Source of the DNA: Owenia fusiformis
Taxonomy: Eukaryota; Annelida; Polychaeta; Sabellida; Oweniidae
DNA: 64,000 nucleotides
Assembly (NCBI GenBank): GCA_903813345.2
Contig: CAIIXF020000002.1
Coordinates: 22,520,455-22,584,454 of the forward strand
Direction: 5' to 3'
Position numbers and translations under genes: made by a program. The first letter of the stretch is position 1; the number at the start of each line of letters is the position of its first letter. The notes under the pieces are model-generated. The model ran no database searches, was not told where the DNA came from, and saw only the letters and a program-made list of their open reading frames with translations. Shown piece after piece: positions 1-64,000 of the stretch.

Positions 1-62
1 TGTCCTATTAACACCAATCTCCGCTCTCTGTCAGATAGAGAGATTCTCTCCCTTTGAAACTC

Positions 63-378
63 TTAATTGCTGGATATAACCCATGCCAGCATATTGAACA
101 CTTCAGTGGCAGCCAGGTCTTCACGAGAGGGTGGCCATGGAATAAAGTTGATTGCTGACAGTTCCCTTTTGATAATCATAGAAACATGATAAATTTTGTT
201 CATCTCGTCCTCATCTTCATTATTTGCATTCTCAGCTTCACATTGCAATACAGGTGTATCATTATGCCCAATTCTCTCAGCTAGTATATGCCCGTTTTCT
301 ATGTTTGAGGCAAACACAATGAAGTTATTTGATGTCATTCGTTTATGTATATGTATAACTGGCGTTGCTGTATCATAC
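63..378 (-). pseudogene. Coding-like fragment of an unrecognised gene
   Basis: Open reading of about 100 residues ending at a stop at 63-65 on the minus strand. An ATG lies at 336-338, but the frame stays open upstream to about 378, where two tandem copies of a short GATACAG motif could act as splice acceptors. It contains an acidic run (NNEDEDEMNK) and a Pro/Trp-containing motif (FIPWPPSREDL) followed by a hydrophobic tail (VFNMLAWVI), a composition that looks like real protein and not a shadow frame. I do not recognise the family. It may be the last exon of a gene whose preceding exon is the fragment at 813-960, or a remnant of a mobile element gene. Confidence 0.3.
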
Positions 379-812
379 AGTCTGTATCATACAGTAATGG
401 TCTCAAAGATTGTGAGTTTTATGAATTTTATTTGGCTTCTATTCACTCATTCCTTCACCGACTAGATATCGAAATGAACATCTGATCAGAAATAACACAT
501 TTAACTGTCTGTAGGCATCGTACGGGCTACCCCAGAGCCTTATTGAAATAACGTATTAATTTACTAAATTTCATGCATTGAGAAATGCTGGAATATTATT
601 GAAGCTTTTATAATGTATAGTCAAGGAGGAGGATCGGCTCCCAGAATGCAACATCGATATGTTGCGATACAATCACCTAGCGATATTCTCCAACAAAGCT
701 AGCGTCAATATTGTATGATACTAGATTAGTATAAATTTTAGATCGTCATTCACAAGATTTGAACTATTTACTGGAATAAAATTGCAATATGTTAAACACC
801 TAAAAGTCAAGT
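379..812. other. No gene seen
   Basis: AT-rich sequence between two coding-like fragments. If they belong to one gene this is an intron. Nothing else is recognised. Confidence 0.4.
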
Positions 813-960
813 TTACCGTTCTTTCTCTTTGTTGTCGTCTGCCTTTGCCTTGGCAATTAGTGTTTGAGCACGCTCTCTGGCACATCGTCCTGTAACCCGA
901 AACTCTTCTGTGGATATTCCCGCTCCAATATTCCGGGGAAAACGTTTTTGTCCAATGGAG
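813..960 (-). pseudogene. Coding-like fragment, basic C-terminus
   Basis: Minus-strand frame without a starting ATG that reads through a motif rich in Arg, Ala and Lys (GRCARERAQTLIAKAKADD) to a stop codon at 813-815. The stop overlaps a good splice donor (GTAAAC at 811-816), so the exon could either end the protein or splice in phase 2 to the fragment at 63-378. The upstream boundary is uncertain. Function is unknown. The helical basic tail is the only visible property. Confidence 0.3.
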
Positions 961-1070
961 AAAAAGTCAATTTTTAATATGATATATCTTGCAAAAGCGA
1001 AACTGTCAAAATGGATGCAGCATTTTTTTTACCAAAATGTTGATGGTTTTCTCGAAAATAATGAAATCTT

Positions 1071-1116
1071 ACATGTCATGAGATAAATCAGTTATGTGAT
1101 GCTCGGTTTTGAATAT
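1071..1116. repeat. Left copy of 46-bp target-site duplication
   Basis: Forty-six bases starting acatgtcatgagataaatc are repeated without a mismatch at 2661-2706. The two copies bracket the LINE exactly, next to its poly(A) side here. Confidence 0.9.
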
Positions 1117-2660
1117 TTTTTTTTTTATTTTTATTTTTTATTTTTTTTTTATTTCATCATTTACTTATATTACATACAATATATGAGTACAAATAAATAT
1201 GAATACAACCGTACAAGAATCAAATTACAATCAATCAAAAATATAGGCATATTGAATTAAAAGTTTTTGATTAAATTTTTAATCCATAATGCTAAAACAG
1301 TTTCCCTTTCTATGACATGGAATATAGATTCATAAAAATGTAAATTTGTAACAAAGGCTGTTCTTATATCGAATCTTTTCCAACTTTCATGATCTTCAGA
1401 AAAATTGCACCAATTATTATAAATTGTTATGCCAAGAATTGTTATTATGACATTTCTAAATTTGGTGATATTGTTCCCTGGTAAAAATCCAGTAACAATA
1501 TGTTTGTATTTAATTTGACACTTAAACTTTTCACTTAACTCTTGCCACACATGTCTTACTTTTATGCATTCAAATAACATATGTTTCATATTGTGTAATT
1601 CATGACATATTTGACAATTTCTTGGAACTTTATTATTCCATTTAGATATGAGATATCCACATGCCAGTAGATTGTTCAATATTTTGAAATTAAATTCTGA
1701 GAAGTAATTATAACTCATGTTCATTAATTTCTGATTATAAATACTTTTCCATTGATTCTGTTCTGTAATAGTAAAACAAGTACTCCAGTATGTTTCATGG
1801 ATATTTCTCTCAAATTTAGAATTTCTCATAATGTTATAGAAAAACTGATTTTCAATCAAAAAATCTGTTTTATCCTTTACATTAATGAAGGGTAGATTAG
1901 TTTTATCACAATTTGAACAGACACTCATAATAGCTTTCTTGATTGTATATAATTCTATCATCCAGTTCCTCTTCCCAAGTAAAACCTGAGTACATAACTG
2001 ACTGCTTTTAAAAGAACCATTTGGATTAAAAAACTCTTTTACATAAACAAAACCTGACTGAATCCAGTTTTTAAAGAATAAAACTTTTCCTCTATTTTGG
2101 AATCGCCTGTTGAACCATAAAACCTCACTGAAAATATCATCACTTTTAATTTTGTCATTTGTTATGTATGTTTTACATGTGTTGAATGAGCAAAATATGT
2201 CCTTATAAAAAGGTGTTAATATGTTTATACCATTAATTGATTGTTGGTTAAAGTTGCAGTTCAAGAAAGTTTCTAATTTTAGACCTGTTTTCTTTATAAG
2301 ATACGATGGAAAAAGTTTCCATGAAGATTTGCTAGTAAGTAGTCGATTTATCCAAATAGACTGAAGACTTTGTATTTTAAGCTTAATATCTACTACGTTT
2401 AATCCCCCATCCTCTATTGCTCCAATTATTGAATTTCTTTTCACTTTATCCTTCCCATTCCATAAAAAGTCAAAAAACATTCTCTCTATTTGTTTAACGA
2501 TTGACTCCTCAATTTCCATAACTGTAAAATTGTATACAAGCTTCGATATTGCTAGGGAATTAATAATTTGAGCTTTTCCAAAATATGTTAATTTTCTCAT
2601 TTTCCATGTTTGTAATAGCTGTTTTAGATCCCTTAGTCTTGATTCCCAGTTTAAAGAATG
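1117..2660 (-). mobile_element. 5'-truncated non-LTR retrotransposon (L1/Tx1-like)
   Basis: The insertion lies between the two 46-bp duplications. It carries one long open frame on the minus strand and ends, in its own 3' direction, in a T-rich run at about 1117-1150, which is the poly(A) tail read from the other strand. The endonuclease and reverse transcriptase catalytic region is absent, so the element is 5' truncated, as expected from incomplete target-primed reverse transcription. Perfect flanks and an unbroken frame indicate a recent insertion. Confidence 0.85.
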
Positions 2661-2669
2661 ACATGTCAT
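1257..2669 (-). CDS. LINE ORF2 C-terminal fragment (post-RT domain)
   Basis: A 470-codon frame that corresponds to the segment after the reverse transcriptase palm in L1/Tx1-type ORF2 proteins. Visible marks are the basic/aromatic start (WKMRKLTYFGKAQIINSLA, residues 22-40), FLWNGKDKVKR near residue 70, an IEDGGLNVVD motif near 85, and a zinc-knuckle-like C-x2-C-x7-H-x4-C at residues 352-368. No YADD box or endonuclease domain is present, so it cannot retrotranspose by itself. The first ATG (2667-2669) lies inside the flanking duplication, so it is a chance start and not the original one. The frame has no stops, which argues for a young copy. Confidence 0.8.
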   Translation of the reverse strand: MTCHSLNWESRLRDLKQLLQTWKMRKLTYFGKAQIINSLAISKLVYNFTVMEIEESIVKQIERMFFDFLWNGKDKVKRNSIIGAIEDGGLNVVDIKLKIQSLQSIWINRLLTSKSSWKLFPSYLIKKTGLKLETFLNCNFNQQSINGINILTPFYKDIFCSFNTCKTYITNDKIKSDDIFSEVLWFNRRFQNRGKVLFFKNWIQSGFVYVKEFFNPNGSFKSSQLCTQVLLGKRNWMIELYTIKKAIMSVCSNCDKTNLPFINVKDKTDFLIENQFFYNIMRNSKFERNIHETYWSTCFTITEQNQWKSIYNQKLMNMSYNYFSEFNFKILNNLLACGYLISKWNNKVPRNCQICHELHNMKHMLFECIKVRHVWQELSEKFKCQIKYKHIVTGFLPGNNITKFRNVIITILGITIYNNWCNFSEDHESWKRFDIRTAFVTNLHFYESIFHVIERETVLALWIKNLIKNF

Positions 2670-2706
2670 GAGATAAATCAGTTATGTGATGCTCGGTTTT
2701 GAATAT
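2661..2706. repeat. Right copy of 46-bp target-site duplication
   Basis: Identical to 1071-1116. The sequence continues to the right into an R1-type repeat, so the LINE landed at the edge of, or inside, an older dispersed repeat. Confidence 0.9.
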
Positions 2707-3330
2707 GGGGTATATCACTCGGGATAATATGATATCTTACCTCAGACCGTCCGGGCCCTTGGTAAGATATCTATATTTCCCTTAGGAAGTAAGGATATAT
2801 ACCATATCCAGAACCTCCCATAACCTCATTGATCCTATGCCAAGTAGAGTTTTAGGGAGATAAGTTGGTAAGATATATCCCGTATCCTGATTTTGAGGTT
2901 TCCATATCCTGAACCTCCATATCTCCCGCCATATCTCCCGCTCCAGGGCATATTTTCCCGCTTCGAAAAAAATTTAAAAGATAAGAAAAAATTAAAAAAA
3001 GAAAAAAATGTGAAAACAATTTGAAAAAATAAAAAATTTTAAAAAATAAAAAAAAATTTGAAAAAATTGAGAAAAATGTGAAAAAATTTAAAAAATAAAA
3101 AAAATGAAACAATAAAATTGAAAGAAAATTAGAAAACTCTACTTGGTATAGGATAAACCAGTTATGTACGGTCGGTTTGGATATTGGGTTCATCCCTCGT
3201 GAGATATGCACATCTACCTTCAGTCCCTATGGTCCCTCAGGTAGATATGCATATATCCCTCTGGATAAACCCCATATCCAAAACCTCCCAGTACATAACC
3301 CTTATTTATTTCATGGTTGCAAGGATATAG
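2707..3330 (+). repeat. R1 dispersed repeat (two partial units plus A/T tract)
   Basis: Carries the motifs ggtaagatatatcccgtatc, gtttccatatcctgaacctc and gatatgcatatatccctctg, which recur at 24690-24945 (inverted) and 56741-56880. Short inverted motifs occur within it (gatatcttacc against ggtaagatatc). A low-complexity A/T tract fills about 2965-3135. No coding capacity; it looks like a non-autonomous mobile element. The long F-rich frame on the opposite strand is an artefact of the A/T tract. Confidence 0.6.
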
Positions 3331-3392
3331 ATCGAGTATCACTTGAGTATATTTTGATATGGAGATCAAGATATCATATTTAAGCAAAAAAC

Positions 3393-3462
3393 AACCATCG
3401 AATATCACTTTTAAAACCATCGAATATCACTTTTTTTATATAAGAAGTGATATTCGATGGTA
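3393..3462. repeat. Small hairpin with repeated CCATCGAATATCACTT
   Basis: The 16-mer occurs at 3393-3410 and 3418-3433, and its reverse complement at 3445-3460, giving a stem with an 11-base loop. A related, inverted stretch lies at 48895-49045 inside another gene's first intron. Confidence 0.6.
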
Positions 3463-3809
3463 TCAAAAATGATACGGGATTATAAAACAAATCAGACGTG
3501 TCGAATGGAGCATAAAGTTACATGATTTGTTGCGCGCGCATCATGTTTCACCGTACAGGTACAGGTACAGGTTACTAATTGCTGCAATCTTAATGTCTCT
3601 ATTACATGCTCTCGTCTAAACTTATAAAATCATTTGGTCTGCCATTTATAAAAACATCTTATCTTGCCTTAGCGAAAAACAAAATGGCCATTTTTACCGA
3701 AGGATCTTTTTCAAAAGATTGCTCTTAGAAAAGACTAAATAGTAGCCGATGTAGATGGTCATATGAGCTAAGACTGCATACTAAGTTCAATGAAGGTGTG
3801 TTTATTTAA

Positions 3810-3968
3810 GGAATAAATAATGATAGGCCATTCAATATGGTGAAATTCAGCACGAGTTGGACAGAATGTTGTACAAAGCACGAACCGAAGGTGAGTGCAT
3901 TTGTACTAACATTCTGTCCAACAAGTGCTGAATTTCACCATATTGAATGGCCTATCATTATTTATTCC
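3810..3968. repeat. 159-bp near-perfect inverted repeat (foldback)
   Basis: Arms of roughly 68 bases (about 3810-3876 and 3899-3968) match apart from a two-base substitution and a one-base indel, with a spacer of about 22 bases. The outer ends read ggaataaataatgataggcc. No transposase. Probably a MITE or a recent inverted duplication by template switching. Confidence 0.85.
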
Positions 3969-6123
3969 GATTCAAACATAAAAATTAGTAAAAGCCGTGT
4001 CTGTGGAACGGGCATGAAGGAAGAATACGCATGCTATCAAGATTCTGAAGTCGGCCGGAAAAATTTTAGAGTTTGTTTGGGCTGTTCTATTTTACTCCCC
4101 GTTTTAGATTTTATACGGTGTATGAAACATGGGGTGTTGATAAAATAGTTGCAGTAGTTACGGAGGGAGTAAAAAAGAACAGCTATCCCTGGACAGAGCC
4201 CCAGATGTGCAGCTGAGATGACGTCACTCAAAACAATGCAAATTGCAGATTGAATAGAGCATGGTCGTGCATCTATGGAGAATTAGAGAACGTTCTATAT
4301 TGGTTATGCTGCATTCTGATTGGTTGAGAAATTCAAATAGAGCACGGTCATGTTTGAATACAATTTATTAACTTATAGCAACAGTCCACATGGAATAGGG
4401 TAAAAAGCAATAAACCAAGCAGGGCTTGATGATAGCGTAAAGCCACACTGTGGCATCACCGCTGAAGATTAAGGTAATTCTAACCCTATGTCTACCTTAT
4501 GTTGTTTTTTCTCATCATGTTTACCTGGTAATTTCTGAGGCCTAACAAGGCTACTGCACCAGCCGCCCAATTATTTACTTTTTTTTTCTTAGGATTCAAT
4601 GTACTTTCTTCTTCTGAAAATGAAAGATATTGTTTAATAAAATATTGAATGTAAAATAAAAGGAAATGCATGATAATCCTTCATTTCTTTTATAAAAGGA
4701 ATACAATTCTTCACAAAGTCAACAAAGTTTTATTAAAGTTCACAGTAGCATGGAATTTTTGAAATTATTTGAAACCTGCAATGTATGATAAAATAAAATG
4801 CAAATGATCCTAGAATATTGTGCAAATTAGTCATGTGATCTTTGAAATTTCTGTTCTCTTTCTAACCTCTATATAGACTTAATACTGACTTAGGCCAAGT
4901 CATGATTTATCACTTGATTGCTTAATCACTGAGCAATACAATACATATTTTATGGGCACATGTCAATTAGAAGGGATGTATTTATTGAGAGCGATCCCTT
5001 ATTGCTCCCCCCCCCATTTCTAAATATCATCTACCAGACATTTGCACATCAATAAAGAAATCAATTACCGTGAAGAACTTCTGATTTGCCTGTTATGCAA
5101 TAGTAATGTGCATGTAACTCAATTTAAGTAAAAGAATGCTTATATACAACACATAGATTAGTGAAGTACTTTATTTGTTTTGGTAAATCACATTCTGGAA
5201 TGACATCATAAAAGACAAGCCCATCATCCTCATTTCACCAGTTTTCCCAAGCTCATCTTCCAGGGGAAATCTTCACAGGGAAAATCTTCACCAGTCTTCT
5301 CAAGTCCATGATGACAATAACATTGGTTTTTGTTTCTTTTAACTGTACCTTTTGGAGAACAAGCATCGGTGAGTTGAAAGGAGGAAACATAGTATGTTAA
5401 ATCATTTTTGCACCTTTGAGAAAATGTGTCAACATATACATGTATTGCACTTGGATTTGGCTTCCAGGACATATTTCCTAATTTTTTGATTGATTGGACA
5501 AGATGCAAAAAGAACAAAATCGGGTTTTTGGGAGAATATATAGTTGAACTGGAAATATGATCAAAAACATGTGTATCTTATATCCACTGTCACAGTACAG
5601 TGCATTTGGTACACGTGACAGTTGTAGTAGGTCACCTGAAATATTTAATTTGGTTCAAGAAAACATAGAATGGAATCTTGTGCTTAGGACATATAAATCC
5701 ACACTTGAAATTTGCAAGAGCCTAATGAGCATATATACAGGGACTTAAATGTTTGTATTGAAATATAAATAATTTCAGGCTCCATGCATTAGAAAGTTTT
5801 GTAATATGAAACATCCATAAATCATTTAATTGTATCTAGTACTTTTTTTTATAGGACATTTTTATTCAAATATCCCTGCATAATCATTAACACCTAATGA
5901 ATGACAATTAGATATGCTAGCATATCTTTCATACATGTAATTTCAAGATCTTATAACATAAGATGGTAAACAAGTGATGAGTTACATGATGACATGTAAG
6001 AACCACGTCAGATTTTTATCTTCTTTCTCTAATTTTGTTTCTGAAGATCAGTTCAGTATTTTGAAAACTTCTTGACTTCTTTTTCATTCAATCTGTGTAA
6101 TTAATGTTAACTTTCAAAACACC
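3969..6123. other. Intergenic, no gene recognised
   Basis: AT-rich sequence with short frames only. A C-rich run lies near 5006. A minus-strand frame at 5230-5517 (95 codons) has no recognised domain. A TTTATT at 5871-5876 reads AATAAA on the minus strand and could be the poly(A) signal of the fibrinogen-related gene, about 250 bases past its stop. Confidence 0.4.
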
Positions 6124-7893
6124 TCAAATTGGGCAAATTTTCATATCAACCATTCTAAAAGAATAGGAAAAGGCTTCAATGCTCCCTGTTTCACCAGACC
6201 ATTTTCCCCAAATGATACATTCAGCATAATTATCACAATTAGGCCCACTTGCATATCTTCCAAATAAATTAGAGCTATGACAACTCTTATACCACCATGC
6301 ACCATGAAAGTTCACTGCACAAGATGATGTACTTTCTTGGTCATTGTCGTGATCTTTTGTTGAGAATTCCATACCATTTTGATCAATCAGAGAGTTGCCT
6401 GCGGTGCCATTGTATGTGTCAACCTCCAGGCGATAGTTAACACTTTCATCACCAATATTGAATGTTAAATACTCCGCATAACCTGTTGTTGTGTTGAGAT
6501 CTGGCCATGTTGTGAGATCAATCCTAAGTTTGTATTTCCTTTGGGATAACAAACCTGCAAGATTGTCAAGTCCAACAAAATGTTCTCCATTAAGATCACC
6601 AAATCCATTTTGGTACTCAACCCAAGTGCGATAAAAATTCACATTTCCATCATATCTCTTTGCCATGTAGATGCATCCCATACTACAGTAAACATCTACG
6701 TATCTCCCTCCTTGTATTGGAATAGATGCCACACCATTGTAATTAACATCATCACAGTTGTTAGGACAGCCATCTTGAAGAACATTGTAAGATCATTAAG
6801 AACAAATGAACAATTTCAGTGTGAATTAAATGTCTCAATAATCTCCTAGTATGTTCTTTGACTTTGATTATAATATAATTGAGGCAATTTAAATTTACCT
6901 TTTTTGTAGTTACTGTTTCAATAGCTCTTGTTGTTTTGAAATTTGCATCATACGACAAGGACACACACATTGCCTTTGTTTTAGATTATAAGTGCGTTTT
7001 CTCATGCATCATTGTGTTTTTCAATATGCAGAAATAAAAATGACACGAAATAAACTCAAACCAGTTATTTCAAAAACAAAAGAACATGACCATTAGGGAA
7101 GTGATCAAAACAGTATTCAGTAAAAGTAAAATTGGAAAGTACAGCATAAAGATACAAGATGTGATTTTTTTTTCTTTATCATTGGCATGACTTTTAAGAC
7201 AGTGGCATACACAGTTGCAAACACCCCTAAAAATATTGATTAATTATCACTAAAATGCATGTATCATCAATCTTTTCTGAATGCATCTGTCTAAAAAAAT
7301 ATGTCTTTGATCATTTCCCCAATCAATGAATGCATTGTCACCCAAGTATTATTTAGTTGGAATATTTGGAGAGATAAGGCAAGGTGACAGTTGTTCACAA
7401 CATGATTAAATCACAGAAAGAAGTTTGTTCTTTCATTGTCAAATGCCAATGCCATAGTTCTTGTATTATATATCAGTTGGTTTAAGAAACTTATGTCTTT
7501 TTAGTTTAGTATCATTAATGATACAAAAAATTTTAAAAATGGTTGGCTAAATAAATTGTTTAATTATCACCACATGTAATCAATCTGATTTTTATTACCT
7601 TGTTTTGGAGCATCATTTGGGCTGTAATGGTCAGAATCACTTCTTTTATTCACACAGATCCCATCATTAGCACAAAGTTCACATCTGAGTGCTTCCTGTT
7701 CTAGATGCACAATGTTGTAACTCTTACAATCCTTATTAAGAGAACATTGAATGGCACACTTTGAGGGAAATGCAACTCCAAAAGATTCCAAAATTGTAAA
7801 GTTCTTCCTGGTGTTTTCTGTTTTCATGTACAATTGGCATTCTACTAGATTGATTGATGTCAGTAAGAACAAAACTGAAAGCATCTTCAACAT
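6124..7893 (-). CDS. Secreted PAN/apple plus fibrinogen-related (FReD) protein
   Basis: Two exons on the minus strand, 7893-7599 and 6773-6124. The donor is GTAATA, and phase 1 makes a split Asp codon, giving 314 residues. The chosen start precedes a signal peptide (MLKMLSVLFLLTSINLVEC); an upstream ATG at 7986 would add 31 low-complexity residues. Exon 1 carries a Cys-rich PAN/apple-like module (CAIQCSLNKDCKSYNIV). Exon 2 holds a whole fibrinogen C-terminal domain: VNFYRTWVEYQNGFGDLNGE, LRIDLTTW, a DxDND calcium-site motif (DHDNDQ), SCAVNFHGAWWYKSCHSSN and the terminal MVDMKICPI. FReD proteins are secreted pattern-recognition or adhesion proteins that bind acetylated sugars or protein ligands in invertebrates. 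The usual GGWTV stretch after the VYC motif is replaced by a short CSMGCIYMAK. The ligand is not predictable. Confidence 0.88.
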
Positions 7894-7990
7894 TTCCACT
7901 GTCCTCATTTTCTCCATTTTCATCTTCTCCATTTTCATTGTTTTAATTTTCTCCATTTTCATTGTTTTCATGTTCTCCATTTTCACTGTT
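7894..7990. repeat. Purine-rich microsatellite upstream of FReD signal peptide
   Basis: Degenerate repeats of ATGGAGAAAATGAAA on the minus strand encode Met-Lys-Glu repeats in frame with the gene. This makes the true start ambiguous; initiation at 7893 or at the Met five codons before it gives a normal signal peptide. Confidence 0.6.
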
Positions 7991-8002
7991 CTCGGGTTCT
8001 AA

Positions 8003-10436
8003 GCTCAGCTCTAAATGTTTAATATCTTCAAAATAAGTTATTATCTTGAAAATATTCATGTTTAAAGTCAATTATATGAGTTGAATGAACTTCCGAGAGT
8101 GGGTTGCAGAGTGTTTCCAAATCTTCATAATCTTGAATAACAACAAATGCTAAAAAGAATTGTTAGCATTTGATTTTGTCTACAATTGTTCAGTTTGCAT
8201 GTCTGTTATGATTACAAAACAATCATGACAATGGCGCAATATCTATTATTTCTATATAAAATCTATGCAATTTCCCATAATTATTATGTGAGTTGTTACA
8301 TAGCAATAACAATATATTTCTTGTTCATAATGATATATAATTTGTACAATCAATTGACTTGAAAATAAACCTTATTTTCAATTTCAAAGGTATTATAAAA
8401 AAAATTGTTAAGTGAAAAAATGAATTAATTGGCTTCTAAAATTGATGTGTGGGTAGATTTTAGAAACTTTATTACTTTTTATAGATGTCATGGGTGTAAT
8501 TAAGCAGGAGAAAGGCGGGAATGTTTCTAAACTAGAAATCAATTCAAATCAAATGGTAATATCATATTTCCTTTAGCCTTAAAGCTCACCCATGTGAATA
8601 TCCTTATCATTTTAGATCACAGATACCTTCTTTCAATAATTATTATAAAAATGCGTTGGTTTTCATATGAATTGGATAAAAGTGCATAATAAAAGAATAA
8701 AGACTAAAGCCATTGATCATACATGTAGGAATGTGAGAATTAATCCATATTATTAGTTTAAATTTTCTTAAAAGAACATGAAATCAATGACCCAGACAAG
8801 CTGTTGTGTATATATATGTAATAATTTATCTTTTATTGGAAAAATGACTTCTTTCGTATTAATATTTTAACATGGATTTTATGTTCAATTAAACCTTATA
8901 AAACCAGTCTAAGGGAGGCATCAAAAGTTTGATGTAGGATTAAAAACTAGATAAATCTAGTTTGGGTGGAGGGGGTTCAAAGCCATTTTAGTTTGCCATC
9001 CGACAAATCAACATTTCATTTTTTTGCAATTTTGACTCCGAATGCATTGGAATGGTTTAAAAATAAAGATTTTACCTGATCCTTTCTTTGTCAAGATCAT
9101 TCCAATTTGATTATATTCTATCAGTAGTTGTAAAAAGCCGCAAATTACGCTAGGAATTAAAAAAACTGGATCGTTTTAGATATCATTTTTCAAATTCTAA
9201 GACCGGAAGTACCTGTAAAGAGTTTTATTGTAAGTTTATGATAATTCTTAACATATTAGAATGATATTGGGTATACAATGAGATTCCAGGTGTAAAAACT
9301 ATTATAAACTCACAGGCCCATTGTTTATTTATCTATTTTTTTTATTTAGACATATGCTTTTAGAACAGCAGCACCCTAACAATTAAATGCTAGGTATGTC
9401 TACATTAAAATCACATACTGTTAAACATTTAAATAGAAATTGCTAAAATTATACAGTTCGTGGTTTAAAAATTTTGACTAAAACCTGCTTGACCATTATG
9501 AATATTAAATTTTTAGTTCTGTTCATAAAAAAGTGTAATGCAGTAGACTCACATTGGAAAAAATATTCTACATCATTGTACAAATAGTAGCACTCATAAT
9601 ATCATGCTGCATAAGATTCTATCCCAAGATAAACTCAAATGTAATTTCATGGAAGCCTTCAGTACCTGGACTGGTTTAAAAGTGATCATAAATCTATCAT
9701 AGACCATGGAGAATATAAATTATAAATGTAATGGGATCTTGGGCAAAAATTTCATTAATGATGGATCAATAACATATATTATGATATTATGGCACTTAAA
9801 GTGGTACATATTTAATTAACAGAACAAAATCATATTTGTTAGTTGTTCAACAAATACAGCATGGGTCCTTCAAATAAACATAATACCTTGGACTGCATTT
9901 ACACCCAGCATAATTGATTCTTCTGATTAATGATTTAAATTTCCAAACATGAGACTGGAGGTATATTTACAATTACTCTAAAAGTATTCGATCTGTGTAC
10001 TTTTCAGTTGAGGAATGAAAAAGTTCCATCAATTGTCATGTTAGATGGGGTCATTACTGAACAAATACAGGTGTTGTTTCATTATAATAAACCTTAATTG
10101 TTGTTTCTTTTAATTAACCTTAATTCTAATTGAAAGCCCACGATTGTTGTAATCTCAACAAAAATGTGGTGTATTACACATATAATTTTTTGCTTTACAT
10201 AAATATGGATGCAATAAATGGAACCAAATAATAATATTTTCAATACAAATAAGGTTATAATTTACTTAAACGAAGATAAAAGCATACAGAAAATGACAAA
10301 TTGTATTTCTAAGAAGACAATGATATACAATTATTTAATTCTATTTAATACCTGTGCATCTTTCACAGTGATATTCCACGAAGCCTGGAGGGTTAGTGGT
10401 ATATTATCTTGCGAATAAGCTAGAATTAAATATTTG
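8003..10436. other. Intergenic, no gene recognised
   Basis: About 2.4 kb of AT-rich DNA upstream of the FReD gene. No long frames, no recognised repeats. It should contain the FReD promoter and perhaps a 5' untranslated exon, which cannot be located by eye. Confidence 0.4.
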
Positions 10437-10437
10437 T

Positions 10438-10690
10438 TTTATTATCCACTGTTATATTCCTCACTCTCATTAATGAAAAAACAAACTACTGATGTCTAAT
10501 TAATCATTACAATGTACTCCTAGGTGTATATAAAAGTAAAATTACACTGAACTAAGTCGTCGCTGGTGAATATCATTTGATATTTAACGGAAGTCATGTG
10601 ACTCCCGTTGAATATCGCTTGTTATTTTTTAGTCATGTGTAGGACATGGACCAATTAGAGAGTGAGGAATATGTCAGTGATATAATAACA
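10438..10690. mobile_element. Foldback MITE of about 250 bp
   Basis: The left end (ttattatccactgttatatt, then cctcactctc) is matched in inverted orientation by the right end (agagtgaggaatatgtcagt, then gatataataa). No coding content. Family not assigned. Confidence 0.6.
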
Positions 10691-10795
10691 AAAGATATTC
10701 ATAGGGTCGCTTAATGACAATGATTTCACCAAATGCTTTTTTTGAATTCTTCAACAAAGAATGAGAAAATCTTGAAGCTATAACGATTGAATCTA

Positions 10796-11437
10796 CAGGG
10801 TGTCCCGAAAGTATGCCCCCCCCCCCTAGGCAGACATATACCAGTGTCGTCATAGTATGTGTCATATATCATTTTAAAGCTTATCCAAAGTTACATTGAT
10901 TTGCCAAGTATCATGGTTTAACTCCCAAATGGGAAAAAGTTACAGTCATTTTAAAAGTTAGTGTTTTGTCAAAATAAAGTTCAATTTTACACCACATTAC
11001 TAGTCAACGTGTCCCCCCTTGGCCATGTTAACAGCAGCAATTATTTTCAGATATGACCTTAAAAGCCCTTCAAATAGGGGTGTGGAATTTTATAACCCTC
11101 TTAAAACCTGTTAAGGGACTTTAGAAGAGTTTCCTTAAAGTTTCTACCCTCACCGTTCTCTTTTTCCAACTCAATATCCCTCCGACCCGAAAAGAATTGC
11201 TGCTGTTAAGATGGCCCGGGAGGATACATTGACTAGTGATTTGGTGTAAAATTGAACTTAATTTTGACCAAACACTAAATTTTGAAATGCCTGTAATTTT
11301 TTCACATTTGAGAGTTGAACCATGATACTTGGCGAATCAATGTAACTTTGGATAAGCTTTAAAATGATATATGACACATACTATGACAACACTGGTATAT
11401 GTCTGCCTAGGGGGGCCCATACTTTCGGGACACCCTT
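10796..11437. mobile_element. Tc1/mariner-type foldback element
   Basis: Inverted ends beginning CAGGGTGTCCCGAAAGTATG extend for roughly 230 bases inward with scattered mismatches. A TA dinucleotide lies directly outside each end (10794-10795 and 11438-11439), the expected Tc1/mariner target duplication. The centre has no transposase frame, so the element is non-autonomous. G/C homopolymers differ between the arms. Confidence 0.75.
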
Positions 11438-11439
11438 TA

Positions 11440-12837
11440 TAGAAGCAGTCCATATCATTAAAGATGATACCATTATCTTTCCAATGGTATATTGAACATT
11501 ACCTTTCCAATTGTACATTTAATATTGGGGACAACTTGCATTTTTATATTTTACCTTAATGGAATGGATGCACCTTGACTCTCTTATTAGCTCAGGTAAT
11601 TCAATGATAATAACAAATTGATATGATCAATGAAACCTGTTTCATTGATGATTGATGACATAAACTGTTTCCTTAAAGGCCTTATGGAATCTATTCTGGC
11701 TTATATTGTACCTTCTCTCTTTCTTTTATTTCACCTTCTTTCTTTAAAATGTGATTTTTGCACTGTATTTGGATTTGACAATGTTGAATCTATGTCTTCA
11801 AGGTAGTCTAGAAATGCTCTTTTCAAAAATGTAATAAAATAATGTTTTTAGTCCTTTAACTTGGATTGTATTTGTTTTTAAAAGTGGTGAACAATTTGTC
11901 ATTTAGTGATATTTGCACTAAACTTGTATAAATACGTGTATGCCTCTTTTGAAGGTGCCAGAGTGCAAGTTTCCCTACATTTTCCACAATTTGGAAATCC
12001 ATTGTGAATTTGTTTTGGTCACCCATCCTTGTTGTCATATTGTTGGGAAATAATTTTTCTCTAAAATGATATATAATACAATGATTTAACATATACCATA
12101 TGATATTCATTACAAACTTTTTTTTTAAATAGAAAAATCAAAATTTTTCTTAAAATAATACAACCTGCAGGATGTTGCTGTGTTACCTTGTGATAAAACT
12201 AAAAAATTAAAGGTGAAGAAAAATTGCATGATTGAAATTAAAATGGTAATTGACATCTATTTAATGATTTTAAAATTGGTGTTTGTTCAAATGTAATACT
12301 ATATGCTTTGTTAAAATGGCTTTTTAAAAACCAGTCCAGAAAATGTTTTCAGTATGCTTAAAACTGTAAAAAGCACCTTTTCAAATGATGATTGAATTAT
12401 ACAACAACAATATTTAAAATTTACACAGGACCTTTAAAGTGATTCTGACAAGTGTAATATGAAGAATAAAATGAAGATTCTATGTTAAGCTATTCACAGA
12501 GTGTGTCAATGGATAAAGTATACTGATGCAGAAATATATTTGATATCATTAAAAGGACTGATGTAACTTCGCTTGCAGTAGGGAATAAAACAATGGAATG
12601 CAATTAGTCTGCTTAGCTAATGCACATGTATAAGTTGTATAAGCCTAATGAAACAAATTAAGTAGAGTATGTCCAATTCAATCACAAAATTGATTATTAC
12701 AGCGAAGTTAAACATCAAAATAATTAATCAGTTATAGATTCATTCTTCAACTCTGGAGAGTAAGAGGGACACTTGGAAATTTTAGTAAACACGATGCAGC
12801 AGCCTTGAATAATGGACATCAAGATGTAAACTTGTAG
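11440..12837. other. Intergenic, upstream of the lectin gene
   Basis: AT-rich with no recognised gene or repeat. It probably includes the lectin promoter; no convincing core promoter was found. Confidence 0.4.
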
Positions 12838-12879
12838 ATGAACATTTTAGAAACAACTAAAATATCATATTATAATAGA

Positions 12880-15800
12880 ATGTCAAAAAGGAAAACAACT
12901 ACACAATTTTTTACAATCGACATACCAATGTTACTACTTATATTGGTTTTACTAGAAATAGGTGAGTTCAATTTTAATAACTTTTTTTATTTTGCTATTC
13001 TGAATTCTAAGGTAATTGTAATTATTAATCCAGCAAGATAAAACACATCAAAAAAAGTAAACAAATAAAATATTTTAATTTTTTTGAAATCTTATACAGT
13101 AGTTATATTTAAATACTGGTTATTTTATATAAAGTGTAATTTTTTTATATATCTTATAGGTTATCTTTAAATAATGGTTATTTTATATAAAGTGTAATTT
13201 TTTTATATATCTTAAAGGTTATCTTTAAATAATGGTTATTTTATATAAAGTGTATTTTTTAAACAAAAATATTGTTTTCTTTAAATAATGGTTATTTAAT
13301 TTAAAGTGTAATTTTTTTTTTAAATCTCATAGTTATCTTTATATAATGGTTATTTTTAAATGGTCTATTTTTTAAATCTTATAGTTATATTTAAATAATA
13401 GTTTGTTTATATACTGTCATGTAAATGGTCCATTATATATTTTTCTTTTTATTTACTCTGATGGCATTACAATGACATATTAGCCACAACAGTGTACAAT
13501 ATACAAAAATAAACTAAACTAGCTAGTAAATACAGCATGACAAAGTATAGAAAAAATTAGTCATAAGTCAGTTTAAAATACAGCATAACAAAATGTTAAA
13601 ATATCAGTGTGATGTATCTTTGACCCTATATTAATCAATTCTTTAAACGAATGATAAATGAACTTTCCTAATGTAAAATAACAAGAATTTTATGCGACTT
13701 AAGCTTTTTAAATATAACATTCAGCACTGTATACAAAATTAAAGGGGCAACATTTGGCTTAACGTCTTCTTTGACATACCTATTTTCTTAAAATGTATGG
13801 ATAAATTATCAATTTCAGAATTAAGAAGTGTAAATTCAGTGCAAAGCTTCTACACCACGTGCAAAGCTTCTACACCACGTTTCAAGAGGAATATCAGCTG
13901 AAATAATGTTCATCCAGGGGGTTTCTTTGGAGATAATAAAAATATATGATAGTTTTGATGGAATATCTGTACTTAAATATATTTTGATACTGGTCCATGA
14001 TCGTTGAATCTTATATCTGCACTAATTGTTGCACCTTCAAATTATCTAATGATGTCAAACAGAAGTTTTCTTTCTGTTGTATTTTTTCTGCAACCCATAA
14101 GAAATATTGGTCATCTTCCAATATACTGCATAAACATTAATTTTGGCTTTTGCTTTAAATGACGACCAAGCTCTACGTGTAACTTGTGTGAACTAAGCCT
14201 ATACCTGCAAATAGCTTTTGTATAATTTAATACATTTTCATCAAACAAACCATTATAAAATGTTGTGGTATGTCTTTTGCATTATTTTGTTATGATTATC
14301 TTATGACTAAGTTATCATGAGCCATCCTTCTTCAAAGGACTTCATTTATGCTTAAAATTACTTGTAAAATACCCTTGCAGCAAGGATGATCATGAGCATG
14401 TTACTATAAAACGATTATCCTCTGGATTGTACATTTCCCAAAAACTTGCATCTTGAACAATCAACTGCTTTAAAAAGATAATGCTTATTAATTGATTATA
14501 TCTTATAGTATATAATAATGAAAAACACTCTTCCATGCATCTTATTAAATATATGTTCAGTTTGAACTACCATATTTTATCATTTTAAAAATTACCGCCA
14601 TAAATGCAAACTTTGATTTAAGGGAAAGTAATTTAGAAAGTAAATTATATTATGTATATTTTACTATTATGTTTAATAAGAATGTGTTGGCATTAAAAAG
14701 TGAAATCATGGTATCAGTTCTTCGGTGGTGCATTAATTTGATAAGCCATTGGGCACGACTAAGCTCCTATCAATAATGTATACTGTTGTCTTTTATATAT
14801 GAATGGTGACCTCACATACCATCCACTTGCTGTGTTATGTCATCGCAATAGCCGCGTCCCCTTTGTATTTATCCTTCCAAAGTGAACAAACGGCAGATAA
14901 GAGGGGCTCTGGCATACCAGAATAGTGTCATGGGAAGAATGAAATTTTCTTTTTAACAACGGGTTTAATTACCTGACATGGAAAAATCTTATTTTAATCT
15001 CCTTTCTTGTGGATACAGGGCTTATCTTAATTGGATGCTTATAGTAAATATATGCCTTATAATTATGAATTATTCATCTTACATTAGTATACATTTCCCG
15101 TGTCAGAGAGAAAAAAATTCAAAGTTGTTGAGTTTAAAATAGTGTTGCATAAATTTGAAATTGATAAAATTTGCAAGTTCTATTTATTGCTTATTTTTGT
15201 TACTTTAACAAAACTATTTAATTACTTGCATGTCATGTCATACTTAAGCAAATTCCGATAAAAACCTCCGAAGCAGTATCTGTCGTAGAAAAGGAAATTA
15301 ATACAGTACACAACAGTTCATCATTTCCTGATGTGTCATATTAACCAAATAAATATTTATAAGGAAGGCCTTCTGTCTACTACTTTTCCATATATAAATG
15401 AATAAATGCACGGAGCCCACGCGTCTTGAACTCATGACCTCAGGGTTGCAGTGACATCACCTAGGTTTGCAGTGACATCACCTAGGTTAGCGTGCTCAGT
15501 GCTTTAGACCACTCGGCCACCTCAACAACCCCAAAAATGACTATAGGGCACAGGTGTAACATTTATTTATTTTATTTATATCAGAACTTGAGTTTTAGAG
15601 AATTAAAAACATAGCATAATACTAGTAAATTTATAAAAGACAATGTTTCATCATTTTTTTCTTACTTTTAAGATGATACTGTCCATGCATATAGTTCCCA
15701 GTAAACAGTTCTGTAATTAGCTGAAATAAATATTTCGGAAGCATGTACTTCATTAGTCCAAATAATTGAATGCATACATCAAGAACACACTAGGGTAGAA

Positions 15801-18800
15801 TTAAGTTTATTTCATTAAAAAGCTTAATTTAAAATAAAACACATACATAAGCTGTCAAGAATCATATTCATTCTGGATCATTAAAGCCTCGTTAATTTAT
15901 AAAATAAAAAGCTACTATAGATAATACATACACAAGTGAGCCATCAAGAATCATACCATTATGGATCTATTTCAATAGTTTTGCCTTATTAAAGTTCCCA
16001 CTCTTGAATGTTACCATTTTTTCTTGTAAACAAATAGTAAGTTTTATACATATTTTTCCAGGCTCACTTCTGGCTTGTCCATCTGCATGGACGTTAGTTG
16101 GAGATGATTGTTACTACAGCTCAACTATGTTAGCTACACATTCTGAAGCTGAAACAGCCTGTAATGGAACAGGATCAACTTTAATTGTCATTGAGGATTC
16201 GACTGAAAATGATCTTGCAACAACGCTGTAAGTAATCAGATTTATGAGAAACTAAAATGCAAGTAGCAAGTCTGTAATTTTGCTCTATCTACACAGTACA
16301 GGGAGATATGTACTAAATTAGCACTCTAGCAAAAGCGTGCTCATGAGCACTCATGCAAAAGCGTGCTCATACGCACTCATGCCACGAGTGCTAATTTAGT
16401 ACTAATTCATGATATGAGTACCAATTTAGCGCTAAAAATCAATGAAATTAGCACTATTTTATCACTCATAAAATGAGTACTCATTTAGTAATAAAACATG
16501 CAATAAATCAGTACTCATGTCGTAAGTGCTCAGTGCCATGAGTACTATTTAAGTACTCGGCATATCTCCCTGTGATGCTTCCATGGTTATTGAACTTATG
16601 CATAATGCATAAAAAGCATTGTATTATTGGAAAAGTTCAATTGTCGGACATTAAGGATGAAAAATGAAGAATTTTGTTTTCAAAATAGGCATCACTTAAT
16701 GACATGAACCAGAAAAAACATTTTTATAAATAGTTTGCCTGGTTTTAGAAATGCTTATTCAGAAAAAAGCATTTATTTTAACAATTTTTCCATGGATAAA
16801 CTATCGCTCAGTTTTTGTGCCAACCAAATATGAATTATAAATTACTTACTGAACCAATTTGGAGATGAGAAATTATTCATTAAATTGGCAAGCAGGTGAA
16901 GCTGGATCATTATTTAACCAATTATAAATTATATAATTATTTAACCTTCACACATTTCCAATGCCATATAGATTATAACTGAGCAAATAACCAATTCAGA
17001 TCATATTATCTTTGATTTGTTTTGAATCTCTGAGCTAACATTGACTAAAATGGACTAATAGATTAAAAGCTTCTATTGATATTTTATATTGCTATGTCTA
17101 TTATGGGGAGCATTGATTCCCCAAAATAGCATATCTGTTATTTCCACTAATGTCAACACTCGACCATTGCTAGCTGACCATGAATAATATATGGCACCTT
17201 CTTGATTAATTACAGTAAAACCTATAAAGTGGAACTTTGCTGGAATTGAGAACCTTCATATGTAGAACACGTTCCGAATTTATGTTACTGCTAAACTTAG
17301 TGTAATTAAATGAATGTCTGTAAGTCTTAAACTATATATTTTGAGGTGTCACGTGTGTTCCGTTACTCAGTTTCTACTGTAATTATTAAATTCAATGTTT
17401 ATTGCAAAATTTCACAGATGTTTTGTTATTTTTAAGAAATTTGTCCTCTTTCTCAAGCAAAGTTATTTTCAGTTTACCTTATTTTTATTATAGATTTTAT
17501 TGATATATCATAAAATTGATCTTGACTTTATGTAATAATATCACAAACATCTATTTTTGGAATAGTTTCAAACATGTCAATGCATTAAAAATATTAATCT
17601 ACTAGGTAAATAGTTCTCAATAAGTGAAACATAATCGTACAGTCAATTGCCACACCCTTGTAATTGTAATTGATACATCTCGCATGTTTCAACATTGATA
17701 CTTTCATAGAAGTAAATTATACTGTCGAGGGTGATCCAAATTTTTTTCTGTGACAAGGTACAAAACACAATATAGAAATAAAACAAAAGTAACGAGATTG
17801 ATTTGTTTGTAACATGTGTCATTTTATTGCTAATCATGTTGACTTTCCGATACTGCATCACATGCTAGGCCAACTTAAAACAAATTAAAGAGGAAGTAGG
17901 TTAAAGTACAAATAGATGTTGTAGATGTTTAACTTACTTTTGACCTGATAACCCAGAAAATGTAATGAAAGTCAAAAGTACCCTCCAAAGCTCTTGTTGC
18001 AACTTTAAAGTACAAATCACTTGATTTTTTATTTTGTGTTATTACACTATTTGTGTAAGTAAAACATACAAAGGCAATAACTTGGAGTGTTTTTCTGTGA
18101 ATTAAAAGCCATTAAAACATGGTGTGCTCTAATTAAAAGAACTCCTCACTTCCTAGTTGATCAGTTCAATACATTTTACTGTCCATCATATTCCATGACG
18201 CACATTTTCCATTAAGCCACTTAACGCTGGATTATATACAGGGGCGGAGTTGAAAGATGACTAAGAAAAACAGTTCATTTCCACTGTCATATAAAGAATT
18301 CAAACATGACTGTATTCAGGCCATCTATAAACTGTGAACAAGGTCAACATTTCACCTGGTGTATATTCGCAAACAATACCCCTGGTAATGTGTGACATCA
18401 TAATGGACCATAATTAAGAAATATAGACCGAAGAGCAGGGGTATTAGCGTCGAATACACTCCACAGGGCTAGACACAAACGTATTCTGTTCGAAAGTTTT
18501 TGTGCCTAGCCATGAGGGGTGTATTCAACGCTATTACACCTGATCTGAGGTCTATATTACGATTCGAACACGAAAACTCATGTTTCTAATATTCATTAGT
18601 GTGGTTAGAAATAAGCCAAACTGACTCCTTGATTCTGGATCCATCAGTGATATAACACAGCATTTTTGCAGAAAATACATAATTGCTATTTCTCTAGCTT
18701 GATAAAAAGGATCATTCGTATTAATTATGTATGTATTCACTTAAATAACGTTTATTCATTACTGTAGAAATAGCTAAATAGCTATCCCCATATTTATTGT

Positions 18801-21800
18801 TTTATATAAAGTTGCAAAACATTTTAAAATATTGACTCCATGAGACAGATTTTTAACAATCCAATGACCTTATCTCTTGGTCTGTCAAGGTCATCTTGCT
18901 TCAAATTGACCAATTTTTTTTCAAAATCATTTACAAGTTATCAGAAGTTCAACTCTGACTTTAGATTTGAGATTTCACCTTCAATGACCTTCTCCGAGTC
19001 AAAAACGTTTTTTTCAACTTGCTTCAAATTGACCAATTTATTTTTTTAAAATCATCTACAAGTTCTCAGAAAATCAAATCTTGCTTCAGATTGAACTCAT
19101 AATATTGTGAGCAACTAGGTGGTGACGTTTTGTCATGTTAATGCCTTGTTGCTTTTACTTTATAATCAAATTCTGAGTGTTTGAGGTGAGACAAATAAAA
19201 ACAATGTGGGGGGGGGGCTTGCCTAATATTTTTTTATGAAAAAATTAAAAATATTTCCATTATTGAAACTAAAGTGTACAAAACAGGATATTTAAATCTA
19301 CAATGCATAAAAACAGAAAATCTTTGGCGACATTGATAATGTTGAAATGAGCAGTTGAATTAGGTTCTCCTAACCGAAAATTGTCCTTTCTGTACAAAAG
19401 TGAACTGCACAATATTAGAGAGCAAACATCAAGCCTTGGGATACAAAATACAGCGTATAGCCTTTCATGTGTGTAAGGATGGAAATAAATCTCCCTGTGT
19501 AGCTGGGAGAGCCACATACTTTTAACATGTCATTAAAGATGTCAAAGTATTTGATGATACATTCAAATGGATGTATTCAATTTCCAGAGGGAGTGGAACT
19601 ACCATGTGGATCGGCCTTGAGCAGATCTCACACAAAAATTGGATATGGGTTGATGGGACACCAGTTACGTTTGAGGAATGGGATTCCAATGGAGAAAAAA
19701 CTGGACTAACAGGTGGCTGTGTCTATATACAGCCCGATGGAAAGTGGATCCAGGCCTCAAGCTGTGACACACAAATGCAATTTATTTGCCTTCGGGATGT
19801 CAGTAAGTGCACAATGATTTTAGTGTATGGAGATATAATATCAAACTGTCCCGCAATTTGCGTATTTGTCACACACTTGCTGGAAAATTTGTCACGCCAG
19901 TTATTTTTGGGTGACAGAATATGTCACGCAAATACACATTTTACCTGATTATTGTCAAGCAAAAATATTTCTGTAAAAAAACTTCAAAAAGTGATTCCTG
20001 ATACAGCAAAAAAACGAACACATTTCGTTTGGACTTTTCACGCGAATACCGTATATGTCACGCATTTTCATTGAAAAATTTCGTTCCTACCCAGTCACCT
20101 AAACCAAATAACTGACTCTCACATTGCCATAAATGAAATTATTGTGAATAACTTGTATATATATTGTTTCTAGATACTCCCTGCGCAGATGGTATGTGTG
20201 ATCCAGCTGGTATTCTGTCATTAGGGAGTGAGACTACTGTAAATGTGACAACTCAAGGTATGGATCAATACTGACTGTTAATAACTAGAGTTTGAAACTT
20301 TTAAATAACCTGACATGGTTCTATTATATTTACTATTTTGGGGTTTGTTTAGGGGTTGAAGTTCTGCTCGAAAGCCGATTTTCAAAATGGCTGCTCATTA
20401 AAAAATGGCAGCCATTTTAGTGCCGATTTTACAGTAATTTAGGTGCAATATGTAAAACTGTATTGTTTTAAATGTAAAAAATTATATAGGACATTAATAA
20501 AGCTAGAAATGTAGATATTAAAGAAGCACATGGCTTTACACATTATTTTAACATATTTTACTATAACTCGAAAAGTAGTGGAGCAATTTTGTTCATATTT
20601 GGTATGTGAATACTATAAGCATGGCACACTGTTTAATGACACTTTTGGTAGAAGGTGGCCATTTTGAAAAATGGCCACCATTTTAACATATTTTACTATA
20701 ACTCGAAAAGTAAAGGAGCGATTTTGTTCATATTTGGTATGTGAATACTACCATGAAACACTGTCTAATGACACTTTTGGTAGAAGGTGGCCATTTTGAA
20801 AAATGGCTGCCATTTTTGCTACATACTTTGTTTGTAAAAATGCCAGCCATGGCTGTTTGATGGGATTTGCTACGCTTTGGCGTTGCTGTTGTCTAGTTAT
20901 TCATACCACACCTGGTCTGTTAAAGGGTTCCGATTAGCATCCCGTATAAAAACAATATGGCGGCTCCAGGCGAATCAACTGGATCAGTCCATTTTTAAGA
21001 AATAAGGGGAGTTCAGTAAAATCCAGTTTATTGAAATTGTCTTTGAGATAAAGTAATCCGTTTATAATGATTTTGAAAACGTTATCCAAAGAGTGATTGC
21101 GTTCAAAGAATACATACACAACAGCCAATATAAATCCTTGTATTAGAAACCGGTTTGTCTCGCTTTGTTTCATTTGTAGGATATTTCATATGCCAAACTG
21201 TGTGCTATTACGTTATGGGGAAATTTAGATGCCAATTTTTCCTTATTATACACAAATAGAAGATCCTGAAACTTCACCCATGAATGTGGAATTGATTTGT
21301 CAAAATAAAAATCACCCTTTTATAAATGTGTGACGATCTATAATATACTTATGCTATATAACAGTTAGAGGTGTTGACACAACGACCTCGAACCTGTGAA
21401 CCCTTGAGTATTATTCCGGGATCGGGCCTTTTATACCAAACGGTGAGCAACACCAGAAACGAGCGTTCGATTTGCTAAACGATATGCGTCACCCTTTAAG
21501 TCCCTTTGTATGAACAACAAAAAGTTTTCTTGGCTTGAAATCTTAGATGTTATGACTTCACAATAGCTTATCCTGCATATTTTATGTTTATGTAAGATAC
21601 AGTACAGTCCAGCGACCAAGTCATATTCTTGTGCATCGTGGTGCAGAACTTTGATACCGGCGCATCTGGGAAATATGTCAGTGCATCGAAGGTTTGCTTT
21701 GACAGGCGCATAATCTATTGCTACTCATTTCATGGGTTGGCGCATATATTACTAACCAATCATAAATAAAATAGGATACAATTACATGGGAAATCACGAT

Positions 21801-24800
21801 GAAGGGAAAATCACTACTGCAAAATAAATATATATTTTAATAAGAGATTTCTTATTTGACAGATATTTAGAAAAATATTTCTCATTTTTTATGATTGATA
21901 ACATAGGGGATAACATGAATTACAACATTATATTCATAAGAAAACTGTACATACAGTATACTGTATGTACAGTGCAATGGTGAAAACTGTTGGTGTATTG
22001 AAGGTTGCTCGACCAGCGCATAATCTATGCTTCATGTTTTTAAAAGGTCAATATTCTGGCTAATAAATAGCAATGGGCTTTTTGCTTACATGCATGCCTG
22101 TGCCTTTAACAGCCCCAAAAACCATTGCACTTATCTTACTATGATTGTCCCACTAAATAAAGTCTGAGTAGGGATATACGTAGAGAGAAACTTGGTTCTG
22201 AACAAAGAGGACTTTCCTAAAATTGTCTCAAAATTTCTCATTTTCTGTAAATTGATTTGGCTTTACTAAATAATTATACTGAGTTACATGTCATGAAATA
22301 GTTTTTTCCCAAAGGAGACACATACTGGTTATTTCCAACATAAAATAGTGATTTGATCAAATATGTTTTGCTTGGTGGGATTGGCTACTCCATTGATTTT
22401 CAGTGACTTTCTATCATAGTACTACTGTCGTGCTTGCATATTTTTCAGGAACTACAACAGATATAACTACAGAACCAACAACACAGCCAACAGCACAAAT
22501 GACAACACAACCAACAGCTCAAACAACAACACAATCAACAACACAAACAACAATAGAAACAACACAATCAACAACACAAACAACAATAGAAACAACACAA
22601 ACAACAATAGAAACAACACAAACAACAATAGAAACAACACAATCAACAACACAAACAACACAAATGACAACAGAACCAACACAATCAACAACACAAATGA
22701 CAACAGAACCAACACAATCAACAACACAAACAACAATAGAAACAACACAATCAACAACACAAACAACACAAATGACAACAGAACCAACAACAGAACCAAC
22801 AGCACAAACTTCAACACAATCAACAACACAAACACAACCAATTACAGAAACAACATCACAACCAACAACACAATCAATATCAGAAGCAAATACTATTTCC
22901 CATCCTTTCACGACAAGAACAGAACAAACATCGCAACCATTAGAACTGACTTCACAGATGGAATCCTTACTTAACAATACTTTGACAGGTAAGATACATC
23001 AATGCTAAATCATAATCAAAGTCATTAAAAAGACAAGTAGAAGGTAATGGATGGTGGACTTCATCTGTTAACTCATTTACTTCTTAACATTTTCATTTTT
23101 GCCAGTTTAATCTACATAATAAATATTTGTTGTTGATATATTAAAATGATTCAATAAGGGAAACATGTCACACAGGTGACAAGTGCCAAAAAACGGACCA
23201 AAAATTATAACAGCACCCAGCAGAAAAAAAAAAAATCTAAGTACAAAAAGGAAAACAAACCCGAACTATCCATGGGCGTAGCCAGGGGGCGATGCGATCG
23301 CAGAGAGGAGTGCAATTGCCCCCCACCCCAACATAAAAAAAGAAAAAAGCAATTTTGAAAAAAAATTAAATTCATTGTTTGAGATGCTTAAAATGCACCA
23401 TATAATATGTAAATTTTAAAAAAATTCTGGGGTAAACCCCTGTACTCCGCTTTTTGGGGCTCACTTCACTTGCAGTGGTGCAAACAAAAACTTTGAACCC
23501 CCTTGACATTTGCTGGTTACGCCTCTGCTGTCCTAAACTATAATCTATTGTGAAAGAAACACTGTCTAATTCCCCATTCTTTCAGTTAAAGTTAAAGTAA
23601 CTAAACACCTTTTGAAACTTAATTTGAGTAAATTGGATAGCTATTGCAAAAATCAGAGACATTTTGGTGACAATTCTGTAACTAGTTGTCTTGTCGCTCT
23701 GGAAGAAAGTCCTAGCTTGTAACCTTGCAATATTTATATTAAAAACACGTTTTTTAATTCCCAGAAGAAACCTATTCACAAAACAACAGGCATTGAACCC
23801 TTTGTAAAGTACAATAGCGATGACGTCTTCTCCAGTTACCAATTAAAATAATCAACTCTCATGAAAATTGTGACGTTAAAACCTGCATGTAGGCGACAGT
23901 TAGGATGCCTCTAATATCTAGAATCAATTTCAATCAACATTTGCAAATTACTTGTGAAAAGGAAGAAATTTGCAATACAATAGCAACAATCATCAAAATT
24001 AAGATCCTGGATATTACAGAGTGACACAAACATGCCACACACCCACACAATGTTGCATAACTTATTTGTCTGCGTGAATTCTGACTTGTTCTTTGCACAT
24101 TACAACTAGAGTCCATGAAACAACTCCAAAAGAAGTTTGAGATGACTAGCTCATGCAGCTAAATGCAAGTTTTATGTGCTTGTGGCATATTTGTGTCACT
24201 CTGTAGTTCTACATGAAATATGTTGCAAAAGTAGATTGAGTACCAACTTGATAAGAATTAGCTGATAAATTACAATGGGGTAATTTTACACTAACATTGC
24301 AAAATTTTGCCTTACATCGAGTTCAACATTCTCGGATGGCTCTCCACGATGTATAAATTTATATATAGTGTGCAAATAAAAACAATTAACCTAAAGTTCA
24401 ATGTTTTGCAAAATCGATAGAGCACCTGAAAAAATCTATTAAACCTGGGTACATTTGCAAAAAATCACAATTAGAAACTCAAAATAGTCTCATATTTTCC
24501 AAGATTAATCAAAGAGTACATGTATAGTACAATTATAGTGCATATACACATCAATGCATGCTAGCATATGTAACTGGGGATTAGTTTGATTGAAAAATCT
24601 AGTAAGATTTATTTTGTTTATTTTTTATTTATTTATTTACTATAATTATCTACTATTAGATTTACAGGGTTGGCACTAAATACCTGTAAATAAGGGTTCT
24701 GTACTGAGAGGTTTAGGATATGGGGTTTATCCGGAGGGATATATGCATATCTACCTGAGGGACCGAAGGTAGATGTGCATATCTCACGAGGGAGACCATA

Positions 24801-27800
24801 CAATTTTTTTCAAAGCAGGAAGATATGCCCTGAGTGAGAGATATGGCGGGAGATGCGGAGGTTCTGGATATGGAAACCCCAAAAATCAGGATACGGGATA
24901 TATCTTACCAACTTATCTCCCTAAAACTCTACCTGGCATAGGATAAGAGAGTATATCAGAGCAAATATCAAAAATTCAAAAAAACATAAAAATTATATTA
25001 CAATTTCAATGAGTTGAGTAAAGCAAGAAATACAATTTATAATTTACATTATTATAGAAATGTAAGAGAACAAACCATTTGAATACTGAAGAAAAAGCAT
25101 AGGGACCTGGATTGTTTTCTTATGGCTCGTGTATTATTGATAATCCAATAATTCCACTTAACTCCTTCGTACTATTTGAACTGAAACTGTAGCTTTGTAT
25201 TTGTTATCTGGGTGCTTAAGCTGATTCTCTTCCATGCCAAGTCTAGGTAATTATATGCTGTCTTAGATGATGCATCCCCTTCAGTTCTCCAGGAAGGAAT
25301 CTTATAATGATACATTAATCATTTAACCAGTTTCTGAATGTCCTGTCGCTTGAGTCTTGGAAATTATTCTACTGAAACTCATCACATCTTCTTTCTTACA
25401 ATAAAGTATAGATCAGGAAATTACAGGAAAATTATAGTGGAACTTTTGAATATAAGAATATCTGCCTTTTTCGACCTTTTTGAGATCCCATTGAAAAATA
25501 TAGTGTTTTACCAATTGTGTCGAAGTTATTCTAATAAATCAGTAGGTATTTGACATGATTGATGGATTCCAAAACAATGGATGTAAATTTAGAGTTGTCA
25601 CTCAAGTTTGCTACTCTTACTGGTCACTTCATCAATGAATGCTTTATTTCCCTTGGGTTCTAATGTATTATTATCCCTTATGTTGGCTGTCAATGTTTCC
25701 TTGATGATTTAGTTAAGAGTAATCATTCAAAGTTACCTACCATTACATTACATTACCATTTGATATATCGCAAATGTTCTACGTAGACACCTTGTTTGTA
25801 TAGTCTATCTGATACTGATGCTAGATGGCTAGAATTCATTTGAGATTATTCTGGAATAAGATTTTAGGGTCATTTCTTGCCTTCACACCACAATATCTGA
25901 AATAAATGTAATTTAAAATACACATATTTGAAACATGTAATGCTGTGTTCAATGTTGCCGTTTCTTTGCTAACATTTCTGTCTGTTTTGCCAACAAGTTT
26001 ATAACAATGGTCAGATTGGCGTCCAGGTTTGAAATTGGATACAGTGTTATGTATTGAATTTCATTGAAAGAGACACTACTGCTGCCTGGTAATTTCAACC
26101 ATAAAATATCCAAAATGAGGATAAATCCGAGAAAATGTGTATTATTGTACAGGGATTTGCTACTCCCAGAGTTGCTAATGGTTAAGAAATAGCCCAAGTT
26201 CTTATTATTAGATGTTTGTGACAACCAAAATTCTCGTGCAAGTAAATTCACATTTATTGGGGAAAATCCTTCAAAAACAATTTATTGAAAACATTTCACT
26301 TTTTATCGTACCTCATAAAGGTACGATATTGTCGTCAGCTTGACGGGCGGGTGGCGGGCGGGCGGCGGCGTCTCACTTTTCAGCTTGTCTACAGGTTTCC
26401 AGCCAAACCATTTGACAGATTCATCTGAAATTTTCAGGAATGTTTCTACGTATCAAAGTTAAGAACTGATTAGTTTTTGGTAAATTTTAAGGTGGCCATT
26501 TTGGATTTTCCGTCCTAAAATCTTCACTTTTAAGACTTGTCGACAGGTTTCCAGCCAAACCATTTGACGGATTCATCTGAAATTTTCAGGAATGTTTCTA
26601 CGTATCAAAGTTAACAACTGATTAGTTTTTGGGCATTCTGGGTAAATTTTAAGGTGGCCATTTTGGATTTTCCGTCCTAAAATCTTCACTTTCAAGACTT
26701 GTCTACAGGTTTCCAGCCAAGCCATTTGACGGATTCATTTGAAATTTACAGGGATGTTTCTACGGATCAAAGTTAACAACTGATTAGTTTTTGGGCATTC
26801 TGGGTTAATTTTAAGGTGGCCATTTTGGATTTTCCTTCCTAAAAGCTTCACTTTCAAGACTTGTCTACAGGTTTCCAGCCAAACCATTTGATGGATTCAT
26901 CTGAAATTTTCAGGGATGTTTCTACGTATCAAAGTTAAGAACTGATCAGTTTTTGGGCATTCTTGGTAAATTTTAAGGTGGCCATTTTGGATTTTCCGTC
27001 CTAAATTCTTCACTGTCACACTGCTGTGTTTTAGGTACGATATTGTTCACGTCTGTGCCTTGTTGACTGAAGGTGAGCATTATTGCTTTATTTTGAAACA
27101 TGGAAAGTTAATCATCAAAAAAAATTAATCATACAACAAAATCACTGATGAAGTTGGAACAATGGGGAATTTACATGCATGCAAATAATTAAATATTAAT
27201 CAGACCAATCTCTTGAAAGCCCATGATCAGACCAATGACTTTTCTAAAAATGTTTTTTATGTTGTGATAAATAATATTTTGGCGACATACAATATTTTCT
27301 TAATAATTTGTATGTGGGCTTCCCTGTTATCTCCGTATCAGTTCAACTGCCCCGAAGTTACAACAGCACTGAACGAGTTGCTCCGAGATTGGGTTCGCCT
27401 ATTTTCATTTTTTGTGTAATTATCTAAACTATTGTTGATCGTAACATATAGAAATCAGAAGAGAGTGAATTTGAGGCTACATGTTATTGCACCTTTGGCA
27501 TTTGGATTTAATCGCCAGTTAATTAGTAAATTAAAAATCGTGACAGACGGCTGCATGAAAAAACTGATTGAGCCATTAATGCCATCTTCAGTGTATTGGC
27601 TGATATTAATAGTTGATACACAGGTGTGGCATTATAAAAGGAAAGTTAAGCCTTAATCCATAGTCAATACTAATGCATGGTATTGTAAAAAACAGTTGTA
27701 CCTTTTCTATTTATCTTAAAGTAGCAGCAAGGATAAAGTTACATATTAGAAGCAATAATTATTTAAAAAGCATCCCTATCTTTTCCTTACAAGCCAGCTG

Positions 27801-30800
27801 AGTCCCAGCCATTTTAGATAGTGTATTAGACAACCGTTAAGTTTTCATTTTTTCATTTTTAACTAAGGAATAATACTTGATATATTTTCGCATAAAATAA
27901 TTCACAATTACCAGTAAAATTTTGCAGTGATCAGGAACCATTAAGTATAAGATGTTTACATTAATGTTTTACATTAATTAAATCTTTATTTAAATTTATT
28001 TTTTCCATTACTGCACAATTTTCCCAAATGTGGGATTTGAATACAAAGCTCATATAATAATAAAATCATTATATTAAAATACCATCTAATAATTTATGAC
28101 TGAATTTTTCTTTTCAAATAAATTATTAAAGATGATACCTCTCATATTGTTTATGTCCGCCATTTGTGACAACGGTATCTGACTTTACCGTTTTCAGGCT
28201 ATTCCGGTGTAATAGCAAATGATAACATATAACCATGTGTCAACATCACCAAGGTCAGCATGAACAATACACGATATGTCATTGATGTGACGTCTGAATC
28301 ATTATATTGATGGAATTCTATGCCATGGCATTATTGAACTGTTGTACATAAAGGATATAATAATTTGTTTATCATCTTAGCCAGCTGATATTCGATCCAT
28401 GGATTATTTAGTTCCCTACTTATTCACCCATAGCTAGAATTATAATCTTTAGTCAAAGCCTTTATTCAGAAACTATGATGTTAATTTGCTAATGGTTCAT
28501 TTGACTCCAATGTACTCCTGAGGAACTTGATCAGCAGGTTACAATTACAGAATCATTCCGGAAAAAATGGCACAGCTTTTGACTGGAAAATTCGTCTTTA
28601 TTTTACAAGATTTATGCATATGCAGAATTGTCACTAATTTTTGGACACAAATGTGTGTCAGCGTCTCATTTTTTCAGAAAATTAAATTGCCCCATGAAGA
28701 GTTTGAAAATATGTTTTTATTTTATTTTTTATTCTTTGACAGCTATTAAAAGGAATGTTTGAATTAAAAAAAAAATGTTTTGAAAAAAGTTGTCAGGTTT
28801 TTATTTCTCAAATATTCAAATTACTTGCCATTTTTCAAATAAAATTTATTAATCATCAAATATTCAACTATACTACATTGCAAGACGCATTATTTTTGTG
28901 ACATCACTTATGATACATCCAATCTTACCAAGGTTGAAAAGAAGAATATGTCATGTTTTAAATATTACTGTACCACTGGTTTCTGTGTTTAAAATTTTAA
29001 AAAAATCATTTTTCTCTGAACCACTTTCATACATGAATGAGTTCATTTCTTGCTTGTTATCCCATCAAATGAAGTTTGGAGGGATATAGAGAATGCCCCC
29101 GTTTGTCCGTTCGTACGATAACTCAAATACAGCTGGCCTGATTTTGTTCTTATTTTATACACATGTGCCCTATGTCAGTAGAAGTTCTGCTCGAAAGTCG
29201 ATCTTCAAAATGGCCACTCATTTCGAAATGGTGGCTATTTTAGTGCCGATTTTACAGTAATTTAGGTACAGATGTAAAACTGTAATATTTATATGTTTTC
29301 AAGGTAAAAAAGTTGTAGATATTTAGGAAACACATGGCAGTCATTTTGGAAAATGTTGGCCGTTAATAACTTCAAAAGTAGTCGAGTAATTTTGTTCTTA
29401 TTTAATATATGATGACTTTAAAGGTCATTAGCCATGGAAGTCATGTTTATATCAGCTCCAATATAAACTGCTTTTTTCCACTCTGAATGGATATACATTT
29501 TATTTCTGTAAATTTATAGTGGAAACTATGGATTATATACTCTAGAACCAATTGGACACAAAATATGGTGAGATACTGCTTTGGTTGTTCAGATATTACA
29601 AAGAGAATAGTTTGACTTTTTGTGCATAGGTTTTGCACCATTTTATATTTATGTGGAGAACACTTACCTGTACATAGCCAATTATAATACATGTACATAC
29701 ATATTGTACATAGGACATAAAAGAACAGTGTTGATTGAGGAATATAAACACTTATACTACCATATTATTCAACTGTTATTTGTCATGGATAAAGCAAGTA
29801 AAAAGACTTCGCCTCATTTGAGTAAAGCTGAGAAGAGACGTCTTCGATCTAGAACAATTTCGAATGATGATACTATGATGAACAACCCTAAAAGGAATAA
29901 AAAAGACCGTAAAAAGTCAGACACTGATCAGACCCCTGTAAAAGAACATGAACTTGAAAACAATGAGCCTCCACAATCATTGAACTCAGATCCTGATCAG
30001 ACATGTTTGAAAACTTTGATATCTACCGAAACAGTAATAACAGATTCTCCAAAAAATGATGAGCCAATATTAGGCCAACTCCAAGCTGAAGTGATGAGCA
30101 TAAAACAAGAAATGGACATGATGAAACGCAAACATACTTCTGATTTAAACGAGTTAACCGCAATCATACAGGACCAAGACAAAGATATAGAAGCCCTTAA
30201 ACTGGACAATAAAGACTTGAGAGAACGACTTAGTCTGTCAGAAGGTCGATCAGAAAGATCTGAAAAGGAACTTATTGATGTACAGGCAGAGGTCTTAAGT
30301 CTAAAGGATAGATCAATGAGGGATAACCTTCTATTTTTCAAAATACCTGAAATACGTAATGAAACCAGCAGTGACACAAGAACAATTCTTGGAGAATTCA
30401 TAAAAAATGAATTAAGAATTGACGATGAAATTCAAATCGACAGAGTCCATAGGATTGGCCAACAGAAACCTGATCTATATCCAAGAACCATTGTCGCAAA
30501 ATTTAACCCTTACAAGGGGAAGGAAATTATTATGGCTAATGTCTGGAGACTTAAAGGTACAGGAAAATTTGTGTCCGACCAACACCCAAAACCAATACAA
30601 GAGAAGCAGAGGTATATGTATGAAACCAAAAAGGAAATACTTGAGAAAAACCCACGGGCAAAATGTAATATTACTAAGGAAAAGTTGGTTGTAGATGGCA
30701 GAGTTGTATTTCCACTAAAGACACCGATTAGAGACACTGACACTGTGCAAGATGCACTTGATATGCATGTTAAAAATGGTCCACTTGTTGAGACTCCTGG

Positions 30801-33800
30801 TGGCACCTATCAAGTACACACAGCTGACATCAAAAACCCTACTGACATCAAACCTGTGCTATTGAGAATGTGTGTTGATCCATATGTTGCTAAGGCAACA
30901 AACAATAGTTATGCTTATGTAGTCTCAACTCCCAACAGTAACTATTACGACTTTAATGACGATGGCGATACAGGAATGGGCCGAACAATCAGAAACATTA
31001 TTGCTCAGGAAAAACTAGCAAACACCATAATTGTTGTTTCAAGATGGGACAATGGTCGCTATGATAAGGATAAGTGGAAAACTGTCAAATCCTTAATAAC
31101 AGACAAACTTAGTTCTTAAAGCAACACTGTATTTTCTAATATACAGTATATATGGACGGAACTGAACATTGATCTCTTCATATTTGTTTTTTTTCCTTCA
31201 AGGGAAGATTAATTAGAAATTCTCAAGTTTGTAATCTTAGTGTTTTTTGTTTCTTCTCTTTTTGCAAGGGTATAGAGAAGCAAACTCAAATAATCCATGA
31301 TGACTTTTGGTATTTTTATCTACCATTTAAGTGTATAATACTCTCATTTTACACTGGTTTCAATTCATGGTTAGGTCTATGGGGTGTTTTTAAAATTTGT
31401 ATTGATAAAGAATTTTTGATCTTTTGGAACCCCCCCCCCCTTGGATTTCATTTCATTTTAAACTTTAACCATGAAGGGTATATACAGTATTTGGAAGCAC
31501 AAAATCAAGTAATCTTGATGACTTCTAATATTTTATTTATCATTATAGTACAGGTTTCTTTTTCTATTTGACATTGCAATGATGAAGGATGACACTTTGT
31601 TGGATGCCTCTTGGATTTCATGTTAATTTTAGCCTAACCAGGAAAACCACTCATTTTTCCAATCTAATTTGCTGCCATTTCACTGATAGTTGATATAAAG
31701 TTAATGTTGAGCAAGGTATGCTCAAATCAACCTAAGTTTTATTTACATGTTTCTGGTTTTATAGGTATGCTATTGTTTTCAAACAAAATAATTCATAGCC
31801 GACAGTATTTTCAACTTTTTTCAATATACAGTATAAAACATTGAGTTGTACTGATAGTCACAATGCATGAATTTGGCTTATTATTGCTTGGCTTTTTCTA
31901 TAAGGGCTTTATACCTTTCTCTGTGTTACATAAACTAATGGCTGGCAATCATTTTGTTTGTTTTGTTTTTTTTTGCAAGGGCTCACTACATAAAATTTGA
32001 AACGAGTCCAAGTAGCTCAGCTGGGTAATTATACAGCAAAGCACATAAATGTGTGGAGTAGTTAAACCCAAATCAATTGATTTTTGGAATCATTTCATTG
32101 TAAATATTCTTTTTATTAAAGGATTCTTCTTAGCATCACAATGGTGCCACTTGAATGTATTGAGAAACCAATATTGTATTTTTAACCATGCATTTCTCCT
32201 TTGGAGGCATGCTAAATTTCATGATATATCCAACTTAAACTTTAAAGTTAGTGTAGTTTCTTTTCATTTTTTATTATCTTTGATCCATTTGGAGTGGATA
32301 CACTGTAGAGCAAGGTATGCTCAACAGATACCATTTTTGTTTTTGTCTTACTTTTATGTTTCATGTAAGCATTTTGCTTGCATTTTTGTTTTTGTTCTTT
32401 GTTCATGATGGAAGCATAATTTCATATGGTTTTAATTGCCTTTTCAACGAAAATGGATAATCCCTTGAATGTATTGCCTTTTCATAACTGTTCCAATGTT
32501 GACTTCCTCAATGACACAAATCAGCTTGATTTTTATGAATCTTTAATTTTTGACCCTCTTGATTTTGAGAGGAGAATCGCAACCGAAGACCAATATGAAA
32601 ATGTACAATCAGATATGCAGGACATTGCTCAAAAGTGCAAATTTTTTAACATTGACCAGTTCAACTCAACTGTGAGGCAGGACTCTTTTTCTCTTGTTCA
32701 CTTCAACATGAGAAGTCTTCCTAAAAATAACTGGAAATTTCAAATATTTGAATCACTGAGTTAAGTACTAAATTTTCTGTAATTGCCATGTCAGAAACAT
32801 GGCTTAATTCCAATATTGAAAAACTTTATAAACTTGATGGATACAACTCTGTCTTTAATTCTAGGAATGGTTCAAGAGGTGGAGGCATTTGCCTTCATAT
32901 TGATAAGCATTATTCATTCAAAGTAAGAACTGATCTTCAGTTAACACTTAATCAATGTGAATCCTTAACAATCGAAATTGAGCAGATATCTGGAAAAAAT
33001 ATCCTTGTTACTGGTATATATAAACCACCAAATGCTAATTTAAATGATTTTAATATAGATTTTAATTTACTGCAAGAGAAAATCGTAGCAGAAGATAAAA
33101 TTTCATATATATTAGGTGACTTTAATATTGATATTTTAAAATCAAATCAACATGAACAAACAAATGAATTTATATGTAACTTGCATTCAAATAACTTTAT
33201 ACCTTTGATATATAGACCTACTAGAATTACTCAAACTACTGCCACACTTATCGATAACATTTTTTCAAATGCAAATAACATAGCTCAAACAGGTGTATTA
33301 CTTTATGATATTTCTGACCATTTCCCAATATTTGCAATTAATGATAGAACAAAATCTTGTGTTAAAAAAAGAAAAATTCAATATCGGGTTATTAATGATG
33401 AAACACTTAGTAGACTTAAAAATGAGATATCTTTGATCAACTGGGATAATTATGATGAATCTCCTTGTATTAACACTGCTTACAATTCATTTTTAGATAT
33501 TTTATCCAGAACATATAACAGATGTCTTCCTATTAAAAATAAAATAATTAAAACGTATAATGATAACAATAAACCATGGATAACTTTAGGGATAATAATT
33601 TCAGCCAAATATAAAAACAAACTGTACACCAAATATAAGAAAAATCCAACTTTGCAGAATAAGACAGTTTACACTAAGTATAAAAATAAATTAAATCATG
33701 TTATCAGAAATGCAGAAAAGATGTTTTATAAAAATAAATTTGAAGAGAGCAAAGGTAATATAAAGAAATCTTGGAATATTATTAATAGCATTTTAAAAAG

Positions 33801-36800
33801 AAAACCAATTAATTCAAATACAAATTCCTCATTTGATCTTGGTGAACGGAAAACAACTAATGGTGAAGAGATAGCAGAACATTTTAATCACTTCTTTAGC
33901 ACAATTGGTAAAAAACTTGCTGATCGTATTAAGACTAACACTGACCCAATGATTAACATGAGAAAAATGAATCAAAATTTAAACTCTCTGTTCATTACCC
34001 CAGTTACAATAAATGATGTCACAACAGGAATTAAATTACTAAAGGATTCTGCAGCTTCAATTGACGATATAAAACCAATAGTTATAAAATCGCTTCATGA
34101 ATTTCTAGCAGCACCACTTGCACAAATTTTCAATTTATCAATTTCTACAGGTAAATTTCCAGATGCACTTAAAATTGCTAGAGTTATCGCAGTATTTAAA
34201 AAGGGACTTAAAGATAAATTCACTAACTACAGACCAATTTCTATTTTGAGTGTTTTTGCGAAAATGTTAGAAAAACTTATTCATGATAAGGTAATGGTAT
34301 TCTTAGAAAAATATGAATTACTCTATTTACAGCAATATGGCTTCCGAAAAAAACATTCCACATATATGGCTCTTTTAAATTTTATTGAAAACATAAGAAC
34401 AGGTTTAGACAAATCGGAAACAAGCATTGGAATATATATTGATTTAACAAAAGCCTTTGATACCGTGGATCATAATATACTGTTGAATAAACTTGAATTT
34501 TATGGAATTAGAGGAACCCCACTTTCTTGGTTTAAAAGTTATCTTGAAAATAGGAAAATCATTACAGAATATACAATACATGATTTTGAAATTGACCCAA
34601 GTACTATAACTGATATGAAATATCAATCATCTGCTTCTAATATTGAATATGGAATTCCACAAGGCTCTGTTTTGGGGCCCCTCTTATTCATTATTTTCAT
34701 AAATGACATATATTTAACATCAGATAAATTAAAATTTGTCCTATATGCAGATGACACAAATATTTTATTGACTGATGATAACATTGATAATTTAGAAAAT
34801 GATATAAATGAGGAATTGAAGAAGGTTCATGATTGGATGACATCTAACAGATTAACACTCAATGTAGAAAAAACAAAATTTATGATTTTTGACATAAAAA
34901 GAATCAACAAAATTGACAACTTTGAAGTAAAATTAAATAATCAATCAATAGAAAGGGTAAATAATATTAATTTTCTAGGAGTAATTATTGACTCCAAGTT
35001 AACATGGGCTGCTCACATAAATGCACTTTGTACCAAAATTTCAAATTTAATTCGATTAATATATAAAACTAGACACAAACTAACTTTGAATGCCTTGCTG
35101 ACAACCTATTATTCTTTAGTATATTCATATATAAGTTATGGAAACATTTTATGGGGCAATGCAACAAAAAATCACTTAAACAGACTATTTATTTTGCAAA
35201 AGAAATTTCTAAGAATAATGACAAATTCTGAAAGAACTGCTCATTCAAGTCCCATCTTCAAAAAGTTCAAAATATTAAATATTTTTGACATTAATAAATT
35301 TCAAACGCTCACTTTTGTGCAGAAAACTGTAACAGAATCTGTAGACTTTCCGTTTCATAATTTTAAACATTTTTTTCAAGAGAGAACAGATATACACACC
35401 CATGATACTAGATACAAATATAATTTAACAATCAAAAGGTTTAGAACTGAAACTGGTCGAAAATCAATTGCGATTAGAGGAGCAATACTGTATAACTCAC
35501 TGGCTAAAGACTTCAAAAAGGCAAAATATATAAAGAAATTTGAAAAACTGATAAAGAATGATCTTATCAGTAAATACCAATGATAATCTGTGCTTCCATT
35601 TTTCTCTTTCATTTTGATTCATTTAGCTTTTGATCTATGACTAAAACATTACTTTTAAATATTATGTCCCATGGAATATATACGCCCCTTGGGGTGTCTT
35701 TTTCATGTAATTGATGAAATGTTGTATGATGTAATTTTGAATGAATAAATTGAATTGAATTGAAATTAAAGCATGGCACACTGTCTTTTGACACTTTAGC
35801 TTTTAGGTGGCCATTTTGAAAATGGCCAACATTTTATATGTGTCATTTATGTTTTTACGATAATACAAAATGTATGTAAAACTGTAATATTAATATGTTT
35901 TCAAGGTAAAAAAGTTTGATAAGACATTAATAAAGGTCAAAATGTGGATATTTAAGAAACACATGGCAGCCATTTTACAATTTTGCTATAACTTGAAAAG
36001 TAGTGGAGCGATTTTGTTCATATTTAATGTCTGATGACTTATAAGCATGGCACACTGTCTTTTGAAAATGGCCAACATTTTACACATATCATTCATGTGT
36101 TTTTTACTATAACGCGAAATGTAATAGAGCGACTTTGTTCATATTTGATGATTTGTAAGCATGTCATACTGTTTTAGGGCACTTTGGCTAGTACATGGCC
36201 TTTTTGAAAATGGCCGCCATTTTTATGTGTGTTATTTTACATTTTCCACTATAACTGAAAAAGTAAAAGAAAGATTTTGTATACATTCGATATGTGACTA
36301 CTTATAAGCATGGTACACTGTTTATTGACGATTTTGCGCTGGCAAAAATTACTTTGTAAGATGCCAGAATTATCAATATAACTCTTCACTTTTGTTACGT
36401 AAATGAATTCAATTAAATACAAAAATGGCCTCATATCTTTGTTCACTAGTTACAGAGACAGATACAGTTCCCAATGTGCAGGGTGAATAAATAAGAACCA
36501 ACATACAAATAAATCAATGATATGTCATTCATTTACATGGGAATACTGTACTTCTACTTATTTGGCAGATTTTCTGTTTTGAACATTAGGCAGCTACTTA
36601 ATTTGGAGGACTTGCAATACTACAATGTGCCTAAAATTACAGAGGAATTTGGCAGCTACTTAATTTGGCTGATATTAACAATTTGGCGGATCTGCAAAAT
36701 TAAAACGGCCACCAAATTGAGTAGAAGTACAGTTTGGTTGGCTGAATAATCATTTTTTGCACAGTGGGCCAAAAACGGTTCTGGACCAAGTTTTAGACAT

Positions 36801-38808
36801 TTGAAAATTAAGCGCATAGGCCTGGTGCTGAATATGGCAAAGAAATGGAACATAGATGACTGCATTGATTTCATTAAAAATATGATCTTGTAGTCAATTG
36901 GATAATCGGGTGTACTGGGAGAGGCAGAGTAACGTTGGATGGAAGAATAGTTCTCTCTTAGACAGATTGCAGCTAATCTGTTTTGAAGTTATCAACCCTA
37001 TAGAAAATATTAAACAATTGTTTGTTTTCAAAACATCAGTAATAGAAGGAATCCATTGTAAAGAATACTGTGGGTGTGTTTTAGTCCTGTTACTTCTTAA
37101 GGTTATTTTAATCACTTATCCATATATCGAATTACTTCTAGTCACTGCTTAGTGACATACCATAACAATCAACATGTTCTTAAAACTTCAAAGTCTACTT
37201 CCTAACATGAAGCAAATTTAAAATCTACTTGTAAAAGAATGGCATCAAGCTGAAACTATGTTAAATTGCATGAAAGAAAAAAGTGTGAATTGGACCACCT
37301 TGTATATCTGCTTTGGGTTTGTGAAAGTAAAATTAAACTGTAACATATTTGATTAAATGACAACCATCATGTTAGACTCTCCGTTACTAATAATATCACA
37401 TTTACCCCCCTTGCCTCTCCAGAGCATAACAAAACTTGGAGAAAAGGTGATCAAAGTCAGAAATTCTTTCCTCCTGATAACCTTAGAAGAATTGTGATCT
37501 ATTGTTGTGTCTTATGATGGTGGCGGTTTTGCGATAATTATTGGCCCTTTTACTCTGCACTTTTATTGACTTTGACTGAATGTTCCGTATTGTAGTATCT
37601 TCAACTGTTTTTGATGTCAAGAGTACAGGAAACCTTTTTCATTTAGTTTGTTCTTCAATAAGTATTTGTTATAGCTTCAGTGTGAATGAAATATCAAGCT
37701 GTTTTGTGGTTATGGACTGTGATATTAGTTTCTGAATGATGGAAAAGGGAATGTTAGACATTTTTTCTGTATGTTAAGTCATAGTTTTGGGTAGGGGATG
37801 TTAGACAGTTTGGCTGTATGTTAATTCATAGTTTTGGGTAGGGGATGTTAGACATTGTTTGGCTGTATGTTAAGTCATAGTTTGGGGTAGGGGATGTTAG
37901 ACATTGTTTGACTGTATGTTAATTCATTGTTTAACTCATAATTTGTGGTAGGGGATGTTAGACATTGTTTGACTGTATGTTAAGTCATAGTTTGGGATGT
38001 TAACTCATAATTTGTGGTAGGGGATGTTAGACATTGTTAGACTGTATGTTAACTCATAATTTGGGGTAGGGGATGTTGGACATTGTTTGGCTCTATGTTT
38101 ATTCATAGTTTAGGGTAGGGGATGTTAGACATTGTTTTGCTGTATGTTAATTCATAGTTTAACAAAAGACTTATACTTATTCCGTACAATGGTAACTCTA
38201 TCCCATTTGATTATAATTTTTCTACCATGTATGCATTACAATGAGAATTTCACGCTATCTTTAACTTTTATGCCATAATGTTCAAGTTAGTGTTTTGCTT
38301 TATATTAAGAAATTTAAATATTGTGAGATGGGCAAGTAGAAAAGCCATTACAACCTAACTGCTTCTGTTTCCAGAAAGTACAACAGCTCAAATGGAAACA
38401 ACGAACACTATACCATCAATGACTACGAGTTCCACCATAGAATCAACCATGAATACTAACATGGCTGAGTCCACAGTAAAGATAAATCTTACTTTATCTA
38501 CTTCAGCACCTATCACCACAACTGTGGAACAGAAATATGCTACAAAACTAAATGCCATATACCTCATTACGACAAAACCACAAACTGAAGTCTATAAGAG
38601 GGCTAAGAAAATTGAGTATGAACCAGTAGAAGCAAAGGCTGCAGTGACTATAGGCTCAATTGGACTTATTTGTGTATTGATAGCTCTTCTAGGAGTATTT
38701 ATAGGAGACTTAGGTGCATTTTATCAAAATTTTAAAACAATGCACCGTAATTTATTCGGAGTGAAACAAGTGAGTGCAGCAAAGGCTTCCCTGTCAACAA
38801 TATATTAA
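12880..38808 (+). CDS. Type I membrane C-type lectin with mucin-like stalk
   Basis: Six exons: 12880-12961, 16062-16227, 19588-19802, 20174-20257, 22449-22988 and 38375-38808. Phases agree at every join and total 506 residues; an ATG at 12838 in the same frame would add 14. Order: hydrophobic signal (MLLLILVLLEIG); a C-type lectin domain at about residues 30-154 with six cysteines, WIGL, WVDG and FICL; a short Cys-pair linker; about 180 residues of Thr/Gln repeats likely to be O-glycosylated; a second Ser/Thr-rich part; a membrane helix at about 452-473 (VTIGSIGLICVLIALLGVFIG); a tail of about 33 residues. The usual EPN/QPD and WND calcium and sugar motifs are not in place (WND reads KWIQ), so calcium-dependent sugar binding is doubtful. 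Intron 5 is 15.4 kb and may hide further phase-1 exons. Confidence 0.82.
13080..13435. repeat. AT-rich tandem repeat, period about 55-60 bp
   Basis: Five or so degenerate copies built on ttaaataatggttattttat followed by ataaagtgtaattttttt, in lectin intron 1 just after exon 1. Confidence 0.75.
13436..15400. other. Lectin intron 1, nothing recognised
   Basis: AT-rich intron sequence. The only local structure noticed is a 20-base direct duplication (gtgcaaagcttctacaccac) at about 13839-13878. Confidence 0.4.
15401..15540 (-). mobile_element. tRNA-derived SINE or tRNA(Ser/Leu)-like pseudogene
   Basis: On the minus strand the sequence reads GGTGGCCGAGTGGTCTAAAG (A box at about 15501-15521), as in class II tRNAs for Ser and Leu. 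About 60 bases later comes GGTCATGAGTTCAAGAC (B-box-like, 15422-15438). The arm between them holds a direct duplication of ggtttgcagtgacatcacct, so it cannot fold as a normal tRNA. The sequence ends in ordinary intron DNA without a clear tail. Confidence 0.6.
16298..16573. mobile_element. Foldback MITE with GAGTACT/AGTGCTC motifs
   Basis: Inverted ends ACAGGGAGATATG (16298-16310) and CATATCTCCCTGT (16561-16573). The interior is a string of related half-motifs (agcactcatg, gagtactcat, agtgctaatttagtact) repeated at about 20-base spacing in both orientations. Located in lectin intron 2, about 70 bases after exon 2. Confidence 0.65.
17213..17379. mobile_element. pogo/Tigger-type MITE
   Basis: Begins CAGTAAAACC and ends in the imperfect reverse complement (GTTTCTACTG, with CAGTAGAAAC reading from the other strand). 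TA lies on each side (17211-17212 and 17380-17381). Its length is 167 bp with no transposase. The interior carries the aaagtggaac motif shared with the copy at 38926-39087. Confidence 0.7.
18421..18557. repeat. 137-bp imperfect hairpin (MITE-like)
   Basis: Arms of about 55 bases: the left carries atatagacc, ggtattagcgtcgaatacac and ctagacacaaa; the right carries the complements tttgtgcctag, gtgtattcaacgctattaca and ggtctatat. Found in lectin intron 2. Confidence 0.7.
18835..19150. repeat. R2 dispersed repeat, copy 1
   Basis: Two internal repeats of ttgcttcaaattgaccaatt followed by tcatctacaagttctcagaa, with several TGACCTT/AAGGTCA motifs. The same family lies inverted at 59383-59720, and fragments occur near 45890-45950 and 62729-62999. 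It ends in ttttgtcatgttaatgcctt. Confidence 0.65.
20341..20896. mobile_element. Helitron-like repeat, 5'-truncated copy
   Basis: Shares agttctgctcgaaagccgat, internal minisatellite units (cgaaaagtagtggagc, ttggtatgtgaatactata, aaaatggccgccattt type) and its right end with the copy at 49700-50708. The right end has a short stem (ACGCTTTGGCGT) about 8 bases before CTAG, followed by T: the pattern of Helitron 3' ends. Lectin intron 4. Confidence 0.6.
20897..22448. other. Lectin intron 4 remainder
   Basis: No exon recognised. It contains a perfect 28-base palindrome at 21945-21972 (half-site CTGTACATACAGTA) and repeated ggcgcat words near 21650-21760 and 22010. Confidence 0.45.
22460..22900 (+). 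repeat. Coding minisatellite of the lectin stalk
   Basis: Repeats built from acaacaatagaaacaacaca and acaacaaatgacaacagaac encode TTIETTQ, STTQ and TTEPTQ motifs in the lectin frame. Variation in repeat number would change stalk length without breaking the frame, because most units are multiples of three. Confidence 0.85.
23271..23527. mobile_element. hAT-like MITE (GGCGTAGCCAG ends)
   Basis: The left end catgggcgtagccagg is complementary to the right end ctggttacgcctctg, the widespread CAGRGGCGTARCCAG terminal type. The interior is A-rich with a C-rich patch. No coding content. Confidence 0.55.
23528..24689. other. Lectin intron 5, nothing recognised
   Basis: AT-rich intron DNA. Only short frames without family resemblance. 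No further lectin exon with both splice signals was recognised. Confidence 0.35.
24690..24945 (-). repeat. R1 dispersed repeat, inverted copy
   Basis: Reads ggatatggggtttatcc, gatatatgcatatctacctg and ggatacgggatatatcttac, the reverse complement of the copy at 2707-3330 with the order of blocks preserved. This is the most complete copy in the window. Confidence 0.75.
24946..26300. other. Lectin intron 5, nothing recognised
   Basis: AT-rich DNA with short frames only. No repeat or exon recognised. Confidence 0.35.
26304..27046. repeat. Tandem repeat of about 160 bp, four copies
   Basis: Units start near 26383, 26534, 26696 and 26857 and share cttgtctacaggtttccagc, catttgacggattcatctga and ttaaggtggccattttggat. 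GGTACGATATTG occurs at both ends, and the left end is a palindrome (atcgtacctcataaaggtacgat). A GC-rich gggcgggtggcgggcgggcg patch lies at 26345-26370. Probably a non-autonomous element with internal minisatellite. Confidence 0.75.
27047..28749. other. Lectin intron 5, nothing recognised
   Basis: AT-rich DNA, no exon or repeat identified. Confidence 0.35.
28750..29084 (+). repeat. Dispersed repeat, partner of 39285-39850
   Basis: Contains tttaaatattactgtaccac followed by tggtttctg, and cattgcaagacgcattattt; both are present in inverted orientation at 39285-39850. The two copies flank the lectin's last exon. Confidence 0.55.
29085..29423 (+). mobile_element. Helitron-like repeat, left half split by LINE
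   Basis: Has gtccgttcgtacgataactc and agaagttctgctcgaaagtc of the family seen at 49700-50708. It stops at 29423 with TTAAAG, which is repeated on the other side of the LINE at 35766-35771. Confidence 0.65.
29785..31119 (+). CDS. LINE ORF1: coiled coil, L1-type RRM, UPF0029/IMPACT-like end
   Basis: 444 residues from the ATG at 29785; the same frame is open upstream, but that part lies in the 5' UTR. The first 100 residues are basic and Ser/Lys-rich (nucleic acid binding). Residues about 100-175 form a charged coiled coil. From about 178 comes an RRM-like region with RDNLLFFKIPE, IDRVHRIGQ and PRTIVAKF, followed by PRAKCNITKEKLVVDGR, all typical of L1-type ORF1 chaperones. Residues about 337-440 add a further module: GGTYQVHTADI, PYVAKATNNSYAYVV, DDGDTGMGR (391-399) and IIVVSRW. 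Its order and spacing resemble the UPF0029/IMPACT (YigZ) domain, with its DDGE-x-G-x-G loop and VVVSRY strand. That assignment is mine from memory of the motif and needs a profile search. Confidence 0.75.
   Translation: MDKASKKTSPHLSKAEKRRLRSRTISNDDTMMNNPKRNKKDRKKSDTDQTPVKEHELENNEPPQSLNSDPDQTCLKTLISTETVITDSPKNDEPILGQLQAEVMSIKQEMDMMKRKHTSDLNELTAIIQDQDKDIEALKLDNKDLRERLSLSEGRSERSEKELIDVQAEVLSLKDRSMRDNLLFFKIPEIRNETSSDTRTILGEFIKNELRIDDEIQIDRVHRIGQQKPDLYPRTIVAKFNPYKGKEIIMANVWRLKGTGKFVSDQHPKPIQEKQRYMYETKKEILEKNPRAKCNITKEKLVVDGRVVFPLKTPIRDTDTVQDALDMHVKNGPLVETPGGTYQVHTADIKNPTDIKPVLLRMCVDPYVAKATNNSYAYVVSTPNSNYYDFNDDGDTGMGRTIRNIIAQEKLANTIIVVSRWDNGRYDKDKWKTVKSLITDKLSS
31120..32452. other. LINE inter-ORF spacer
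   Basis: 1.3 kb without a conserved frame between ORF1 and ORF2, unusually long for a two-ORF LINE. It contains a C homopolymer near 31431 and a tRNA-like A-box word (tagctcagctggg) near 32012. Confidence 0.5.
32453..35583 (+). pseudogene. LINE ORF2: endonuclease plus reverse transcriptase, one frameshift
   Basis: The first part runs from the ATG at 32453 (an earlier ATG lies at 32426) to a stop at 32762-32764, and ends just after the endonuclease start HFNMRSLPKN. The frame then changes and 32788-35583 (931 codons) continues with SETWLN, GGGICLHI, LGDFNID and DHFPIF of the apurinic-type endonuclease, then reverse transcriptase blocks NYRPISILSV, IYIDLTKAFDTVDH, GIPQGSVLGPLLF and the catalytic YADD at 34744-34755. 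One indel at about 32757-32762 separates the halves, so either the copy is inactive or the read has an error. The block pattern fits the CR1/Jockey group. Confidence 0.85.
35766..36367 (+). mobile_element. Helitron-like repeat, right half split by LINE
   Basis: Continues the repeat interrupted at 29423: aagcatggcacactgtc, minisatellite units with aaaagtagtggagcgatttt, and a truncated right end stopping at the atgccag word without the CTAG terminus. Confidence 0.65.
36546..36732. mobile_element. MITE with CTGTACTTCTACT ends
   Basis: Left end ctgtacttctacttatttgg and right end ccaaattgagtagaagtaca plus g are inverted copies. Inside, ggcagctacttaatttgg is repeated. 187 bp, no coding capacity. 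Confidence 0.7.
36750..37740. other. Lectin intron 5, nothing recognised
   Basis: AT-rich intron DNA with short frames only. Confidence 0.35.
37742..38163. repeat. Minisatellite, period about 47-50 bp
   Basis: About eight copies of a unit containing gtaggggatgttagacattg and gctgtatgttaattcatagt. The array ends about 210 bases before the acceptor of the lectin's transmembrane exon. Confidence 0.85.
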
Positions 38809-38828
38809 TATTATCAACACATAATATT

Positions 38829-38834
38829 AATAAA
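38829..38834 (+). promoter_or_regulatory. Probable poly(A) signal of the lectin gene
   Basis: AATAAA 20 bases after the stop codon at 38806-38808. Further AT-rich sequence follows. The short implied 3' UTR is plausible but a later site is possible. Confidence 0.5.
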
Positions 38835-38925
38835 TTATTAATCTACGCCATTATGTGGCTCCATACGATAAAGTTTAAACCGCTTCAGCTTATATTGTCT
38901 TAACCAATGTTATCAAAAGGTAATA

Positions 38926-39087
38926 CAGCAAAACCTGTAGAAGTAGAACACCACTGTAAGTGGAACACTTTTTAGAGTCCTAAGACCGATTGACTTAATG
39001 CTAAATTAACCTCTGTATGTGGAATACCTCAAAAGTGGAACATTTTCTAGAGGTAGCAAAGATGTTCCACTTTGACAGGTTTTACTG
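38926..39087. mobile_element. pogo/Tigger-type MITE
   Basis: Starts CAGCAAAACCTGT and ends ACAGGTTTTACTG with TA on each side (38924-38925 and 39088-39089). The interior has several gtggaac words. Same type as 17213-17379. Confidence 0.75.
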
Positions 39088-39284
39088 TATATGAAACTTT
39101 CTTTTACATTTTAAAAAGAAAGTGGCTTTTGAAGGACTTGTTCGAGGAATCATGAATTTATTTAACACTAAATTTTAGAGCTCACACCTCAATGTTTACC
39201 ATTCAAACCTTATGTGTCTTTTGTAGAAAAATAAGGAAAATTACTTGGTAAATAATTGAGGAGTTAAGAATTTTAAAATTTAGT

Positions 39285-39850
39285 TCTCTGAAACCAATGG
39301 TACAGTTATATTTAGAACATACAGTATTCTCCACAGGATTTTTTCAAAAGTGGGTGCAAAATTCTCAATTTCACAATTCAAACCAAATTTGGTCAAAATA
39401 TGCACATTTTTATGATTTTTCTCATTTTCAAGAGAGTGCAAATGCAGGTGGGTGCTGTGCCCACTTGCTTTAATGCTTGGGAGATCACAGACATAATACA
39501 TTCTTATTTTTAACCAAGTTAGACAATCAACATTTGTTTATTTTGAAAGTTTATTATATTTAGAAAAGATTGACATCGAAAAAGGTGTACATTTTTAATG
39601 TGCTAAAACATTTAAGTGACACATTAGATATGACATTTAATTATTGAAATAGTATGTAATTTGTTTAATTTTTACTACAATGGTGTGTAAAAAGATAATG
39701 TGTTTTGCAATGTAAAAGAGGAATATTTGATGATTTAAAAAAAATTTCAACTTTTTATTGAAAAATGGCATGAAATTTAAATATTTGAGAAATAACAAGC
39801 TGACAAACTATTTTCCCAAATTTTCAAAAAAATCTTTAAAATATTCATCA
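39285..39850 (-). repeat. Dispersed repeat, inverted partner of 28750-29084
   Basis: Includes the reverse complements of the blocks around 28935-28985 and 28750-28890 (for example gaaaccaatggtacagttat, and ttgaaaaatggcatgaaatt). AT-rich and without a gene. Confidence 0.5.
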
Positions 39851-41519
39851 AAAACAAAATGAATGGTAACATATTTTCAAAGTTTACATGATTATTTGTA
39901 AGTGTTTGCTTTTGGTTCCCTGTTGTCAATTGTCACTATCGGTTACAAAGAACAATAATCATGAGCTCGTCAATATTTTGTATACTTTACCTGAATCTAC
40001 TATGAAACGCTAATAGGAAAGGCAAATATTTCACATTGTTACATAGATATGTCTTCCTACATTAGGAAACTATGGACGATGTGAATGTTCATATTTATCT
40101 TTTTAAAAGTAGTACATGACCCATACGTCTGAATGCATAAGTCATGAAAATTCAGAGTTAATATTATGTTATAATATGCATAATAAAACATACTTATATT
40201 TTTGAAGACTGTATTGTACTTGTTTTAGACCGGAGGGCGCCTTTTGGCGAGACAAATAGCGAGTGTACTGTTACAAGCTTTGCATGGGAGAAAGTGTGCT
40301 AAATTTAATGTCTTGTGTGGTTATTACTCTTCTCCATTTAAAAGGACCAACCCCCCACGTGATCAGCGCTATTTAACAGCAAAGACCTCTCGCGTACACA
40401 TGGGCCCAAAGGATTCAACCGATGATACCGACATTGTATGTTCAAAATTCGATGGCGACCATACCGTTCTGTAATTGGGTCATGATGACCTTCTAGACTC
40501 AGGGACAGTTTATACTACGTTGCACACCGACGTGGTGCGACCTGAACGAACTGCGAATGAGATGGACGTATTGAAGACTGTTTATGAACGAAGTAGCTAA
40601 TTATTTTAGACATATATCCCGATCGCAGCCAGATTAAGCCCGTTTTACGACATTTTCGTAGGACTGGCAAGAACGGGTAAGAACTAGTTTGGTGTGATAG
40701 GGGGGTTAGCCTTGTGTTAGTCAATGTATTTTTTATTATTTGAAACTCAAGATAAAAAGACAATATCGACTTTGGAAAGGCTGAATCAAACTTGAAGCCC
40801 TCTATTCCAAAGCATGATATTATACTGACTGAGATACCAACACTTAAAGGGAGCTGTGCGGTAGTTGCAACCTTCTATCCAGGGATCCGTTTTTTGAACC
40901 ATCAACTTACAATTGCGGTTTTTTAACACAAGTCATTGTTCATCAGAAAGTAGACAATAGTTTTCTCGGAATCGTAAGTACGATCGAACCAAAAACGAAC
41001 CATGGCTGGCTTATTACTGCACTGAACTGTACTTTTGTAGATGTGTTATTTTCCGCATCTTTACTATGCAACCACCACAATAAGTGGTGATGTCTTGTTC
41101 AGTTGGACGACACATTGAAAAAACCCATTGTTGTTTACCAAACTTTATATCAAAGTGGTGTAGCGATATATGACGTCATCGCACTACTTGTTTCTGGTCC
41201 GTTGGCTACCATCTTTATGAGGTCCAATGAAACGGGAAACATTTAAACATTTGAAAATGAAAGTGAGACTTTCACTCATTTTGTACCCTATACTCGTGCG
41301 AAATTAACATTGATTAAACATTATTTTTTTTAAATGTCTGAATCGCTTAAAAGTTAAAGTAAATACGATATTCTATAAGTACCAAATATCAATCAGTTCA
41401 GATAAAATGCCTTAATTTGTTACATTTTCTACGAAAACGGCTGGGCATAATTTCGGTAAAAATGTGTATTTTACGACGTTATATGCATGGTTGAATCCAA
41501 AAAGTAGTGTCATTCAGGA
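39851..41519. other. Intergenic, no gene recognised
   Basis: A 76-codon frame at 40244-40474 has no recognised motif. The surrounding 400 bases are less AT-rich than average. No repeat family recognised. Confidence 0.35.
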
Positions 41520-42430
41520 AATTATCATGTGTGCGTAAAATCATGTGGATATTTCATTTTGAGTAACTGAATTATCAAATTTACATATATATTGTCTTTG
41601 GAACATCACCCTTACACAGAATTATTTTCATAATGATTGCTCGATTTGTTCCATGATGAAATGCAATTTTAGACCTGGAGCTGACTCGTATCAAAAAGTA
41701 TTTAGCAATGAGTTCAGGCTCACTGATTTTAAAGATAGATAAAATGAACGAAAGGGAAAAGGTTATATGTGCCTAAAAGCATGCGGATATTTAACCTTCA
41801 ATAAATGAATTACAATTTTGATGTTTATATAATCTGAAGAACATCACATTTACACATAATTATTTTTATGATAATTGTTCGATTTTTTTCATGATAAACT
41901 GCAATTTTAGACCTGACACGTATTAAAGAAGTATCGGACAATGTATTTAGGCCCACTGATTTTTAGGATAAATAAAATGAGCAAAAGGAAAAGGTCACGT
42001 GCACAAAAGCGTGTCAGTATTTGGATTTGAAGAAATGAATTAAAGTTTTGACATTAATATTATTTGTGAAGCATCACCTTAACATAGAATTATTTTTATA
42101 ATTTTTGCTTGATTCCTTCCATGAGAAAATGCAAGGCACGCGTATCAAAGAAGTATTTGGCAATTGCATCCAGTCTCAATGGTTTTCAAGGTAAATGAAA
42201 TAAGCAAAACTGAAAAAGGTCATGTGTGCGTAAATGCGTGTCAGTATTTAATTTTGAAGAAATGAATTAGTTTTTTGACATAAATATTATTTGCGAAGCA
42301 TCACCATAACATAGAATTATTTTTATAATTTTTGCTTTATTCCTTCCATGAGAAAATGCAATTATAGACCTGGCACACGTATCAAAGAAGTATTTGGCAA
42401 TTGCGTCCAGTCTCATTGGTTTTCAAGGTA

Positions 42431-43398
42431 CAGGGTGACCCAAAAATGCAACCCTCCATTTCTTCAATATTTTTCTTAAATGGAGATTAATTGCTCTGAA
42501 ATTTGGCACACAAGGACTTCATTCAATGTGGGATCCTCTGGCAAAGTTTCAATAACCATAGTCTTAAATTGATAGAGCTATGGTCGTTCCAAAATATGCT
42601 CCAAATGTCGTCCATTTCCAATGTTAGGTTTTCAGGTGAATCACATTCCCTTCTTTCTGAACATGTAAACTCAAGAAATAATGTGTTCTGGGATCACAAA
42701 TTCCAGATGAAGTGCTTCAAAGGCCCCTTCATTCTGTTAAATGCACAGCTTGGGCTGCCAATTTCCAAACATGAAATCATCAGCCCCTTTTGGTTTGAGG
42801 TTGATAATGCCAACACTGTTACTGTTAACACACAGCGCAATATTTGCGTTCCCAGGAAGTTCTAGGCAGTTCTAGAGTGGTATAGAGGCTCCAATAGACA
42901 TGAACAGTGTTTCTAGAAGGATGGAGCTTCTCACACTTCTGATGAAAGCATAGCCTGGCTCACTAGTCATTTCTATGAGAAGATGATCTCTCCTAGGACG
43001 GAGAACCCATGGTCATCCCACAGTCTTGATCTCAATGCCCCTGACTTCTATATATGGGGTAATTTAAAGGATAATGTGTATGAACATAACCCTACCGCAA
43101 TTGCAGAACTCCAATAAGCAATGGCGGCAAAAATTTGAGCCATACCCATGGGGAAAATGCATTCCTATTATGAACAGTTTTCCTTGAACATTGCAAGTTT
43201 GTTTTCAGCGAAATTGACGACATCTGGAGCATATTTTGAAACAACCATTACTCTATCAATAGAAGTCTATGATTATTGAAACTTTACCAGAGGATCCCAC
43301 ATTGAATGAAGTCCTTGTGTGCCAAATCTCAGAGCAATTTATCTCCATTTAAGAAAAATATTGAAGAAATGGAGGGTTGCATTTTTTGGGTCACCCTG
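42431..43398 (+). mobile_element. mariner-family element, decayed
   Basis: Ends CAGGGTGACCCAAAAA and its complement, with inverted repeats of about 130 bases and TA on both sides (42429-42430 and 43399-43400). The length of 968 bp is short for an intact mariner. It carries the transposase remnant described separately. Confidence 0.85.
42503..43200 (+). pseudogene. mariner transposase remnant (possible DD41D spacing)
   Basis: Pieces of a DDE transposase core in different frames: the ISPFWFE...NTVTVNTQR strand (within 42503-42865), then DGASSHTSDESIAWL and SLDLNAPDFYIWGNLKDNVY at about 42918-43085. As read, 41 residues separate the D of DGASSH from the D of NAPD, the spacing of the DD41D (rosa-like) branch. 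The frame is broken by stops, the N-terminal HTH is missing and the first catalytic Asp is not seen. Dead copy. Confidence 0.7.
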
Positions 43399-44290
43399 TA
43401 CCTTGAAAACCAATGAGACTGGACGCAATTGCCAAATACTTCTTTGATACGTGTGCCAGGTCTATAATTGCATTTTCTCATGGAAGGAATCAAGCAAAAA
43501 TTATAAAAATAATTCTATGTTATGGTGATGCTTCGCAAATAATATTTATGACGTATTAAAGAAGTATCGGACAATGTATTTAGGCCCACTGATTTTTAGG
43601 ATAAATAAAATGAGCAAAAGGAAAAGGTCACGTGCACAAAAGCGTGTCAGTATTTGGATTTGAAGAAATGAATTAAAGTTTTGACATTAACATTATTTGT
43701 GAAGCATCACCTTAACATAGAATTATTTTTATAATTTTTGCTTGATTCCTTCCATGAGAAAATGCAAGGCACGCGTATCAAAGAAGTATTTGGCAATTGC
43801 ATCCAGTCTCAATGGTTTTCAAGGTAAATGAAATAAGAAAAACTGGAAAAGGTCATGTGTGCGTAAATGCGTGTCAGTATTTAATTTTGAAGAAATGAAT
43901 TATTTTTTTGACATTAATATTATTTGTGAAGCATCACCTTAACACAGAATTATTTTTATAATTTTTGCTTGATTCCTTCCATGAGAAAATGCAATTATAG
44001 ACCTGGCACACGTATCAACGAAGTATTTGGCAATTGCGTTCGGTCTCCTTGGTTTTCAAGGTAAATTAAATGAGCAAAACTGGAAAAGGTCATGTGTGCG
44101 TATTTAATTTTTGATAACTTTTTTGACATTTATTATATCTATGGGGAATCATCTTTACACAGAATTATTTTTTGATTCAAATTTAGTTCCTTTATTAGAA
44201 AGGCATTTTAAAAACTGAATTATGATTTTGACATTTTCATAAGCTTTGAACCATTGCCTTTCCACATATTTATTTATTTTAACATGAGAA

Positions 44291-47200
44291 CTTTAAACAC
44301 GTTCATAACTGAACGGTCAATGTGAGTTGAATTAAAATAAAAAATATCAATTATCTGCGCATTTTCGTTATATTACGTCATACGGGATTTCGTGCTTTAA
44401 GTTGGCTGAAAGTGGAAATGGCACGTGTGCGAAAACGTTTGTTATCAATTCATCTTTCAAAACACATTTTTATTTTTTTACATAGCTATGATCTATGATA
44501 TATAACCTATGTAAAGAATTATTTTCAAATTAATTGCTAGGTTAATTCAATAAGCAATTCTGAGGTATATTTGAACTTTAATTCCATAGCAGATGTAATT
44601 AGGACAAAAGTTTTGAAATTCAAGAAGAGATTACATCAATCAAAATAAATCTTATAATTCAAACAAGTTGACAATACTTGGTTCAGTTCTTTCATTTTCA
44701 ATCATACCACGGTCATAGATTAACATAAGTGACCGTTCGAAAACATACCATTTTTGTAGAAAATGAAAGAAAATCGCTTTATAACATGTATTGAGTAATT
44801 GTCAAGTTCACGTCTTAAGTTTGATGTGGTAAAAAGCATTCTTCATTAGTCACACATTTAAGTTAAGGGAAGCCAAGATCATTTTAAAAATGAAACATTT
44901 GAATAGATATTTTTAACATGGAAATACTTGTAGAAAGTAAGCTTATACTAGTAGATTTGCTAGAACTAGCTGTTTGGAATTCATCAACTTTTCTCCACAG
45001 GATCATTTCGTAGTACAAATGCAGGTCATTCAAAGGAAATATAGGTTTCAACATCCCCGTCTATGAATATTGATCTTTTTCAGACATCAAAGGTAAGTTT
45101 AAAACAGAAATACTTCTTACGAATCCAAATTACATTTAAACTTAGAATTGTGATCTACGATCTTATGGGTATGTCACAAATTTGATTAGATACATTCACT
45201 CAGCAGGCCGTTAAACATGTAATTAACTTAACAAGCGTAACTATAGGTAACTTCGATTTTAGTATGTTCAAGTTCTGTAGTCTCGAGAGTCAAACGATTA
45301 TCATAGTTTATTTGGCCTGCTTTTAGAATTGGGAAAACAAAGGCAAGGTTTATGTTTTATGAACGTTCCGATTTGATAGCAAACGTTATTTTTGAGTGTA
45401 TTAAATCAAACAAAGCTTATTGCGTCGGGACCTGTACGTTCGTCCAATTAAATGCAAATGTGCCGTCAATTAAAGAAACATGCACAGTGGTACACCGTTT
45501 TTGGATAACATAACACTGATAATAAAAATTCATCAATTGTTATGAAATTTGCACCATCATTAAAAAGAATCTTTCCGCAACTTTCTATGTCTGCACTGAC
45601 AAAAACTTGAAATCCCCGCCGTAAAGATATAGTCCCACGCGGATGTGCACGTCATAAAGCTGATGGGTTTAGGCAATGTGTCGTTCTACTGGTTGCAGTT
45701 TCAATTTTTTGTGGACGGTGTTTGGCGGTTAGTGTTCCAACAGTCCGGTTTATATCAAATTCTTACAACGTTCAATAACTACTGTTTTAGTCTGGCTTCA
45801 AATTTAGCTATCAACATATACCTGTATAAACGTTATAAGACTTCCAATACATTTTTGCCAATATATGTTACCATGGCAACAAAAGTCGACATTGAAGGTC
45901 AAAAAGGTATTTTTCAACTTGCTGCAAATTGACGAATTTATTTTAAAGATCACCTGGATCAAAATTGATTGATTGATTGCTTGATTTAGAGTTCTAAAGT
46001 AGTTCCTAAGTTTTAAAATCTAGAACTGATAACTTTTTGGTGGTTAGACATCTACAAAGTGTAACCAAGTTGATTTTTCAATCATAAGATCATGATAATG
46101 AAATCTTATTTTCTTATTTCTAGACCATATAGATATTCTCGACAATATAGATCATTCTAGATATTTGTAGACAAGTAATCGAATTCAGATTTTTTATTTG
46201 GTGCAAATCCAACTGAATTGATGTCATGGCGTCATAGAATCTTGGCCCCTTGAAGAAGAAATATAATCGAAAGCTGGTTTACTTTGATGGAAAAATTAAT
46301 ATTTCATTGATATTATTTATTTTTCGGTATTGTTTTCTTTTGTTACATTATTGAATTTGCTGTAGAGGGAAAAATCAGTTTTACATGTATAAGATCACGT
46401 TTTATAGGTCTGTGTTACAATCCATACGTATCATATTCTTCAGCAACATGAAAAAGAAGAAGGTATGAACGGATTGCTTTGATGTTATATTTACAATATA
46501 TATAGCAAACAAATAATTGCACCAAGAAGGCATACTAAAGCGTGAACAATCAGAAGACAAATCCTTTTGAAATCAAAACGTTGTCTTTTGAACATTACTC
46601 GTCAATAATCTTTTTTGATAGTGACTGATATATTTTTTTGTACGGCCTCTATGGACTTACATATATTCTGAAGTCGTATGAAGATATACCTAAGAATGTT
46701 ATATTTATTAGGTCTATGTGTATACCACAAAATATATATATTCCTTATCCTAGCATATTACACAATATCTTGGCATATATAATGTTCAATCAATATTAGT
46801 GGAATATTCGTTAGGACAATAGCTTTCATTAGGTAAATCTACAAGGTGTTTCAAAATGACCGCCCGACCCGGTGTAAAAGGGTAGGTTGTCCTATCAAAT
46901 GTTGGTCCTACTCTCTATTGATTTATATGCTGACCTAATTACAATTATTTTCCTTATTATTTATACACAGTCAGGGCCAGTAAGGGCCGTAAGGAAAGGG
47001 GACCATAATCCCCAGGAGACCATAATTTCTTTTACACCGGCCTGCTTGCACAGCCAATCCTCGATCACATAATCAATATAATAATATCATAAAGACCTCA
47101 TTGAATTTCTGACTTTATTGACCAACTATATTGGCATGATTTATTAATGAGAGCATAATTTTTGAGCTTATGTTTTATAGTCACCATTATATTACCCTAA

Positions 47201-47850
47201 TTTGTAAGCGTTATGGATTCTTTATGACTGTCATTTGTAACAGATATAAAGAAAAGAGCAAATTGTTTAATCAATGTATCTTTCATAGCTCTCTGGGTAT
47301 TTCTTTGAAATATTTAATAATTTTTTCTTTCATATACCATTAAGACGTATTTTCAGTATCCATCAAATAATTGGTTCATGCATATTACTATTAGTGTCAT
47401 TATGAAACAACATATTCATAAAGTTCATATTCCAAGAAAATATTAAAAACACCATCATTTTGAGTCTAAAATCATGGGCTTTCAATTAGAACCATGCTAA
47501 AACCAGCTGTTTTATATTTCAAAAAGCGATATCATCAATGTGGATATCGATTCCATTGAGATAAGGGTTTCTGAATGGTTGGGGAGGGGGGGGGCGACAT
47601 TTGACTCTATTTGATCGTTGTTAAGGATGCTTGGATTTTTGTATTCCTTATAACCGATTTCAATAGCTCTGAAAACAGCGACATCTTTACTCGTTTCTTT
47701 GATTGAAATGCTTCAAGAAGTCAACCGATGGTAATAATTAAATATACGTTTGAATACCTTTTTTATGAGCAATAACTGATAGTAAACATACATTTCACTC
47801 TAATATTTCTATCGTACATAAGCAATAATTGCCAGTGATGTTAAGTCATT
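44291..47850. other. Intergenic, no gene recognised
   Basis: AT-rich DNA. A fragment of repeat R2 (gaaggtcaaaaaggtatttt) lies at 45893-45950. Frames at 45645-45932 and 46887-47072 show no known domain. A G run lies at about 47582-47594. Confidence 0.4.
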
Positions 47851-47870
47851 TATATATACACTTACTCAAC
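47851..47870 (+). promoter_or_regulatory. Possible core promoter of the SnoaL-UPF0462 gene
   Basis: TATATATAC (47851-47859) is followed by TTACTCAAC (47862-47870), 16 bases before the ATG. The same TTACTCAAC lies at 60003-60011 upstream of the paralogue, so it may be part of a conserved promoter or start region. The TATA word may be chance in AT-rich DNA. Confidence 0.3.
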
Positions 47871-47886
47871 GCTGCATATCTTCAAT

Positions 47887-50800
47887 ATGTTTCAATATTC
47901 ATCTCTTTGTATTTTTATAATTCTGTTCTCTTTATCGCAGGGCCAGCAATGTGAAAAACAAGACATAAATATGCTAAAGAAGGAGATTTTGGAAGGAGTA
48001 GATTCAAAGATAGCAACATTGACTTCGCTAATGAAGAGGCAAAATAGGAATTTGAAGGACAAAATAAAAGAAATAACGGATGAGTGTACTAAATCACAGA
48101 GTAAGTCTACCAAAGCTAAGGCAATGCACCCTATCCCCTTGGACCTTTGACATTATTTATAAAGGCCCGTGGGAATAGAGCACTGGCGGCCAAAAATGTC
48201 ATTGAATTTTCCGATTTGGGCCCAATTTTTGGTTTAAATGGATGAACTTCCGTTGGAGGAAATATTTATTTTCATCATTTTCAACAAGAAGGAGATCGAT
48301 TTGTGTCTAAATATTTTACCTGTATCTTAATTGTACCATTCGGTTACTCTATAATAAGGAAGCATGTATTTCAATGTATGAGATGAATAGATGCCTTCCA
48401 GATAGTTAGATCGGCAAGATGTAAGATAGTAAGACGTAATGTCTTCGTAACCAGGCAGGTATGGCTGGCCGTCTGGACCAATGTATCGTCATACTTTTAA
48501 CTCCGTAAAATCTACTTTTAACGCCGTAATAAATACTTTAAAAAATAAATAATTTTTTCTGGGGGTGTCCCACCAGACCTCCCTGAACGCTCGTTTTTCG
48601 CTTCGCTCAACTCGTATTACCACCATGAAATTGTGATGTACATTCCGACATGATGTGACTCAAAAATGTCATATCAGTTGGACTGGAATTCTTCATTTGC
48701 TGTGTTCCTTACATGTATCCCTTATTAGAATATTGGTACTTGGATTTTTGCTTAATTGATTAGTTTTGAATATAGCTGTCGTAAGCAATACCGTGTATGT
48801 TAATCAGGGGAACATTGAACAATCAGATAAAAATTCTAAGTAACTGAAAAAATCGTTTTGTAGAATCTGAGACAAACATAGAAAAAGTTGAAAATCGAAA
48901 CCATTAAATATCGCTTTTGAAACCATCGAATAACACTTTTTAAATAGTGAAAATATGATATCTTGATCTACATATCAAATATATCTTCACGTAATATTCA
49001 ATCTATATACTTGCAACCATGGGATAAACTGCATATCCGTTTGCATGTACTGATTTCTATACGTGTACTGCAACAGTAACACTGGATATTTTTTGAATTA
49101 CAGACCAAATTCAAAGAGAATTAAACGCTAATTTAGAAGAATACAGTAAACTTATCAAGTCGGGGGACTTTGTGGCAGCCTCTAACTATTGGTCCAAGGA
49201 TGGCACAATGGTCCTTGCTAACAAATTCCAGTTAAATGGAAGACAGCGTAAGTGAATGGTGCTTGAAATATACACTCCCCTCCATAGGTTTGGCAACCAG
49301 TATTTTTAATTAGAAAGCATATTAGAGCATGTCAATATTTGAATCTTAATTTTCCCCTTAGCCTAATTTACATAAAGGAAAATGAAGATTTTTTTAAATG
49401 GTCAAACATAAACAAGCAATAATATGTGATTCAAAGTAGAACTTCCGGGTTACCAAACCTATTGAGCGGGTGTAACTATTATGTACAGAAGTATTTACCA
49501 TAGGTCTATATCCAGATTTACTATGCACATACATTTATTACAATGCTCATACTCATATTTGACTATGTCAGCAGTTATTAATGGTGAAAATATACGACTG
49601 GTAATACATGATATTCGCTTAATAAAACACAAAACAGACAAGGCAAACAGTAGTATGACAGCATATTAATATGCAAACAATAAATACTGTAGATAATTAT
49701 CTAAACGAACGAAGTTCGGTAGGGATAAAGTGAAGCCCTCATTCCGTCCGTCCGTCCGTTAGTCTGTCCGTCCGTCTGTCCGTCCCGGCAATAACTCAAA
49801 TACTGTTGGCCCGATTTGGTCATATTTTGTAAACATATACCCTATGGGGATAGAAGTTCTGCTCGAAAGCCGATATTCAAAATGGCTGCTCATTCAAAAA
49901 TGGCGGCCATTTAGTGCCGATTTTACAGTAATTTAGGTACAAGATGTAAAACTGTAGCAATATGTTTTAAATGTAACAAAACTATATAGGACATTAATAA
50001 AGCTAGAAATGTAGATCTTAAAGAAGCACATGGCAGCCATCTTGAAAAATGGCGGCCTTTACTGACTTTACTCGCTATTTTAAGATTTTTGCTGTAACTC
50101 TGATAAGTAGTGGAGCGATTTTGTTCATATTTTGTATGTGAATACTATAAGCATGGCACACTGTCTGGTGACACTTTTGGTAGAAGGCAGCCATTTTGAA
50201 AAATGGCCGCCATTCTAATGTATTTTACTATATATAACTCGAAAAGTAGTGGTTTGACTTTGTCCATATTTGGTATGTGAATACTATAAGCATGGCACAC
50301 TGTCTAATGACACTTAGTAGAAGGCGGCCATTTTGAAAAATGGCCGCCATTTTATCTTATTTTACTATAACTCAAAAAGTAGCAGAGCGATTTTGTTCAT
50401 ATTTTGCATGCGAATACTATCAGCATGGCACACTGTCTTATGACACTTTTGGTACTGTAGAAGGCGGCCATTTTTTCAAAATGGCCACCATTTTATCCTA
50501 ATTTACTATAGCTCGAAAAGTAGTGGAGCGATTCTGTTCATATTTGGTATGTAAATACTATAAGCATGACACACTGTTTAATGACACTAGTGGTAGAAGG
50601 TGGTCATTTTGAAGAATGGCTGCCATTTTTGCTATATACTTTGTTTGTAAAAATGCCAGCTATGGCTGTTCGATGGGATTTGCTACGCTTTGACGTTGCT
50701 GTTGTCTAGTTTATTTTCCTCCTCCCGCTCACCCCCTTGGCAAAAGCTGAATGCGGGCCTGTACCTATACCTGTACCGATAATATGTTCGACTGCTTAAA

Positions 50801-53800
50801 ATAACTGTTTTTTCATTATTTTCAAGAAATCGAGGATCACCTAAAGAGCCTTGTGAATAGAGGTCACCACCTGTTTGTAACCCCAGGACGATTCGAAGGC
50901 AACTGCCGCTATCAAGTTATGCTTGGTGATATTGACTATTATATTGATAACAAAGATGGAACTTCATCTCTCTTTATAAACGGCAGGTGGGTTATTAAAA
51001 ATTGGAATTTTAGGGCCTCATTATCTTGATAAATATATTTATCCAAATTTCAAAAAGGAAGCCTCCAATGCGAACATAACCAATGATTTTTGTGATTTAT
51101 TGTTCGTGCATCAACTAATACTAATATTCACTACAAATTTTAACATCATTTATCATTTTGGTTTCAACTTTTCAAAATGTAATAATTAAATTTGATACAA
51201 TATGAGTACATGTAACGAGCAAGTATTTAAAATTCTATTAAATTTCTATATTTTAGGATGATGGCGTATTTTACATACAACAGTTCTAGAAACAAGTGGC
51301 TTATCGTTTTTTCAATGGACACGTTTGATATTCCACGACCAATTTACGAAGGAGTGTAAGTAATGTTGACAATTCTACATCCTCACCCCAAATATTGAAT
51401 ATTGAAAAGTAAACGTTTTCAACAAACTCAGCTCAATGAGCTACTAGTCCCTGACGTCATAATCATGATGTTGTGAAACAGCTCCTTGTGCATTCATTAA
51501 AGAACTACAAGAGACTATGTTTGAAAGTTACAAAAATATGTTTAAAAAACCTCAAAAATAAAATGAACGTAAAAATAATTAAAATATGTTTACTCTGCTA
51601 GATGCTTTATTTCATTGCTTTGCAGGACTTTGCAATTTGAAATAACCACACTTTGGGACAGTAAGTCAATTGATCATCCCCCAGTAACGTTACAACTGCA
51701 ACGGCGTGGAAACTTCATATGGCTTATGATCGACGCTCCATTCTTCAATGACACTCCTAGCCCCGGTGGTGCCCCTGGTGAACCATTTCCCAAGCTATGG
51801 CAATACGAAGGTAAACGCAGGTTGCAATATCATATACAAGAACAAGCTCGTATGACACTTTTCTTCAAGTGGGGTGCAGTTTTTACTGAAAAGAATAAAC
51901 TGGTCAATTTTTGCCACGTATATCAATGGCAAATATGGGTCAGGTGGGGGGTCGGTTTACTAAAATACCCCCCCCCCCCAAGTTAACCAACTCAACCTAT
52001 TTTGTTGTACTTTAATTGGTTTTATATTTTGTATGAGCATAGGCCAAGGGAAATTCACTTCTATATTGAGCTCAATACTAGTAGTACCTTTATTTTTGGA
52101 GCAATTTGGAATGTGTGCCATAAACCTTCACCCAGGAACTTTTACCATGTTCAGTGATTTATGGAGTTTATGAACAAGTGTTTGAATCAATTTGAAAACA
52201 ATGTTTTTCAATTGTTTTCATTTTGGGGGAGCGAGGGGGCAGTGAAAGATAAATGCCTCTTCGGAAAATTTTAGTTCAATATGCTGTCTGGTTATTTCTG
52301 GGCAGAGCGGGGCGTGAAGTTGTGGCCCCTCTATCTAAGAAATTTGATCAATCCAAGATACTACATTATATTGGTGATTTCTGGACACTTTTAAAGTGTT
52401 TGACAATAAATAAAACTGGGAGAAAACAGAGACAAACTGAGAGGGGTGCCAGAGCGGGAGCAATGGTGACCCCCCCCAAAAAAAAAACATTGACCATTTC
52501 AAGGTGCTATTTGATGATGTCAGGGTACTTTTTACGGTGTCTGAGATGATAATTAAAATGAATAACCTTTTGGAAGAGCAAGGGATGGTCCACTCCCTCT
52601 AGAATTTTTTTCAATCGTTTGCTCTTTGGGGATAATATATACATTATGTTGGCGATTTCTGGACACAATGATTTCTAAAACTGAGAAAACTGAGGATTAT
52701 GATTATATGGCTGTGTAGATCTCAGAAGAAAGAAGAGTTGTTCTAAAATATTCCCTTGGTATTTTAGTTTAAAATATACAGTACATAATAAAATGTTCTT
52801 TAATTTACAGTTGTGGAGGCATTTTTCTTGGGAGGAGGTGGAAGTGGTGAACCTCTTTATTTAGAGGTGGAGTTCTCGCCGTAAGTCCATCAAATACAAT
52901 TTTGGACGAGAAAATGCAGTACTAATTTTCTCCCTATCTAGCACAATTTAAAAATTAATTTATCGATTTAAGAAAATCCAAAAAACATCATCTAAGCATA
53001 GGAGTGTGATTTAGAAGAAAATAGTTCACTCAGGCTCACCAGACTCGAACAAACTCGAGCATTACATTTTATATTATATATATCAATGGTTTTCATTTTA
53101 GACATGGCCAACACCTCATTCTATTGATGAAGGGGGTTCGTAAGGCATTAAAGGTAGTAAGAGACACTTATGACGTGCACGGACCTGGGGACAATTCGGA
53201 AAATACGGGCTAATCTCAGCTTTAAGCGTTATTATCTGCCTTATTTAAAACCTAACTATGCGCTTTATATATCATTTTGAAGTAATTTTTATTCGCATTT
53301 CACTGAAATTATTTTTCCTTGAAAAGTTTGATGGGATCTACTATATTTTTAAAGTTAGATGTAGCCCGACATAGTCAAATACGCTGTATGACGTAACATT
53401 TCACGCTTACATGGTTCGTTGAAATCGGGATAACTTTTGAAAAACTGATCAGAATTTTACTAAAATTTCACATTTTATTCAATAGAATATGTTCATTTAT
53501 GACGTCACAATTGCATAACGGCTACAGTTCAAATTGTTTTATATGAACGCTTTTAAAATTTTCAAAATTGTGTAAGGTTTTGAAGGCGAAGGAGACAAGC
53601 AATAAGTTTACCTTTATTTAACCTTCTAATTTAGGTCTGATTTCAAAAAAATTTACTGCACAATATTGTCATGGCGAAATTTACAAAACAATAACCGATT
53701 TCTTTATTTATCAAATGATATCAAAATAAGAGCTGATTTTAGAGACTTGAAAAATGTAACGCATCGATTTTTTACCACAAATTCCATACATATCAATTTA

Positions 53801-56800
53801 TGCTAACGCCCCGCGTTGATTTCCTGACCGTTTTTCAAAAATCAAAAACATTTTAGAAATATTGTCCTCTAGATCTTGTTGCTCTGTGAATTTTACCAGG
53901 ATTGAATAAGGATAAAGCATCTTATTTCTAGGTTGACTATAACTCGACAAAATGTTACGCTTGTCTTTATGTATACCGCCCATTGTTTTGCATGTTAGTT
54001 TTTTAATATTATGTTACGCTAATTGTCCCCAGTTTCGTGCGACGTATAACTGGATTAATGGCCGGGGAGCAAAATACAATAAGTATTATAATATTCAAGT
54101 TTGTAAAAATAAATATATCCTATTATCAGGTATTGCATATTATTACCACCTTGCAGGGCCTATTCTAGGGGTTTTAGAACTAGTTGAGAAGGCATTAAAA
54201 TTGCTATATTGACGTGAGCAATATTGTGTCGGGCGTTAATGACTTTAGTCGGGCAATAATGACATTATCCGCCCGGCTATGTTTCCCAGGAAAAGTGAGA
54301 TCGTTCAGTGCGTAAGATTTTCTATTTCAAATTTGCTATTTCATCCCTGGGCATTAACGGTGGTAATAATAGTAATAACGTCATTTCTGCGGGCAAAATT
54401 GTGAAATATTGGACCTTGGGCCTGTGGCCCTTAGTCCAATATTTCACTGTATTACATACCCAGCGAAGCATTTGTATTGAAGTCAATGGAGCTGAGGGTC
54501 GGCTATATATTCCTGTATAGCCGCCAAACCTTTTACCATGACAATCTTATGACGTCATCGGGACGTCATGTTTCATTTCTTCCTAATTTCACACGCACAC
54601 AGACACGTGGCGTCATTGATATAACGTAGCCATGATATAAAAGTATGTAATACAACAGTTATGTCCGTATCATTGAATATATGCCTTCGGTCTGTCGTAA
54701 TATAACCCTCGCAAGCTCGGGCTATATTGGTGACAGACCTCAGGCATATATTCAATGATAGGGACATAACTGCTAAGTATTACATACCCAGCTAAGCATT
54801 TGTATTGAAGTCAATGGAGCTGAAGGTCGGCTATACGAGGGTTGTCCCAGAAGTAATGCACTATATGCTCTAACTTTATCAATGGTTAATATTTTTCCAT
54901 GAAATTTTCAGTAAATGTTCCTTAGAGACATTTTGATCATTCTACAAATTTTCATGTTGACTGATAAAACTATATTGATGTTATAATAAAATCAAGTTGG
55001 TGAGTTTGGGTAGGGCGGGGCAGGTTATACAGTCACGTCAAAAGGAATAAAAAATTGAAAATATGAAATAATTAAACAACAAATACCATTTTGTGCAGCT
55101 ATAAGAAGTATGCCAAAAAATACATTTTAAGATACTAAATTACAATGAGCACAACTTAGATTTAATGGATGTATATTACAGAGTGTCCCATTTCACATTT
55201 TCTCAAAATATTGCCCTTTGTATGTTATGTACTTTTGATGCCTGTCAGGTCAAACACTCTTGGCAATTTCTTCCACTGTGACTTGTGAAGTTTTTGCCTC
55301 CCATGTTTGGAGTTGTCATCCAGGGTCAAGTCATCTCTTTTAAATCTCTTCTGCCACCTCATAATTGTAGTTCTATCTGGTATATACTCCTTATATACTT
55401 TCTTCATGGTAGCATAAGTTTTGCGTGGCTGTGAGTCCAAGTGAAGTATGAAATTAGGCCACCAAACGCAAGGCCTTCTGGTATCAGGTGAGAATTTCAG
55501 CCATTTTTTCAATTTTTTGACTTTGACAGTATTTGAATTTTTGACTATTGAACTGTGATATTATGACAACACAGTGCTAAATGTCATTATTTTTACTTGT
55601 TTAACATCATGCTGAATAAATTTAACAATTTCCCAAACATTTTGATCATTTAAAAGAAAGAAATATTAATAAAATAACACTTTGGATCTTTTCATAATTA
55701 GAGAAATTGGTACCTGCCCCGCCCACCCCTACCCCCATGTTGCTATAGCAACCATATTAAGACTTAATATTAATGTTTGATGCTGAAACTTCAGGATATA
55801 ATAGACAAGACTTCAATTGTTATATACACAAAATTTCAGCTGAATTGAAGAATATTGAAGCAAGTTAGAGCATATAGTGCATTACTTCTGGGACAACCCT
55901 CGTATATTCCTGTATTACATACCCAGCGAAGCATTTGTATTGAAGTCAATGGAGCTGAAGGTCGGCTATATATTCCTGTATAGCCGCCAAACCTTTTACC
56001 ATGACAATCTTATGACGTCATCGGGACGTCATGTTTCATTTCTTCCTAATTTCACACGCACACAGACACGTGGCGTCATTGATATAACGTAGCCATGATA
56101 TAAAAGTATGTAATACAACAGTAATGTCCGTATCATTGAATATATGCCTTCGGTCTGTCGTAATATAACCCTTGCAAGCTCGGGCTATATTGGTGACAGA
56201 CCTTAGGCATATATTCAATGATAGGGACATAACTGCTAAATGTTGCCCTTTGAAATGACGTTATTGTACTATTAATGGACCTTCAACCAACAATCTTAAT
56301 CGATAATACATCAAATGCATGACTACCGTTCGAGTAGATGTGTTTTGTTATGTCTTATTCACCAGCAATATCGCTTCATTTGAAATCCCTTAAGCTTCTA
56401 TCAGTGTCTATCATGTGTTCTTTTATCAATTTCAAAATTATTTTCAGCACAGTCTCCCAGTTGACTACACATCCAAGATAAATGGTTCCACATGGACTGG
56501 TCTTGCAAGGATACCCTTGAACTATTTCCCACCGAATGTTACAATGTTCAATGCATATGCTATCCATGGATCAGGGAACCAAAGAATGTATGAAGCGTTG
56601 TATCCTACGGAGGAAGGGAAATACACTGGTCCTGATTTGTAAGTGATGTATAATGAATTCGTTTATTTCACCCAGCATATTTTGGGCATATTTTCTAGGG
56701 ATAAGACGTTTTGAAACATACTTTATAAATGCCTTGTGGTTTTAGGAAGATAAGTTGGAAAGATATATCCCGTATCCTGATTTTGAGGTTTCCATATCTA

Positions 56801-56989
56801 GAACCTCCATATCTCTCGCTCTCGGGCTACCTACCTATGGATAAACCCCATATCCAAAACCTCCGAGTACATAAGTAATAATTCCCTTTCTATTTCAGTC
56901 ACAGATTAGACTACTTCCAACCAATAGACTTTGCCAAGCTTGCCCCGGAGAACACAAATGCTGAACTCTCTAATCTGTGGACAGAATAA
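47887..56989 (+). CDS. Secreted coiled coil - SnoaL/DUF4440-like - UPF0462 fusion protein
   Basis: Nine exons: 47887-48100, 49104-49247, 50827-50986, 51257-51355, 51626-51810, 52811-52880, 53102-53153, 56448-56638 and 56899-56989. Phases match at all eight joins (1,1,2,2,1,2,0,2) and give 401 residues. Exon 1: signal peptide (IFIILFSLSQG), then a charged helical segment. Exons 2-4 (about residues 72-205): an NTF2-fold SnoaL/DUF4440-like domain (LIKSGDFVAASNYWSKDG, FEGNCRYQV, MAYFTYNSSRNKWLI). Exons 5-9: a complete UPF0462 domain as in vertebrate C4orf33, with DAPFFNDTPSPGGAPGEPF, QYEVVEAFFL, YLEVEFSPHGQHLILL, NYFPPNVTMFNAYAIHG and MYEALYP. UPF0462 has no established biochemical role; DUF4440-like domains often bind or convert small molecules. 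The fusion behind a signal peptide points to an extracellular role. The domain calls rest on motif recognition. Confidence 0.85.
48895..49045 (-). repeat. Fragment of the R1-linked repeat
   Basis: Contains aaccatcgaataacacttt, tgatatcttgatctacatat and tatatacttgcaaccatggg, matching 3309-3430 partly in inverted order. In intron 1 of the fusion gene, ending about 60 bases before exon 2. Confidence 0.45.
49700..50708 (+). mobile_element. Helitron-like non-autonomous element with internal minisatellite
   Basis: Begins TCTAAACGAACGAAGTTCG after an A and ends in a weak stem (ACGCTTTGACGT) plus TGCTGTTGTCTAG before a T, the A^T insertion, 5' TC and 3' CTAG pattern of Helitrons. Inside: a GTCC microsatellite (49747-49785) and about four minisatellite units of 125-140 bp, each containing aaaatggccgccatttt and cgaaaagtagtggagcgatt. 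No Rep/helicase. It forms 64 percent of intron 2 of the fusion gene. Confidence 0.65.
53177..54040. mobile_element. DNA transposon remnant with 20-bp TIRs and GACGT duplication
   Basis: Left end GCACGGACCTGGGGACAATT and right end AATTGTCCCCAGTTTCGTGC are inverted repeats with two mismatches. GACGT flanks both sides directly. The 864-bp interior has no recognised transposase. Starts 24 bases after exon 7 of the fusion gene. Confidence 0.65.
54401..54447. repeat. 47-bp hairpin
   Basis: GTGAAATATTGGAC and GTCCAATATTTCAC frame complementary GGGCC/GGCCC blocks with a 3-base loop. Immediately precedes the duplicated unit that follows. Confidence 0.7.
54836..55902 (-). mobile_element. mariner-like element, deleted
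   Basis: Ends CGAGGGTTGTCCCAGAAGTA and its exact complement, continuing with aatgcactatatgctctaac on both sides. TA duplications lie outside (54834-54835 and 55903-55904). The 1067-bp interior retains only an N-terminal transposase piece on the minus strand. Confidence 0.85.
55225..55512 (-). pseudogene. mariner transposase N-terminal HTH fragment
   Basis: A 95-codon frame with KTYATMKKVYKEYIPDRTTI followed by MRWQKRFKRDDLTLDD and GRQK, the second helix-turn-helix and linker typical of mariner transposases (WHKRFK...DDPRSGRP in relatives). The DDE catalytic core is absent, so at most a DNA-binding fragment could be made. Confidence 0.7.
56741..56880 (+). repeat. R1 dispersed repeat fragment in a short intron
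   Basis: Carries agatatatcccgtatcctga, ttttgaggtttccatatc and ggataaaccccatatccaaa. It occupies about half of the 260-bp last intron of the fusion gene and stops about 18 bases before the acceptor of the last exon. Confidence 0.7.
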
Positions 56990-57042
56990 ATGTAATAAAC
57001 ATCTGGAGATTGTAAATCCATGTAACATGAAATCGAAATGAC

Positions 57043-57048
57043 AATAAA
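57043..57048 (+). promoter_or_regulatory. Poly(A) signal of the fusion gene
   Basis: AATAAA 54 bases after the stop codon at 56987-56989; another AATAAA overlaps the stop itself (56985-56990). Confidence 0.55.
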
Positions 57049-59382
57049 TCACATTCCCTAAACAATTTTTGTTTTTACTAGTGCAATGATTGAAGACATT
57101 CGAGAGGTTCTTTGAGTTTTCCCTTTCATCAGATGTTATTTTAATGTAATTTAATTTTTACAATTTTGATATTTACATTTCGTTCAACACAACTTATGAA
57201 AACTAAGTTTTCGATCTTTCAATTTTAAATACCCACCAACAACCAGTAGGAACGCATTGTGTTACAGAACGCCGCCTGTTACAGAATGATCATGAGTTAA
57301 TCATAAACAATCTGCTGGTAGGAAAGTACAATCAAGACCCTCTAGATTTATTTGCATGATGAGCCGTACCATATTTTCAATTTATCAACTTACCAACGAA
57401 GAAGTCGCAATTTTCCGAAAATGCTGACCGGTCGAATTATTTTCGTCGAAATTAATTATCTGAAACTTGAATAAACCGGGGAAATCCGTAGTGTTATCTG
57501 ATTGGTCGTTAATTTTTTGTGTCACTTGACAGGATTTTCCGCGACGAAACGCAATTATGTTCAATTCTGCTAGTTGGTTGTTCTGTTAATTTTCTCAATA
57601 CATCGCTCGGCAATACTATTACCTATAAGTTTAGCAATTATAATGGGACATCACTGACTGTCCGAGGGAGAAACCTTTGGCATACTTTAAATAATACCTT
57701 TTATATTTTTTTATACCAAATATACGCCTCTTAAAATATTGGTTGGTGTATTTTGCCACATATTTGAACTCTTACCAAATATAAATTAAAAACTTAGGAT
57801 ATTGTAATATTGATAAAGTATAAATTCAAATGTTCTTCCAAACTAGCCTAACAGCTCTTCCAAGAGTGCATCAGTGCAACTCTACCAAATTATATAATCA
57901 GCTGAATAGATTTGAATTTACAAGTGATATATACAGTGGAATAATAAAAAAAATTCTCAAGATCCGGAAGGTAAATTTTCAAAAACATTACCATAAATAC
58001 TTTTGTATTCTCACTGAATGTTCACCATTTTTTAAGTAAAAAAGCTTTTTTCCCCTTGAAAGCAAAGTTAAATTAAAACATTTTCTTAAAAATAACCAAG
58101 TGGTCAATCTCTATTTTCAAATTGAATTGTAGAAAAGAAGTAGGTCGAGACTGAAGTTCTACATCAGAAGATAGTGTATGTAATATCCCAGATGCGAGTA
58201 GAAATAATCTTGATTTACGTCATTAAAAATTCACAATTCAGTCAAACTGATGTCATATTTGGAATCTACATGTAAAATTACATTTAGAAATGTTGTTTTG
58301 AAAAGACTTAATCAACTTTGAAAATTTAATTTTCTTTGAAAATGTGACTTCTAGGTCGGGGAGATTCCCCATAGACCCCATGTTGTAAAACCACAAAAAG
58401 TGAAATATTTTTTCTTGTGTTGGGCGGATAATATTTTCTTTTCTTGGACATATTATAATTTGTATGAATATCAGATACATAAGGGTAATATGAAACGTGA
58501 ACCACTAAAACTGATGCATATTCAAGTTTAAGTGAATTTTGTAATACCCTGCCATGTTAATTCCCCCGAATCAGTCACCTGGTGGCGAAACTGGTAACTA
58601 CCTACTCGCATCTGAGTAATTGCGATCTGAAATAAACCCAAAATGTTTTAAATGTATAATAATATATAATACAGTGCAATGTGATTCAATCCAATGCAAT
58701 ACAATACGATGCAATACAACATAATGCAGTACAATTTATATGCCATTAAAAATCATTTGCATGATTTCAGAAATCATTATTATTCATTTGTAATTGTGTT
58801 TATTAGGCTTTTAATGTAAAATTTATTATATCTATATGATAGATATTTCTACAAAGTAATAAATGTCCTATAAAATGATTCATAAATTATATGTGTATAA
58901 ACAGCCATATCCTGTCCTAACAATCACCTATATAATATCCTTTTTTAACCATCAATACCATGTAGCAAGTTTCGAGTTGATCCTTAGGGGAGACATAAAA
59001 CTGCAACCCTCTTAATTTCGAATAACTGAATTTTTACGAACTTTATTGTGAAGAGAGGTCAGGTTATATTTCTTTTGGTTGTTATAATACTAATTGCATA
59101 TATTTAAGTTGATACACACGATTCAAATTGGGATGTACATGTATCCACTTAGGGAATCTTTGGGACTTTGTTCTAAGACGACATTACGCAAACGCAGTCA
59201 AGAATTGCTTCTACAGACGAGCCCGGAGCCAGATTTAGGCAAGGTGTTGATAATACAGTAATAAGGACCACCAGTAGTTTTAATATGATGTGGTAAAGTC
59301 TTGGTAGTGTCCAATAAAGTTATTTGTTGGTGGGCCCATCTTTTTTAACACCCTGTACTATATCTAGTATAAATATGGACAA
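57049..59382. other. Intergenic between the two paralogues
   Basis: No gene recognised. A degenerate (CAATACAATGCAAT)n stretch lies at about 58674-58735. Short frames at 57519-57734 and 57830-58039 have no recognised motif. Confidence 0.4.
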
Positions 59383-59720
59383 GGCATTAATATGACAAAA
59401 TGTCACAACTTAGTTGCTCACAATATTAGGAAGTTCAATATTAAGTCAGATTTGATTTTGAAATTGGTCAATTCGAAGCAGTTGACCTTTGTGACCTCTT
59501 TTGACCTTGAGAATCCATTGAAGAACAAGTCTTAAGTTTTGAGTCCGATTTGAACTTCTGAGAACTAAGTATAGATGATTTTGAAAAAGACTGGTCAATT
59601 TGAAGCAAGTTGAAAAAAGACTTCTTGACATTTTTTACATCGAGAAGGTCATTGAAGGTCAAATCTCAAATCTAAAGTCAGATATGAGCTTCTAAGAACT
59701 TTTAGATGATTTTGAAAAAA
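59383..59720. repeat. R2 dispersed repeat, copy with clustered AGGTCA words
   Basis: Inverted relative to 18835-19150. TGACCT occurs at 59483-59488, 59492-59497 and 59502-59507 (spacings of 3 and 4), and AGGTCA at 59646-59651 and 59656-59661 (spacing of 4). It ends about 320 bases before the start codon of the paralogue gene. Confidence 0.65.
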
Positions 59721-60002
59721 TTGAAGTCAGTCTAACCAGTATTTGTTAAGTTATTGGCAGTTGTAAGAATTTGTTACAGACACCAACCGCCAGACGCCTA
59801 ATGCCACCCGCCGGACCCCAACCGCTCACAAAAAACGGAGACCATATCAATTATCATCACTTTTTGGCGGTAACATAGAAAGTGACGTATTTATCGGCCC
59901 ACCCTGTAGGCCTAATTTGTAAACATATAAACCAACATAAACAGATAAATGGTTAACCTTCATTTACTCATTTGATTTAATATGTTTAACTGATCCTAGA
60001 AT

Positions 60003-60011
60003 TTACTCAAC
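60003..60011 (+). promoter_or_regulatory. TTACTCAAC element shared by both paralogues
   Basis: Same nine bases as at 47862-47870. It sits 27 bases before the ATG here and 16 bases before it in the other gene. Could be an initiator or a conserved 5' UTR remnant. Confidence 0.3.
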
Positions 60012-60038
60012 AATTACACTAACAAGAATCCAACCAAG

Positions 60039-63000
60039 ATGCTCAGACTTCTAGCACTTATATTTTTCACAGTTTTATTCTCATTTTCAAAGGGCCAACA
60101 ATGTGAAAAGCAAGACATTACCTTGATGAAGAAGGACATTTTAGAAGGAGTGAATTCAAAAATAAAAATATTGGCGTCCCAGTTGAAAAAACAGGATAGG
60201 AAGTTGACGAACCAGATTAAGCAGTTGAATGAAAAAATGGCAGATGGCGCTGAGAGATGCCCATCCACTACAACATGTACTAAATCACAGGGTAAGTTTT
60301 GTTTGTTTTATAAATAATTGACTTTTTGATATTTTTGGCATATTGTGATATATCCAATGTTGTTTAGATTATTAGTATTTAAAGATTACCAAACTAATGT
60401 TACAACTTTACTTTTACGATGTGGATAATCGAATAGAAAGATCGTACTTTGATGTTTACGAAAAGTAATTCGGTCCTCCATAGCGCAAAAGTTTTCCGAT
60501 CTCATCCAGTGATAACCGATAGTACAAATACTAATGGTACTTTGTTTCATATATTTTGCAGCCACAATTCAAGAAGAATTAATAGTTTTGGTCACGGACT
60601 ACGGAAACCTTGTGAAGGCCGGAAAATATGACGAAGCTATTAAGTTTTGGACTGAAGACAGCCTTCTTGATGTTGGTAGCAACTTAAAGATGAAAGGTAG
60701 AGATGGTAAGTATGGTACGGCCAGAGGAAATACATAATCTATTTGAAACGATAAAATAACATATCTGACAAATATTTGGAAAATAAGTACAGGGGAAAGG
60801 AAAGAGAACATAAAAATAGAGAGACATTATATATATTCAATGCTTTATTGTACTAAAAATCCCTTCGGGTGAGTGTACAGCAAATAAATATGATAAAATA
60901 AAACTATACATACAATTACAATAACATACAATGCAAATTTTACACGGCATATAATGACAATATAATGTGATTGACTGATCATTAGATATATACCAACAAC
61001 TACTATTAGCCTACATGTATATATTTATATTGATAATATAGTTGATCTCTTTTCAATTATTTCATAAAGGTATTTTGCAAAGGTATACACATGTTACCCT
61101 CAGCATTAAACATATAATAAGCCCTTTCTTCGGTAGTCAATACAGTTAGATTTGGGCAAATCGAGTTAAACGTATCAAAGTATTCATATCTCATTTTTTC
61201 CAATTTTTGGCACTCAAAAATAAAATGAGTTTCCGTACCAGTGTTGATTTTACATAATTTGCATTTTCTTTGATCTCTCGGAATTATTGGTCTTGTATAT
61301 CTTCCTCGCTCTATTTCTAAATTGTGTGCACTTATTCTTAATCGCGTCATAGATTTCCTATGTTCAGCGTTCTTTATTAAATTCAAATATGGTTCTTTTT
61401 CCCATCGTTGTTTGATATTATTCAAAAATTCTAATTTCCCTTTATTATCATTGACAGTTTTTTCCCAATATTTTATATATCTTTTTTCAAGGATTTTCTT
61501 AATATCAAGCGGTTTGCTATTAATGTAATTTTTATCTTGTGGTTGAACATATGCCATTATTCTATCAATGTCATAGTACCATGATGGTTGATTATGAACT
61601 TTTGATAGTTCAATACTATCTGCATATGCATTAATTAGTAATGAACTCGTTCCTTTATTTTCTATATGATTTAAGTATTTAACTTGTTGGTAAAATATAT
61701 TGATACACAGAGGGAATCTACCTAACTCACCCATCGTAGCTAAATTACTCGTTTTTCTATGCACCCCTAATAGAAACTTCAAATAAGATAGATGTAGTAA
61801 TTCCAGTGGAAGTGACTTGTCATATTTCATTTCAAGGCCAAAATCTTTATTTTTCAGAAGATCTTTATTAGTTATTAGACCACCGCACCCCAGATTTCAC
61901 ATCCATATAATAAAATTGGTTTTACTAATATATCAAATAATTTCAGGCACAAAGTTAGGTTTATATCACCATGTGTAAGCATACTTATCAATTTGAATTT
62001 CGCCTTTTTTTAATAAAGATTGCAACTTGTTTCATCGATCCGTTGGCATGGAATTCCATACCCAAATAAGTATACTTTGATACGTTTTCAATTACCTGGT
62101 CCCCAATGTAGAATATATCATTACATCGTTTACCACTTTTATTAAACATTACAATTTTAGTTTTATCAGTATTGATATCTAAGTTCCATTGTTTAATTTT
62201 TTCAATTTTATGTCCATATCAGTTTTATTTGCAGTAATTATGGCTAAATCATCTGCAAATAGCAGGCAACTTATTTTTTGTTTTTGTAATTTTAAGTCTG
62301 ATTCAAGTGTTAATTCTTCAACAACATCATTGATGTAAATATTAAACATTAATGGACTGAGTGGGTCCCCCTGTTTAACCCCCCTCTCACATTTAATGAT
62401 ATCAGTATGGTCACCGTTACTGTTAATTCTAACTGATGCTAATTATGATATGAATGCATTTTTCAATAATATTGTACTGTCGTCCTTTGGCTCCTTAATT
62501 TTAGTTTGATTGACACACTAGTCAAGAGTTGACTTGCACTATAATTATACTATTTTCCAGAAATTAATGAAGGCCTAAAGCACATTGTTGAGAAGGGCAT
62601 TTACATGAAGGTTACCCTTGAACACTTTGAAGGAAACTGCAGATATCAAGTAACAACTGGAGACGTTGACTTTTACATGCGTCACAAAGATGGCACCACA
62701 AGTCTCATTGCTCCTGCAAGGTGAGACAAGGCGTTAACATGCAAAATATCACCACCTACCATTTGTTGCAGACATCGACCGCCGGATGCCAACCACCAAA
62801 CCCAGACTACCAAATCCCAACTGCCGAACACTGACCACAAAAATACAAGATAAAAAGAACAAAACGAGGCATTAACATGCAAAATGTCACCACCTGCCAT
62901 TTTTACAGACGCCGAAAACAGTCCACAAAAAAGTTTGAGACTATAACAGTATGACACTTCATGTGGCAGTGTGGTGGTAACATAGCAATTTAAAAATATA

Positions 63001-63397
63001 GTCATAGGCATAGTTGCCCATGAGGCAAGCGAGACAAATGCCTCATAGAAATGTATCTACAAATCTGTAAATCTATTCAGTATTCAGACTTTTACTAAAC
63101 AAACCATTGAACTGAGATCAAAAGGTAGAAATACACCTCCTTTGGGCTTAAACCAGGCCTAATTTCTTATAACTAAATGTACGCCCTTGATAATGACTGT
63201 CAATGTGCGGTCATAAGTTTACAAGTAAGTGCATATATTGAATCAGCAAAACTAAAACATAATGGTTGATCTAATTTCATTTTTTGAATGTTTCTCTTTT
63301 TCATTCTAGGATTATGATTTATTTTAAATTCAACGACTCAACAAACAAATGGCAGTATCATTATGAACTCAACACGAGGCAGACTGAAGATGGGTAA
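60039..63397 (+). CDS. Secreted coiled coil - SnoaL/DUF4440-like protein, tandem paralogue
   Basis: Four exons: 60039-60291, 60562-60705, 62561-62720 and 63310-63397, giving 214 residues to the stop at 63395-63397. Exons 2 and 3 have exactly the lengths (144 and 160) and phases of those in the gene at 47887, so this is a tandem duplicate. Shared blocks: signal peptide, QQCEKQDI, EGVNSKI, CTKSQ, FEGNCRYQV and KDGT. The NTF2-like domain is complete (YGNLVKAGKYDEAIKFWTED, VDFYMRHKDG, MIYFKFNDSTNKWQYHYEL). The stop codon overlaps a possible donor (GTAAAG after GATGG, phase 2, the phase used by the relative here), so a longer form with a UPF0462 domain beyond the window cannot be excluded. Poly(A) signal AATAAA at 63681-63686 favours ending here. 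Confidence 0.8.
60832..62500 (-). mobile_element. 5'-truncated, decayed LINE in paralogue intron 2
   Basis: Minus-strand reverse transcriptase remains: a GVKQGDPLSPLMFNIYINDV block at about 62325-62390 and CLLFADDLAII at about 62232-62270, followed by frames broken by stops, then the open 61057-61830 frame. Its 3' end has AATAAA at about 60845 and an AT-rich tail. The upstream half of ORF2 is missing. Confidence 0.8.
61057..61830 (-). pseudogene. LINE ORF2 C-terminal fragment with zinc knuckle
   Basis: A 257-codon open frame downstream of the reverse transcriptase palm. It contains LHLSYLKFLLGVHRKTSN, a motif common after the RT in metazoan LINEs, and a C-x2-C-x8-H-x4-C knuckle (CKLCKINTGTETHFIFEC). 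It differs from the LINE at 1117-2660, so the two belong to separate families. Stops upstream separate it from the RT core. Confidence 0.75.
62729..62999. repeat. R2-related duplication in paralogue intron 3
   Basis: Two copies about 137 bases apart of ttaacatgcaaaatgtcacc followed by acctgccattt and a cagacgccg-type word. The same words occur at 59383-59400 and 59783-59820. Confidence 0.55.
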
Positions 63398-63425
63398 AGA
63401 CGTGAACACCGGCACTACTCAATAG

Positions 63426-63590
63426 TACTCAACACTGTATTTAAACTATATGCGACACTACTTAGTTATACTCAAAACTGTATTTAAACTATGTGCGACA
63501 CTACCTAATTATACTCAACACTGTATTTGAACTATGTGCGACACTACCTAATTATACTCAACACTGTATTTGAACTTTATGCAAGGAGTA
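63426..63590. repeat. 43-bp tandem repeat, about four copies
   Basis: Starts at 63426, 63469, 63512 and 63555, exactly 43 bases apart. The unit contains tactcaacactgtatttaaa and ctatgtgcgacactacctaa. It lies in the likely 3' UTR of the paralogue gene. Confidence 0.85.
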
Positions 63591-63680
63591 TTTGAACTTT
63601 TTGCACTAAATGCACACAAATGGCATGCTGGATTCATAACCCTTTCCTTTTCAACTGTAGATTGAATATGAAATCCAAAA

Positions 63681-63686
63681 AATAAA
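63681..63686 (+). promoter_or_regulatory. Possible poly(A) signal of the paralogue gene
   Basis: AATAAA about 285 bases past the stop codon, after the 43-bp repeats. Confidence 0.45.
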
Positions 63687-63690
63687 GTCA

Positions 63691-64000
63691 TATTCAATGT
63701 CATGCCCATATGTTTCATGCCCACACTACTAACTTTTGTCATTCATTGACTTTATTTTCCTCTTTTTAAATATTTTTATCTAGCCTTCATTCTGTCATTT
63801 AATCAGATTATGTAGTCAGACAACAATTATTAAACATTTTCTGTCTAGAAGCTAGCACTACTTTCAGTTTCACGCCTCCTCTATTAACCTTTCATTTGAG
63901 ATTTTTAAGATTGCCTGAAACATTACTGTAAAATCATCTATAATAGTTAGAGGATACTAGTAGTGTGACCTAGATCATATTTCAAAATATCAACATGAAA
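63691..64000. other. Window end, nothing recognised
   Basis: AT-rich sequence with no exon, repeat or signal recognised. It would be intron if the paralogue continues beyond the window. Confidence 0.35.

Follow-up and report, generated by a model that had tools for sequence, protein, structure and literature searches.

A locus in the genome of the annelid Owenia fusiformis raises the question of whether two domains that are found apart elsewhere in the same genome, an NTF2-like (SnoaL-like) domain and a UPF0462-type domain, are joined there in a single secreted protein. The locus lies in a window of 64,000 nucleotides (the whole stretch of DNA analysed here, C2:22520455-22584454 of the 498-Mb genome), and the first-pass annotation had described it as nine exons giving one frame of 401 residues. 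Such a frame is indeed present on the plus strand at positions 47887-56989, where nine exons with GT-AG borders and consistent entry phases (0,1,1,2,2,1,2,0,2) give, by their predicted splice joins, 1206 nt, that is, 401 codons and a TAA stop. Exon 1 (47887-48100) encodes the putative signal peptide, a hydrophobic run after the Met, and a charged helix, and contains Cys22 and Cys67. The NTF2-like domain begins in exon 2 (49104-49247), continues through exon 3 (50827-50986, with the motif EGNCRYQV) and ends in exon 4 (51257-51355), which closes with a phase 2 donor (GT/GTAAGT). The UPF0462-type domain, preceded by about 206 residues, begins in exon 5 (51626-51810) and extends through exons 6 (52811-52880, VVEAFFLG), 7 (53102-53153, HGQHL) and 8 (56448-56638, YFPPNV and YEALYP) to exon 9 with the TAA stop (56899-56989), and AATAAA follows at 56994 and 57043. 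A donor for exon 7 at 53139 breaks the frame and was rejected; the donor at 53153 restores it and gives an exon of 52 nt, the same length as its equivalent in the stand-alone UPF0462-type gene described below. The fused frame is more than a product of chance because exons 1-4 align with a tandem paralogue and exons 5-9 with that stand-alone gene. A mariner-like insertion lies in intron 7 (54832-55906), where 45-nt perfect inverted repeats bracket a stretch whose minus strand weakly matches a Mos1-type HTH (PF17906, E 0.0018, which is under the cut-off). A 300-nt direct repeat has one copy on either side of this insertion.

The signal peptide was judged from hydropathy and from comparison with the paralogue. 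Hydropathy of the exon 1 product (9-residue window) peaks at 3.16 within residues 6-16, and the hydrophobic run is conserved in kind, though little in its letters, between the fused gene and the tandem paralogue, with GQQCEKQDI following in both. The paralogue (60039-63397, plus strand; exons 60039-60291, 60562-60705, 62561-62720 and 63310-63397, the second and third being the counterparts of exons 2 and 3) encodes 214 residues that consist of signal peptide, helix and SnoaL-like domain only, and ends at a TAA without a UPF0462 part. Exons 1-4 of the fused gene share 91 of 201 aligned residues (45%) with it, at a pS of 0.605 and a pN of 0.318 (201 codons). Whereas the tandem paralogue passes the cut-off of Pfam SnoaL_4 (PF13577; 27.1 bits, cut-off 24), the domain of the fused gene has no Pfam match up to E 10, and its weak matches are to NCBIfam TIGR02246 (E 0.12) and, in the PDB, to yybH (E 0.043). 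The putative NTF2-like label of the fused gene thus rests on the SnoaL_4 match of its tandem paralogue. A third NTF2-like copy, on C2 near 2.816 Mb (L006), is identical to the focal domain at 39 of 129 positions (E 5e-20, single comparison); its last exon likewise ends in a stop, with no UPF0462 part. The whole-genome search with Pfam SnoaL_4 gave no match even at the tandem paralogue, and such a search is accordingly insensitive exon by exon; one weak whole-genome match to the NTF2-like family was found on C10 (E 4.6). Downstream of the fused gene, no convincing UPF0462 exon was detected in the 16,946 bases from window position 57001 to the end of L005, where the sole match had an E of 6.8.

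The charged helix has no significant heptad periodicity by a rough test, in which 272 of 2000 shuffles of the focal helix and 206 of 2000 of that of the tandem paralogue reached the observed moment. A Prominin match of the whole fused protein (E 0.016, below the cut-off) falls on the helix and was taken as chance. Two further loci resemble exon 1. On C7 (L003:3268-4325) there is a 1.07-kb, 90% copy of window positions 47155-48188, which takes in exon 1 with the DNA upstream of it and the first part of intron 1, and the later exons were not found in the L003 stretch around it. The idea that this copy is a working gene was not supported, with differences at 6 of 214 exon sites against 40 of 718 upstream sites (P 0.11), counts that ignore gaps, of which the flank has many and the exon one of three bases. 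On C3 (L007:3355-4295), an exon like exon 1, with signal peptide and helix, precedes a domain of the extracellular Link type (Xlink, E 5.4e-21). This N-terminal exon matches the tandem paralogue with an E of 5e-9 and the focal exon with 7e-6 in single comparisons, or 0.036 and 0.25, respectively, at whole-genome scale; the likeness hints at a common secreted module, and charged helices inflate such scores.

The unfused relative of the second half lies 1.15 Mb from the window gene (C2:23731039-23736139, minus strand) and encodes, in five exons, a protein of 196 residues that starts with MDFEIT. Exons 5-9 of the fused gene are identical to it at 149 of 194 aligned residues, and therefore contain a full-length domain (~195 residues) with its frame intact. 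No NTF2-like exon was found in the DNA around the stand-alone gene (L001, L002). The motifs of the fused half are taken to be those of the UPF0462 family (vertebrate C4orf33), which to our knowledge has no assigned function. In vertebrates, UPF0462 is a single-domain protein without a signal peptide. The stand-alone copy fits this description and the fused protein does not; the latter contains a UPF0462-type domain and is not a typical UPF0462 protein. No matching model for this half is present in the Pfam and NCBIfam libraries searched, and the putative UPF0462 label rests on the family's motifs and on one printed Saccoglossus UPF0462 peptide (GQFDFPDFHR, PMC10142993), with which the focal GKYTGPDFHR agrees at 6 of 10 positions. 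A resemblance to CBM9/DOMON folds, also proposed in the first-pass annotation, found no HMM support among the Pfam models, with matches considered to E 10 for the stand-alone copy and to E 1 for the focal domain in a search limited by HMMER filters that discard most matches above E ~0.1, and no such PDB chain by profile; the one match in the PDB profile search was an oxidoreductase (E 0.49). Searches for prokaryotic or viral relatives of UPF0462 with narrow patterns, which give weak evidence of absence, confirmed none: in genome contigs, two patterns gave 116 and 6 matches that all failed on inspection, as did 177 in viral contigs, and plasmids likewise yielded no confirmed relative.

The junction between exons 4 and 5 was compared with the start of the stand-alone gene. 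The two UPF0462-type genes share the position of the splice acceptor, which in the stand-alone gene is four nucleotides before the ATG and would end a 5'UTR intron. In the fused gene, this ATG is replaced by TTG (51630-51632). No Met occurs in the open frame of exon 5 when it is followed back to the preceding stop. In the 2.3 kb from 49248 to 51566, a search for single ATG exons with a phase 2 GTRAG donor yielded three ATGs only, all inside exon 4 and all using exon 4's own donor. The replacement of the ATG, together with the conservation of the frame of exons 5-7, favours translation from upstream and a fused, secreted product.

When exon 4 is left unspliced, the frame stops at once at a TAA (51357-51359), AATAAA follows about 200 nt later (51557) and ATTAAA occurs at 51496 and 51578, so that a short isoform or two separate genes have to be weighed against the fused reading. 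It is improbable that two neighbouring genes make up the locus, of which the first, NTF2-like and secreted, would end at the TAA that follows exon 4, and the second, of UPF0462 type, would have its own start exon elsewhere upstream. Such an arrangement would agree with the other two NTF2-like family members found, both of which end in a stop in their counterpart of exon 4 without UPF0462, and with the TAA and AATAAA just named, but the TTG in exon 5, the upstream frame devoid of Met, the scan that yielded no other ATG exon with a suitable donor and the mere 270 nt between exons 4 and 5 all speak against it. Nor is the TAA at 51357 independent evidence of a gene end, because the phase 2 GTAAGT donor itself yields a TAA. 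The stop of the tandem paralogue stands in the same relation to a GTAAAG as does the exon 4 TAA to its donor, and could be either an old stop or the trace of a donor that is no longer used. We regard it as similarly doubtful that both forms are made, with retention of intron 4 giving a short secreted NTF2-like protein alongside the long fused form in a competition between splicing and polyadenylation. The short form would be built like the tandem paralogue, and the stop and AATAAA closely follow the exon 4 donor; however, AATAAA is frequent by chance at 33% G+C.

Between the fused UPF0462-type half and the stand-alone gene, pS is 0.77 and pN 0.206 in exons 5-7 (100 codons), with no stop or frameshift, and exon 9 has a dN/dS of 0.13 (29 codons; pN 0.109 against pS 0.518); these values are pairwise and do not distinguish the branch on which constraint acted. 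In a neutral simulation of the stand-alone exons 5-7 (2000 runs), no stop arose in 35%, 14%, 8% and 3.6% of runs at 0.1, 0.2, 0.3 and 0.5 changes per site, respectively. Since exons 5-7 are old (their synonymous sites are saturated) and yet open, the fused copy is not simply a recent duplicate. Exon 8, in turn, is identical to C2:23733360-23733550 (L001) at 188 of 191 nucleotides (dS 0.025, dN 0.014; 63 codons), and this likeness reaches only about 6 nt into the flank on either side. The best reading of the pattern is a gene conversion that was probably confined to the exon because the introns are not homologous. The notion that the whole UPF0462 half is a decaying copy which seems intact through recent conversion from the stand-alone gene, for which the lost ATG and the nearly identical exon 8 might be cited, is very unlikely given that exons 5-7 and 9 lack such near-identity, are free of stops and frameshifts and have a pN far below their pS. 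The fused domain retains none of the three Cys of the stand-alone protein (P ~0.05 given 38 of 101 residues changed). Such a replacement would suit an oxidising compartment, but at this probability it is no more than suggestive. No gain of sequons accompanies the fusion, with three in the fused domain and four in the stand-alone domain.

The reading that one gene encodes one secreted protein, composed of signal peptide, charged helix, NTF2-like domain and UPF0462 domain, is, together with an origin by read-through splicing, the one that we consider probable from the sequence. Three NTF2-like and two UPF0462 loci of these families were found in the genome, and the focal gene alone has both. We take the fusion to be the derived state, because two of the three NTF2-like loci and one of the two UPF0462 loci are unfused and the vertebrate UPF0462 protein is single-domain. 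The simplest route to it would be as follows: the stand-alone UPF0462 gene was duplicated, and the new copy ended up just 3' of a secreted NTF2-like gene; read-through transcription then allowed the phase 2 donor of exon 4 to be spliced to the acceptor that closes the UPF0462 5'UTR intron and precedes the ATG by four bases; and the ATG, no longer needed, would have been free to decay to TTG while the former 5'UTR bases became coding. The proposal in the first-pass annotation that the domain had been fused and moved to the secretory pathway is thus borne out as far as the unfused relatives of both halves and the loss of the ATG with the frame kept support it, unlike its CBM9/DOMON component. 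Overall, we judge the finding to be real at the level of the gene and its likely origin to be clear, on the evidence of one genome.

A fuller account can be offered tentatively and with less than even confidence: a cytosolic family may have been moved to the secretory pathway by capture of a 5'UTR acceptor, losing its start codon and all Cys of the stand-alone relative while exon 8 was kept near-identical by exon-limited conversion, to yield a secreted two-module ligand binder. The function that we propose for the fused protein on the main reading, too, is extracellular ligand binding by two modules, with a non-catalytic NTF2-like pocket. The fusion partner and the change of compartment provide a handle on UPF0462, as the pairing points to the binding of small molecules or other ligands, which a secreted, soluble fused protein would make testable. 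The locus also illustrates clearly how a new gene may arise, and both halves still have unfused relatives in the same genome.

Other genes of a recognition type lie near the fused gene in the window, namely one with a Fibrinogen_C domain (6127-6792, minus strand, E 2.1e-47) and one with a C-type lectin domain (19526-19945, plus strand, E 6e-11). An open frame of 502 residues at 29611-31116 is charged in its N-terminal part and matches UPF0029 in its C-terminal part (E 4.5e-9), and downstream of it is a 943-codon frame (32752-35580) that is reverse transcriptase-like by eye; the former is possibly the first frame of a retrotransposon that took up UPF0029.

Compared with the UPF0462 family (vertebrate C4orf33), with which it presumably shares its motifs, the focal copy differs by the signal peptide and the NTF2-like domain in front of it, and compared with the stand-alone copy of the same genome it has lost the start Met and had all three Cys replaced. 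Within the SnoaL-like/NTF2-like superfamily (PF13577), the tandem paralogue meets the curated cut-off, whereas the focal domain is too diverged to do so and is joined to UPF0462. Our literature search, which was partial and covered open-licence papers, found no description of an NTF2-like and UPF0462 architecture. In one study, a screen of hepatic cells showed lower LDL uptake after disruption of C4orf33 (-21%, P 0.007), and in people the gene was not significantly associated with lipid traits (PMC8953622); another describes synergy of C4orf33 with the antiviral protein ZAP (PMC3353916). Neither the LDL-uptake nor the ZAP result fixes the function of C4orf33. The secreted NTF2-like seminal protein SFP-1 of C. 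elegans likewise combines a signal peptide with an NTF2-like domain in an animal, but it has 133 residues and no second domain is described in the available part of the report (PMC12669617), the likeness being one of architecture. The proposed origin finds its closest counterpart in transcription-induced chimerism, in which splicing runs from one gene into the neighbouring gene, as it would have done here, and the first exon of the downstream gene is omitted (PMC2174484). The chimeras described there are human transcripts for which a protein product was not detected, whereas the Owenia frame seems to be fixed in the genome.
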